Shown in pieces: positions 1 to 64,000 of a stretch of DNA of 64,000 bases; position 1 is the first letter of the stretch; each line of letters opens with the position of its first letter. The notes beneath the pieces were generated by a model. That model searched no databases. It was not told where the DNA came from and saw only the letters and a program-made list of their open reading frames with translations. The translations under genes and the position numbers were made by a program. The stretch is from Glycine soja (taxonomy: Eukaryota; Streptophyta; Magnoliopsida; Fabales; Fabaceae): positions 14,045,865-14,109,864 of the forward strand of contig NC_041005.1 of the NCBI RefSeq assembly GCF_004193775.1, written 5' to 3'.

Positions 1-1333
1 GCGAGCTGGGTGGCAAGCTCCTCCTTCATTTTCCTATAAATAGGGGGAGGAGGGAAGAACAAAAATGTTCAACCCTCCTGGTATCTGAGAATCACTTAAA
101 ATTAGTGAGAAAAATTGTTTCCGTGAAGAAAATCCAAGCCGAGGCGCTTCCGTAACGCTTTCGAGACGTTTCCGTGGGTGATTTCGCGAAGATTTTCCAC
201 CGTTCTTCGTCGTTCTTCGGTCTTCAACCGGTAAGTTCCCGAAATCAAACTTTTCCATTCATTCTATGTACCCTTAGTGATCCCCACTTGTTTCGCGTGC
301 TTTTATTTTTATTTCATTTACTTTCCGTACCCCCTTTTGACGTGCTTTAGTAATTTATTTAAGTCATTTTCTCGCCTAATCAAAAATAAAATAAATTTCC
401 ACCGATCATTAATATTGTAACATCTTTTAATTTCTCTTAAAATGAATTCCGACCATTCGATCATGCCGTAACCACGTTTAAAACCAAAAAAGAGGCAAAA
501 TAATAATATAATAGTCAAAAAATATATTTTAGTAAAATAATCAAAAAAATCAATCGGACGTTTTTTCTTTGAGATTTTCCTTTCTTAATTGAATTGACTA
601 ATAACCAAAGTGAAACCAAGGCTAAAATCAATTCATAAATCAAACTTTTGTCATCACCTAAAAGAAAGCCATTTTTAAGGTCCAACGCCTTAAAATGGTC
701 TTTTCCACCTTTATTGGTTAAACGTAGATTTCTAAAAGGCCTAAAATCAACACGTAGCTTTATTACCTCTTTTCAAAAATAAACAAGAGATCATTAATGG
801 TCCAATGTCTTAATGTTTTCTCTCCTTTCAAAAAGAATCGAAAGATTGTTTAATGGTCCAACGCCTTAAATGACCTTTCATTCAATAAAAATATATCTTG
901 CAAAAAAAGGATAAAAACAATTTAACCAACGTTTAGTTCTCAAAGAACTATGTAGGTCTAATTTCCTTATCACAAATGAGGAATACGTAGGAGCAAGGGA
1001 AACACCCTCGTCGACCACAAAAGGATAAAAAATATAAAAAGGTACAAAAAGACATAAAGACGTAAAAGGGAACATAAAACAAATTGAAGTCATGTTTGCA
1101 CAATTGATTAAAGGTTGTCGTCCCTTGTGACGGACGTGTGGGGTGCTAACACCTTCCCCGTGCGTAAATACAACTCCCGAACCTTTCACTAAAAGTTCGT
1201 AGACCACGTCTTTTCCGGTTTTTCCGACATTTTCCTCAAATAAACGTTGGTGGCGACTCCGCGCGTATTCCTTTCTTGGAAGACGCACCCGCAAGTCACT
1301 CGTCGCCCTCCCGCCGAAGGGTAGGTTGCGACA
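1..1333 (+). mobile_element. Ogre-type LTR (copy G), 5' part outside the window
   Basis: This is the right-hand part of a plus-strand LTR that ends in GTTGCGACA. It carries a TATAAATAG box at 35-43, a leader with the strong splice-donor word GGTAAGT near 230, and three hairpins built around GGTCCAACGCC or a close variant (about 668-705, 788-832 and 845-885). The same family forms the solo LTR at 9267-10994 and the LTRs of elements D and E. The base after its end belongs to a chromovirus-like coding sequence, so it is inserted there. I cannot tell whether it is a solo LTR or the 3' LTR of an element lying to the left. Small reading frames on either strand are LTR shadows. Confidence 0.85.
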
Positions 1334-2768
1334 GGAGGCACACATTGTTTTGCTCCCTAGGAGCTCAAATTTAAGAATTTGATAACATTAGGGACTTGTA
1401 TACTTTAGATGAACATTTCTTTCCCATTTATGACAGTTGTGGGCAAAAGGCCCAAGAGGGATTCTATTTGGCTGAGGGGTATTTCTTCAAAGAGGGAAAG
1501 CTTTGCATACCCCAAGGATCCATTAGGAAATTACTTGTGAAAGAGAGCCATGAAGGTTGGTTCATGGGCCACTTTGGGATAGACAAGACCCTTGTCTTAC
1601 TCAAAGAAAAGTTCTATTGGCCCCATATGAAGAAAGATGTCCATAAGCATTGCCCTAGGTGTGTGGCTTGTTTACAAGCCAAGTCTAAGGTGATGCCTTA
1701 TGAGCTATACACACCCTTACCCATCCCATCTTCACCTTGGGTAGACATTAGTATGGACTTTGTCCTTGCGCTTCCTAGAACCCAAAGAGGTGTAGACTCT
1801 ATCTTTATGGTGGTGGATAGCTTTAGCAAGATGGTACACTTTATACCATGCCACAAGGTGGATGATGCTTCCCACATCTCAAAACTCCTTTTCAGGGAAG
1901 TTGTGAGACTCCATGGTTTGCCTAGGACCATTGTGTCAGATAGAGATGATAGTTCCTTAGCCACTTTTGGAAAACCTTATGGGCTAAGCTAGGAACTAAG
2001 CTTCTTTTCTCTACCACTTGTCATCCACAAATTGATGGGCAAACAAAGGTAGTGAATAGGTCTTTATCCACCCTTTTAAGGTATCTTTTGAAAGGCAATC
2101 ATAAGTCTTGGGATGAGTATCTTCCTCATTTAGAATTTTCCTACAAAAGAGGGGTTCATAGAACCACCAAGCAATCCCCTTCTGAGGTTGTCTATGGGTT
2201 CAATCCCTTAACACCCTTAGACCTTATTCCCCTCCCACTTTACACTTCTTTTATACATAAAGAAGGGGAATCTAGGTCAGAGTTTGTAAAGAAGTTGCAT
2301 GAGAAGGTTAAGAAACAAATAGAGAACCAAACAAAGGTGTATTCAACTAAAGGCAATAGAGGATGAAATGAGCTAGTTCTTAATGAGGGGGACTGGGTTT
2401 GGCTCCATCTTAGGAAGGATAGATTCCTTACTAAAAGGAAATTCAAGCTTAGCCTTAGAAGGGATGGACCTTTTTGAGTCTCAGAGAAGATCAATAACAA
2501 TGCCTATAGGTTGGACCTCCCAAAAGAGTATGGAGTTAGCACCATTTTTAACATTTCTGGTTTAATTTCTTTTGCAGGTGGAGTTGATATTGAGGAGGAG
2601 GAACCAAAAGATTTCAGGTCAAATCCTCTTCAACGGGGAGGGGATGATGCAATCCTCCCTGAGAAGGGACCATTCACTAGAGCCATGAGCAAGAGGCCCC
2701 AAGAGGATTGGGCTAGAGCCGCTGAAGAAGGCCCTAGGGTTCTCATGAACCTTATGGCAGATTTCTGA
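1334..2768 (+). pseudogene. Broken Ty3/gypsy chromovirus-like integrase (element B)
   Basis: The translation runs from the end of RNase H into an integrase. The zinc-binding region shows H-x-H-like residues near 1550-1575 and CPRCVAC near 1650-1670. The catalytic core shows a DISMDF block near 1745 and SDRD near 1938. After that the frame shifts (about 1943), then returns through a block ending at 2366. In-frame stops interrupt the C-terminal part at about 2364 and 2475. The reading closes at 2766-2768 after an acidic tail. The element would have integrated cDNA into chromatin but is now dead. Its 5' part is cut off by the LTR at 1-1333. Clade assignment below chromovirus is uncertain. Confidence 0.8.
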
Positions 2769-3620
2769 GCCCATGGGCCAAGGTTGGGTCCACTTATCTT
2801 TGTAAATATTAGATTAGGATTTAATTATTTTTGGCCATTGTGTTTAGGGCTCCATAATGTAGGTGGGGTATCCTAGAAATGTAGGATTTTTCAGTCTTTG
2901 TATTTTAGGGCACCTAGACAAGTTTTTTGTATTAATGGTAGTTTTGTAATTTCACATGCATTAAGTGAATATTTGATGTGTGTGATGGGAATAAATTTAA
3001 TTAAATTGGGAGAAGTCCAATCCAATTAAATTTTAGAGGGGGAGGTGAGCATTTGCTTGCTACACCCCATTGCCACATCATATAGTCACACTTTGTGCAT
3101 GTCCTTCATGTTTTACATGCCTCATGACACCTAAGCACACTTAGTGGAGAATCTTGGACTTGATCTTGGATTAGTGGGCTGAATCATATCTAAAATTCAC
3201 TAATCATAATTAGTGAAAATTTGGCTCCACAAATTCAATTTCAAATTCCAATGAAATTTGAATAGAAATTCAAATTACCCTCCAATTTTGTGACACTTAA
3301 GCAATAAATAGAGGTCATGTGTGTGCATTTTTTCAACTTTGATCATTTTAGAATTACACTTCAAAGTTCAGACCTCATTTGAGGCATAAAATTTCATGCT
3401 CCTTCTCTCCTTCTCCCTCCACTCATCTTCTCCCACCTTCAAGCTCTTATCCATGGCTTCCTATGGTGGTGAGCTTGTTCTTGACTCATCTTCTCCTTGA
3501 AGTGGCATCTCTAATCATCTTTCTTCCTTCTTTATTTTGATTCCATTAATCTTCAAGAAGAAAAGGACTCCATTGATGAAGAAGATTCAAGGCCTACAAG
3601 CTCTACATGGAGCGACATCA
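2769..3620 (+). mobile_element. 3' LTR of element B (approximate ends)
   Basis: Non-coding sequence directly follows the integrase stop and ends where a different element's reverse transcriptase frame resumes. A second, partial copy of its first 400 bases lies at 21276-21663, which shows it is a dispersed repeat. It carries an AATAAATAG promoter-like box near 3303 followed by a pyrimidine-rich leader. The exact terminal bases and target duplication were not resolved; the right end is placed at GACATCA. Confidence 0.7.
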
Positions 3621-4258
3621 CTTTTGGGCTAAAAAATACAAGTTCCACTTATTAGAGGCTCATGGAAAAAAATTTCAAGGAGTTGATAGGAAAGAATGTA
3701 GAAGTATATGTAGATGACATAGTGGTGAAGTCATTATCTATTGAACAACATGCTCGTAACTCGGCCAAGATCTTTGTAGAGCTCATAAAGCACAACATGA
3801 GACTAAACCCTAAAAACTGTACTTTTGAGGTTGGTGGAGGTAATGTAAGCGAATCCTGAAAAGTGTAAAGTTGTCATAGCAATGAGTCCAAAAAATGTGA
3901 ATGAAGTTTAGAAACTAATAGGAAGGTTAGTCTTTCTTTCTCGATTCTTACCCAAGATGGCAGAGAAACCAAAACTATTCTTCAAGCTATTGAAGAAACC
4001 ACATAATAAAGTTCAAGAAATTCCTAGGGACACCACCTATTGTGACCCGACCTACTTCAGGTCTTGAACTCTTTATCTATTTGTTTCTAATAAATCTATT
4101 AGTTCAGTACTGATGCAAGAAGATGACAAGAAAAAAATGTCAATCTACTACACTAGTAGAGTCTTACAAGGGGTTGAACAAATATACGAAATGATAAAAA
4201 AAATTGGCATTATCACTGGTGAACTCAGTAAGAAGGTTGAGTACACATTTCCAAAGCC
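3621..4258 (+). pseudogene. Broken reverse transcriptase/RNase H (element C, first piece)
   Basis: The reading resumes in the RT palm at a FGLKN motif (about 3625-3640). The catalytic YVDD box lies at 3707-3718 and an NPKNCTF block follows. After 3859 frames shift repeatedly, with an RFLPKMAEK-type connection block near 3940-3975 and an RNase H block (LMQEDDKK, YYTSRVLQG) near 4110-4175. This is a Ty3/gypsy pol. It breaks off at FQSH (read from TTCCAAAGCCAC), where minus-strand element A begins, and the same protein continues at 14957. It is interrupted by insertions on both sides and by point damage. Confidence 0.8.
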
Positions 4259-5491
4259 ACGAAGGAAAATAAAAGACGCGTCTTCTAAAAAAGAAAATGA
4301 GTGGAGTCGCCACCAACATTTATTCGAGAAAAATGTTAGAAAAACCAAAAAAAGATTTGTGAATTTTGAAAAGAAGGGTTCAGGAGTTGTTTACGCATAG
4401 GGAAAGTATTAGCAGCCCACGCGCCCGTCACAGGGGACGATAGCCTTTAATCGAGTGTGCAAAATGTGACTTCAAAATTATGTATTTTCCCTTTTTTATA
4501 ATTTATTATTTTTTTATTTTTTCCGAGTCAACAAGGGTGTTGCATTTGCTCCTACGTATCCCTAGGTGTGATGAGGAAATCAGACCTACGTAGTTCTTTA
4601 AGTTTGAATGTTTGTGTGTTAAATTGATTTTGTTTCTTTGAAAGATTTATTTTACTTGCGAACAAAAAGTCGTTAAGGCGTTGGACCTTGAAACGACATT
4701 TTAAATTTTGAAACACGGAGAGAATCGTTAAGGCATTGGACCTCGAAACGATCTCAAGTGATATTTGATAAAAAAGAAGTTTGGTTGTGAATTGATTTCC
4801 TTTATTTGTTTTTTTTTTTGTTTATTAGTCTCTAGTCTTACAAAAGAAAAGAAAACGATTCCATGACACTGGTGGTCGGCTAGAATTGAACCTTACAAAT
4901 GAAATAAAATTTACCAATGATAAAGGGGAGAAGGTCAATACATACATAATATCAAAGAGGACCTATAAGGGTACTCAAATTACATTCATTTCTTAAGAAA
5001 AGGAAGAAGAACTAACCAGCTATTGCACAAGGGTACAAGGCTAGCAAGAGAAGCGACGTAGGGAATAATCCTCGGTTGCGATTTGACAGTGCCTCGACTT
5101 CGCTTTTCTTCTTTTTCCTTCCACTCCCTTTGTTTTTGTTCCTCTCTAAAACTTTTGAACCCTTTGCCCCTTCCTCTTCATGGCTATTTATAGGAAAGAG
5201 CCATTTGGGGCAGGGGAAGCTTGCCTAAGCGAGTTGGTTACTTAGCCCTGAAGGTAACAGCTTGCCCAGGCGAGCTAGTTACTTAGGGTTGAAGGAATTT
5301 CACGGCCCAAGCGAGCTAGATGCTAGCCTGGGCGAGCTAGACTCCAGAAATTTCCAGAAATGGCCATTTCATCCTTTTCCTTGTGGTTTTTGTCCTGGAT
5401 CGAACAATCAATTTGAGCGATCCCTCGACCTTGCGTTACAATGGGTGTCGAATGATAAAAAGCATTCCCCGGACGAAATTAGGGTCTAACA
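4259..5491 (-). repeat. 3' LTR of element A (terminus truncated)
   Basis: It aligns with 13685-14956 from ACGAAGGAAAAT onward. The right end reads AGGGTCTAACA, giving TGTTAGACCC on the minus strand. A minus-strand TATA box (CTATTTATAG) lies at 5184-5193. Two hairpins with the loop GGCGTTGGACC or GGCATTGGACC lie near 4669-4705 and 4728-4755. It differs from the partner LTR at many positions, so the insertion is not recent. Confidence 0.85.
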
Positions 5492-5506
5492 GTTGCCCCA
5501 ATTTAC
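5492..5506 (-). promoter_or_regulatory. Polypurine tract of element A
   Basis: The minus-strand sequence GTAAATTGGGGCAAC directly abuts the 3' LTR. It matches the position and form of the tracts in D (GTAAAGAGGGGCAAC) and E. It would prime plus-strand DNA synthesis. Confidence 0.8.
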
Positions 5507-5609
5507 TTATCTTTTATTGAAAATAAAAGGTAGGTAAAGATAAGGACCCTAATTTCATACGAGCGATCTTGCTATTCAAAATCGGATGCCAGAGAAAAAA
5601 AAAGTGAAA

Positions 5610-6565
5610 TCGAAAAAACAAAAGGACATTGAAGTCCTATAACACCAAACAGAGGACCTTGAAGTCCTATAAAACATAAAATGGAGGACATTGAAGTCCT
5701 GTAGATCATAAAAGTAAAGGACATTGAAGTCTTGAAAGCATCAAACAAAAGACATTGTAGTCTTGTAAAACATAAAGCAAAAGATATTGAAGACTCTGAA
5801 AGTATAAAAGACTGAAGACATTGAAGTCTTTGAGAGCATAAAAGACTGAAGACATTGTAGTTTTTGAAAGTATAAAAGACTAAAGATATTGTAGTCTTTA
5901 AAAGCGTAAAAGACTGAAGATATTGTAGTCTTTGAAAGCATAAAAGATTAAAGACATTGTAGTCATGGAATCAAAAAATAGAAGACATGGTAGTCTTTGA
6001 AAGCGTAAAAGAAAAAAGACATTGAAGTCTTTGAAAATGTAAAAGATTGAAGACATTGAAGTCTTTCAAAATGTAAAAGGCTGAAGACATTGTAGTCTTT
6101 GAAAATGTAAAAGATTGAAGACATTGAAGTCTTTGAAAGCATAAAAGACTGAAGACATTGTAGTCTTTGAAAATGTAAAAGACTGAAGATATTGTAGTCT
6201 TTGAAAAATGTAAAAGATTGAAGAGATTGAAGTCTTTGAAAGCGTAAAAGACTAAAGATATTGTAGTCTTTGAAAATGTAAAAGACTGAAGACATTGAAG
6301 TCTTTGAAAGCGTAAAATACTAAAGACATTGAAGTCTTTGAAAGCGTAAAAGACTGAAAACATTGTAGTCTTTGAAAATGTAAAAGACTGAAGACATTAT
6401 AGTCTTTGAAAATGTATAAGACTGAAGACATTGCAGTCTTTGAAAATGTAAAAGACTGAAGACATTGTAGTCTTTGAAAATCAGAAAGCAAAAGACATTG
6501 TAATCTTTTGAAACATAAAGCATAGGACGTTGAGTCCTATGAAAAAAAACAAAGGACATTGAGTC
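5610..6565. repeat. Hairpin minisatellite, about 34-bp units, about 28 copies
   Basis: The unit is built around GAAGACATTGTAGTCTTTG followed by AAAATGTAAAAGACT or similar. Each unit contains a short inverted repeat, AAGAC/GTCTT, which extends to AAAGACT/AGTCTTT across units. The first units and the last ones instead use AGGAC/GTCCT (near 5618-5720 and 6522-6560), so both arms changed together. The array lies between the gag remnant and the PPT, the same place as the 24-bp array of element E (55165-56175). Reading frames across it (repeats of FxxLQCLQSF type) are by-products of the period and are not called as genes. Confidence 0.9.
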
Positions 6566-8449
6566 TTATGGATCATGCAATTGGATTTTGGAATGCATGG
6601 ACATGCAAAATTCGCCCTAAAATGAAGTAAATACAGGTTTTGTATGCAACAATGCAATGCAATGAAAAATTGTGCAATGTTCATGACATTCTTTCCTCTT
6701 TTGGTGATCTTAATTTTGTTTACTTTTTCTTCTTTTTATGAAAAAAACACAGATTCACTATCTCTTTCTAAAAGACGTGATAACTCATGCAACCTCATCC
6801 TATCTTTTGCAAATCCCTTTGGGGACTCCCTCGGAGTGCATGTTTCATTTGATTTAATTACTTGACAATTTTGGATGATGGCAGTGGATTCATTTGAAAT
6901 TTAATCAATCAATTGAAACATTGGTCCTAGGGTATGTCCCTTTCTTTTTTATAAAACCTTCTATTATTCTACACAGCAAGGAAACATAAGGCTTTGGGAT
7001 CGATCATGCGTCCCATTGAAGGATGGCAATGGATTGTCACATTTTGGTATGTGACCAAGTGAAACTTTCCTGATTTAATATCTTAGAGTGATGCCATGTG
7101 TTAGTTGATCCCACTGAAACTTGATGACATAGGCTAATCTCGAAAGAATTTATACAACAAAGGCCTTAGTCATTCCTTGATCCACTTGGGCTTTATTGGG
7201 CTTGTAACGTGGTCAGGGGTAAGAGGGCTATGAAAGAAAGGATCAAAGAGGCTCAAAGAGTGTTTAAGGGTTATAATGAGTAAGAACCTTGAGAGTGTTG
7301 CTTGTACTTTTATTCATTTCAACTTTTGGGTTGGGCTCTACTCCTTTTGCCCTATACATTAATCCTTATTGCACTTTTGTGCCTTCCTTGTAAAACCTAG
7401 AGATCTTTTATCTTTTTTTTTTTTTGCTTCACTCGCCTTTGGCGGATTTGCTTTTTGCTCTCTCTTTTTCTTTTTTTTTTTACATCATTGTTGCCCACCC
7501 TAGAGCTTAGTAAACCTCATGCATTTGTTGTTTGCATTGTTTTTTTTTAAGAAAACAAATATGCTTTGGCTCAGAAAGGGTAGCAAGGGATAAATTAGTG
7601 TTTGGGATGAAGAAACACGACCATGTGTCATTTCAAATCTTGACTAGATACTTTTATAGTTTGGATTTTGGGACCAAACCTCTGATAAACATGTTCCTTA
7701 TTCTTTCTTCTTTTTATTTTTTATCAACCCTAATTTTTGCCTAGGCTGCCCTTTTGGGTTTTCAACCTACTGGGTGAGAACTTCTTATCTGCCCCTAGGT
7801 TCGCTTGAGGCTCATGCATGGTGCCTCTTATTCCCCAGTGTAGGGTTTTGAGGTATCTATTGTTGTCTTTTGTCATGACCTTGTAGCAAGGAAGAAAGAA
7901 AGAAACTGTGCAGCTTCTTGAAAATGAATTTTCAAGGATGAGAAATATTTAAAGGATTTTCGATTGACAGATTAAGTCGAATGACTCTTGTTCTTGATAA
8001 CTCACTTTTCTCTCAAAAATATAACTTTTAAGAATGATAAAATAAGGTCACATGAATGTCTGTACTTCTTATTTTTGATTTAAAACACAGTCAATCAAAT
8101 GTTTTTTTTTTCTTTTTTTTGAACTTTACTCGTCGTTTATGGCACCCCCACCAAACGTGTAGAATGAGCAATTTCTGATTGAATAGACTTGGAGATCAAA
8201 TCAGGAGCGCAAGTCACTTCAGCAAACATGCCAATGACATACATTCACATTCTAGTGAATGTTAAATAAATATGCAAAGATGTAATTGTGAGAGAATGAG
8301 AGACAAGGGCATCAAATTTATCCATATTATCAACATTGTGACTGTTGTTTACAATAATGGCATAAACTTAAAAATCTTAATGAGTCATTGGAGACATATA
8401 ACAGCAACCTTCAAATTGCCCCAAGTATCATGCATAGTATAGCTCGATA
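6566..8449 (-). other. 3' untranslated region of element A
   Basis: No protein is recognisable here. The stretch is colinear with element E at about 56300-57000 and 58050-58380: both share the AACAATGCAATG block, the GGTGAGAACTT block (7773-7870; duplicated in E) and the sequence around E's solo-LTR insertion point. At the equivalent of that point A reads GACTCTTGTTCTTGATAAC and is uninterrupted. T-rich tracts occur near 7400-7480 and 8105. Confidence 0.7.
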
Positions 8450-9261
8450 ACGTCAGAATTTACAAGCAATTGTCCTCCTCAAATTTTAGCCAACCTGCAT
8501 CAATTAGACTTTGCACCTTATGTTTCAGGGTCATACAATGCTAAATGGAATGCCCCAGAACCCCTCCATGATAAGCACATGTTGCATTCGTGTTGAATCT
8601 CTTGGAAAATGGAGGTTGAGGAATCTTTGTTGGGATTATGGCTACCATTGCATTATTGAGTAGATATAGGAGTAAGTTAGCATACGACAGTGGAATTGGG
8701 GTGAATTCTACAGGCTTCTTTTCTGGAAAATTCCTTCCATGGTTGGTGTTTTGGTTTGTATTAAGGGTGGTGTTTGGCCTCAGATGTGTAGCAGGGTTTT
8801 GTGGCCAACTTAGGGGCAGCCTTTATGGATGATTGGGTGTTCTTGGATGGTATGGTGGTGGGTAATGAGAAGGACTGATATTGGCTGAGTATTGATATTG
8901 TTGAGCTAGTGGGAAATTTGGCCATGTAGGAACGATAGTCACAACAAGGGTTTATCCCTCCTTCTTATTCTCTCCATTTGCCCCAAGCCTCATATTCATC
9001 AAAGCAGCATAATCAAATTTTCCTCTTCTTAGACCCACTTCGATCCTCTCGCCAGCAAACACTAAATCTGCAAAACTCAAAGGCATGTATCCCACCATCT
9101 TCTCATAGTAGAACACAGGTAATGTGTCTACTATTATTGTTATCATTTCCCTTTCCTTCATTGGGGGTGCTACTTGAGCCGCCAGATCCCTCCATCTCTG
9201 GGCGTATTCTTTGAAAGATTCTTGCTCCCTTTTACACATGTTCTACAGTTGCATTCTATCC
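8450..9261 (-). pseudogene. gag: gag remnant of element A, 3' half
   Basis: On the minus strand the frame 9239-8952 contains the capsid-like block RWRDLAAQ, a VDTLP/FYYEKMVGYMP block and FADLVFAGERIE, all shared with Gag of element D. Downstream, near 8470-8540, out-of-frame remnants match D's zinc-knuckle region (KVQ-LIDAGWL type). Gag would form the particle that packages element RNA. The remainder of the protein lies at 11000-11952, separated by a solo LTR. Frameshifts and stops make it non-functional. Confidence 0.85.
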
Positions 9262-9266
9262 GGGGC

Positions 9267-10994
9267 TGTCGCAACCTACCCTTCGGCGGGAGGGCGACGC
9301 GTGACTCGCGGATGCGTCTTCCAAGAAAGGAATATGTGCGGAGTTGCCACCAACGTTTATTTGAGGAAAACGTCAGAAAAACCGGAAAAGACATGGTCTA
9401 CAAATTTTAAGTGAAAGGTTCGGGAGTTGCATTTATGCACGGGGAAGGTATTAGCACCCCACACATCCGTCACAAGGGACGACAACCTTTAATCGAATGT
9501 GCAAACATGACTTCAATTTTTATGTTCCCTTTTACGTCTTTATTTCTTTTTGTACTTTTTATATTTTTATTTTTTGCGGTCGACAAGGGTGTTCCCCTTT
9601 GCTCCTACGTATTCCTCAATTGTGATAAGGAAATCAAACCTACGTAGTTCTTTGAGAACAAAGTGTTTGGTTAAGTTGCTTTTATCCCCTTTTTTGCAAA
9701 AATGTGTTTTTATTGAATGAAAGGTCATTTAAGGCGTTGGACCATTAAACAATCTTTCGATTCTTTTGAAAAGAGAGAAAACATTAAGGCATTGGACCAT
9801 TAATGATCTCTTTATTTTTGAAAGAGGTAGTAAAGTTACGTGTTGATTTTAGGCTTTTTTAGAAATCTATATTTAAACAATAAAGGTGGAAAAGACCATT
9901 TCAAGGCGTTGAACCTTTAAAAATGGCTTTTTTAGGCGATGACAAAAAGTTTGGTTTATGAATTGATTTTAGCCTTAGTTTCACTTTGGTTATTAGTCAA
10001 TTCGATTAAGAAAGGAAAATCCAAAAAAACGTCCGATTGATTTTTTTGATTTATTTTACTAAAAGATATTTTTGATTATTATATTATTATTTTACCTCTT
10101 TTTGGTTTCCAACGTGGTTACGGCATGACCGAACGGTCGGATTTCATTTTAACAGAAATTAACGGATGTTACAATTCAAATGATCGGTGGAAATTTATTT
10201 TATTTTTTGATTAGGCGAGAAAATGACTTAAGTAAATGACTAAAGCACGTCAAAAGGGGGTACATAAAGTAAATGAAATGAAAATAAAAGCACGCGAAAC
10301 AAATGAGGACCACTAAGGGTACATAGAATGAATTGAAAAGTTCGATTTCGGGAACTTTCCGGTTGAAGACCGAAGAACGAACGATGAAGAACGGTTGAAA
10401 ATCTTCGCGAAATCACCCACGGAAACGTTACGGAAGCGCCTCGGCTTGGATTTTCTTCACAGAAACAATTTTTCTCACTAATTTTAAGTGATTCTCAGAT
10501 ACCAGGAGGGTTGAACATTTTTGTTCTTCCCTCCTTCCCCTATTTATAGGAAAAGGAAGGATATGCTTGCCACCCAGCTCGCCTAGGCGAGCTAGATTGC
10601 TTCCTACAGAAGCAATCGCCTTCTGCAGGAATATCCTGGAAGGCCCAAGTGGGCATGGTTGCTATTTGCACCCTCATTTTTACTAAATACACCCCTTGCT
10701 CTTTTTTGGTGATTCTTTTTCCGTAACGTTATGAAACCTTACGGATCACGTAATCATCCCCCTTTCGGGCTTCTGGGATGTTACGAAACTTTACGGATTG
10801 CGCACTAACACTTCCTTTTAATTTCCGGCATGTCACGAAACTTCACGGATTGTGCTACAATGCTTTCTTTTGGCTTCCGCCATGTCTCGGAACTTCACGA
10901 ATTGCCTAACGATGGGTGCCAAGTACCTCGAAGTGGTTAAAGGAGGGTCGCATCCCAACAATAGATGGTCCCCGGACGAAATTAGGGTATGACA
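9267..10994 (-). mobile_element. Solo Ogre-type LTR inserted in the gag of element A
   Basis: The insertion has clean TGT...ACA ends and is flanked by a perfect 5-bp duplication GGGGC at 9262-9266 and 10995-10999. The homologous site in element E (near 59205) is empty and reads straight through. A minus-strand TATA box lies at 10541-10548. At the leader donor position this copy reads CCGGAAAG where other copies have CGGGTAAG or CCGGTAAG, so the donor is lost. The hairpin motifs around GGCGTTGGACC are present near 9730 and 9785-9815, with a weaker one near 9900. The internal region was probably lost by LTR-LTR recombination. Confidence 0.95.
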
Positions 10995-10999
10995 GGGGC

Positions 11000-11952
11000 C
11001 ATATCAGAATTGTATTGATACTACCTAAGGAAGCCAATCATTGGGTCTTTCCAGGAATAGACCCGGGAAGATTCCAGATTGGTGTACCAAGCCAAACTCT
11101 CTTGAAAAAAATGCATCAAGAGTTTTTCATCCTTCGCATATGCCCCCATTTTCCTACAATACATCTTCAAGTAATTCTTGGGGCAAGTAGTCCCCTTGTA
11201 CTTATCGAAATTTGGAACCTTGAACTTCGGAGGAATGACTAGTCAGGCACTAGGCACAACTCTGCCATGTCAGCAAAGGCATAATTTCCACCTCCTTCAA
11301 TGACCCTCAGCCTTTCCTCTATATGATCAAATTTCTCCCTTTCCACCATAGCAGGAGGCCCTTCTCCCATCGAAAAATGTAAGGGTTGGGGTTATGGGCA
11401 ATGTTAAGGCCCCCCCAAAGCGTTTGGCGAGGGTACACTAAAAAATGCCTCCCCCCCAGTGGCATATCCGAGGTGAGGCTCGAAGTCGGCTAGAGTGTGG
11501 TCTCGGGGTACTTCATGTGTCTCCCCCATAGGTTGAGAGACATGTGCATGATTAGATTGGGGTTGTTGGCTCTCAATGGCTATAGGTGCAGAGTTGTTAA
11601 CATTCTCATCAGGAGCGTGTACAACATTGGGTGGTGTATAGTTGGGAGGCAATCCACATGATGGCAAGAAATGCTTGTTCTGAACCTACATAAAATGGGG
11701 GCCACGCACACTTTCCAATGCTTCACCTACCTGCCCTACCATATCCAAGGTTGGACAATTTACTTGATTGAAGCCAGGTGGATGAGTCGGGTCCACCTTT
11801 GTGGTGGTACTTGAGGCAACATCTATAGCCGTATTGACCTCTATCATCCTTCTCATACTCATCACGGCCTCCACCATTATGGTCATCTGCTCTTTCATGG
11901 CCTCCATATTAGCCTTCATCTGCTCTTGCACCTCCTCTATTTCACTCATCAT
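11000..11952 (-). pseudogene. gag: gag remnant of element A, 5' half
   Basis: The likely start is the MMSEIEEVQEQM methionine whose codon begins at 11952. It opens a heptad-rich segment (QEQMKANMEAMKEQM) that parallels the N-terminus of D's Gag. A proline-rich linker follows in several frames (11950-11690, then 11667-11404), and a decayed capsid part runs to the solo LTR. The start of the upstream open frame at 12138 is not supported by the homologous elements. Frameshifts separate the blocks. Confidence 0.8.
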
Positions 11953-13663
11953 TCTAGCTTTGGCACGCGTTCGGTAAGGGCATCGTAAAATGCATTTTTT
12001 CCTTTTGATTACAATGATTACAGTTTGGATTTCAAGGAAAGAATGCAATGAGAAATGCAACCAATGTGAAAAGAAAAATAAGCACGGATGTATGTGAATG
12101 ATACATTGTTGAAGTATTGCAAATTTTACACAAGACATTTAGTAGAACATAGGGTCGAATCAATTCAGATTTTCATTAAAACAGCATTGTTCATTACATC
12201 TTGGTAGAGTCAAAGTGCAACTGGAAATAAAACATAGATATCAATAGTCCCTAATTTTGTAAATTATTTAGTTCAATCATGAGTTGGCAATAGCTAAAGA
12301 AGCTATGTAAACTCGATCCAAATTCTACCCCAACTTTTGCAAGCTGGTTACTTCCATACTTGACCTTGACTTGATGAAAACCTTTTCTTAAAAGAATGTG
12401 CTTGGTTCGACCCCATAATCCAAGGAATAGAAATTTTGATTGTCAATACTTCGACAACCTATCATAGAGATGAATGATTAGGGCATACTTATGCTATGCA
12501 TGACAAATGTAATTATGAGATCGACATGAGACGCCTGAAGAACCACCCTTTCCTAGTTAACAATGCATTAGGTACCATGTTCACATGATTTTCAATCATT
12601 TTTCAAGAGAAATGAGTGTATAATCCTAACATGGTTTGTCTATAGCTATCATCATGGTACCCAACACATGTAACTAAGAATGTGGTGTAAACTTTCACGC
12701 TTCATTGTGACTTTCTTTTTGTTCTTTTTTTTTTGTTTTTTGCTTGTTGTTTTTTTTTAGTAAAATGCAAGGCATGAGCAACTATGTGTCAGGATCATGC
12801 ATGAGTGAACATAACATGTGAACGATGAAAATAGAATGTATGCAATTGGCAGAACAAAAGCATGCTAAATGAAGATGTATGATAATGTAATGACTTATGC
12901 AAATGCAATGCATGAATATGATAAATGATAAATGTAGGAATGATATGTCCATTATGGTGCCATGAAGAGATGCATGATGCGATCAAGGAACAAGCCAATG
13001 TGAGTTTGCTTTATGCCCCTAATTCAGGAACCTAATGGAAAGGATCCAACAATCCACTTCTAATGACAACTCCCAAGGGTGGTTTCATGTAACTTTACTG
13101 GCTTCTAGAGATATCATCCTCTTAGGTAACAACATTGTGGTGGTAGGGACTACCAGCGACAATGCATCACCAAAAGAGGAAAACTCTAGATGAGGCTTCA
13201 CTGTTATCAAGCGAGTTGGAGACCCAGCATGACCACAGATTGACCTCCACTCCTTATGGCTCACACAGACCCGGGTATAAGACCTGATATCTCAATGTGT
13301 CTGCAAAAAGTGTAGGTGCCATGTGTGCACAGAGAAACCTAAGAATTAACCAACCCTACTGATCAACAAGTACATCATGTCGTCTGCCCCAGGATTCAAT
13401 GGCATAAATTATTTTTAACTACGAGGGTAATAGATACAAAGATACACACCAAGAGATAACAACATGGCAAAGATTATATACAAGTATGAACAAAACAAAG
13501 GATAAACGAAATGAGGTTGAAGCCAAAACCACAAAAAGAATTGTAGTGGAATGAAACGATCATGAACGTGAGCAAAAATAAGGATAAAAGAGAAAAGGGA
13601 ACATAAATAAAGAAAAAGTCACAAAAAATTGCACACTGACCAAATGGCTTAACTTTCTAACAC
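11953..13663 (-). other. 5' leader of element A
   Basis: This untranslated stretch lies between the PBS and gag and is colinear with 60164-61831 of element E. No ORF1-like protein is present, unlike element D. Short reading frames here have no recognisable homology. Confidence 0.7.
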
Positions 13664-13682
13664 GTCCCCAGTGGAGTCGCCA
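13664..13682 (-). promoter_or_regulatory. Primer-binding site of element A
   Basis: The minus strand reads TGGCGACTCCACTGGGGAC, two bases inside the 5' LTR. The same 19-mer occurs in E and, with one change, in D. Ogre elements are described as using a tRNA-Arg primer; I recall that assignment rather than derive it here. Confidence 0.9.
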
Positions 13683-13684
13683 TC

Positions 13685-14956
13685 TGTCACAACCTACCTC
13701 ACGACGGGACGACGAAGGAAAATATAAGACGTGTCTTCTAAAAAAGAAAACGAGTGGAATAGCCACCAACGTTTATTCGAGGAAAACGTTAGAAAAACCA
13801 AAAAGAGGTCTGCGAATTTTGAAAACAAGGGTTCAGGAGTTGTTTACGCATAGGGAAGGTATTAGCACCCCACGCATCCGTCACAAGGGACAACAACCTT
13901 TAATCGAGTGTGCAAAACGTGACTTCAAAATTATGTATTTTCCCTTTTTTATTATTTATTATTTTTTTTTATTTTTTCCAAGTCGACAAGGGTGTTGTCC
14001 TTGCTCCTACGTATCCCCAGGTGCGATGAGGAAATCAGACCTACGTAGTTCTTTAAGTTTGAATGTTTGTGTGTTAAATTGATTTTATGTTTTTTGAAAG
14101 ATTTGTTTTATTTGAAAACAAAGAGTCGTTAAGGTGTTGGACCTTGAAACGAAGTTTTAAATTTGGAAATGCGAAGAGAATCACTAAGGCATTGGACCTT
14201 GAAACGATCTCAAGTGATATTTGATAAAAAGAAGTTTGGTTGTGAATTGATTTCCTTTATTTGTTTTTTTTTTGTTTATTAGTCTCTTGTCATACAAAAG
14301 AAAGGAAAAAGATTCCACGACACTGGTGGTCGGCGAGAACTGAACCTTACAAATGAAAAAAAATTTACCAACGATAAAGGGGAGAAGGTGAATACATACA
14401 TAATATCAGAAATGACCCATAAGGGTACATGGATTACATTCAACTCTTAAGAAAAGAAAAGAAAATGAAGAAGAACTAATTGGCTGCTGCACAGGGGTAC
14501 AAGGCTAGCAGGAGAAACGACATAGGGAATGATCCTTGGTTGTGATTTAGTAGTGCCTCGACTTCTCTTTTCCTCTTTTTCCTTCCTCTCCCTTCATTTT
14601 TCTTCCTCTTTAAAACATTTGAACCCTTTGCCCCGTCCCCTTCATGGCTATTTATAGGAAAGAGCCATTTGGGGTAGGGGAAACTTGCCCAAGCGAGCTG
14701 GTTACTTAGCCCTAAAGGTAACAGCTCGCCCAGGCGAGCTAGTTACTTAGGGTTGAAGGAATTTCATGGACCAGGCGAGCCATATGCTGGCTTGAGAGAG
14801 CTAGGGTCCAAAAATTTCCAGAAAATGGTCATTTCTCTCTTTTCCTTGTGTTTTTTTTCTTGGATTCGACAATTGATTTAAGCGATCCCTTGACCTTGTG
14901 TTGCAACCGGTGTCGAACGATAAAAAGCATTCCCCATACGAAATTAGGGTCTAACA
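13685..14956 (-). repeat. 5' LTR of element A
   Basis: It runs from TGTCACAACC to GGTCTAACA in plus-strand reading, which is TGTTAGACC...GTTGTGACA on its own strand. The minus-strand TATA box CTATTTATAG lies at about 14648-14657. It contains the CTACGTAT/CTACGTAG imperfect stem near 14005-14050 and two hairpins with loops GGTGTTGGACC and GGCATTGGACC near 14125-14205. Unlike its partner it keeps both termini. Confidence 0.9.
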
Positions 14957-15333
14957 CCATCATATGAAAGTTAAGACCAACAACGCCATCAAACAAGTCC
15001 TTAGAAAATGAAAGCTCATCGGAAGGATGGTTTTATGGTCCATCAACCCATAAATGCCCATGTTTAGCCGATTTTATTGTCGAGCTACCTCCAAAAGAAG
15101 GAAGCATTGATGGTGATGATTGGTGGATGATCTACATGGATGGAGCATGTAACCCCAAGGGTAGCAAAGCAGGAATTACTCTCTATGGTCCATGAGATAT
15201 ATCACTTGAGTAGTCACTAAGGCTTGAAGAAGCATTCAATGATGAAAGCTTAACTTTCAAATTGGAAATGATTGATGAAGTCAAAGAGCATGCTTAGATT
15301 CAAGAAGAAGTGTGTAAAAGGAAAGCAACTAAT
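14957..15333 (+). pseudogene. Element C, second piece: RNase H domains
   Basis: The reading continues the C pol from the left side of element A: HHMKVKTNNAIKQVLRK, then (after a frameshift) ADFIVELPPKEG, WWMIYMDGACNPKGSKAGIT. The last block is the second, archaeal-type RNase H domain typical of Tat-lineage elements. Stops occur near 15008, 15054 and 15195. The fit of the protein across 10.7 kb of inserted DNA is what identifies the target of element A. Confidence 0.8.
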
Positions 15334-16037
15334 AAAAGCACACTTAGGATCTTCTTGAAAACAGATATAAAAAGAAAATAACTTGACCCTAACCGTGACT
15401 TGTCAGTAGAACCAACACTATCGATTTCTTAACCCAAGAAAAAGGAAAAGTTCTCACAATAGAGAAACTCTCACAAGAGTTCCCTATTTATAGGCTAATC
15501 CTGATATGCTATAATAAATTTCCACTAAAATGCATTTACCAAATGCATTGATAATTATATGCCACTAAGTGAAAATAAATGACAGTAAACATGATAATAA
15601 ATTCCCACTAGCCCCTAAATGACCTGAGGCATTCTAGAAATCATTTATTAAGGCTAAGAGAAAATGAAAAGTCCCAAGAAAATTAGCCAAAAAAATAGTA
15701 CAAAAATTAAAAATAAAAAGACAGAAATTGAACTTAGTTATGATCTAATTAGCCCAATATTAATAGTCCACCAAAATTGATCAACTCAACCCATTGATGC
15801 TTCTTCTCTTGTAAATTGGGCTTTCCAAAGTGATTCTTCAAGTTGGCCTGAAAGCATCTTCATCAATTTGTAGGAAAGTGATCCAATTAGGCGCAACCCT
15901 TAATTCATATTGGTCTTTTTTCTCTTTGATCTTTAAAATCAGGCCTTGCAATGCTTGTTTCATCCTCTTAGCCTTGAACCTTGTCATAGGACCTCCAATC
16001 CCATGTAAAGGATAATTAGACAGGCTGGTTATACCTC
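15334..16037 (-). other. Unidentified insertion in element C, possibly a solo LTR
   Basis: It interrupts the integrase C-terminal region of C: KRKATN lies before it and the NNSKT-type continuation after it. A minus-strand promoter-like CTATTTATAG lies at 15484-15493, followed on that strand by a leader-like pyrimidine-rich segment. I could not settle TG...CA ends; a CAACT repeat at both edges is a weak candidate for a duplication. Confidence 0.4.
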
Positions 16038-16290
16038 TATCAACAACTCGAAAACATGAGTTAAAACTGAAGAGAATTCTGAGTAGGTGATCTAGTGTGG
16101 AGAATGAAAAGAGAAGCTAGAAATGATCATGTTGAAGGGCAACTTGCTCAAAACTGGGAAGGACCCTTTAGAACCATCACTCCAAAATGGTGCATATAGA
16201 CATGAAGAGCTTTCTGGAAAGGTCATCTCGAGGACTTAGAACACAACACACTTGAAGCCATAATTTAGTTAGAAACCAAGTGTCGTAATC
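16038..16290 (+). pseudogene. Element C, third piece: integrase C-terminus
   Basis: The translated words REARNDHVEGQLAQNWEGPF match the end of Ty3/gypsy pol (the usual form is GKLAPNWEGPF). Several stops and frameshifts are present. The two catalytic integrase domains of C are missing, so a deletion between the second and third pieces is likely. Confidence 0.65.
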
Positions 16291-17040
16291 TTTTTCCTAC
16301 TTCAAGTTTTTTCCCAAGTAAAAAAATAATGGGTTTTGGCTGAAGAGGTTTTAACGAGGAACACGTAGGTTAATGTAAAAGGAAACTCTTATCATTATAG
16401 TCACTTAATGAAATCCTTTTGCAATCTATATCATTTATTGTTTGTTTTAGCCATTACTTAATTTGTGTTCATTAACTTATTTATGTCTTACACATGAACT
16501 AAATGAAAAATGTCTTACACAAGACTATGTATCAACTTATTTATGCCTGCACAAATCTATGTGATTACCTTTTCAATTCTTGTACCAACAGTACATTGAC
16601 CTCATGTCTTTCTGCAAACTCATATCGAGCTTCAAAATCGAGTATAACCAGTACATTGACATAAAGAAAAGTAAGAGTTCAGAGGAATAAGGACATACAA
16701 ACTAAAAGTTACTTTAACATTTATAATTTGTTCATTCAATAAAAGTTACCTAGTTACTATTAAGTTTTGTAATAGTCGTTCTTAACTTTACTGATTAGTA
16801 ATGCTCATTTAATATCCATTGAGTATAGTTAGACTTAACAATTTAATCAGCTCTTAGAAATGTTTCAATTTCTACAAACACAAGTATGAACAAAATACTT
16901 TTTTCATTAAGTTAACAGTTAATACATCATGATATTTTAAAAAAAACACAAACAAAACACGTTTCCTAATGACATACATAATCATCAAAATAAAAACTTA
17001 AGAACAACTAAGTAGTTAGAGCATTGGAGGTTGGTGCAGG
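16291..17040. other. Non-coding, probably the 3' side of element C
   Basis: AT-rich sequence with small direct repeats (GTACATTGACATA/CTC, TTATTTATGTC). No gene, LTR end or known repeat was recognised. Confidence 0.5.
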
Positions 17041-17890
17041 CCTTGAAGTTGCTTCTATATCTCTTTCCTTGGAGGTCTCCCCATTTCTAGAAGCCTCCTC
17101 AAAAATCTTCATTTGAGATTCTATCACTAGCTCTCCATTCTTCACATCCTTTAACACATTGAACTTCTTTAAATCTATCTCAAGATCAGATAGGACAATT
17201 TAGCGAAGAGCTTTTTCGAAGCCATCTTCATGACCCATTCTAAAGACTGGTTGCATCTGTAATGTATGCTTAACACTTGCCTTCTTTTTTTCCTTTTCAA
17301 AATCAGCAAGTTGGTTTCAAAGTGTTTAAGTTGCCTCATCGACCAATTTCTTCTCTTTTAAAAGATCATGCCTTCTTAATTCAAGGGCTTTCTTCTTCTC
17401 TACTTCTATAGTTAGTTGATCACTCAAAGCACTGTCATTTTTCTTGGTTTCTAATAGATCATTAATTGCCTATTGATTTTTTTTTATTAAGACCATCAAT
17501 GACCTTGATAAATTTTTCATTTTCAATAGCTTTTGCAAAAACCACCTTTTTATGATCGAAAATATTTTGTTGAAGGCCATCAATGACCTCAATCTTTGTA
17601 GTCAACCAAAAGTTCTTCTCATTGATGGCTTTGATCAGTTTCTTCCTCTCCTCCAAGATCATCTTAAATTTGACCTCTAACTCAACATACTTGATCCTCT
17701 AATAGAAAACTGAATCAACAAATTGGAGAAGGAACACCTTGGTAGAGTCCCAGGAATTATTGGCTCCAACATAATCCATCGTCTTAGTATCTACTTTTGT
17801 AAGTAGTTTGTCAGCCACAATGAACTTGGATGCCTTGAAGTCAGCACTCCACAAGGAAGGAAGTTCAATAGTTGAGGTCACATGCTCAAT
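17041..17890 (-). pseudogene. Decayed coiled-coil coding remnant
   Basis: Two minus-strand frames, 17881-17699 and 17662-17462, are in the same phase and separated by one stop at 17699-17701. The protein is rich in Lys, Glu, Ile and Leu in heptad-like order (EVKFKMILEERKKLIKAI), with a short repeated phrase KVIDGL/EVIDGL. The style resembles C-terminal parts of plant transposon-associated proteins, but I do not recognise the family. A run of C residues lies just upstream on this strand (about 17928-17941). Confidence 0.35.
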
Positions 17891-20242
17891 CCTACATAAA
17901 GATCGTTAATGATGTTAGATAATCAACCCCCCCCCCCCCCACTTCAACTTTCTAATGAAGTGTTTGTTGGGGGAATTACTTCTCCTAAAAAAGTAAAGAA
18001 AATAATTTTTAGGTCTAAACTATACACAAGAATTTTAACCTTAGAAATAAGAGTTTAACTTCTAATACTTTGAACTTGGCTGGAAGGAGTTGGAGAACGA
18101 AGTTGTTTATAGGTCAGATCAGTGAAGAACTTGGTAAGAATAACATTGATTGTGCATAACCATTAAACTCTTAAAAAAAACAAATTTCGGAATAGTTTTT
18201 CCTACCTAAATTTAGGGAGCTTTACACAAATTTTTTAATTATTTTGTTTCTCATTTTCTATTTAATAGATAATACTAAATACTATGGACATTAAATACAT
18301 AGTGGATTTTCAATGCACACATAAAATATTATATTTTCTAATTATTAGTTATAGGGTAAAGAATAATGGGTTTCATATTTAAATTCAGGCACTCTTCTGT
18401 GGACTATTCTGAATTTATTATTATATTTATACATTTTATTTTTTAGAAGAATATATTATTTGTAAAAAAATAAATAAATAATATTTTGTTCCTACTATTT
18501 TTTGTTTTAAACTTTAAAAATAATTGAAGTCAAAATAAAATAATATTTTTATAATTAAAAATGTTTAATTAAAATTATATTTGGAAACAAACCACTTTTG
18601 TTACATAACTAACAAAACTAAGATTTTTATTTTATTATAATTTAGAAAGTCTTTCATATGAAAATATTGTGTGAACTTTTTGCGATTTCAAAATCAATAC
18701 TCAAAGTTGAACCATTTCTAGATATGGTCATGCATTTGTAGGACAAGATAAAAATAAATATAATTCATCAAAGTACTCCAACCATTTTACAAGAAGATAA
18801 AACTTTGATTCTTCATAAAACTCTGATAAAATACCTAATACAAACCTAAGCTAATCATCTTTATACAAGACACTAAACCCAACAACAAGGGAGAAGAACA
18901 TAGCTTCCAAGTCCATGTTCGCTCCATCTACCATGCTTTTAAGAGGAAGATTTAGCTAGAAACCATTTACTCCCCATCTACGTCAGGTATGAGATCATCA
19001 CAAACACAAACTACATATGCAACATGCTAGAGTAAACTCACCAAAACAAAACATATATATACAAACATACTAGAGCAATTTATGGATAAAGGGAGAATAT
19101 TTTTATATACTTTGGAAATGCTTTCCATAAAAAGGTCAAAAGTTTACAATATGCAATTTATATAAAATGTTCCTTCCTTTTAATCAACAATGAACATCCA
19201 AAAAATATTTTCTCAACCATCTCAATTGGAATATACAACATAATTATAACACAAATCCTCATATTATTACCAACAACATATATACATCCATCAACATAAT
19301 CTTAACCCAACTCATCAAGTATCATCAATAATCATCCTCGTTAGTCATAACCATCATAATCACATCTAGCATCAATTATCATAATTTCTCATCATACATA
19401 ATCATCACTATTTTCATATATCAATAACCAACTAGGCTACAACTAACATTCACCAATAGCCAAGTAGGATACCTCAACCTTAAACATCAACACTAACTTT
19501 ATTTCATGGAGCTTCAACATAATATGAGTGATCCCACATGAGCTTCACCCCTTAACATAGTCTCTCTCTGACCATTCAATGAGTCTTTTGGGCTGCCCCT
19601 ACATAGGGAGTGAGGTTTGTAGACAAGTATGGGTAGTGTCTTACCTCTAAGGTTTTCAAAATCGTATGTTTAAAAGGATCTTGATCACTCGTTTATTCTT
19701 TAGGTCAATTTCATTTAGTCACCACGAAACCTCCAGCACTAGGTTGAGGGCCACCCAAACACTCTCAACTTACATGTCTACTCATATACCTGTGCATCAA
19801 TTGTGCACCCTATGCACCAATTGTGCATACATCATATACCAATGACAACATTACATTTTTGTGCACCCACTGTGCAATGTGCATCCATAAATTTGTTTAG
19901 TGGGGGCAGAGAAATAGCCTATAATATTTGCATGGACAAAAAATATTAAAAGCTTTTAGAAAAATTAGGAGTGGTTAAAAATAAAAAAGTAAAATGGACA
20001 AAATTAGTACCAATTTTTTTTTTGTAGGTAAAATTAGTACTAATATAATGTCTCTTTTGTCATTTATAGATTTTTTTACATTCATTTTTTAAAATAATTA
20101 TCTTATGAGGGAAATATTTATTTTTTATAAGGGCTAAAAAACACAATTACTTGACATATCAAGTAAAAAAAATATACTTTGTGGGGACAATTGCCCGCAC
20201 TATGGATCTGCCACTCCCACCGTGTATTAGCGGCAACAAAAG
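17891..20242. other. AT-rich intergenic DNA
   Basis: No coding sequence is convincing. 19230-19440 is rich in ATCAT words. 19760-19880 has irregular copies of a TTGTGCACC/TGTGCAT word. A terminal-repeat-like ACAATTGCCCGCAC...GGATCTGCCACT block near 20188-20218 resembles ends of small plant transposons, but I found no matching partner end. Confidence 0.5.
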
Positions 20243-21275
20243 TGTGAATAAATATTAGGCAGGTTTTGATGATGCCAAAAAGGTTACTTGATGAGCATGG
20301 ATTGAATCAAGTCAAAGGAACAAGATCAAGTAAATCTAAGATAAGAACTTAGTAAGTTTGTTTAAAGAATATCAATTTGATTGCTTTAGTTTGGCTTCAA
20401 CATCTTTAGTCTCAAACACTCTTTTATCAGAGGCTAAATCAGTTCAAAAAGATATTTTTGAACTGGTAATCGTTTACCAGACTGTGTAATCGATTAACAG
20501 AGAGTTTGTGAAGATATTTTTTACTAACGACACAAAACTGTTTGAATTTTGATCTGTGTAATCAATTACCTGTGAAGAGATTTTAAAAAAACCTTTGAAA
20601 AGTCATGACTCTTCAGAAATTAAAATGTGTAATCGATTACCAGAATCTTGTAATCGATTAGTAGTGAGAAAACTTCAGAAAAACTTTTTTTGAAAAGACA
20701 CATTTTTTCAAACCATTTTGAAAAGGTACAATGAGCACATATATATGTGTGTCTAACTTCGAAAAGAAAAGAGAGAGATGATTCAGAGAACTTATTGGCC
20801 AAACACTTGCAAATCTATTGAGAATTCTTCTAGGAACTTCAATTTGTATCATTTACTGTAAAAGAGAGAAATCTTCCTGTTCATCTCATAAACTTAGTTG
20901 TAATCAAGAGATTGTTTGTCTCTTGGATTGTGAGAATATTGAACACAAGGGTGAGGGATCCCAATGCGTGTTCAAAGACTGTAAAGGATTTACAGAGATA
21001 GTGGAAAATCTCAAGTGGGTTGCTTGAGGACAGGACGTAGGCACAGGAAGTGGCCGAACCAGTATAAATTGAGTTTGCATTTCTCTCTTCCTTTATATCA
21101 GTTATTTTATAGCAGATTACTTTGTCTTGTGCAGTTAAAAGAACATTATTAAATTGATTGGTTCTTCTTTTGCATTCTGAGCTTATCATATATCATTTTA
21201 AAAAGGGGTTAAAATTTGTTAGTGGGAAAATTTTGAAACTTAATTCACCCCCCCCCCCCCTAAGTATGAGCCACT
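20243..21275 (+). mobile_element. Copia-like (SIRE-type) LTR, approximate ends
   Basis: It matches the solo LTR at 57008-58043 over several blocks: TTTTGATGATGCCAAA near the start, repeated TAATCGATTA words (20465-20665), AATCTCAAGTGGGTTGCTTGAGG, GTGGCCGAACCAGTATAAAT, and a C-rich 3' end (CTTAATTCACCCC). The right end merges into a B-family LTR fragment. Orientation follows the usual order of these blocks and is inferred. No target duplication was found. Confidence 0.65.
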
Positions 21276-21663
21276 TCTCTTTGTACATATTAGATTAAGG
21301 TTTCATTATTTTTGGGTCTTGTATTTAGGACTCCATAATGTAGGTAGGGTACCCTAAAAATATAGGATTTTTCAGCCCTTGTATTTTAGGGCACCTGGAC
21401 TAGTTTTTGTATTAAGGGTAGTTTTGTAATTTCACATACATTATGTGAATATTTGATGTGTGTGTTGGGAAATAAATTTAATTGAATTGGGGGAAGCCCA
21501 ATCCAGTTAAATTTTAGAGGGGGAGGTGATCATTTGCTTGCTACACCCCATTGTCATATCATATAGTCACACTTTGTGCATGTTCTTCATGTTTTACATG
21601 CCTCATGACACCTAAGCACACTTAGTGGAGAATCTTGGACTTGATCTTGGATTGGTGGGCTGA
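21276..21663 (+). mobile_element. Fragment of a B-family LTR
   Basis: About 390 bases align with 2795-3181 with scattered substitutions, from CTTTGTA-ATATTAGATTA to GGATTGGTGGGCTGA. The match stops where element F begins, so F probably inserted into this LTR. The rest of the LTR is not in the window. Confidence 0.75.
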
Positions 21664-22203
21664 CTGATCATTGTCCGACAAGTGTACCAGGGTGCTCAAG
21701 TAGTATTAAAACGGCAAGAATACCGAGTATCGATCTCAGGGAACTTGTTTTACTTGGTAAAAGTTGTCGTTTGGCGAGCAGGCGTTGGTGATACAATTAA
21801 TGGTTTAAAAGAGAAATAAAAGTATGATCTAGTCTAAATGAAAGCGAGTAAAGTGATTAATGGTGTGTGAAAACAAATATGAAAATGTGTTGGTTCCTCC
21901 TACAAGGTATTTTGATGTAATTTGAGGATATTTCTCTACTTAATAATGCTCTTGTATTCTATGCTGAGGTCCTAACTACTAAACCCCGGTGTCTCGTGAG
22001 TTTAGCCTAATCCTAACTAGACTTCGTTCTCAGATGTCTCTTGTTGAACTTAGCCCAATCGGACAACATTACGGTTACAGTATACAGAAAACCAAGTTAC
22101 CGCACTCCATGTCCAGATATATGATAAATTAACCCTGTCCTATTAAGTTCTAAGGATCAAATCATTTCCCAATGAGGATGATCCTAACTACACATGTGTT
22201 TGC
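21664..22203 (-). mobile_element. Element F, 3' terminal part
   Basis: On the minus strand this ends in a ...GGTACACTTGTCGGACAATGATCA-type terminus with GTTTTAATACTACTTGAGC just inside, a terminus seen in many plant retroelements. It continues across the solo LTR into 23352-23591 and across element D into 42242. It is placed with F because it is contiguous with it once the two insertions are removed. The element family is not certain; an Athila-like or non-autonomous element is possible. Confidence 0.55.
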
Positions 22204-22208
22204 ATGAT

Positions 22209-23346
22209 TGATGTGCCATCATTTTCTTCTATTTTCTAAACCCTTTTTGCACCATTTTAATTACTGATTGGTCTTAATTGTCAATTAATCAGGTAGTTTT
22301 ATTATTTGGGCTCATTTAGCTAATTTGATGTTTTTAATCTAATTTCGGGAATTAATGAAACATTGGGCTTAATCCGGATTTTGGTTATGGACTTGAAGAG
22401 GGCAGATAAACAGCGCTTACCTTAGTTAATTTCTAATTAGGAAATTTCGCAATTTTATTTTATGTTGTTCAGTGTTTATTTCATTTTGGGCCAGAGTATT
22501 GTAAGAGGGCCCAGTGACTTTGAGTGACTCTTTTTAAATAGCAGCCTTGGGATTCGTGCAAGGCTATTCTGTTATGTTATTCATTATTCAGAGCTTTTGT
22601 TTTAGGGTTTTACGTTTTCTGCTTTGATGCTACTGTTCACGTAATGCAATTTTACGTTTTCTGCTTCTAATTACAATTTCGTTCTTGCTTCTTCTTCTAC
22701 TCTCATTTACGTTTCTGTTTCATTTACGTTTCTGTTCATTTACGTTTCTGTTTCATGTTTCATTTGCGTTTTCTGTTTGAATCTATGGAAGGCTAGTTTT
22801 TCTGGTGTTGTTTCCTTTTGAGGACGAAGCCCATCTCTCTTTGAGGTTTCGTTTGTAATGTGGTTTCCTAGCAGTTTTCCCTTCACCAGTTATCCCAAAT
22901 TCGTGAACATTAATCAGTGCACGCTTCGTGTTCGATTAATTGCCTCTGAGCCTAACTTGCGTTCATGCTTAATGGACGAAGGGGTAACTGGTGTATGTGG
23001 TACCTAATCACGTATTGATAACCCTAAGTTGATTTTCGCTTAGTAAATTGAAATAGGGTTGGATTAAGTGGTTGACTGTTAGGGACGAATTCTCCATAAC
23101 CCAGGATAAGAGAATGGCTTCTGAATCAGAGGAAACAACCCGTTTATAATATTAGTAGTTTCAAATTCCAGTTTACTTGTTATGCTCTTTAATCACGAAA
23201 CAAACAAACCCCCCCCCAATCGTTACAGTTACTGCGCAAGTATATTATGAACATTTGGTTTGTCATTGCTCGTTGGGAAACGACCTAGGATCACTTCCTA
23301 GTTACTGCATTTTCATGTTTATTTGATTCGGGTACGGCCTCGATCA
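22209..23346 (+). mobile_element. Solo LTR (TGATGTGCC...CTCGATCA)
   Basis: A perfect 5-bp duplication ATGAT lies at 22204-22208 and 23347-23351. The ends are TG...CA. A TTTTTAAATAG promoter-like word lies near 22533, and the 3' part carries CGTTGGGAAACGACCTAGG, a leader block I associate with Athila-type gypsy elements. Orientation is inferred from these. No internal region remains. Confidence 0.88.
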
Positions 23347-23351
23347 ATGAT

Positions 23352-23591
23352 CAAGACAAAAACATGCGAAAATTAAAGGCCAATAGGAACAAAGAACATA
23401 TGAAAACACTATTAAATAGATATGAAAGATTTTACATTAGATTCAGCACAAACCAGGCTTAGCGAGACACTAGATTCAACACTTCACAAAATCTCTTTTT
23501 TTACCTGAAATAGAATTGAAATTTACATTAATTACAAGCGGAAGATTATAATGAGTAATGATCAATTTATTAACCAAAAGTATTTACAATC
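23352..23591 (-). mobile_element. Element F, segment between solo LTR and element D
   Basis: Anonymous sequence continuing element F. Its last five bases, CAATC, are the left target duplication of element D; sequence identity resumes at 42237. Confidence 0.6.
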
Positions 23592-25110
23592 TGTCATACC
23601 CTAATTTCGTCCGGGGATTATTACTTGACATGCAACCTTTGGTTAGCCTCTTTGAGATACTTGGGGTCCTTTGTTGCACAGTAAATGAAGTCCCGAGACG
23701 TCTTAGAAATCAAAAGGAAGCAGGCTTGCACGATCCGTGAGTTTCCGTAACTTCTTCGAAAGCTAAAAAAGAGTAAATACATAATCCATAAGGATTCGTA
23801 ACCTTGCGGAAGGAAAATAAGTATCGTTACGAAATTCACAATGTTTCGTAACGTTACGGAAAAAGAATTACAAAAAAAATAGAAGGGGGTGCATTTAGTA
23901 AAAAGGGGAGTGCAAATAGCAACCAGGCCCACTTGGGCCCTCCAGAAGATTCCTCCAGAAGCAACAATTCTGGAGGAAGCAACCTTGCTCGCCTGGGCGA
24001 GCTGGGTGGCAAGCTTCTCCCCCAATTTTCTATAAATATGGGGAGAAGTGAAGTAGAAAAGGGTTCAGCCCCTTAGGCACTTCTCTCTCTCTCTCGAAAT
24101 AGCTGAGGAAAATTAGTTCCGTGAAGAAAATCCAAGCCGAGGCGCTTCCGTAACGTTTCCGTGAGTAATTACGCGAAGATTCTCGACCGTTCTTCAAGAT
24201 TCATCGTTCGTTCTTCGTTTTCTTCAGTCTTCAACGGGTAAGTATCTCAAACCGAGCTTTTCAATTCATTCTATGTACCCGTGGTGGTCCACATTTTGTT
24301 TCATGTATTTTTATTCTCGTTTCCATTTACTTTTTATACCCCCTTTTGACGTGCTTAAGCCATTTATTTAAGTCATTTTTCGCTTAATCTAAAAATAAAA
24401 TAAATTTCCACCGATCGTTTGAATTGTATCATTCGTTGATTTCGGTTAAAATGAATTCCGACCGTTCAGTCGTGCCGTAACCACGTTGGAAATCAAAAAA
24501 GAGGTAAAATAATAATATAATAATAAAAAATGACTTTTAGTAAAATAAAGCGAAAAATCAATCGGACGTTTTCTCTTTGGGATTTCTCATTCTTAATTGA
24601 ATTGACTAATAACTAAAGTGAAACTAAGGCTAAAATCAACTCGCCTAGTCAAGCTCGTCCACAAAAATAGGTTTTGAAAAGTTTATCATTTCAGTTTCTT
24701 ACTAAGTAAAATGGATCATTTTTAAAGGTCCAACGCCTTTAAATGATCACTCTTCAAGTAAAAGAATCGCTTGATTCACGCTTAAGAAAGAACTACGTAG
24801 GTCTGATTTCCTCTTCGATGGAGGGTACGTAGGAGCAAAAGCCCCGCTTTTGTCGACCTCAAAAAAAATAAAAAGAAATAAAAGGTAACACAATTTCCAC
24901 AATTCAAAAAAATAGGCTGTTGTCCTTTGAAACAAACGTGAGAGGTGCTAATACCTTCCTCAAGCGTAAATACAACTCCCAAACTTAGAATTTTCATTTT
25001 GACCGTTTTCCACAAATAAACGTTGGTGGCGACTCCGCGCACCTTTCCTCCTTTGGAAAGCACACCCGTGAGCCTCGCCCTCGCTCGCCCGCGAAGGGCA
25101 CGTTGCGATA
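23592..25110 (+). repeat. 5' LTR of element D
   Basis: TATAAATATG lies at 24031-24040. The hairpin GATCATTTTTAAAGG...CCTTTAAATGATC, loop TCCAACG, lies at about 24717-24751. Relative to the 3' LTR it lacks about 54 bases where an ATCCGTGA repeat flanks the lost piece (near 23730), and about 22 bases near 25005. Scattered substitutions add to the divergence. Antisense reading frames here are not genes. Confidence 0.93.
24238..24243 (+). promoter_or_regulatory. Putative 5' splice donor in the LTR leader
   Basis: CGG|GTAAGT lies about 200 bases after the TATA box, thus inside the transcribed leader. The word is kept in copy G (near 230), D's 3' LTR (near 41338) and E (minus strand, near 49625 and 63080), but lost in the solo LTR at 9267-10994. 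It could join to the acceptor-like sites before the ORFs. Splicing here is an inference. Confidence 0.5.
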
Positions 25111-25112
25111 GT

Positions 25113-25131
25113 TGGCAACTCCACTGGGGAC
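25113..25131 (+). promoter_or_regulatory. Primer-binding site of element D
   Basis: TGGCAACTCCACTGGGGAC lies two bases after the LTR. It has one change (A for G at position 5) relative to the sites of A and E. Confidence 0.9.
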
Positions 25132-25815
25132 TCTACTTGTGAGTTAGGCCTATTTTAGGAATTGTGGAATTGTGAGACTTTGGGTGTGCTTTTTTATTCA
25201 ACTGTGCAAAATGTAAATAACTGTTGTCTATTTCGCATTTTTTACACTGCATTCTAAGCACCCACGGGTTTGAGTAAAAAAAAAAAAGGGGCCCTACACC
25301 AGGGTTCATGGGAATTTAAGGAGTGGAGGTGAATCTATCATCATGCTAGGTCTCCGACTTGCTTGATAATAGTGAAACCTCGTCTAGAGCTTTCTCTCTT
25401 TATAATGTGTTGTCGCAGGTATTCCATACCGCCACAATATTATTATCTTGAGTGATGATACCTCTAGAGAACAGCCGTGTGAGTTATAAATGGTTGGGAA
25501 GTAGTTATTAGAGACCCATAGATATTATCCCATAGGTTCCCAAATAGGGGCAAAGAGCAAACACGCTCCTGTGCCATTCTTTCTCATGCATGTTTTGGTT
25601 TATAGTTTTTGCTAGTAATGTTTGGTTTCTTTAGAGTAATACGTAACCTTTTTAATGCTACGTTGAGGCGCCATCATGCCCAAAACGTAGCATTAAAATT
25701 GGGTCTCTGCGGTCTCGTATGTATGAATTACCTTTTTGTCTTGTTTTCTTTCCGTTTCATGCATACGCATCGCATCATTCATGTCGGAGTCTTGATCCAC
25801 CCCTTTTTTAGGTAA
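25132..25815 (+). other. 5' leader of element D with acceptor-like site
   Basis: Untranslated sequence. It ends in a pyrimidine tract CCACCCCTTTTTTAG at 25797-25811, four bases before the ORF1 start codon, which has the form of a 3' splice acceptor. An almost exact inverted pair, TTTTTAATGCTACGTTGAGG (25650-25669) and CAAAACGTAGCATTAAAATT (25681-25700), could fold into a stem. Confidence 0.6.
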
Positions 25816-27684
25816 ATGATGGGGACAAATCAAAACGGCAAAAGGTTTTATCAAGTCAAGGTTAAAAGTCTAGATGTCACTAGCCTCAAGGAATTGGGAC
25901 GATTGAGGGGACCTCTCCAAAGGCAAGCCTTCCGCAAAGTGTACGGGAAGATTCTAGATTTGGCCGCAGCGGAGGTATTTACGGAAGCTGTCGTATCCCT
26001 CGCCCAATACTATGACCAGCCGTTGAGGTGTTTCACGTTTGGGGACTTCCAAATGGTACCAACTATTGAAGAGTTTGAGGAAATATTAGGATGCCCTCTT
26101 GGGGGGAGAAAACCGTATCTTTTCTCCGGCTTTCTTCCTTCCTTGAGCAAGATTGCAGCTGTGGTTGGTGATTCAGCAAAAGAGTTAGATCGCACGAAGC
26201 AAACTCAGAACGGCGTAGTGGGCCTGCCTCGGAAATACTTGGAGGGTAAGGCAAGGGATATGGCGAGCCAAGAGAAGTGGGGCCCGTTTGCAGATATTTT
26301 AGCTTTGCTGATTTTTGGGGTTGTCCTCTTCCCGAACGTCGACGGTTTGATAGACTTAGCCGCCATTGATGCTTTCCTTGCTCTTCACCATAGCAAGGAA
26401 AGTCCGGTGGTGGCTATCTTGGCTGATTTGTTTGACACCTTTGACCGGAGGTGTGAGAAAAACAGTGCACGGATTGTCTGTTGTTTACCCGCTCTCTGTG
26501 TGTGGTTGGTTTCACACCTATTCCAACAAGACACGAGACACCCGTGTCCGCTTCAAAGTTATCGCTCATGCGCCGAAAAAGGAAGAGTCGATTGGGACCA
26601 ACATTTGGCTGGGATAGGGGGCAGCGCGATCAATTGGTTTCCTCGTTGGAAGGAAGGCAAGGAAGGAGTTCTTTTCTCGTGTGGGGACTACCCTAATATA
26701 CCATTGATAGGGACTAGGGGGTGTATTAATTATAATCCCGCACTCGCCATAAGACAACTAGGGTACCCCATGAGGGGAGCGCCAACCGAAGAAAGTCTCT
26801 CGCCTTTCCTTGTGAGGAATTTAGGCGCGCAAAGTCTCAAGGCGATATAAAGAGTCCACAAGGCGTGGAGAAGTCCGTTGAGGAAAGACAAGGAGCTTAG
26901 GGGCATCCGTAATGGCGTCATCGGAGGTTATCATGGATGGCTAAGAATTCACACGCGGGGGTTAGATTGGCTCTCCAAGTTGAAAGTTATCGACGAGGAG
27001 AACTTCGAAACTCCGGAGGAAGATGAAGAAGTCCGAGCTTTAAAATTGGAGCTAGGGAAAGCAAGGCTCGCCAAGGAGAAGTTCAAATCAGCTGCTACAC
27101 ACATCCGGAAGGAGTGCACTGAGTTACAAGAGGAAAATGCGGCCACTGCAAAAGCCCTTGAACAAGAAACCAAAAGGGCCCGCAAGGAGGAATATGGCCG
27201 AGAGAAATTCCGAGGAGCATTGTGGGGTAGTAACAATGAGCTCAAGCTCCGAAGAGAGGAGAGAGATCGGTCACGGGTGTTTGGCATGATCTTAAAAGAA
27301 GAGTTAGTTGCTTGCGCGTGGTCCAAAAGGAGTTTGGCTCAACACTTGGAAGCCACGGAGCAAAGCATGCTAGTTATCATAAGGCAATACAAGGAAGAAT
27401 TGAACCAGTCCATGGCCCATGAACAAAAGCTAGTGGAGGATTTTGCACAAGTGTATGCCGAAAAAGAAGCAAGAGGGAGGGTGATTGATGCACTGCATCA
27501 AGAAGCGACTATGTGGATAGATAGGTTCGCCTTGACCTTGAACGAAAGTCAAGACCTCCCGCGTCTGTTAGCCAAAGCAAATGCCATGGCCGAAGTGTGT
27601 ACTGCCCCCGAGGAGATTCATGGGCTAATCAATTACTGTCAGCACATGATAGATTTGATGGCCCATATAATTAGGAATCGTTAG
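25816..27684 (+). pseudogene. ORF1 protein of element D, one premature stop
   Basis: The frame opens with ATGATG just after an acceptor-like AG and runs 622 codons, interrupted once by TAA at 26848-26850. The N-terminal 340 residues form a folded domain (RCFTFGDFQMVPTIEEFEEILG near residue 75-96; KWGPFADILALLIFG near 155), the family Ogre elements carry before gag, related to a plant domain of unknown function. The C-terminal part (about residues 395-560) is charged and heptad-rich, a probable coiled coil (ALKLELGKARLAKEKF). The function is unknown in the family. The stop differs from CAA by one transition. Without it the domain would run on in the same frame through KAWRSPLRKDKELRG. Confidence 0.85.
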
Positions 27685-27920
27685 GTTCTTTTGTAACACC
27701 TTTGTATAATCTTGGCTAGATGAAAGCTTTGTTCTTTTTATAAAATGAGAAGTTCTGGATTCATTACGTTATCTAAAAATCTTGGGGTGGATCCAAGTGC
27801 TCCGATCATCCATTTGCATACTCATGTTTTGGTGGCATACTCACTGTTGTTTATTTCTTTAGGAATTTCATCATAACTAAGAAAACACCAAGGCACCCCT
27901 ATAACACTCGATCCAAAAAA

Positions 27921-30900
27921 ATGGATAATGAAAAGGGCGTGCAAGAACAGATGAAGGCCGATCTATTGGCCTTAAAAGATCAAATGGCTTCCATCTTGGA
28001 AGTCATGTTAAAACTCCAGAAAACCATAGAGGATAAAGCCACGGCAACCGCCTCCAGTACAGTTAGGGAAGCGGAGCCGGTGCTGCAGCCCGCCTTGAAT
28101 CCGGGCCTAGACAGAAACACGGCCGTGTTCGGTCGAAGGTATAGTCCGCAAGCTTATCCTTATGGTTTGCCTCCGGACTTCACCCCCCGTGCCACCCCGG
28201 AAGAGTTAAGCCAAGCCCCTACTTTCGAGGGGCAACTCCCACCTTATGAAGACTATCCCGGGCAAGACAATGAGGAAGGAGATACCCATCTTGGCCCCCT
28301 GCACCACCTCAAAGATCCGTCCCTCCACGAACTACCCCAACCAAACATAGTCTGCCATATCCCGGCTTCACCCACACCTATAAAAGAATCTGTTCCCTTC
28401 GCGGAAGATAAAGGTAAGATGGAGGCGCTTGAAGAGAGGTTAAGAGCAGTCGAGGGCCTTGGCAATTACCCATTCTCGGATTTGGCAAATTTATGTCTCG
28501 TGCCCAACATCGTCATCCCTCCCAAGTTCAAAGTACCAGACTTTGATAAGTACAAAGGGACGACATGTCCAAATGGGCATCTCCGGATGTATTGCCGGAA
28601 GATGGGGGCGTATTCTGCGGACGAAAAGTTGTTGGTCCATTTCTTTCAAGACAGCTTGGCCGAGGCAGCTGTAGCATGGTATACCAATCTAGAAGCTTCC
28701 CAGATCCGATCATGGAAGGACTTGGCAACTGCCTTCATTAGGCAGTACCAGTACAATACGGACATGGCTCCCGATCGGAACCAGCTTCAGGGTATGACTA
28801 AACGAGAGCATGAGTCCATTAAGGAATATGCCGAGAGATGGAGAGATCTCGCAGCCCAAGTCGTATCGCCCATGACGGAGAGGGAGATGATCACAATTAT
28901 GGTAGATACGTTACCCACGTTCTACTATGAAAAGCTGATAGGCTACATGCCAGCTAACTTTGCGGATCTCGTCTTCGCCGGAGAAAGGATTGAATCCGGG
29001 CTACGAAAAGGCAAGTTCGAATATGCTGCCAATATGGCCCCCAAAAACAACAGAAGAGCCCCAGTAGTGGGCGCGAGGAAAAAGGAAGGAGACGCCCACG
29101 CGGTCACCACCGCCCCAACATGGATGAAAGCACCCCAAAATATCCAAAGCTCATACCAGCCCAATCCCCCAAATTTTTTAATCCGAGCCGGGAACTCCCT
29201 CCCGACTCAAGTAAAAGGACCACCCGCAGCAGAAAGAGTGCCGGCCCAACGCACAGCTCCAACCGCACCCCGGCCAGTTAATAATACAGCCCCCGGCGCG
29301 ACCTATAAATATGCACAGCACCCGAAAGACAACTTCCCTCCTATTCCCATGGCATACTCCGAGCTATGGCCTTCATTATTGGAGAATCATTTGGTGGTGG
29401 CCATACCCGGGAAGGTTCTCCAGCCACCCTACCCCAAGTGGTATGACCCGGGTGCCAAGTGTGTGTACCATAGTGGAGTTCCCGGACACAATATTAACTT
29501 CTGCATCCCGTTCAAGTATAAGGTGCAGCACCTGATTAGTGTCGGCTGGCTATCGTTTCAGGAGGAAGGCCCAAATGTTAAAACCAACCCGCTAGCTAGT
29601 CATGGAGGGGCTAGCGTGAATGCCGTCAAGGAGCATGGGCCACCACAGACAAAAAGGTTAGGAGAGGTAGCTACTTCTAGATGCTTCATCTATCAATCAC
29701 TGCAAGCGGCGTGCATGGTCTCCAGTGGTGGAGGCGAAAGGGATGAATGCTTGTTTCACCTCGGGGAGTCGCATGACATGGAAACCTATCCCACGGTAGA
29801 AGAATTGCTTCAGCGGCTCATGGATTGCGGGCAGCTTGAAGTGTCCATAGAAGAGGGGGAAGAACCACAAGTTTGCATGCAGTCGGAAGAGAAGAGGATT
29901 CCTCTAACCCCCAAGGCCCTAGTGATATGTTTTACTAGGAAAGGGATCGGCTCCACACCCATATACCCCCGGACGGCGCCCAAGCCAACGCCATTTGCAT
30001 ATCAAAGTAATAAGGTCGTTCCGTGGAGGTATACCCCTCCCACGTCCAGCGAAAGAATTACAACCGAAGTTGACTCTTTATCAGCTAAGGTAACCAACAT
30101 CACCGGTCTCAGTGGCGTAACTCGCAGTGGTCGGGTGTTCGCTGCCCCTCACCCGGTGGAATTTCCCTCCAAAGGGAAAGTGCCCATGGTCCAAGAGCCC
30201 ACAGATATAGCCACCCCCTCGAAAGGAATAGATCCTCCAGTGGTAAGAGGGGCCGAAAAGAAAGAAGGACTTCAAGGAAAAACAGTGACTTTGGAAGAGG
30301 CCCATGAGTTCCTCCGCCTCATCCAACAAAGCGAGTTTAAGGTAGTCGAGCAACTGAATAAAACTCCAGCAAGGATCTCTTTGCTTGAACTACTCATAAA
30401 CTCCGAGCCTCATCGTGCGCTGTTGATGAAGGTTCTTAATGATGCCCATGTAGCACATGATATCTTAGTGGAGGGTTTCGAAGGCATCGTTAATCATATA
30501 ACCACCAACAATTATATCGCGTTTGCGGAAGAAGAGATTCCCGTTGAAGGGAGAGGACACAACAAGGCTCTACATGTGTCGGTGAGATGTATGGACCACA
30601 TTGTCGCAAAGGTACTTATCGACAATGGATCGAGTTTAAATGTAATGCCAAAGACCACTTTGGAAAAGCTTCCTTTTAGTGCGTCACGTTTAAAACCGAG
30701 CTCGATGGTGGTGCGAGCCTTTGATGGTACTCGGCGGGAAGTAATGGGGGAAATCGACATTCCCATTCAGATAGGCCCCCACACTTGCAATGTGGTGTTT
30801 CAAGTAATGGATATAAATCCCGCCTATAGCTGCCTCTTGGGAAGACCGTGGATTCATGCCCTGGGAGTGGTTCCTTCAACGCTTCACCAGAAATTGAAGT

Positions 30901-31454
30901 TCGCAGTGGGTGGACTTTTAGTGATAGTGTCGGGTGAAGAGGACATGTTAGTGAGCTGCCCTTCCTCCACACCGTACGTAGAAGCGGCAGAAGAATCGTT
31001 GGAAACGGCTTTCCAATCCTTTGAGGTTGTGAGCTGCGCCTCTGTGGAACCAAGTCCGTCGCTACCTTCTCTCTCCAACACGGCCATAATGGTGGCGCGT
31101 GTTATGCTCAGGAATGGATTTGAGCCTGGAATGGGTCTAGGCAAAGACTGCCTCGGGAATGCCGACGTGATCAATATCAAGGGAAATCCATACAAGTATG
31201 GATTAGGGTATGAACCCGGGATGCCGGGGAGGAGGAACGTGCCGTCAAGATTTCGGGCGGATAGGGTATGGCCCGGCCGTATTAGCCAGTGTTTCACCAG
31301 CGCTGGAATGGTGTTCGAGGAGGAGGTGGCCACAATAGAAGAGGAGTTCCCTCAAGACCAACCAAGTTTTGTGCAACCATGCCACCCCGATTCCCAAGTG
31401 GGGAACTGGCGCGTGATAAGCCAGTCAAAAGTCTATACCGCTGATTCAATGTAA
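27921..31454 (+). CDS. gag-pro: Gag-protease polyprotein of element D
   Basis: An open frame of 1177 codons. Residues 1-45 are a probable coiled coil. The capsid-like Gag domain spans about 185-370 (FKVPDFDKYKGT at 202, WYTNLEAS at 252, RWRDLAAQ at 305). A CHHC-like knuckle (CVYHSG...GH...C) sits near 513. The aspartic protease carries VLIDNGSS near residue 898, with DNG in place of the usual DTG/DSG, a form I associate with Tat-lineage elements. A G-patch-like block (NGFEPGMGLGKDCLG) lies at about 1056-1096. The printed stop at 31452-31454 falls inside the predicted intron, so the spliced product would run into pol. A pyrimidine-AG site (TTTATTTCTTTAG) ends at 27862, 58 bases before the start. 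The frame is undamaged. Confidence 0.93.
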   Translation: MDNEKGVQEQMKADLLALKDQMASILEVMLKLQKTIEDKATATASSTVREAEPVLQPALNPGLDRNTAVFGRRYSPQAYPYGLPPDFTPRATPEELSQAPTFEGQLPPYEDYPGQDNEEGDTHLGPLHHLKDPSLHELPQPNIVCHIPASPTPIKESVPFAEDKGKMEALEERLRAVEGLGNYPFSDLANLCLVPNIVIPPKFKVPDFDKYKGTTCPNGHLRMYCRKMGAYSADEKLLVHFFQDSLAEAAVAWYTNLEASQIRSWKDLATAFIRQYQYNTDMAPDRNQLQGMTKREHESIKEYAERWRDLAAQVVSPMTEREMITIMVDTLPTFYYEKLIGYMPANFADLVFAGERIESGLRKGKFEYAANMAPKNNRRAPVVGARKKEGDAHAVTTAPTWMKAPQNIQSSYQPNPPNFLIRAGNSLPTQVKGPPAAERVPAQRTAPTAPRPVNNTAPGATYKYAQHPKDNFPPIPMAYSELWPSLLENHLVVAIPGKVLQPPYPKWYDPGAKCVYHSGVPGHNINFCIPFKYKVQHLISVGWLSFQEEGPNVKTNPLASHGGASVNAVKEHGPPQTKRLGEVATSRCFIYQSLQAACMVSSGGGERDECLFHLGESHDMETYPTVEELLQRLMDCGQLEVSIEEGEEPQVCMQSEEKRIPLTPKALVICFTRKGIGSTPIYPRTAPKPTPFAYQSNKVVPWRYTPPTSSERITTEVDSLSAKVTNITGLSGVTRSGRVFAAPHPVEFPSKGKVPMVQEPTDIATPSKGIDPPVVRGAEKKEGLQGKTVTLEEAHEFLRLIQQSEFKVVEQLNKTPARISLLELLINSEPHRALLMKVLNDAHVAHDILVEGFEGIVNHITTNNYIAFAEEEIPVEGRGHNKALHVSVRCMDHIVAKVLIDNGSSLNVMPKTTLEKLPFSASRLKPSSMVVRAFDGTRREVMGEIDIPIQIGPHTCNVVFQVMDINPAYSCLLGRPWIHALGVVPSTLHQKLKFAVGGLLVIVSGEEDMLVSCPSSTPYVEAAEESLETAFQSFEVVSCASVEPSPSLPSLSNTAIMVARVMLRNGFEPGMGLGKDCLGNADVINIKGNPYKYGLGYEPGMPGRRNVPSRFRADRVWPGRISQCFTSAGMVFEEEVATIEEEFPQDQPSFVQPCHPDSQVGNWRVISQSKVYTADSM

Positions 31455-31602
31455 TTAGAGCCTATAGATTTCCGTTCTCTTTTGTTTTGTGAAACCTACC
31501 TTATTAAATAAACAAAGAGATCTTGTTTCATCTGTTCTTGCAATACCACCCTTTCTCATATCATTTTGCATGTTTATGTTTCTTTTGTCTTGTTTGGTAT
31601 AG
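31451..31602 (+). other. Predicted 152-bp intron between gag-pro and pol
   Basis: The donor is AAT|GTAATT and the acceptor is TTGTTTGGTATAG|A, with a T-rich tract before it. Removing these bases deletes the gag-pro stop and joins the two frames exactly: two bases of one codon come from exon 1 and one from exon 2, reading S-I-Y-E-G-R-F-F. Splicing at this place is published for Ogre elements of legumes. The pairing of these exact sites is my inference from phase and consensus. Confidence 0.8.
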
Positions 31603-34600
31603 ATATGAGGGCCGATTCTTTGAGGATCCTAACAACGAGGGTTTGACGATCGATTTTGATCGAGATATAAGCCAAACGATAAACGAGGAAGAGGAAGTGG
31701 ACGTCCTGTCACCAGAGTTGGAGAGGTTGGTCGCTCAAGAAGAACATGAAATGAAGCCTCACCAAGAAGAAACCGAATTGGTAAACTTGGGGACCACAGG
31801 GGAAAAGAAAGAAGTGAAGGTAGGAACCGGTATGACCGCGCCTATCCGCCAAGGCTTGATAACCCTTCTTGAAGAGTATCAAGATGTCTTCGCGTGGTCA
31901 TATCAAGACATGCCCGGTCTAGATTCCAACATTGTGCAGCATAAGTTGCCTTTGAATCCTGGGTCTTCCCCGGTTAAGCAAAAGTTGCGAAGAATGAGAC
32001 CCGAGATGTCTTTAAAAATTAAGGAAGAGGTTAGGAAGCAATTTGACGCAGGTTTTTTAGCTGTGGCTCGATACCCGGAGTGGGTGGCCAACATTGTCCC
32101 AGTCCCAAAAAAGGACGACAAGGTTCGAATTTGTGTAGACTACCGGGACTTGAACCGGGCCAGTCCAAGGGACAATTTTCCCCTGCCACACATTGACATA
32201 TTGGTAGATAATACAGCCAAGTTCGCCCTTTTCTCATTTATGGATGGTTTCTCGGGGTATAATCAAATAAAGATGGCGCCCGAAGATATAGAGAAGACCA
32301 CTTTCGTCACCCTATGGGGGACATTTTGCTATAAAGTGATGGCCTTCGGGTTGAAAAATGCTGGGGCAACCTATCAGCGTGCCATGGTGGTGTTGTTCCA
32401 TGACATGATGCATAAGGAAATAGAGGTCTATGTAGATGACATGATTGCTAAGTCTCGGACTGAGGACGAACACCTTGTCAATCTGCGTAAGCTGTTTGGA
32501 AGGTTGCGGAAATACCAATTAAAACTAAACCCAACCAAGTGCACCTTTGGGGTGAAGTCGGGGAAGCTGCTAGGATTTATCGTAAGTCAGAAAGGGATAG
32601 AGATAGATCCCGAGAAGGTGAAGGCCATCCTTGAAATGCCGGAACCACGCACGGAGAAGCAGGTTCGGGGGTTTTTGGGCAGGTTGAATTATATCGCGAG
32701 ATTTATCTCGCAACTCACCCCTACCTGTGAGCCCATTTTTAAGCTATTACGTAAGAACCAAGCGGTCCTATGGAACAGTGACTGCCAAGAGGCCTTCGAG
32801 AAGATCAAACAGAGTCTCACGAATCCCCCGGTGCTGGACGAGTCTATGGGGTGCGTATTGGGTCAGCATGATGATTCTGGAAAAAAGGAGCAAGCCATCT
32901 ACTATCTAAGCAAGAAGTTTACCGCATGTGAGATGAATTACTCAATGTTGGAAAGGACGTGTTGTGCTCTGGTATGGGCATCACATCGGCTTAGGCAGTA
33001 CATGCTCAGCCATACCACGTGGCTTATTTCCAAAATGGATCCCATGAAATACATCTTTGAAAAACCGGCCCTCACGGGACGAATCGCTAGGTGGCAGGTA
33101 CTATTATTTGAATTCGATATCGTTTACGTCACCCAAAAGGCGGTAAAGGGAAGTGCCTTAGTGGATTATTTGGCCCAGCAACCCCTCCAGGATTATCGGC
33201 CGATGCACCCCGAGTTCCCAGATGAAGATATCATGGCCCTGTTTGAAGAGAAGCAGACGCATGAGGACCTAGACAAATGGATTGTTTGCTTCGATGGGGC
33301 ATCAAATGCTTTGGGCCACGGAGTAGGGGCAGTCCTTGTATCCCTGGATGATCGGTGTATTCCTTTCACGGCTAGGCTAGGTTTTGATTGTACCAACAAT
33401 ATGGCCGAGTACGAAGCGTGCACCCTCGGGGTTTAGGCGGCCATTGATTTTGATGTAAAATTACTCAAGGTGTATGGAGACTCAGCTTTGGTGATACGCC
33501 AGTTGAAAGGAGAATAGGAAACTAGGGATTCGAAGTTGATACCCTATCAAACTCACATCTTGAGGTTAGCCAAGTACTTTGACGATATTTCCTTCCACCA
33601 CATACCTCGGGAAGAGAATCAAATGGCTGATGCATTAGCCACCCTGGCATCCATGTTTCAACTTGCCCCACACGGGGATCTGCCGTACATCGAATTCAAA
33701 TCTCAAGGCAGGCCGGCATATTGTTATGCAATAGAGGAAGAGTGGGATGGGAAACTGTGGTATTTCGACATCAAGCAGTATGTCGAGAACAAAGAATACC
33801 CACCAGGGATTTCTGACAATGACAAAAGGACATTGAGGAGATTGGCTACTGGTTTCTTTGTAAGTGGTACCATCCTGTACAAACGAAACCACGACATGAC
33901 CCTCCTACGATGCGTGGATGCCAAAGAGGCAAACTTCATGATTGAGGAGATCCACGAGGGTTCCTTTGGGACACGTGCTAATGGGCATGCTATGGCCAGA
34001 AAAATCCTTAGGGCCGGTTATTATTGGCTCACCATGGGAAGTGATTGCTGCGCTCATGTAAGGAAATGTCATAAATGTCAGGCATACGCGAACAATGTCA
34101 ATGTTCCGCCACATCCTCTGAATGTTATGTCCGCCCCTTGGCCCTTTTCCATGTGGGGAATAGATGTCATTGGGACCATCGAGCCCAAAGCGTCGAATGG
34201 TCACTGCTTCATTCTTGTGGCGATAGATTACTTCACCAAATGGGTCGAAGCAGCTTCTTATACTAATGTCACAAGGAATGTGGTGGTTAGATTCATAAAG
34301 AAGGAGTTGATTTGTCGATACGGACTCCCCAGGAAGATCATTACTGACAATGGCACCAATCTGAACAACAAGATGATGCAGGAAATGTGCGAGGACTTCA
34401 AAATCCAACATCATAACTCTACCCCTTATCGGCCAAAGATGAATGGGGCTATAGAGGCTGCAAATAAGAATATTAAGAAGATTGTTCAAAAGATGACAGT
34501 GTCATACAAAGATTGGCATAAGATGTTGCCTTTCGCCCTACACGGATACAGAACCTCGGTGCGAACTTCTACTCGGGCAACGCCGTATTCCTTGGTTTAT

Positions 34601-35005
34601 GGGATGGAGGCAGTACTCCCATTTGAGGTAGAGGTTCCTTCTCAGAGGATAATGGCGAAGTCAGGCCTAAAAGCGTCAGAATGGGCTCAAGCGCGCTACG
34701 ACCAACTTAACCTTATTGAAGGTAAGCGTTTGGCCGCCATGAGCCATGGACGTTTGTATCAACGAAGGATAAAGAACGCATTCGACAAGAAGGTACGCCC
34801 GCGCAAGTTCAACGAGGGGGACCTCGTGCTGAAGAAGATGTCCCACGCTGTTAAAGATAATCGAGGCAAGTGGGCCCCGAATTATGAAGGACCTTTCGTG
34901 GTGAAAAGAGCTTTTTATGGGGGTGCTCTGATACTCACCCACATGGATGGCGAGGAGTTGCCCTCGCCCGTGAACTCCGATGTAGTTAAACGATATTACG
35001 CTTGA
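31603..35005 (+). pseudogene. pol: Pol of element D: RT, RNase H x2, integrase; two premature stops
   Basis: RT spans about 32050-32560, with YVDD at 32429-32440. The first RNase H follows (YYLSKKFTACEMNYSMLER), but in front of it NPPVL is joined directly to DESMGCVLG, so an in-frame block of about 19 residues usual in the family is missing. The second, archaeal-type RNase H starts WIVCFDGASN (Asp codon at 33293). It contains two in-frame TAG codons, 33434-33436 and 33515-33517. Integrase follows with an HHCC zinc region (H..H near 33955-33985, CHKC near 34069) and catalytic Asp 34163, Asp 34346, Glu 34454, and ends RYYA-stop. Each stop is one transition from CAG or TGG. An earlier ATG at 31523 in the ORF reading lies in the intron and is not a start. 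Confidence 0.9.
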
Positions 35006-35639
35006 AGTCTGGGGCAATCGAGAAGACCATTGCATGTTCTTTTAATTCTGAGTTTTTGTTCTTCCTGGTTTCCTCCAGGGATTCCCTTCCTCTGTATTTT
35101 TCTTGTTCTTTTAAAAAAGCGAAAAGATATGCGAGGTTTTAGTCCTCCTTTCGGTTTCAAACTTTGTGCGTTAGATTTGTTATAAGCATGAGCCCTCTTC
35201 GCTCGGTGTATGGGGTGCCCCAAATGCTTATTTAAAATTGAACCTAACCAGCCTTCACTAAAATAAAATCATTGCATTAGAAACACGAGCAGAATCGTCT
35301 CGGGCCACGATCAGAAGTCAAGACAAGTCCATGGCAGGAATCAACCAAGGTAAGACGATGACCGGTCACGATTGGTCGCGTATCATTTGGCTCTTACTTG
35401 CAGGTACTTAGGGATGGAAGCGAATGGAGGATAGGATCGCGACCTACCAAGCGCCACCCCTTCCCGGCGCTAAACGAGCAGAGAACGTCGCTGCAGGGGC
35501 AGCCCAGTATCCTTTGTGTTCGTAGTTTCTTTTGCTATTATTTGTTTTAAATAAGTAATCGGCACCTAATTCTAATTTAAGTAAGTTCAAGTAGGCAAAC
35601 GCTAACCCGTAAGGGAGGAGGGGACATGGTTAATGTTCC
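35006..35639 (+). other. Region between pol and the ORF3 promoter-like segment
   Basis: No coding potential is recognisable. The stretch is not LTR. It ends in an A-run at 35645-35654. Confidence 0.6.
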
Positions 35640-35856
35640 CCTCAAAAAAAAAAATGTGGCAGGTTAGCTCACCTGGGCGAGCAACCCCTGCATTCAAAAT
35701 ATAAAAACGAGGGAGGGGAACGTTTTTGGCATCCAAAAACTCCCCCCCCCCCCCTCATTCAAAAGAAAGAACACGAAGGCTTGCGGTTCTTGCCCCCTCA
35801 AGCTACTTTTGGTTGCCTTTTGCTTTCATTTTTGGTGTTATTGTTCACTCCAACAA
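35640..35856 (+). promoter_or_regulatory. Internal promoter-like segment before ORF3
   Basis: CTCACCTGGGCGAGC (35669-35683) is followed by ATATAAAAACGAGGGAGG (35699-35716), then a leader that ends CAACAA|GTAAGT at 35857. The order GCGAGC word, TATA box, G-rich start, leader, GTAAGT donor copies that of this element's own LTR. It could drive a separate ORF3 transcript. A C-run lies at about 35743-35754. Confidence 0.5.
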
Positions 35857-36862
35857 GTAAGTATTCCATCCTTGATGTTTTTGCTTCCCATTGGTACATT
35901 TTCTTCATCTTTTGGTACTCTAAATTGTGAGAACATGCTTATATTTGTGGGGAAGTTTTGGTTTGTTTTTGGTGCTTGTTTTCTTGAATTGAGGATTTGA
36001 ATGAAAAGGCCTTAGGCCTAGGTTGTATTCTGAAGCAATGGGGCATGCCACATTGTCCCCATCCTCTTGCAATTTGTGTCCAAATGTGCACCCACCAAGT
36101 GCTCGGTGAAATGCCCCAATGATATATGAATATGATTTTGCAAATTGGGATGGTGGGGCTGTTTTATGAGACGGCATAGGAAAGTCAAAATAGATGCCCA
36201 AATGCAATCCCAAGCTTAGGAACCCAAACTTGTTAAGCTTCAATGCAAGAAAACACACTCATGACTAGGAACCCAAAATTTGGTTTTAGAATTAGAAAAG
36301 CATGAAAATAGGGACTTGTTTGTAAGAATTTGGGCTGCCCCATGATTGGTACTTTGCACCTAACTAATGTGGGAAATGCTTTTCAATGGTGGGTAGATAC
36401 ATAGGTAAATATAAGGAGCATGAAATTCCTAGCAAAGTGTGAATGATGTATGATAGTATGGAATGCCTTTTTGAATGCAAGTGTGTGCATAATGTAAATA
36501 GCTTGCCAATATGAATAAATGTGAATGAAACAATAAAAAAAATTTTGTGATATATATTTCAAACATATGTAGGTAGTTTGTAAATAGCAAATGTTTAAGA
36601 TATAAATTAGGTGTAAAGTTTGACGCCACACTTTGAGCATGAAAGTGTGTTTTCTTTTTCAGAATGTATTTAGGTATATGGCAATTAGAATATGTTGGAT
36701 GTTCTGGTATGTTGACATGAGTAATAGGATATTTTCTACAAATACGCGTGTGCATGAATGGATCATATGAGTTTGGTCTAAATCAGAGGGATTAGCACAA
36801 CCTTTTTGCGTTAAGATAAGTGTTATCTTGTAAAGCTAGCTTCTGAATGTTTGTTCTCGCAG
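35857..36862 (+). other. Putative 1-kb 5'-UTR intron of ORF3
   Basis: Starts with a consensus donor GTAAGTATT and ends TTTGTTCTCGCAG, after which GAAATGGCC gives the ORF3 start codon. It has no open frame of note and contains many stops. Inferred from sequence only. Confidence 0.5.
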
Positions 36863-36865
36863 GAA

Positions 36866-38113
36866 ATGGCCCCGAGGAAACTTGCCTCAAAGAGATCCAG
36901 GAAGGATAAAGCGGCCGAAGGGACTAGTTCCGCTCCCGAGTATGATAGTCACCGCTTTAGGAGCGCTGAACACCAGCAGCGCTTCGAGGCCATCAAGGGA
37001 TGGTCATTTCTCCGGGAGCGATGCGTCCAGCTCAGGGACGATGAGTATACCGATTTCCAGGAGGAGATAGTTCGCCGGCGGTGGGCATCGCTGGTCACCC
37101 CCATGGCCAAGTACGATCCAGACATAGTCCTTGAGTTTTATGCCAATGCTTGGCCAACAGAGGAGGGCGTGCGTGATATGAGGTCCTGGGTAAAGGGTCA
37201 GTGGATCCCGTTTGATGCAGATGCTATCGGCCAGCTCCTGGGATATCCTTTAGTGCTGGAAGAGGGCCAGGAGTGCGAGTATGGCCAGAGGAGGAACCGG
37301 TCTGATGGGTTCGATGAGGAGGCCATCGCCCAGTTGCTATGTATACCGAGGCAAGATTTTGCCCGGACTGCTGCCGGGAGACGGGTTCGGATCATGCGCA
37401 CCAACATGACCACCCTGACTCAGATATGGATGACTTTGCTGCTCAGCAACATCCTGCCCAGCGATCATAATTCTGACCTCCCCCTGCCGAAGTGTCAGCT
37501 GGTGTACGCCATCCTAACGCGGATGAGCATTCATGTGGCTCAGTTAATCGCTGATGTCATCTATATATTTGCAAGTATGGCGCCTACCAGGCACCCTCTG
37601 GACCCGGATAAGTCCAACAGGGCCCTGGGATTTCCCGCCTTGATCACAGGACTCTGCCAGTCGTTCGGCGTCCCCGTCGCACCTAGCAATGTGATTCGGT
37701 CGTCCATCACCCGAGCTTTTATTGAGAAGTACTGCACGCAGAGACAGGTCCAGGGTGATGCACCACAGGCCGCGGACGCGCCGCCACCTCATCAGGCTGG
37801 TCCAGCCGGATCGTTTGATACGGAGTAGTATCTGCGGCATTTGGTTCGCCAGCAGGCGGCCAACCACCGGGCACATGTACAGACCCATGATTGTCTTTAT
37901 CAGATGAGTCTCAGCCTGCAGGGCCAGGGTTTTACTTCTTTTCCGTGCCCTACTCCGGACCAGTTCAGGGCAGAGGTCGCATGGCCTGGAGATTGGCCTG
38001 AGGCCCAGGCAGGAGAGGCACCAGCAGAGGCTCCTGACGAGGCAGATGAGGCCCGCGAGGACGAAGAAATGACCGATTTACTTGATTTCTTAGGAGGAAG
38101 CGGGGCCACATGA
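36866..38113 (+). pseudogene. ORF3 of element D: plant transposon-associated protein, one stop
   Basis: The ATG at 36866 follows an acceptor-like CAG by three bases; the frame actually opens upstream with a TTG, which I do not accept as start. It holds 416 codons with one TAG at 37826-37828. A basic N-terminus (KLASKRSRKDKAAE) could be a nuclear localisation signal. The main domain (about residues 35-285) includes FYANAWP, IPFDADAIGQLLG, LLCIP, TTLTQIW and ALGFPALITGLC. The C-terminus is very acidic (DEADEAREDEEMTDLLDF). The domain is the uncharacterised one annotated in plants as a putative plant transposon protein; it recurs at 43696-45159 and as a remnant at 54400-55100. Function unknown. 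Confidence 0.75.
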
Positions 38114-39955
38114 TTGGGAGATTCCTTGATCCATATTTCTTTTTGTTTCCATTTGTTTTTTCTGTTACATATCATCTTATTTTTGTTTGACTAAGGGACT
38201 AACGTTTGTTTCATGTTTTGACTTTTGTTTTGTACATACATATCATTTGAGTTGTTACGTCGGTACTTGTTTCATTGTTGTCAATAGTGTTTGTTGAAAT
38301 TCCGGAACCGTGTAGAGTTTTTTCATTTAGGAACGTCGTTCTAAAAAATAAAATGAACCAAAATCCTAATAAAAAGAAAGAAGCGTGAATAAAGTCATGT
38401 TCATAAAGAAAAGAAAAAGGTTTTTATTTATATATGTATGTGAAAGGAAAGTGTGTATAAAAGGTTTTTTGTGTGTAAATGATGCGTGGAAAGGAATTCT
38501 TGTGTGTGTAAGTAACAAGTGTATATGAAGGAACTTTTGTGTGAACCATAAGTGCGTGTTGGGAAAAATGAAAAAATCTTTGAATGTAAATAGGGTTTGC
38601 ATATAGACCGTGTGACGTATAAAGAAGAGTTCTAATGCGTGTACAGAAAAAGTTCGTCATGTATATAGATGTACAAAGGAAGGTTTTCCTCATAAAGGAC
38701 CACATGTGTATAGTTTTAGTGAACATATAAAGCAAAAAGTAAAGAGAAAGAAAGACCGCGAAGGTTGACATGTTATAGTTAAGAAGCATAAATCATTCGT
38801 AAAGAGCAAACGTATCTTCTGGAAACAAGGGACTGATGCTAAGAGTGTATTTTCCGGAATGAACCGAGATAAAGATGGATGAATTCATTGAACTGATGAA
38901 AGAACATAACTTGGAAACGTTGGGTCTGTCTGTGTAAATTCCCAACCATAGTATCACAATGCCATAAACGGGATGCTTGAGTGCCCACCTGGCTGTAGCC
39001 ATGACTGATTTTGCACGTTGTTTTCAAATCATCATTGTCACGCGTGCCTTATGGAATAATGTGGAAGTTTGACCCGAAATCGAAGCCTTGACACTCAAAT
39101 TTGTCTCGCCCCAAATATCAAGATTGGGGTTCCCACGATAAAAGATCCCATTGAGACATAACCTTAGCCCTCTTTGAACCTTGGCCTAAAAAGAAAAAGA
39201 GAATCCTCATCTTTTCCCCCGAAGCAAAGGACAGCGGAATCTCCTCAAAGGAGAGCAAATAGAATGCTAAACTCGATCTCCCAAAGAAAGGGATGGGGGA
39301 AGGAAAAGTGAAAAGAAAGAAAAGGAAGAAATGGAAAGAAAGAAAAAGAAAAAGATGAAAATCAAGAAAAGAACAGAAGAAAGGAAAGAAGGGTTCCCGA
39401 TCAAAGATCGAAAAGAAGTGAAAAGGGAAAAGAAGCAATTCACAATCGGTGAAAGAAAGAAGACAGAAATTCTTCAAAGCCAGATTGCCACTCAGAATCA
39501 TTCTTGACTGGCAATATCCCACCCCACATTAACAAAGAGGAAAAGACCGAAACACCCAGCTTCCTCTCCAAAAACGCTGACCTCGAGAAAATCCTATTGG
39601 TCCGTGATCGTACATTTGATCTTTGATTCGATAGGAAGTCGCGTGCAAAATAGAGTCATGGTGCAGTTATGGTTTGGGAATAGGATAAAACACTTGCCTT
39701 GTGAGTTTTATACACTATGAGTGATTTATTTTCAGCTTAGCCCGATGTTTCCCCTGCGTGTTCATTTGAAAGCTAGAAGTTGACATCCTACCCTTCATTC
39801 TCGGTTACAAGGAAGATTACCCTTGGCACAAGTATATTGTTTCTCTAAGATGTGGTGCTCTCGCGAATGATTTATTTTTCTTTGCAAAAAGCATGTTATC
39901 CTTTTAGGTGGAAAAACCCGGTGGACCGTTCGGTCCCGCCAACACCCTTTTTTCG
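38114..39955 (+). other. 3' region of element D
   Basis: Untranslated. 38400-38720 has irregular GTGTGT/AAAGG words. 38790-39120 is homologous to minus-strand 53280-53560 of element E. 39295-39440 is a GAAA-rich purine tract equivalent to E's 52991-53170 repeat. No gene is supported; the antisense frame 39522-39118 is a shadow of the purine tract. Confidence 0.65.
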
Positions 39956-40372
39956 GAGCCACATGAATGTTATTGCTTAGGGCTGTTCATGTGTCCTCCA
40001 CTTTCGAGTTTGGAGCTGTGTTTCATGATTGCCTAAGTGAGGACCCTCAAGGCAATCCTCCATTCTCACCCTTTTTCGGAGCCACATGAACGTTATTGCT
40101 TAGGGCTGTTCATGTGTCCTCCACTTTCGAGTTTGGAGCTGTGTTTCATGATTGCCTAAGTGAGGACCCTCAAGGCAATCCTCCATTCTCACCCTTTTCC
40201 GGAGCCACATGAATGTTATTGCTTAGGGCTGTTCATGTGTCCTCCACTTTCGAGTTTGGAGCTGAGTTTCATGATTGCCTAAGTGAGGACCTCAAGGCAA
40301 TCCTCCATTCTCACCCTTTTCAGGAGCCACATGAATGTTATTGCCTAGCGCTGTTCATGTGTCCTCCCTTAT
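39956..40372 (+). repeat. 123-bp tandem repeat in the 3' region of D, 3.4 copies
   Basis: Monomers start at 39956, 40079, 40202 and 40324. Each can form two hairpins: CACATGAA...TTCATGTG and GATTGCCT...TGAGG...CCTCA...AGGCAATC. The same monomer, in the other orientation, makes the array at 46456-47731. Confidence 0.95.
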
Positions 40373-40610
40373 CAAGCGCGAAGTCTCTGGTGACTGGGAA
40401 ACACGTTATTCTGTTGTTTTCCGGATCTTTTCCTTCGCCAAGTATGTGTATATGTATATTATGTTCGTTGTTCTTGTTGTTGTTTGTATTTTGTTTTGCG
40501 CAGAAGAAAAAAAAGAAGGAGTAGAGACGAGAGTCGTCATCACGGAAAGGGCAGGACGGACGAAATCAGTGTCCTATCTTTGCTTTCCTCTTATCTCCGA
40601 TGAGAGGTAA

Positions 40611-40625
40611 GTAAAGAGGGGCAAC
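40611..40625 (+). promoter_or_regulatory. Polypurine tract of element D
   Basis: GTAAAGAGGGGCAAC abuts the 3' LTR. The last seven bases are the same in A and E. Confidence 0.85.
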
Positions 40626-42236
40626 TGTCATACCCTAATTTCGTCCGGGGATTATTACTTGATGACATGCAATCTTTGGTTAGCCGCTTTAAGATAGTTG
40701 GCGTCCTTTGTTGCACAATAAATGAAGTCCCGAGACGTCTCAGAAATGAAAAGGAAGCAGGCTTGCACGATCCGTGAAATTCCGTAATGTGGCGGAAGTT
40801 GAAAAGAGGTGTTTTTGCGCAATCCGTGAGTTTCCGTAACTTCTACGAAAGCTAAAAAAGAGTAAATACATAATCCGTAAGGATTCGTAACCTTGTGGAA
40901 GGAAAATAAGTATCGTTACGAAATTCGCAATGTTTCGTAATGTTACGGAAAAAGAATTACAAAAAAAATAGAAGGGCGGGTGCATTTAGTAAAAAGGAGG
41001 GTGCAAATAGCAACCAGGCCCACTTGGGCCCTCCAGAAGATTCCTCCAGAAGGCTGTTGCTTCTGGAGGAAGCAACCTTGCTCGCCTGGGTGAGCTGGGT
41101 GGCAAGCTCCTCCCCTATTTTGCTATAAATAGGGGGAGGAGTGAAGGGAGAAGGGGTTCAGCCTTCTAGGCACTTCTTATTCTCTCGAAATTGCTGAGGA
41201 AAATTATTTCCGTGAAGAAAATCCAAGCCGAGGCGCTTCCTTAACGTTTCCCTAACGTTTTCGTGAGTAACTACGCGAAGATTCTCGACCGTTCTTCAAC
41301 ATTCATCGTTCGTTCTTCGTTTTCTTCAGTCTTCAACGGGTAAGTACCTCAAACCGAGCTTTTCAATTCATTCTATGTACGCGTGGTGGTCCACATTTTG
41401 TTTCATGTGTTTTTTATTCTCGTTTTCATTCGCTTTCTATACCCCCTTTTGACGTGCTTCATTCATTTATTTAAGTTGTTTCTCGCCTAATCTAAAAATA
41501 AAATAAATTTCCACCGATCATTTGAATTGTATCATCCGTTAATTTCGGTTAAAATGAATTCCGACCGTTTGGTCGTGTCGTAACCATGTTGGAAATCCAA
41601 AAAGAGGTAAAATAATAATATAATAATAAAAAATACCTTTTAGTAAAATAAAGCGAAAAATCAATCGGACGTTTTCTCTTTGGGATTTCTCATTCTTAAT
41701 TGAATTGACTAATAACTAAAGTGAAACTAAGGCTAACATCAACTCGCCTAGTCAAGCTCGTCCACAAAAATAGGTTTTGAAAAGTTTATCATTTCAGTTT
41801 CTTACTAAGTAAAATGGATCATTTTTAAAGGTCCAACGCCTTTAAATGATCACTCTTTAAGTAAAAGAATCGCTTGATTCACGCTTAAGAAAGAACTACG
41901 TAGGTCTGATTTCCTCTTCGATGGAGGGTACGTAGGAGCAAAAGCCCCGCTTTTGTCGACCTAAAAAAAAATAAAAAGAAATAAAAGGTAACACAATATC
42001 CACAATTCAAAAAAAATAGGCTGTTGTCCTTTGAGACAAACGTGAGAGGTGCTAATACCTTTCTCAAGCGTAAATAGAACTCCCGAACTTAGAATTTTCA
42101 TTTTGACCGGTTTCCTTCGGTTTTCCCGATGTTTTCCACAAATAAACGTTGGTGGCGACTCCGCGCAACTTTCCTCCTTTGGAAAGCACACCCGTGAGCC
42201 TCGCCCTCGCTCGCCCGCGAAGGGCATGTTGCGACA
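40626..42236 (+). repeat. 3' LTR of element D
   Basis: TATA box CTATAAATAG at 41123-41132, donor-like GGGTAAGT near 41338, hairpin GATCATTTTTAAAGG...CCTTTAAATGATC near 41817-41851, end TTGCGACA. It is 92 bases longer than the 5' LTR because the latter suffered small deletions. Confidence 0.93.
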
Positions 42237-42241
42237 CAATC

Positions 42242-43695
42242 CTACAAAAAGAACTGTATGTAACTTGGAGGAATTCTATATAATTATCAAAAGTTTCTAT
42301 ACAAAAGTTAGTCATATAAAACGACGAACAAACTCCCCCAAATTTACAATTTTCCTTGTCCTCAAGCAAATAAAGAACAACTCACTTGTCCTCAATTGCA
42401 AAAATAATGCAGTGATTATTTACAAAGGGTGTTTGCTTCCAAAACATTAATCATATGATAAGAAATCTATACAATGACTCAATCAATGGTTTTTCACAAG
42501 ACATGCAGATTTTGAGAGATAAGAGCATTTTTATTAAGCAACACAACTGAATGAAACTAATCAGCAGACAGATTTCATGGAAGGATGCCTAACCAGTGCC
42601 TCATAGTCACTGTTTCACTCAAGCTCAAGTGTTTAAACTAATCAATAATTAACAACTAACATGAGGTCCAACCTTTGCACTTCATCTCATGGCATACAGT
42701 TAGGAATGCATAAATTGAATCAGAAGGACTTTTATAAGCTTGTAGTGAGGCTGGGCTACAATAAACAATGGTTTTTCTAAGATTCAAAAGCTTTAATTAT
42801 AGGAGAGCACAAATCCTAAAATTAACCATTTTTTCTTTTCCATTTACATTCTTTTCAACTCAACTCACTTGCCCTTTGTACTTAGCTTTATTCTAATAGC
42901 ACACACACCTTTTATTTAAAACTTACTGTGTTTTTTTTTTTAAATTACAATCTATTTACCTATTTGTTGTGTGTGCTAGTATTTCTTACCTTTATAACTT
43001 GGCTACCCAACAAACTCCCCCAAATTTGAGGAAAATTGCGTTGAATCCTATTGCTCTCCTATAACCTAAGATAAGGTATATGGAGATGACATTTTAAGGC
43101 TTGAGGTTCAGCTTAAACAATTCAATTCTTCAGCTCAAATGTGGGTGCAAACGATATAACATCAATGTATTAGGTAAGCTTTTTGGCCAAGTAGCTATTT
43201 CATACAATCATGGCCTTCATCATTCTCAATTCCATACATTCCATTCCATATTTCAAAGATTCATGCAAACATCATTACTCAATGCTAGTCGTTTTCTTAA
43301 CATTTAAGGTTCACACACTTACCGGGTTATGGTTAATGCGTTCCTTCACAATTAATCTGTCCAACTAACTAACATTTTCAGTCATAATCCTAATTTCTTG
43401 TTCTTTCTCTTCTAAAAAATGCATGCTCATTTGAAACCTAAGATTAACCATCATACTTCATCTATATCATGTAATCAATCACAAACACTAATTTTCCCCC
43501 AAAAAAATATTTACCAAACACTGCATACTTGTAAAGCAAGTTAAACTATTTAATATGCTTCAAAACATGCATCAAGATCATTCAAAAAGAAAAATTATAA
43601 ACTAAAAACCCATTATAAACTATATGAAAACTATACTGAAAACATAAAATAATAATTATAATTGTTCAAAAGACAAGAGTATAGAAATCTTGTCA
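42242..43695 (-). mobile_element. Element F, 3' region downstream of its ORF
   Basis: Continues from 23591 once D is removed. On the minus strand two copies of a purine-rich block, CAAATTTGGGGGAGTTTG (43012-43029) and AAATTTGGGGGAGTTTGTTC (42327-42346), resemble polypurine tracts; either could mark the start of the F 3' LTR. No protein coding. Confidence 0.5.
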
Positions 43696-45159
43696 CTAGT
43701 CTTTTGGTTGGTCCTGGTCCATGATATCCTCCTTTTCATCTATGAGGTGAAGCACTGAGGTGCCTGCTGGTGAAGTAGTGGGGGATGACAAGCCCAGGAC
43801 AGGTGTAGATGGCTCCTGGGATGGTTGTGGTGAAGACAAATCTAGAACTGGTATGGAAGGTTCTACTGCTTGCTGTGGGGTAGTCTTTGGTGTAGCAGCC
43901 TTCTGAGTCTCCTCCAGTGTGGTGCCTGGATCTTCCTCATAGATGAATGGCTCTGGTGGTATGGTCTCTGAATTTGAAGATGAGGAAGACTCATCCTGAT
44001 GTGGCTGAGGCTTCTGGGCTGCAGAGGCCTCACCCCCTCCAATAGGAGAAGGCTGGGCTCTTGGCCAGACCACCTGCCCAGTGAACTCCTCCAGGGATAT
44101 GAACGGCTGATGCTGAGCTAAGTTTTGAAATGTCTACATCAACAGGTACTGTCCTTGGTATAAACTTTGGAGCATCACCATGATAAGGTCTATAGAAGGT
44201 CCTGGATGAGCTGGAGCTGGTGGTGGAGCATAAGTGGGTACAGGAGGGTCCTGAGGAGTGGATGAGGAAGGGATCTTAGCTGCTCTAGCCCTAGCCTTGC
44301 AAGTCATTGGAAAGTAGAACGAAGGTTCATCCAGGTTCCAGCAATTTTTCTTGATATATTCCAAATTAATGGCTGGGCTCAGTGATTCATAAGAGAGGGA
44401 ATCAGAAGTGACTCCCGTTGCCTTGTAGAGAGCTGTGATCAAGGCAGGAAATCCCAACCTAGAGGAGTTGGACTGAGCAATGAGTGAGATCTGTCCTGAA
44501 AATAGTGCTCCAATGTTCATGTCCATCCTCATCACCAACCCATAAACTAACCGTGCCCTGTCTAAGTTCAGGTCTAATGTATGTGATGTAGGGGCCAGGT
44601 TAGAATATGATAGCACACTCCAAGTCTGTGCTAAGGTGGTGAGGTCTCTCCTTAGGAGCTTCCATAACATGCCTTCAACATTTAGAACAAATCCCCTGCC
44701 TGGAATACAGAGGCGAGCCGCTATCTCTTGAGGATCCATCCTCAGTCTGCAAAATCTGGAATATGTGGGGATGGTCTCCCCAGGCTCCAATACCACTGGG
44801 GTCCCCAGAAATGTGTTGAAGGTGTCTGCATCAAACTTTATCAAGTGCCCTCTCACTCTCACCTGCTTTGGTGAGTTATCTTTAGGGTCATAGAGGTTTG
44901 CGTAGAACTCCTTGACCACCGCGACATCAATACTGCCATCAGTTGAGTTGGTGAGACGCTTGTGCAGGTTGCGCCTCTCCAACTCCCTTCTAAACTCGTC
45001 AAACTCCGTGATATAAAGCTTGACGTTCCTCTCCGGAAGGATGTTCCGGTCGAGGACGTTGTCGGCATATCTGTTCCAGGCTTCTTCTCAGGTAAACCTA
45101 CTTGTATCATAGTTAGGTTGGGGCCTGGAAGTCGTGTTTTTCCTTTTTCTTGAAGCCAT
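43696..45159 (-). pseudogene. Element F ORF: homologue of D's ORF3, two stops
   Basis: From ATG at 45159 the frame runs 488 codons and is broken by TGA at 45088-45090 and TAG at 44134-44136. The N-terminus is basic (MASRKRKN). The domain contains FYANLYDP, IKFDADTFNTFLGTPVVLE, ARLCIPGRGF, DLTTLAQTW and SRLGFPALITALYKATGV, which parallel D's ORF3 block by block at low identity. A Pro/Ser/Gln-rich tail with a repeated VLDLSSP/VLGLSSP phrase follows. Function unknown. The pair shows that this protein occurs in two retroelement families within one locus. Confidence 0.75.
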
Positions 45160-46200
45160 TTGTGACAAAAGAACCATTAAAACTATATTAGCTAACTTTT
45201 ATTTAAATTGAAAACATACATTAAAAACTTAAAAACATAGTGAGCCCTCAGCGAGAGCATGCTCGCTTAGCGCACCTTATGAGAAATAACTTATAGGCTT
45301 AGTGCAACATGGGTGCGCTTTGCAAGTTATGACAAAAAAAATTTATGCATAAATGGCTTAGCGAGATAGGCACTCTCTTAGCTCAGAGCAAAACAGTTTT
45401 AATCATGCGCTTAGTGAGAGGTTTTCGCTTAATGCGACTCGACTACCAAACACTATTGAGTTTAGCGAGCAAGACTCACTTAGCCTTATACAAACCACAA
45501 CGAATAACACTTAGCGCATGAGTGAGGCGCTTAGCACAAGGCACAATCCAAAAATTTGTCTAAGTTATATGGGCTTAACAAGTTAGGCTCGCTTAGCCCA
45601 ATGCAGGCCGCAAGGAATAGCGCTTAGCTCAAAACACTATCAGGAAACACACAAAGAATTTTCTGAGTTAAAACAAAGAAGATGAATATTCATATAAAAG
45701 ATGAACTTGCTTAGCGCAGCGTGGCTGGCTTAGCAAGTTCATCTAGAAATCCAAAAATTCAACCAAAACTGATGAATTCACTTAGCGCATCAGGCACGCT
45801 TAGCAAGTTTATCAAGATTTCCAGATACACAGACGAGGCTGCTTCAGCCTCTTCAAGTAGGCCTCTATTAGGCCCTTTAAACCTTAAAATTTAACATGCA
45901 AAATGATCTACATTATCTATAGAACAAAACCCCTAACAAAGTTCTAATTTTTAACTAATCTAACAACACTTCATCCACAAAAATCAAACCTCAAAAGCAA
46001 AGTCATAGACCCTATGGTTTTAAACAATAAAATAACAAAGTAAAGTTAGAGAACTTACTTGATTATCAGAGATGGATTAGAGAGGGAAGAAGGATGCAAG
46101 CTCAGAAGTGTGAAATGATGTGAAACGAAATTGTTCTGAGAGAAATAGAGTTGAAGGCAAATGACTTTAAAACAAAAGGAACGTAACTGCCCAGGGCAGT
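45160..46200 (-). mobile_element. Element F leader rich in CTTAGCG words
   Basis: At 45240-45850 GCTTAGCG-type words (GCTTAGCGCA, CTTAGCGAG) recur at irregular 20-45-base spacing, many paired with CTCGC or TGCTCGC. Some form stems, such as GCGAGAGCATGCTCGC at 45250-45265. 45900-46200 is ordinary AT-rich sequence. No gene. Confidence 0.6.
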
Positions 46201-46452
46201 TACGCTTTGTTTTTTACAATTTCGCACTTCTCACTTAGCGTGTTAACTCGTTGAACGAGTGAGTGTGATGCTTAAGTTTTTCAACTCACGCTTTAAGCGA
46301 GCATACTCGCTCAGCCCAACTTTGAAATTTGAAAAATCATTTTTTTAAATAAAGCTGGGCTTAGCGAGTTCATGTCGCGCTGAGCGAGATCTGTAGATCT
46401 GAATCCCTGCAACTCTCGCTTAGCTGGGCTCCAAGCCAGCTTAGCAAATTGA
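46201..46452. repeat. Left 252-bp direct repeat flanking the satellite array
   Basis: Matches 47732-47983 without indels and with about eight substitutions. It is part of element F's CTTAGCG-rich leader. Confidence 0.93.
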
Positions 46453-47731
46453 AAAGTGGAGGACACATAAACAGCCCTAAGCAATAACGTTCATGGGGCT
46501 CCGGAAAAGGGTGAGAATGGAGGATTTCCTTGAGGTTCCTCTCTTAGGCAATCATGAAACACAGCTCCAAACTCGAAAGTGGAGGACACATGAACAACCC
46601 TAAGCAATAACGTTCATGGGGCTCCGGAAAAGGGTGAGAATGGAGGATTGCCTTGAGGGTCCTCTCTTAGGCAATCATGGAACACAGCTCCAAACTCGAA
46701 AGTGGAGGACACATGAACAACCCTAAGCAATAACATTCATGTGGCTCCGGAAAAGGGTGAGAATGGAGGATTGCCTTGAGGGTCCTCTCTTAGGCAATCA
46801 TGAAACACAGATCCAAACTCGAAAGTGGAGGACACATGAACAGCCCTAAGCAATAACGTTCATGGGGCTCCGGAAACGGGTGAGAATGGAGGATTGCCTT
46901 GAGGGTCCTCTCTTAGGCAATCATGGAACACAACTCCAAACTCGAAAGTGGAGGACACATGAATGACAACGCAATTCATTCATGGGGCTCCGGAAATGGG
47001 TGAGAATGGAGGATTGCCTTGAGGGTCCTCTCTTAGGCAATCATGAAACACAGCTCCAAACTCGAAAGTGGAGGACACATGAACATCCCTAAGCAATAAC
47101 GTTCATGGGGCTCCGAAAAGGGGTGAGAATGGAGGATTTCCTTGAGGTGCCTCTCTTAGGCAATCATGAAACACAGCTCCAAACTCGAAAGTGGAGGACA
47201 CATGAACAGCCCTAAGCAATAACGTTCATGGCGCTCCGGAAAAGGGTGAGAATGGAGGATTGCCTTGAGGGTCCTCTCTTAGGAAATCATGGAACACAGC
47301 TCCAAACTCGAAAGTGGAGGACACATCAACAGCCCTAAGAAATAACATTCATGTGGCTCCGTAAAAGGGTGAGAATGGAGGATTGCCTTGAGGGTCCTCA
47401 CTTAGGCAATCACGAAACACAGCTCCAAACTCGAAAATGGAGGACACATGAACAGCCCTAAGCAATAACATTCATGTGGCTCCGAAAACGGGTGAGAATG
47501 GAGGATTTCCTTGAGGGTCCTCACTTAGGCAATCATGAAACACAGCTTCAAACTCGAAAATGGAGGACACATGAACAGCCCTAAGCAATAACATTCATGT
47601 GGCTCCGAGAAAGGGTGAGAATGGAGGATTGCCTTGAGGGTCCTCACTTAGGCAAACATGAAACTCAGCTCCAAACTCGAAAATGCAGAACACATGAACG
47701 AAAACGGAATTGATGGAGCTCCGAAAAAGGG
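46453..47731 (-). repeat. Satellite-like array of the 123-bp monomer, 10.4 copies
   Basis: Monomers start at 46456, 46579, 46702, 46825, 46948, 47068, 47191, 47314, 47437, 47560 and 47683. All are 123 bases long but one (120). The monomer is the reverse complement of the one in D's 3' region and nearly identical to it. Copies differ mainly in GTTCATGGGGCTCC against ATTCATGTGGCTCC and in CTCTCTTAGG against CTCACTTAGG; the last two full copies carry AAAATGGAGG. The edges of the array fall exactly on the two 252-bp repeats. Confidence 0.95.
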
Positions 47732-47983
47732 TACGCTTTGTTTTTTACAATTTCGCACTTCTCACTTAGCGTGTTAACTCGTTGTGCGAGTGAGTGTGAT
47801 GCTTAAGTTTTTCAACTGACGCTTTAAGCGAGCATACTCGCTCAGCCCAACTTTGAAATTTGAAAAATTATTTTTTTAAATAAAGCTGGGCTTAGCGAGT
47901 TCATGTCGCGCTGAGCGAGATCTGCAGATCTGAATCCCTGTAACTCTCGATTAGCTGGGCTCCAAGCCGGCTTAGCAAATTGA
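47732..47983. repeat. Right 252-bp direct repeat flanking the satellite array
   Basis: Second copy of 46201-46452. The original element F sequence continues after it. Confidence 0.93.
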
Positions 47984-48397
47984 TTCATCCTTTTTTTAGA
48001 GTGGGCATGCGCTTAGTGAATGAATGCTCGCTTAGTGCCATTCAGGCCACAAGAAATTGGGCTTAGCGCAGGCTGTCTGTGCTTAGCGTGCAACCACGTT
48101 CGCTGAGCGAGTGAACACTCGCTTAGCCCAATTTAGATTAAATCGAATTAGGCTTAGCTCACATAGGGCTCACTTAGCATGCCCAATCATCTTGAAAGAC
48201 AAGGGTTGTGTGCTCAATGCAAGCAATGCTGGCTTAGCGCATGAGATTGATGCGCTCAACGCGAGTTATGCGCTTAGCGAGTGGACTGAATTAAAAAAAA
48301 ATTCCAAGTTATTTTAGTCCACTTTCTCATAGAACTTAAGTAACCCCAATTTTCCAATATAGAATAAGCTGATATTCCCTAATGCAACAATTATGAG
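47984..48397 (-). mobile_element. Element F, further leader sequence
   Basis: More CTTAGCG words (48010-48280). It is cut by element E; its last five bases are ATGAG, the expected left target duplication of E. The right copy lies outside the window. Confidence 0.6.
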
Positions 48398-50558
48398 TGT
48401 CGCAACCTACCCTTCGGCGGGAGGGCGACGCGAGACTCGCGGGATGCGTGTTCCACGAAAGGAATACGCGCGGAGTCGCCACCAACGTTTATTTGAGGAA
48501 AACGTCGGAAAAACCGGAAAAGACGCTATCTACGAACTTTTAAGTAAAAGGTTCGGGAGTTGTATTTACGCACGGGGAAGGTATTAGCACCCCACACGTC
48601 CGTCCCAAGGGACGGCAGCCTTTAATCGAATGTGCAAACATGACTTTGATTTTTACGTTCCCTTTTATGTCCTTATATCCTTTATACCCTTTTTATATTT
48701 TTTCTTTTTTGTGGTCGACAAGGGTGTTTCCCTTTGCTCCTACGTATTCCTCAATTTGGGATGAGAAAATCAGACCTACGTAGTTCTTTCGGAACAAAGT
48801 GTTTGGTTTAAGTTTGTTTTTTGTCTTTTTTGCAAAATATGTTTTTTATTTGAACAAAAGGTCATTTAAGGTGTTGGACCATTAAACGGTCTTTTGATTT
48901 TGAAAGGAGAGAAACGTTAAGGCATTGGACCATTAACGATCTCTTGTTTTTGAAAGGAGAGAAACGTTAAGGCATTTGGACCATTAACGATCTCTTGGGG
49001 TGGTCGACAAAAGCGGGGCTTTTGCTCCTACGTATCCTCAATTGCGATGAGGAAATCAGACCTACGTAGTTCTTGCAAAAGCGGTAAAGTCACATGTTGA
49101 TTTTATGCTTTTGAACGGTCCATGTTAACCGATAAAAGCAAAGAGGACCGTTTAAGGCGTTGGACCTTAAAACGGTTTTTAGTGATTTTTCGAAAAAAAC
49201 TTGATTTGTGAGTTGATTTTAGTCTTAGTTTCACTTTGGTTATTAATCAATTCATTCAAGGAAACTTCCAAAGAAAAACGTCCGATTGATTTTTTTTTTT
49301 ATTATTATTTTATTCAAAGATATTTTGATTATTTTATTATTATTTTTCAAGATATTTTGATTATTTTATTATTATTTTACTTTTTTTGGTTTAACCGAGG
49401 TTATAGCGTGAACGATCGGTTAGATTTCGTTTTAAAAGTGATTAAATGAGATTACAACACAAATGATCGGTTGAAATTCATTTTATCATTTATTAGATGA
49501 GAAAACGGCTTAAATAAACGGTAAAAGCGCGTTAAAAACGGAAGAAAAGAAAACTGAAAGTAAACGAAATTAAAGTGAAAGTACACAAAACAAGAAATGA
49601 ATTGAAAGTCTCGAATTCGAAAACTTACCCGTTGAAGAACGAAGAACGAACGAAGAACGGATGAAGAACGGTGAAGAACGATGAAGAATTTCCACAGAAT
49701 CGCTTACGGAAGCGTTTCGGAAGCACCTCGGCTTAGATTTTCTTCACGGAAACGATTTTTCCAAGCAAATTCGAAAGAGAGAGAAGTGCCAAAGGGGCTG
49801 AACCTTTTGAAACAGCTCCCCCCTCCCCTATTTATAGAAAAAAGGGAGGTGCTTGCCGCCCAAAGACTTAATGAAGAAGATTTCTAAGCGCACCCGAATT
49901 ACTAAGTTCACCCCCCTTTTCGTATTTTACGGAAAAGTTACGAAAGCCTTACGGAACTGTTTTCGAATTTGATTTTCATCTTTTTTCTCTTCCCTTTCAC
50001 CAATGTTAAGTGGAATATGCTTACCCAATGTTTTCGGAAATTTTACGGAAGTATTACGGAAGCCGCGGAAGCCCCGAAAACCATTTTTCAAAAACGTGGA
50101 GGAGCTTGCCGCCCAGTTGCTTCCTCCTTAAGCAACCCAACTTCCAAAATGTTCTAGAAGGGCCTAGATTTGAATTGCTATTTACACCCCTATCTTGATA
50201 AGTTCACCCCCTTACCTTTTTTGGTGATTCTTTTTTTCGTAAAGTTACGGAAACTTACGAATCTCGTAACGATACTTGTTTTCTTTCCGTAATGTTACGG
50301 AACCTTGCGGATTACATAATCATCCCCCTTTTGACTTACGGAATGTTACGGAATCTCACTTAATTATGCAACGATGCTTCCATTTGATTTCCGGTGTGTC
50401 ACGAAAAGTTACGGATTGTGCATCAATATTTTTTGGTTTTCCGGCATGTCCTGGAATTTCACAAATTGCCTAATGATGGGTGCCAAGCACCTCACAAGGA
50501 CCAAAGAAAGGTCGCATGTCATCAAGCAAAGGTCCCCGGACGAAATTAGGGTATGACA
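48398..50558 (-). repeat. 3' LTR of element E
   Basis: The minus strand reads TGTCATACCC...GTTGCGACA. TATA box (minus) at 49828-49837. Four hairpins with loop GGCGTTGGACC or variants lie near 48862-48895, 48912-48945, 48960-49000 and 49148-49180; a CTACGTAT/CTACGTAG imperfect stem occurs twice (near 48738-48785 and 49027-49065). The promoter-proximal part is dense in TTACGGA/TCCGTAA words (49920-50420). Reading frames here are shadows and recur in the other LTR. Confidence 0.95.
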
Positions 50559-50573
50559 GTTGCCCCTCTTTAC
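50559..50573 (-). promoter_or_regulatory. Polypurine tract of element E
   Basis: GTAAAGAGGGGCAAC on the minus strand, identical to that of D. Confidence 0.85.
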
Positions 50574-51039
50574 TTGTCTTTTATTGGAGATAAAAGGAAA
50601 GTAAAGATAAGACACTAATTTCGTTCCTCTCGATTTGACGAGAGTCGCGGGTGACCATAAAATCTCCACATGCAAATGACTTGTTGTTCCCAGAATTTCA
50701 CAAATTGCCTAATGATGGGTGCCAAACACCTCACAAGGACCAAAGAATGGTCGCATGTCATCAAGCAAAGGTACCCGGACGAAAATTAGTGTATGACACT
50801 AATTTCGCTCCTCTCGGTTGACGAGAGTCGCGGGTGACCATGACTTGTCGTTCCCGGATTTTCACAAATTGCCTAACGATGGGTGCCAAGCACCTCACAA
50901 GGACCAAAGAAAGGTCGCATGTCATCAAGCAAAGGTACCCGGACGAAAATTAGTGTATGACACTAATTTCGCTCCTCTCGGTTGACGAGAGTCGCGGGTG
51001 ACCATGAAATTTCCGCATGTAAATGACTTGTTGTTCCCG
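50574..51039 (-). repeat. Duplicated LTR-edge sequence beside the PPT
   Basis: The last 100 bases of the LTR (50455-50558, TTTCACAAATTGCC to GTATGACA) recur at 50694-50798 and 50857-50962, each followed by CTAATTTCGCTCCTCTCGG and GACGAGAGTCGCGGGTGACC. In both copies the PPT and about 60 neighbouring bases are missing, and the joint falls on a shared GACA. Confidence 0.88.
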
Positions 51040-51148
51040 GAGGAACAAAAGGTGCAGAAGACTATGTCAGCCTCTGCATGCTATCAAGCGTTCTGTCTTA
51101 CAGATAGCAAAAGAATGTTTATACGGATAACCACTCGGGTATTTCCGC
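51040..51148. repeat. Diverged hairpin units before the 127-bp array
   Basis: Stems GCAGA...TCTGC (51056-51079), GCTATC...GATAGC (51080-51109) and CGGATAACC...GGGTATTTCCG (51124-51147) follow the order of the array that comes next, with different bases but kept pairing. Confidence 0.7.
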
Positions 51149-51949
51149 GTATCATCGGGCCCGCCGCCTCTGGATGATACAAGGGTGCAGAATGACCAAA
51201 TTTGGTCTCTGCTTGTCATCGGGCCCGCCGCCTCTGGATGACAAAAGGGTGCGGATAACCGTAAGGTATCTCCGCGTATCATCGGGCCCGCCGCCTCTGG
51301 ATGATACAAGGGTGCAGAATGACCAAACTTGGTCTCTGCTTGTCATCGGGCCCGCCGCCTCTGGATGACAAAAGGGTGCGGATAACCGTAAGGTATCTCC
51401 GCGTATCATCGGGCCCGCCGCCTCTGGATGATACAAGGGTGCAGAATGACCAAACTTGGTCTCTGCTTGTCATCGGGCCCGCCGCCTCTGGATGACAAAA
51501 GGGTGCGGATAACCGTAAGGTATCTCCGCGTATCATCGGGCCCGCCGCCTCTGGATGATACAAGGGTGCAGAATGACCAAACTTGGTCTCTGCTTGTCAT
51601 CGGGCCCGCCGCCTCTGGATGACAAAAGGGTGCGGATAACCGTAAGGTATCTCCGCGTATCATCGGGCCCGCCGCCTCTGGATGATACAAGGGTGCAGAA
51701 TGACCAAACTTGGTCTCTGCCTGTCATCGGGCCCGCCGCCTCTGGATGACAAAAGGGTGCGGATAACCATAAGGTATCTCCACGTATCATCGGGCCCGCC
51801 GCCTCTGGATGATACAAGGGTGCAGAATGACCAAACTTGGTCTCTGCTTGTCATCGGGCCCGCCGCCTCTGGATGACAAAAGGGTGCGGATAACCGTAAG
51901 GTATCTCCGCGTATCATCGGGCCCGCCGCCTCTGGATGATACAAGGGTG
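51149..51949. repeat. 127-bp tandem array, 6.3 copies, each with four hairpins
   Basis: Monomers start at 51149, 51276, 51403, 51530, 51657, 51784 and 51911. Within each: GTATCATC...GATGATAC, GCAGA..GACCAA/TTGGTC.TCTGC, TTGTCATC...GATGACAA and GCGGA...TCCGC. The first and third share the 16-base loop GGGCCCGCCGCCTCTG but have different stems. Copies are nearly identical. The 94- and 64-codon frames repeated here are period artefacts. Confidence 0.95.
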
Positions 51950-52240
51950 CACGTCACATGACCTCAGGGTCAGTATGACAAAGATTATGGGGCGGCCGAC
52001 AAAAGCAAGGCTCTTGCTCCTACGTATCCTCCAATGAGGAACTCAGACCTACGTAGTTCTGGATAATTTGTGAGACTTGAAAAGTCTCCATCGGAAAATG
52101 CTGACATCTCCGGAAAGGGCGCAGATGACCATATTGGCCTCTGCTCGTCAATCACACTTGGGGTGACTGAATGACGAGGTGCGGATAACCGTAAGGTGTC
52201 TCCGCGGGCTACCAGCTCTTGAGTCATGGCAACAAAAGGC
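51950..52240. repeat. Diverged hairpin units after the 127-bp array
   Basis: GCAGATGACCA...TCTGC (52119-52145), CTCGTCA...TGACGAG (52144-52178) and GCGGATAACC...TCCGC (52181-52206) repeat the order of stems of the array with new stem bases. 51990-52060 carries an LTR-derived word set, GCTCCTACGTAT and CAGACCTACGTAG. Confidence 0.75.
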
Positions 52241-52990
52241 GGTATGGTCGACAAAAGCGAGGCTCTTGCTCCTACGTATCCTCTAATGAGGAACTCAGAC
52301 CTACGTAGTTCTGGATAACTTGTGAGACTTGAAAAAGTCTCGGTGTTTTCTCCACTAAAATGCAAACATGCTTTAGCAAAGAGACAAATATTCCAACTGA
52401 TTTAGAGCAGCATATGCTTTTTTGAGTGAAAAACAATGCGTCTACCGGGGAAGGAGAGTCTGCTGATGAAATCTCCCGTAACCATAAATGAGATTTTGGA
52501 TGTTAGCATTTTGTTTCTAAATGACCATTTAGAGGAAACACTGGGTTCGACAAAAATAGAAGAAATCCACTCAAAGTGTATCAATCTCGCACAGGTAAGT
52601 GTTTCATCCTAATTCCGAACCATAGATATGTCATGACTTGACTTTGCAAATTATTTCCTATCAAATCAAAAATTACATGCGTGATCACGGATCAATAGGA
52701 CTTCCCTTGGGAATGGGTTCTTTTGGTGGGTTTTTCGGCTTTTGTGTGTTTTTGGCTTTTGATTTTTTGTTGGCTTTTCCTTTTCTGTTTTTGTTTAGTG
52801 TGGGGCAAAAAAGTCGCTAGCACACTGATTTTGGTTGGCAATTAAAGGGAGAAGACCATTTTAGGTCATGGTTTCCTTTCCTTCTTTTTGTTCATTTGGT
52901 GACAATTCTGTATTGTTCAGATATTGTCTGGTCTAAAGACCTCTCTGCACATTTCTTCTGGTTTCTTTGACCAGGAGCTTTCTTCTTTTC
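52241..52990 (-). other. 3' region of E with a second LTR-derived stem
   Basis: 52243-52311 repeats the GTCGACAAAAGCGAGGCT...CCTACGTAGTTCT block of the LTR. The rest has no coding potential. Confidence 0.6.
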
Positions 52991-53170
52991 TTTCTTTACT
53001 TTCTCCCATTCTTTGGTTGGGACTTTTCTTTCTTTTCTTTTTTCTTTCTCCCTCTCTTTGATTGGGAATTTCCTTTCCTTTCTTTTTGCTTTCTCCCACT
53101 CTTTGATTGGGAATTTCCTTTCTTTTCTTTTTGCTTTCTCTTTGATTGGAAATTTTCCTTCTTTCCTTTT
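52991..53170. repeat. Pyrimidine-rich minisatellite, about 60-bp units
   Basis: CTTTGATTGGGAATTTCCTT followed by TCTTTTTGCTTTCTCCC repeats about three times. Its antisense encodes a Lys-rich frame (KFPIKE repeats), most likely a by-product. Corresponds to the GAAA-rich tract of D (39295-39440). Confidence 0.8.
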
Positions 53171-53729
53171 TTGCTTCTGAGGGTAAGGATTATAGTGAGT
53201 CATGATTTTGGCTCAAGGTTTGTAGAATGGCTAGACATGATACATGTCGGGGTTTGGTTTGGCTCAAGGATAAAAGGGGTGCCCCACATTATTTCCATGA
53301 CACAAATGCAAAAATGATGATTTGGAAACTTTATGCAAAACTGGTCATGCATGCACCTATGCGGACACTCAAGTGTCAAATTTTTATGGTCATGTGATGC
53401 TAGGGCTCAGGATTCATTTCCTCTATTTTAGTCAACCCAATGTTTCCAAAATATGTTCTTTTATCCATTTGTGCATTCATCCAAGTCCATTTCGGGCGTC
53501 CGGGAAAATTTCACAGCATTCACCCTTCAGGTGTACACACATTTTTTTTTCCAAAAACTAGTTATGATCAATGAATTTTTTTTCAAAGAAAAGTTGGAAG
53601 TCATCTCTTTTCAAAAGCATGTCGGTTTTTCAGCTAGACAACTTATTTTTCTTTTTTCTCCTTTTTTTTTATCATTATCATTTGTTTATTTCTTTTTCTT
53701 GTTTGTTTTTTTTTTCCCTTTTTTTTCAT
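53171..53729 (-). other. 3' region of E, non-coding
   Basis: Homologous to 38790-39120 of D on the opposite strand. T-rich tracts at 53535 and 53640-53725. No gene seen. Confidence 0.6.
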
Positions 53730-54065
53730 GAGGTATTTTGCTACCTAAACATGTGTATATTTTTGTGAGGTATTTTTGCTATATACATGCATATCCAAGG
53801 TATCTTGCTACCTAAACATACATATATATGTTTTGTAAGGTATTTTTGCTGTATACATGCATATCCAAGGTATCTTTCTACCTAAACATACATATATATA
53901 TTTTGTGAAGTATTTTTTGTTTACATACATGCATATCTAAGGTATCTTTCTACCTAAACATACATATATATATTTTGTGAAGTGTTTTTTTGTTTACATA
54001 CATGCATATCTAAGGTATTTTCACTACCTAAACATACATATATATATTTTGTGAGGTATGACTAC
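53730..54065. repeat. Tandem repeat of about 85 bp, about four copies
   Basis: Unit: AAGGTATCTTTCTACCTAAA, then CATACATATATATATTTTGTGA, then a T-rich stretch and ATACATGCATATC. GGTATCT..CTACC and GGTA...TACC stems occur in each unit. Confidence 0.85.
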
Positions 54066-54399
54066 CTTCCGAGCTTGAGCTTGTTTTATTTAAATTCCCA
54101 GGATCATGAGCAACTAGGTGCGTCCTACTATAAAAAGTGATCAAATAACAAGCATAGATTCAAAAGGTACTAGGTTGCCTCCTAGTAGCGCTTCTTTAAC
54201 GTCTTGAGCTGGACGCATGATGGCTTGTAGGTCATGGACCTAGTACTTTGCCTACCTTTGGCTTTGGACTTGGTCGCCTGCTGGTCGGCCATGTGTCGTA
54301 GGCAACGCTCTAACCTTTTTGCGGATGAGCTGAGGTGAACTCTAGAGGTGGTGGCGGTGTGTCTATTGCCCGCTACCGGCCATCCCAATGCTGCTGTGG
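54066..54399 (-). other. 3' region of E downstream of the ORF3 remnant
   Basis: Nothing recognisable; the frame 54433-54182 is probably the decayed C-terminal end of ORF3. Confidence 0.5.
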
Positions 54400-55100
54400 T
54401 GTTTCGCCCTGCGCCTGCCTGGGGGCGCAGCACTTCTTGATGAAAGCTCGATTAGTAGGGGGCCTGATGCCCTTGCTGGAGGTGACAGGTACTCCGTAGA
54501 ACTGACAGAGACCCGTAATTAGAGCTTGACAACTCCAAGACCCTGTTGGACTTCTTCGGGTCCACTGGGTGTCTTGCAGGCGCGATCCCTGCAAACAATA
54601 GATGAAATCAGAAATCAGTTGAGCGATGTGCATACTTACCTATGATGATGTGACCTTGTCGGGGGGGGGTACGGGCACCCTGTAGGACTGATAGAGGCCC
54701 GTAACCAGAGCTGGAAACCCCAGGGCCCTGTTGGACTTTTCCGGGTCCACTGGGTGTCTCTTGGGTGCGATCCCTGCAAACAATAGATGGTATCAGAAAT
54801 CAGTTGAACCATATGCATACTTACCCATGTCGGGACGACACAGACCAACTGATACTTTTGCAGGGGGAGATTGGCATTGCGGTCACTGGGCAGAATGTTG
54901 CTAAGTAGCAATGTCATCTATATCTGTGTAAGAGTGGTCATGTTGGTGCGCATGATCCGCACTCGTCTCTTTGCAGCGGCACGGGTGAAATCTTGCCCCG
55001 GTATGCATAGTAGCTGTGTGATAGCCTCCCTCTCTGGTTGTGCTCGCACAGTTGGTCGTCCTCCAATATCAGGGGGTGGCCCAGGAACCGTTAAAAGGAG
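54400..55100 (-). pseudogene. Remnant of ORF3 in element E, with internal duplication
   Basis: Minus-strand words TLLLSNILPSDRNANLPLQKYQLV (split over the reading) and ALITGLCQFYGVPV, then RAFIKKCCAPRQ, match D's ORF3 (LLLSNILPSDHN, ALITGLCQSFGVPV). The stretch LISD...IYCLQGS...DTQWTR...SPTG occurs twice (about 54480-54640 and 54680-54840), so about 200 bases are tandemly duplicated. Upstream, near 54950-55020, the antisense of a plus-strand frame gives the TNMTTLTQI region. Frameshifts and stops abound. Confidence 0.75.
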
Positions 55101-55164
55101 ACTACTGGTCCCTTAACCGGGAGTGCAAGTCTTGGTTAAGCATTTAAGGATAGAGGACCTTAAA

Positions 55165-56175
55165 TTCTCTTAAGGTGCGGATGTGGAGCACACTGAAAAT
55201 GAGGACACGTAGCCCTCTAAAGGTGAGGGTGTGCAACCCTCTCAAGGCGAGGATGTATAGTCCTCTGGAGGTGAGGGCGTGTAGTCCTCTCAAGGTGAGG
55301 GCGTGCAGCCCTCTGTTGGCGAGGACGTGTAGTCCTCTAAAGGTGAAGGCGTGTCGCCCTCTATTGGCGAGGACGTGTAGTCCTCTAAAGGTGAGGGCGT
55401 GTAGCCCTACGAAGGTGAGGACATGTAGTCCTCTGATGGCGAGGGCGTGTAGCCCTCTGAAGGTGAGGACGTGTGGTCCTCTAAAGGTGAGGGCGTGTAG
55501 CCCTACGAAGGTGAGGACATGTAGTCCTCTGAAGGTGAGGGTAACTAGTACCCAAGGCAAGGGCGAGTAGCCCTCTCAAGGCGAGGACGTGTAGTCCTCT
55601 GGAGGTGAGGGCGTGCAGCCCTCTGATGGTGAGGACATGTAGTCCTCTCAAGGCGAAGACGTGTAGTCCTCTGGAGGTGAGAGCGTGCAGCCCTCTGATG
55701 GTGAGGACATGTAGTCCTCTCAAGGCGAGGACGTTTAGTCCTCTAAAGGTGAGGGCGTGCAGCCCTCTGTTGGCGAGGACGTGTAGTCCTCTAAAGGTGA
55801 GGGCGTGTAGCCCTACATTGGCGAGCACGTGTAGTCCTCTCAAGGTGAGGGCGTGCAGCCCTCTGTTGGCGAGGACGTGTAGTCCTCTAAAGGTGAGGGC
55901 GTGTAGCCCTACGAAGGTGAGGACATGCAGTCCTCTAATGGCGAGGGCGTGTAACCCTCTGAAGGTGAGGACATGCAGTCCTCTGATGGCGAGGGCGTGT
56001 AGCCCTCTGAAGGTGAGGACACGTAGTCCTCTGATGGTGAGGGCGTGTAGCCCTCTGAAGGTGAGGACATGCAGTCCTCTGAAAGTGAGGACACACAGTT
56101 CTCTTAAGGTGAGGGCGTGCAGCCCTCTATTGGCGAGGACGTGTAGTCCTCTGAAGACCAGGGTACTAGTACCCG
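55165..56175. repeat. 24-bp hairpin minisatellite, about 41 copies
   Basis: The unit is GAGGACGTGTAGTCCTCTAA then AGGT, alternating with GAGGGCGTGTAGCCCTCT. Arms pair in most units: GAGGAC/GTCCTC or GAGGGC/GCCCTC, also GAGGGT/ACCCTC near 55226, and GGGTACTAGTACCC near 56160. Because 24 is a multiple of 3 every frame is open for long stretches (195 and 239 codons); these 8-residue repeat proteins are not called as genes. Confidence 0.95.
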
Positions 56176-57002
56176 AGGGTCCATCCTTATGAGAAAGCAA
56201 GAGATCGACTCATCGAGAGAGCCGGTCATCCCAAATTCAAAAGATTTCGACATTTAGATGTAGGGAATCTATGTAGTTAACATGATTTTGAGGGATGCAA
56301 ATGCATGCAACCTTTGTTGTGAAATTTGGGTAAATGCGGACTTTATATGAAACAATGCAATGTAATGGAAAGTTGTACAATGTTCATGGCATTTTTTCCC
56401 TTTTTTGTGATTTTGATTTTGATTTGATTTTTTTTTTTTTTTTGGAAAACACAGATTGACTGCCCTTTTGAAAAAGGTGATAATTCATGCAACCTCATCC
56501 TATCTTTTTGCAAATCTCTCCGGGAACTCCCTCAGAGTGTATGTTCTTTTTGATTTAGTCACTTGACCATTTTGGAGTGACGGCAATGGAGTCGTTTGAT
56601 GTTTAATCAATCCATTGAAATCCTAGGGTTTGTCCCTTTTTTTTTGTTAAAAACATCGATGGGTGAGAACTTTTGATCGGCCCCTATGTTCACTTGAGGC
56701 TCATGCACGGTGCCCCTCATTGCCCCAGTGTAAGGCTTTGAGGTACCAATCGTTTTCTTTCGTCATGACCTTGTAGGAGGGAACCTATTGGGTGAGAACT
56801 TCTAATCTGCCCCTAGGTTCACTTGAGGCTCATGCACGATGCCCCTCATTGCCCCAGTGTAAGGCTTTGAGGTACCAATCGTTGTCTTGTTTTCATAGCC
56901 TCGTAGTGAGGAAGAATGAAAGAAGCAGTTGATTCTTGCAAAAAGAATTTTCCAAGGACGAGAAATAGTTGAAGGATTTTTTGATGGATTAAGTCAAATG
57001 AC
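56176..57002 (-). other. 3' untranslated region of E, with a 129-bp duplication
   Basis: Colinear with 6566-7900 of element A. GGGTGAGAACTT...GAGGTACCAATCGTT occurs at 56661 and again at 56790; A has one copy. Confidence 0.75.
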
Positions 57003-57007
57003 TCCTA

Positions 57008-58043
57008 TGTAGAAGCAAGATGTTTTGATGTCTTGATGATGCTAAAGGATCAAGTGCTTCTAAGTTTTATTCAAGACAAGAATCCAAGAAAGTCAAGATA
57101 TATGATCAAGTTGATTTCTAGAATCTTTTGGAAGAAGTTTCCAAATTGAAAAAACAAAAGGTTTGACCAAAGAATTCTATCATTTCAAATTGAGATTTGC
57201 TCTCCGGTAATCGATTACCAGCAGCTGAAAATGTTTATAATAGTCACTAGAAATTTGAATTCAAAATTTATAATGTGTAATCGATTACACATGGATGGTA
57301 ATTGATTACCAGCAATTTATTCAAATTTTAAAGCCTGTGATCTATTACACAAGTCTTGTAATCGATTACCAGAGGAGATTTTCAGAAAATAATTTCCAAG
57401 AGTCACATCTATTCAAATGGTTTATGAATGGCCATCAAAGGTGACTTGGAAACACGAATTTAAAGAGAGTTTTCATTGCCCACAAAGTTTATCCTCTCAA
57501 AAGATTAAGAGTTTTTCTGAACTGAATTGTCTTATCCTCTCAAAAAGATTCCTTGGTCAACCACTTGCATATTCAATAAGGAATTTTGATTGGTCTTCAT
57601 TGTACAATCTATCCCTTTTAAGAGAGAATTCTTCTTCTCTTCTTCTTACTTCTGAAAAGGGATTAAGAGACTGAGAGTCTCTTATTGTAGAGGATTCTTG
57701 AACACAAGGGAAGGGTTGTCCCTGTGTGGTTCAGACTTTGTAAAAGGAGTTTTACAAAGAGAGTGGAAAATCTCAAGTGGGTTTCTTGAGGACTGGACGT
57801 AGGCGCGGGAAGTGGCCGAACCAGTATAAATCAAGTTTGCATTCCTCTCTTCCTTTAAACTTCTTTTATTGCTATTTATCTTTTGCTTTAAAGAAGTTTA
57901 TTTTGATTTGTCTTTTGAGTAATTCATGTTAAGGGTGCATTGTTAATCCAAAAAGAAAGAGTGATAGTTCAATTGGGGAATAGTCTTTCCATCTTAATTC
58001 AACCCCCCTTTTTCTTAAGGTAACTGAGGCCATTTGTCCAACA
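57008..58043 (+). mobile_element. Solo copia-like (SIRE-type) LTR in element E
   Basis: Ends TGTAGAAGC...GTCCAACA, with a perfect TCCTA duplication at 57003-57007 and 58044-58048. Element A has the empty site. Contains five TAATCGATTA-like words (57209-57370), GTGGCCGAACCAGTATAAAT near 57808, and a C-rich 3' end. Orientation is inferred by analogy with legume copia LTRs. Confidence 0.92.
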
Positions 58044-58048
58044 TCCTA

Positions 58049-58379
58049 TTCTTGACAACTCGCTTCTCTAAGAAGACAAACTTTCTGGAATGATAAAATG
58101 AAGTCACATGAACGTCTATATTTTTACTTGAAAACACAGTCAATCAAATGCCTTTTTATTTTGAAACTTATTTTTTATTTTGAAACTTATTTGTTTTGAA
58201 CTTTACTCATTGTTTTACGGCAACCCCACCAACGTGCAAGACGAGTAATCTCTGATTGAACGGTCTTGGAAGTCCAAACTCAGGAGCACAGGTCGCTTGA
58301 GCAAACTGACCAATGGCTTGCACTTGAAAATCCTGATGAGTCATTAGAGACATCTAACAACAGTTTTCAAAATTGCCCC
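58049..58379 (-). other. Element E, segment between solo LTR and gag remnant
   Basis: Colinear with element A at about 7985-8450. No gene. Confidence 0.6.
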
Positions 58380-60163
58380 ATGTGTGGCATCTCTTGTCAA
58401 TGTCAGGATTTACACGCGATTCTCCTCAAATTTCAGCCAGCCCGCATCAATTAGACCTTGCACCTTACGCCTGAGGGTCATACAGTGCTCAATGGAATGC
58501 CCCAGGGCTCCCCCACGATATGCACATGTTGCGTTCGAGTCATATCCTCAGAAAAATGGGGGTTTGAGGGAACCTAGCAGGGGTTATGGCTACCATTGCG
58601 TTATCAAGTAGATATGGGAGCAAGTTAGCATATGACACCGGAATTTGGGGTGAATCCTACAGGCTTTTCGCTGAAAAATTCATTTCTTGGTTGGTGTTTT
58701 TTTTGGTTTGTGCTAAAGGTGGTCTTCGTCATTGGAAGTGTGGTAGACAGGCTTTGTGGTTGATTTAGGGATGGCCTTTGTGGATAACTGGGTGGTGGGT
58801 AAGGAGGTGGTTTGTTATTGACTGAGTAATGACATTGTTGGGTTTGGTGGGAAACTTGGCCGTATAGGAATGGCAGTCACAGCATGGGTTTCTCCCTCAT
58901 CCTCACCCTCTTTATTTGCCCCAGTTTTCTCATTCGTCTAAGCAGGATGATTAAATTTGCCTCTTTTCAAATCCACTTCGATCCTTTCACTGGCAAAGAC
59001 CAAATCCGCAAAGCTTTGAGGGTGCGTAGCCCACCATCTTTTCATAGTAGAGTATCGATAATGTGTCTACCATCACGATTATCGTCTCCCTTTCCATCAT
59101 TGGGGGTACCACTTGGGCCGCCAGATCCCTCCACCTTTTGGGCGTGTTCTTTGAAAGATCCGTCCCCTTTTTTGCAAATGTTCTGTAGTTGCATCCTATC
59201 CAGAACCATATCAAAATTGTACTAATACTGCCTAACAAAGGCAACCATTAGGTCCTTCCAAGAATGGACTCGGGAAGGTTCCAAGTTAGTGTACCAGGTA
59301 ACAGCTACCCCAGTAAGACTTTCATGGAAGGAATGTATCAACAATTCCTCATCTTTTGCGTATTCCCCCATCTTCTGACAATACATCTTTAGATGGTTCT
59401 TGGGACAAGTAGTCCCCTTGTACTTGTCAAAGTCCAGCACCTTGAACTTGGGAGGGGTGATGATATTGGGTACTAGGAACAACTCTTTTAGGTTAGCAAA
59501 GGCATAATCTTCACCTCCTTCAATGGCCTTGAGCCTTTCCTCTAGATGATCCAACTTTCCCATTCCTGCCATAGTCATGAGGGTTTTTAACCGCTGTGGA
59601 ACGTGAGGGTTGTGGTTGTGGATGATATTGAGGGCCCTCCAAAGTGTTTTGCAGGGGTATACCACCAACTGCTTGCCCTTCAGCAGCATATCCGAGGCAA
59701 GGCTCGAAGTTGGCTAGATCGTGGTGGGGAATTTCATGTGTCTCCTCCATGGGTCGAGAGACATGTGCATGATCAGATTGAGGTTGTTGGCTCTTAATGA
59801 GTATGGGAGTGGAGTTATTGACATCCTCATTGGGAATGTACACCACATTGGGTGGTGTATAGTTTGGGAGGCAAACCATATGGCGGGAAGGCGTGCTTGT
59901 TTTGAATTTGTACATTATGGGGGCTGCCCGTACTTCCCAAATCTTTGCCTACCATATCTGAGGTTGGATGATTCATTTGGTTGATGCTGGATGGGGACAT
60001 CAGGTTCACCTTAGCAACAACGCTGGTAGCGGCAATTGCAACCGCATTGGCTTCCATTATCTTCTTCACGCTCATCATGGCCTCCATCATTGTGGCCATT
60101 TTCTCTTTGATGGCCTCCATGTCGGCCTTCATCTTCTCTTGTATCTCCTCTACTTCACCCATT
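58380..60163 (-). pseudogene. gag: gag remnant of element E
   Basis: The likely start is MGEVEEIQEKMKADMEAIKEKM at about 60163. A coiled-coil segment leads to a Pro-rich linker (frames ending 59827 and 59520), then the capsid block (59689-59222: FKVLDFDKYKGTTCP, WYTNLEPSRVHSWKDL), then RWRDLAAQVVPP near 59130 and a knuckle-side remnant near 58390-58470. At least three frameshifts separate the parts. It keeps no protease. The same layout in A shows that both descend from one ancestor that had already lost the rest. Confidence 0.85.
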
Positions 60164-61831
60164 ACTCTAGCTCTAGCACAAGTTCGGTGAGGACGCCGTA
60201 AAGCATGTGTTTTTTTTTTTTTTGATAACAATGATTAAGTTCATTTTATTTTATTTTATTTTATTTTTCAAGGAAAGAATGCAATGAGCAATGCAACCAA
60301 TGAAAAACATGGATGTATGCGAATGATGTACAGTTGAAGTATTGCGAATTTTTACACAGGATATGGGGTTGAATCAATTTAGATTTTCAACATGGTCCAT
60401 GACATCTTTGTCAAGGTGAAACTGGAAGTAACAAGGACATCAACAATCCTAAATATGTTTGGCAGTAGACGAAGCAGTGATGTGACTCGATTCATCTTTT
60501 GCCCCAATTTTGCAAGACGGTTACTTCCATATTTCAACTTGACTTGATGAACCTTTTTATAAAAGCATGAGCTTGGTTCAACCCTATAATCCAAGGAATG
60601 GCAATTCTGATCGCCAATATTTCAACAACATCTCATAGGGATGAATGACTCGGGCATACTTTAAGCTATGCATGGAAAATGTAATTATGAAATTGAGATG
60701 CCCGAAGAAACACCATTTCCTAGTTAACCATGCATTAGGTACCATGTTCAATTATTTTGTTTTGTTGTTGTGAAACGGGTTTATGATCCCAACATGGTTG
60801 GCTCATGGTACCGAATATATGCAACCAAGAATGCATCATGAATTTTCATGCTTCCTTTTTTTGTTTTCGTTTTGTAGAGGAAAATGCAAGGCTCATGCAT
60901 GAGCAAACATGAAAACAAAAGGTATGCAGTTTGCAGAACAAAAAGTATGTTGAACGCATATGCATGATGATGCAATGACTCATGCAAAATGTGAGGCTGG
61001 AATATGATAACGGACAAATGCAGGAACGATATGTTCATTATGATGTTATGAAGAGATGCTTATGCGATGCATGATATGAATGCATTTTACGGATACGGGA
61101 GCCCGAGAAATTGTTTCCTTCTTGGATACAACGTTTGGGCAGCATGGCACCCAACGTATGTTTTTTAAGAAGGCGACACGGACCCTCCGTCGGTTTGCTA
61201 AAGTGAGGGGATCAAAGACGAAACCCACGCATGATGCATATGCGAAAGGCACAACACGGGGATGTACATAGTACGATAATATTCACAAACAAATATAAGC
61301 AAAAGGGTATATGATACTTATGCATGGCAGTGTGAAAAATGGCACGCAGCGTGTTTGCTCCGTGCCCCTATTTAAGGGACCTATAAGGGAGAGAGCTAAC
61401 TAGGCTTTTAGTGATAATCCCCAAGGTAGTCATATCTCTCTTGATGGTTTCTAGAGGTATCATTCTCTTCGAAAAACATATTGCAGCAGTAGGGACTACT
61501 AGCAACAATAAGTTTTCAAAGAAAAAAGCTCTAGATGAGGGTTCACTGTAATCAAGCAAGTCGGAGACCTAGCATGACCATAGATTCACCTCCGCTCCTT
61601 ATGTTCCCATGAACCCGGGTATAGGGCCCTTTTTCACTCACAGTGTGTGCAAATAGTGTTGGTGTTTGTGTGCATCAAATGAATAAATATTTACCCCATG
61701 CATACATTTTAAAACGCACTAAAAGCAACAAAGAGTTTATATACATAAGAACATAATGAAGGAAAACCAACAAAGGGATAAGTCACGGTAAAACATTGCA
61801 CAAGATTAAATGGCCTAACTCTCTAAAAACA
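60164..61831 (-). other. 5' leader of element E
   Basis: Colinear with A's leader. A near-palindromic pair, GTTTGGGCAGC...GTTTTTTAAG with ACGTTTGG/CCAACGT (61130-61157), is visible. No ORF1. Runs of T occur at 60209-60220 and TTTTA repeats at 60244-60268. Confidence 0.65.
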
Positions 61832-61850
61832 GTCCCCAGTGGAGTCGCCA
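61832..61850 (-). promoter_or_regulatory. Primer-binding site of element E
   Basis: TGGCGACTCCACTGGGGAC on the minus strand, two bases from the LTR. Confidence 0.92.
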
Positions 61851-61852
61851 AC

Positions 61853-64000
61853 TGTCGCAACCTACCCTTCGGCGGGAGGGCGACGCGAGACTCGCGGGAT
61901 GCGTGTTCCACGAAAGGAATACGCGCGGAGTCGCCACCAACGTTTATTTGAGGAAAACGTCGGAAAAACCGGAAAAGACGCTATCTACGAACTTTTAAGT
62001 AAAAGGTTCGGGAGTTGTATTTACGCACGGGGAAGGTATTAGCACCCCACACGTCCGTCCCAAGGGACGGCAGCCTTTAATCGAATGTGCAAACATGACT
62101 TTGATTTTTACGTTCCCTTTTATGTCCTTATATCCTTTATACCCTTTTTATATTTTTTCTTTTTTGTGGTCGACAAGGGTGTTTCCCTTTGCTCCTACGT
62201 ATTCCTCAATTTGGGATGAGAAAATCAGACCTACGTAGTTCTTTCGGAACAAAGTGTTTGGTTTAAGTTTGTTTTTTGTCTTTTTTGCAAAATATGTTTT
62301 TTATTTGAACAAAAGGTCATTTAAGGTGTTGGACCATTAAACGGTCTTTTGATTTTGAAAGGAGAGAAACGTTAAGGCATTGGACCATTAACGATCTCTT
62401 GTTTTTGAAAGGAGAGAAACGTTAAGGCATTTGGACCATTAACGATCTCTTGGGGTGGTCGACAAAAGCGGGGCTTTTGCTCCTACGTATCCTCAATTGC
62501 GATGAGGAAATCAGACCTACGTAGTTCTTGCAAAAGCGGTAAAGTCACATGTTGATTTTATGCTTTTGAACGGTCCATGTTAACCGATAAAAGCAAAGAG
62601 GACCGTTTAAGGCGTTGGACCTTAAAACGGTTTTTAGTGATTTTTCGAAAAAAACTTGATTTGTGAGTTGATTTTAGTCTTAGTTTCACTTTGGTTATTA
62701 ATCAATTCATTCAAGGAAACTTCCAAAGAAAAACGTCCGATTGATTTTTTTTTTTATTATTATTTTATTCAAAGATATTTTGATTATTTTATTATTATTT
62801 TTCAAGATATTTTGATTATTTTATTATTATTTTACTTTTTTTGGTTTAACCGAGGTTATAGCGTGAACGATCGGTTAGATTTCGTTTTAAAAGTGATTAA
62901 ATGAGATTACAACACAAATGATCGGTTGAAATTCATTTTATCATTTATTAGATGAGAAAACGGCTTAAATAAACGGTAAAAGCGCGTTAAAAACGGAAGA
63001 AAAGAAAACTGAAAGTAAACGAAATTAAAGTGAAAGTACACAAAACAAGAAATGAATTGAAAGTCTCGAATTCGAAAACTTACCCGTTGAAGAACGAAGA
63101 ACGAACGAAGAACGGATGAAGAACGGTGAAGAACGATGAAGAATTTCCACAGAATCGCTTACGGAAGCGTTTCGGAAGCACCTCGGCTTAGATTTTCTTC
63201 ACGGAAACGATTTTTCCAAGCAAATTCGAAAGAGAGAGAAGTGCCAAAGGGGCTGAACCTTTTGAAACAGCTCCCCCCTCCCCTATTTATAGAAAAAAGG
63301 GAGGTGCTTGCCGCCCAAAGACTTAATGAAGAAGATTTCTAAGCGCACCCGAATTACTAAGTTCACCCCCCTTTTCGTATTTTACGGAAAAGTTACGAAA
63401 GCCTTACGGAACTGTTTTCGAATTTGATTTTCATCTTTTTTCTCTTCCCTTTCACCAATGTTAAGTGGAATATGCTTACCCAATGTTTTCGGAAATTTTA
63501 CGGAAGTATTACGGAAGCCGCGGAAGCCCCGAAAACCATTTTTCAAAAACGTGGAGGAGCTTGCCGCCCAGTTGCTTCCTCCTTAAGCAACCCAACTTCC
63601 AAAATGTTCTAGAAGGGCCTAGATTTGAATTGCTATTTACACCCCTATCTTGATAAGTTCACCCCCTTACCTTTTTTGGTGATTCTTTTTTTCGTAAAGT
63701 TACGGAAACTTACGAATCTCGTAACGATACTTGTTTTCTTTCCGTAATGTTACGGAACCTTGCGGATTACATAATCATCCCCCTTTTGACTTACGGAATG
63801 TTACGGAATCTCACTTAATTATGCAACGATGCTTCCATTTGATTTCCGGTGTGTCACGAAAAGTTACGGATTGTGCATCAATATTTTTTGGTTTTCCGGC
63901 ATGTCCTGGAATTTCACAAATTGCCTAATGATGGGTGCCAAGCACCTCACAAGGACCAAAGAAAGGTCGCATGTCATCAAGCAAAGGTCCCCGGACGAAA
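61853..64000 (-). repeat. 5' LTR of element E, last 13 bases outside the window
   Basis: Same content as 48398-50545 at a fixed offset. TATA (minus) near 63283-63292; leader donor GGGTAAGT (minus) near 63078-63085. Reading frames inside are LTR shadows. Confidence 0.95.

Follow-up and report, generated by a model that had tools for sequence, protein, structure and literature searches.

A 24-bp hairpin minisatellite in Glycine soja is probably a tandem repeat of the 3' part of an Ogre-type element. Its two unit types would have been multiplied together as a dimer and carried to new loci by the element, and present mutation ignores the hairpin. The array lies in a 64,000-nucleotide stretch of contig NC_041005.1 (the window). 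The paired changes in its stems are mostly one old change that was copied many times; they do not reveal a new copying or folding system.

The array comprises 39 units of 24 bp and one unit of 22 bp, and all are hairpins with a 6-bp stem. Each 24-bp unit has a 6-bp stem, a 5-nt loop, and a 7-nt spacer, with 12 stem and 12 non-stem columns. The 24-bp units lie at 55201-55536 and 55559-56158, with the 22-bp unit between them. On the + strand, 220 of the 234 stem cells are Watson-Crick, 3 are G-T, and 11 are mismatched. The initial annotation, made from the sequence alone, had placed about 41 hairpins of 24 bp at 55165 to 56175, and these are real. The rarer GAGGGT/ACCCTC unit that it listed is present once, at 55225, and is the sole two-sided change outside stem pair 5 among the 39 units. 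There are also two GGGTA(A)CTAGTACCC palindromes as described, one starting at 55537 and one at the array end (56159-56174).

Stem pair 5/13 is A-T in 20 of the 39 units and G-C in 17. The other two are intermediates of the kind annotated initially, an A/C unit at 55201 and a G/T unit at 55273. In order, the unit types at this pair read mGAwGAGAGAGAG..., and the near-perfect alternation makes a 48-bp dimer whose two unit types are distinguished by a single stem pair, A-T in one and G-C in the other. The TRF periods for the array include 48 and 72 bp. We found that 30 of 30 loci, the window's own included, open with an identical mispaired unit and show an identical alternation; the G/T unit is in fourth place in 28 of them. 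Therefore, the unit order is inherited. With the GAGAGA order in the window and in all 30 loci, the array is a higher-order tandem repeat, in which alternating monomers were amplified as a longer unit.

Coding by the array was considered and rejected. Its two long frames (195 and 239 aa) result from the unit length being a multiple of three, stop codons recur in the other frames, and the 22-bp unit puts the reading out of frame. Four Glycine soja proteins named "Dynein heavy chain" (P0123, P0125, P0127, and P0131) contain long minisatellite translations, and this naming is likely an annotation artefact of the repeat's open frames. The array's translated frame is also matched by P0138, a Rokubacteria protein whose repeats resemble it in composition, probably by low-complexity chance. 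Matches to Rfam families in the window numbered 0, so the array is not a known Rfam RNA. In a scan of viral contigs, the 17-nt core of the unit matched 11 stretches once apiece, which we took as chance.

The array sits in a non-autonomous LTR retrotransposon that is complete, about 15.6 kb long, and on the minus strand, from 48398 to 64013. Its LTRs are identical over 2148 nt, as direct repeats starting at 48398 and 61853, and have TGTC...GACA ends. The target duplication ATGAG is found on both outer sides, the far side being read from locus L092. LTRs on both sides, each bounded by TG...CA, together with a short duplication of the target site, identify an LTR-retrotransposon insertion. The sense of the host is minus, because its gag, 3' ORF, and LTR match those of a + strand autonomous neighbour in inverted orientation. 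The gag and 3'-ORF remnants, between which the array sits, are the only parts of the host found to be related to the neighbour's genes. Among named database proteins, those of Glycine max and Glycine soja match the neighbour's ORF1 protein best, with up to 96% identity. In two database proteins from other copies, P0125 (Glycine soja) and P0174, the array and PF20167 are joined in one frame.

The host is a recently inserted, non-autonomous element, probably of Ogre type (Ty3/gypsy), with the Ogre label coming from the neighbour's gene order. We take this order to be a mark of Ogre elements (PMC3305785, Figure 1 legend). An extra ORF before gag, a gag-pol of gypsy order, and 3' tandem repeats would be expected of such an element. 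Three further repeats were noted in and around the elements. At 50559-50620, just upstream of the polypurine stretch at the 3' LTR, lies an inverted repeat that is long but imperfect and has the sense sequence CTTTACTTTCCTTTTAT ... ATAAAAGACAAGTAAAG; a similar one is found in a related element at about 5490-5545. The segment AACTACGTAGGTCTGAGTTCCTCATT.GAGGATACGTAGGAGCAAGAGCC occurs twice within 52000-52340, about 240 bp apart, and looks like a conserved 3'-region motif. A 123-bp tandem repeat is present in two inverted copies, about 92-95% alike, one in the 3' region of the autonomous element (39943-40367) and the other between the two elements (46453-47699).

Table 1. Positions in the window of the 24-bp array, its host element, and related features.
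Feature	Position	Strand
24-bp hairpin minisatellite, two unit types as 48-bp dimer	55201..56158	- (sense of host element)
22-bp variant unit, GGGTA...TACCC palindrome, phase shift 2	55537..55558	-
Terminal palindrome containing GGGTACTAGTACCC, at one array end	56159..56174	.
Two decayed units at the other array end, outside the 39 counted	55153..55200	-
3' LTR of host element (TGTCATACCC ... GGTTGCGACA in sense)	48398..50558	-
5' LTR of host element, continuing 13 nt beyond the window to the equivalent of 64013	61853..64000	-
Target-site duplication ATGAG; other copy just beyond the window (L092 114-118)	48393..48397	.
gag remnant, DNA 71% identical to 28503-28994 of the autonomous neighbour	58977..59470	-
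3'-ORF remnant, DNA 76% identical to the neighbour's PF20167 ORF (37318-37677); downstream of the array in sense	54671..55029	-
Autonomous neighbour: ORF1 (DUF7745), gag-protease, RT-RNase H, integrase, 3' ORF (PF20167)	25816..37828	+
127-bp array of alternating hairpins H and K, 3' region of host element	51138..51951	-
70-bp array, host element, strongly folding	53731..54059	-
34-bp hairpin array, related element	5615..6513	-

We searched the 1.01-Gb genome for copies. The array as query gave at least 75 matches from the 40 scored of 3207 first-look candidates, and its right flank had a match in 40 of the 40 scored (of 1858 first-look candidates). From 80 array loci (L012-L091), 12 were set aside as identical copies, which left 48 close loci, including the window's own, and 20 diverged loci. 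Units that differ from the 17-nt core at more than 4 positions, 22-bp units, and decayed end units are left out of the counts. The 42 whole arrays among the close loci have 23 to 82 units; the 6 further close arrays run to the locus edge, and their 57 to 100 units are minimum sizes. The diverged arrays have 6 to 47 units in the 16 whole ones, and 4 more reach the locus edge. Mispaired unit types are among the common ones, being present in 27 to 46 of the 48 close loci.

The covariation signal of the 24-bp array comes from pair 5/13. Naive covariation exceeds column shuffling, as 0 of 500 shuffles reach the observed score for the whole array. However, the excess is gone without pair 5/13: 93 of 100 cells then pair, against a shuffle mean of 92.3, and 537 of 2000 shuffles reach 93. 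The observation that both stem arms change together thus holds at pair 5/13 and fails elsewhere, where a single unit of the 39 is compensated. We also ran a neutral duplication simulation with a similar unit diversity. In it, 69-76% of stem cells stayed paired, versus 95% observed, and at none of five mutation rates, with 150 runs each, did a run produce a pair covarying like pair 5. The simulation is crude, with arbitrary turnover and event number and a perfect-hairpin start, and serves only to caution that stem pairing here exceeds what free drift would give.

To count private mutations, we took unit types that occur in at most 2 close loci and are one substitution from a type in at least 5. 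The 48 close loci gave 161 such single changes, with 85 in the stem, 25 in the loop, and 51 in the spacer, or 85 stem versus 76 unpaired events. At C/G sites, the private rate per 1000 opportunities was 4.29 in stems and 4.24 elsewhere (P = 1.0); this analysis counts 86 stem events, not 85, as parents were chosen slightly differently. G-U pairing was judged in the sense of the host element (minus), not on the + strand. In that sense, private changes from Watson-Crick parents produced 24 G-U pairs, 28 A-C pairs, and 30 other mispairs (G-U versus A-C, P = 0.68). Complementarity of the arms means that G-U and A-C are expected 1:1 from mutation alone, except under a strand-biased mutation process. 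None of the 36 private double changes in the close loci falls within one stem pair, and only 1 of the 161 single changes restores a pair. These results show that present copies mutate without regard to the hairpin. The 24-bp array is thus not a covariation-conserved RNA structure: one pair covaries, the others are near chance, and private changes are neutral. Private mutations presumably fall mostly in dead copies, and therefore the private data are compatible with constraint during the element's active life.

Shared variants gave a different ratio. In a minimum spanning tree of the 31 unit types present in at least 10 of the 48 loci, there were 8 changes in the ten stem columns outside pair 5 and 37 in the twelve unpaired columns. 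Private events over the same columns numbered 73 in the stem and 76 unpaired (Fisher P = 0.0002 against the shared counts). With distinct variants counted, the shared numbers were 5 versus 19 (P = 0.014). In the window, mean heterozygosity was 0.067 in stem columns outside pair 5 and 0.281 at unpaired sites (P = 0.003), and all 20 diverged loci likewise show lower variability in these stem columns than at unpaired sites. Among these diverged loci, shared and private variants showed no contrast (21:33 versus 156:255), but there the private variants also include older ones. It is only the shared variants that suggest hairpin constraint, or hairpin-favoured amplification, while the lineage was active.

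The diverged copies contain the intermediate forms at pair 5. In 630 diverged units, this pair is A-T in 278, G-C in 194, G-T in 121, A-C in 24, and other in 13. In 15 database proteins that translate other copies, it reads in sense A-U in 39, G-U in 26, G-C in 24, and A-C in 0 of 89 units; we kept 93 of 97 matched units, of which 89 could be scored, and two of the 15 proteins are near-identical over the array. Of the 20 diverged loci, 19 have GTCCTC as their majority right arm, and the left arm carries A or G. The G-U form is one step from both the A-T and the G-C type. Therefore, stepwise change explains both types, and a simultaneous double change is not needed. The pair-5 table fits sense RNA pairing without requiring it, as a three-haplotype history yields an identical table. 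Across the 307 distinct 17-mers of the 20 diverged loci, compensated doubles observed and expected were 7 and 7.3 at pair 1, 2 and 0.4 at pair 2, 1 and 2.5 at pair 3, 0 and 1.1 at pair 4, and 9 and 5.6 at pair 6. At pairs 1 to 4 and 6 of the 630 units, 157 G-U-type and 178 A-C-type cells reveal no G-U preference.

Other hairpin arrays lie in the same elements. The DNA adjoining the 34-bp array (6627-6956) is homologous to that adjoining the 24-bp array (56330-56652). The 34-bp array has one compensated switch, and its G-C form occupies a terminal position among the counted units in each of the 6 copies read. The chain of H and K hairpins extends within 51040-52340, in the 127-bp array and beside it. 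H1 (GTATCATC/GATGATAC) and H2 (TTGTCATC/GATGACAA) have a common loop and differ by exactly two compensated pairs. In 46 H units from four copies, H pair 1 is G-C in 26, T-A in 16, and other in 4, and H pair 3 is A-T in 19, G-C in 25, and other in 2. The H search pattern fixes five right-arm bases, so H pairs 4-8 carry no evidence. A third type, GTGTCATC/GATGACAC, is one pair from H1 and one pair from H2; it makes up 4 of the 9 H units of the diverged copy L101, and the remaining 5 are mispaired forms. K alternates between GCGGA/TCCGC and GCAGA/TCTGC. The H/K region is absent in 2 of the 5 loci examined (L098 and L100). The H/K switches are real compensated changes, though few events in few copies (four), and the chain is a better case of true covariation than the 24-bp array.

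These arrays also fold strongly. The first 480 nt of the 24-bp array, on the sense strand, had z = -9.9 against 60 dinucleotide shuffles, a value that the repeated hairpin inflates. The z scores were -6.7 for the 34-bp array, -6.3 for the 127-bp array, -9.1 for the 70-bp array, and -4.7 and -1.8 for the two 123-bp arrays; three control stretches gave -0.1, -0.8, and -2.4.

We suggest the following history for the 24-bp array. The founding unit may have happened to be a small inverted repeat. The A-T and G-C types at pair 5 became coupled in a 48-bp dimer, which then multiplied and travelled with the element, as the order shared among copies shows. The apparent double change most likely consisted of two single steps via the G-U type that is common in related arrays. 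The whole-unit length differences seen among copies may reflect duplication and deletion of unit blocks.

The initial annotation had read the paired changes either as selection on the RNA or single-stranded cDNA fold or as a templated process that copies one arm onto the other. A templated process, such as hairpin or cruciform correction, would change both arms at once, and it could account for A-T/G-C unit types, and for H1 and H2, that differ in their stems by paired changes only. However, its expected products were not seen among the private changes, neither as doubles in one pair nor, with one exception, as restored pairs, and related arrays hold G-U, A-C, and other half-way forms as stepwise change predicts. 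Arm-to-arm templating is therefore very improbable. Once copying is considered, compensated changes show no general excess over uncompensated ones and pair 5 alone covaries, which takes away most of the case that had been made from the stems. The initial reading keeps partial support from the shared variants, which spare the stems compared with private ones, and from the compensated switches of the 127-bp array.

Selection on the fold has no current sign, with stems unprotected and G-U not preferred. It might still have kept the hairpin in the active lineage, if private changes look neutral because they arose after insertion, in dead copies. The deficit of stem changes in shared unit types, the less variable stems of the diverged loci, the 89 protein-derived units with G-U but no A-C at pair 5, and the compensated switches in H and K all point this way. 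Nevertheless, we consider it unlikely, since G-U is not preferred at other pairs even in older, diverged arrays, compensated doubles outside pair 5 are near chance, and mispaired units are themselves common to many copies. In addition, arrays ranging from 6 to more than 80 units mean that no single hairpin can be essential. The same deficit of stem changes in shared relative to private unit types would be produced if well-folding units were duplicated more often, by slipped or switched strands during replication or reverse transcription, which would leave stems intact without a function. The tandem arrays of these elements do outfold their shuffles, yet three other repeats in the window (45, 51, and 164 bp) also reach z scores of -3.2 to -5.1. 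An idea of this kind has been discussed for the human MSY1 hairpin minisatellite (PMC2599865). These data do not separate such amplification from selection, and the mispaired types among the common units speak against it as well; we regard it as quite unlikely. The comparison of genomic copies thus favours inheritance of an amplified two-type dimer, with unit order inherited and private changes neutral, and leaves shared variants that avoid stems.

Arrays of this kind are already known, as far as the published descriptions go, from the Tat/Ogre 3'-region tandem repeats (PMC7004042) and the soybean Gmr9 minisatellites (PMC3305785). The Gmr9/GmOgre minisatellites have units of 26, 38, 37, 105, and 43 bp (Mogil et al. 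2012, PMC3305785). Like the array here, they come from Glycine, lie downstream of the coding region in an LTR retrotransposon, which is Ogre-type as the present host probably is, and show interleaved unit types and large copy-number variation between elements. However, 24 bp is not among their five unit lengths, and the likeness is one to the published description; the parts of that account consulted contain no hairpin analysis (PMC3305785). The Tat/Ogre 3' UTR carries hypervariable tandem repeats (Macas et al. 2009, as cited in the Lathyrus study PMC7004042). These are likewise short 3'-region arrays whose unit sequence and length differ between elements, but the present array has a gag remnant on one side and a 3'-ORF remnant on the other. 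The terms "hairpin" and "secondary structure" are absent from the main text of PMC7004042. MSY1 on the human Y chromosome has 25-bp units that are predicted hairpins and are of few types, and its hairpin was suggested to take part in length mutation (PMC2599865). Unlike the alternating dimer here, its unit types occur in blocks, and it is not described, in what we consulted of PMC2599865, as lying within a retrotransposon. Titles and abstract openings searched, with most subscription journals outside the coverage, contained no report of hairpin covariation in such arrays, which is a weak negative.

The array illustrates how tandem repeats can look like RNA covariation: a single old pair with two types, multiplied within a dimer, is enough to beat a column shuffle (0 of 500). 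Comparing private with shared variants among the copies in a genome offers a simple control, and it works without modelling how the repeats were copied. A wider proposal, which we put forward tentatively and consider doubtful, is that Ogre-type elements carry 3' hairpin chains whose stems are maintained in active elements by selection on the transcript or cDNA fold or by hairpin-driven amplification. If so, the array families would record a few compensated switches (pair 5 of the 24-bp array, one pair of the 34-bp array, two of H, and one of K), and private mutations in dead copies would be a built-in neutral baseline. The function of the soybean Ogre 3' arrays is stated as unknown in PMC3305785. 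The signal left here, in shared variants that avoid stems and in the compensated H and K hairpins, makes a possible function of Ogre 3' repeats testable with whole-genome copies.
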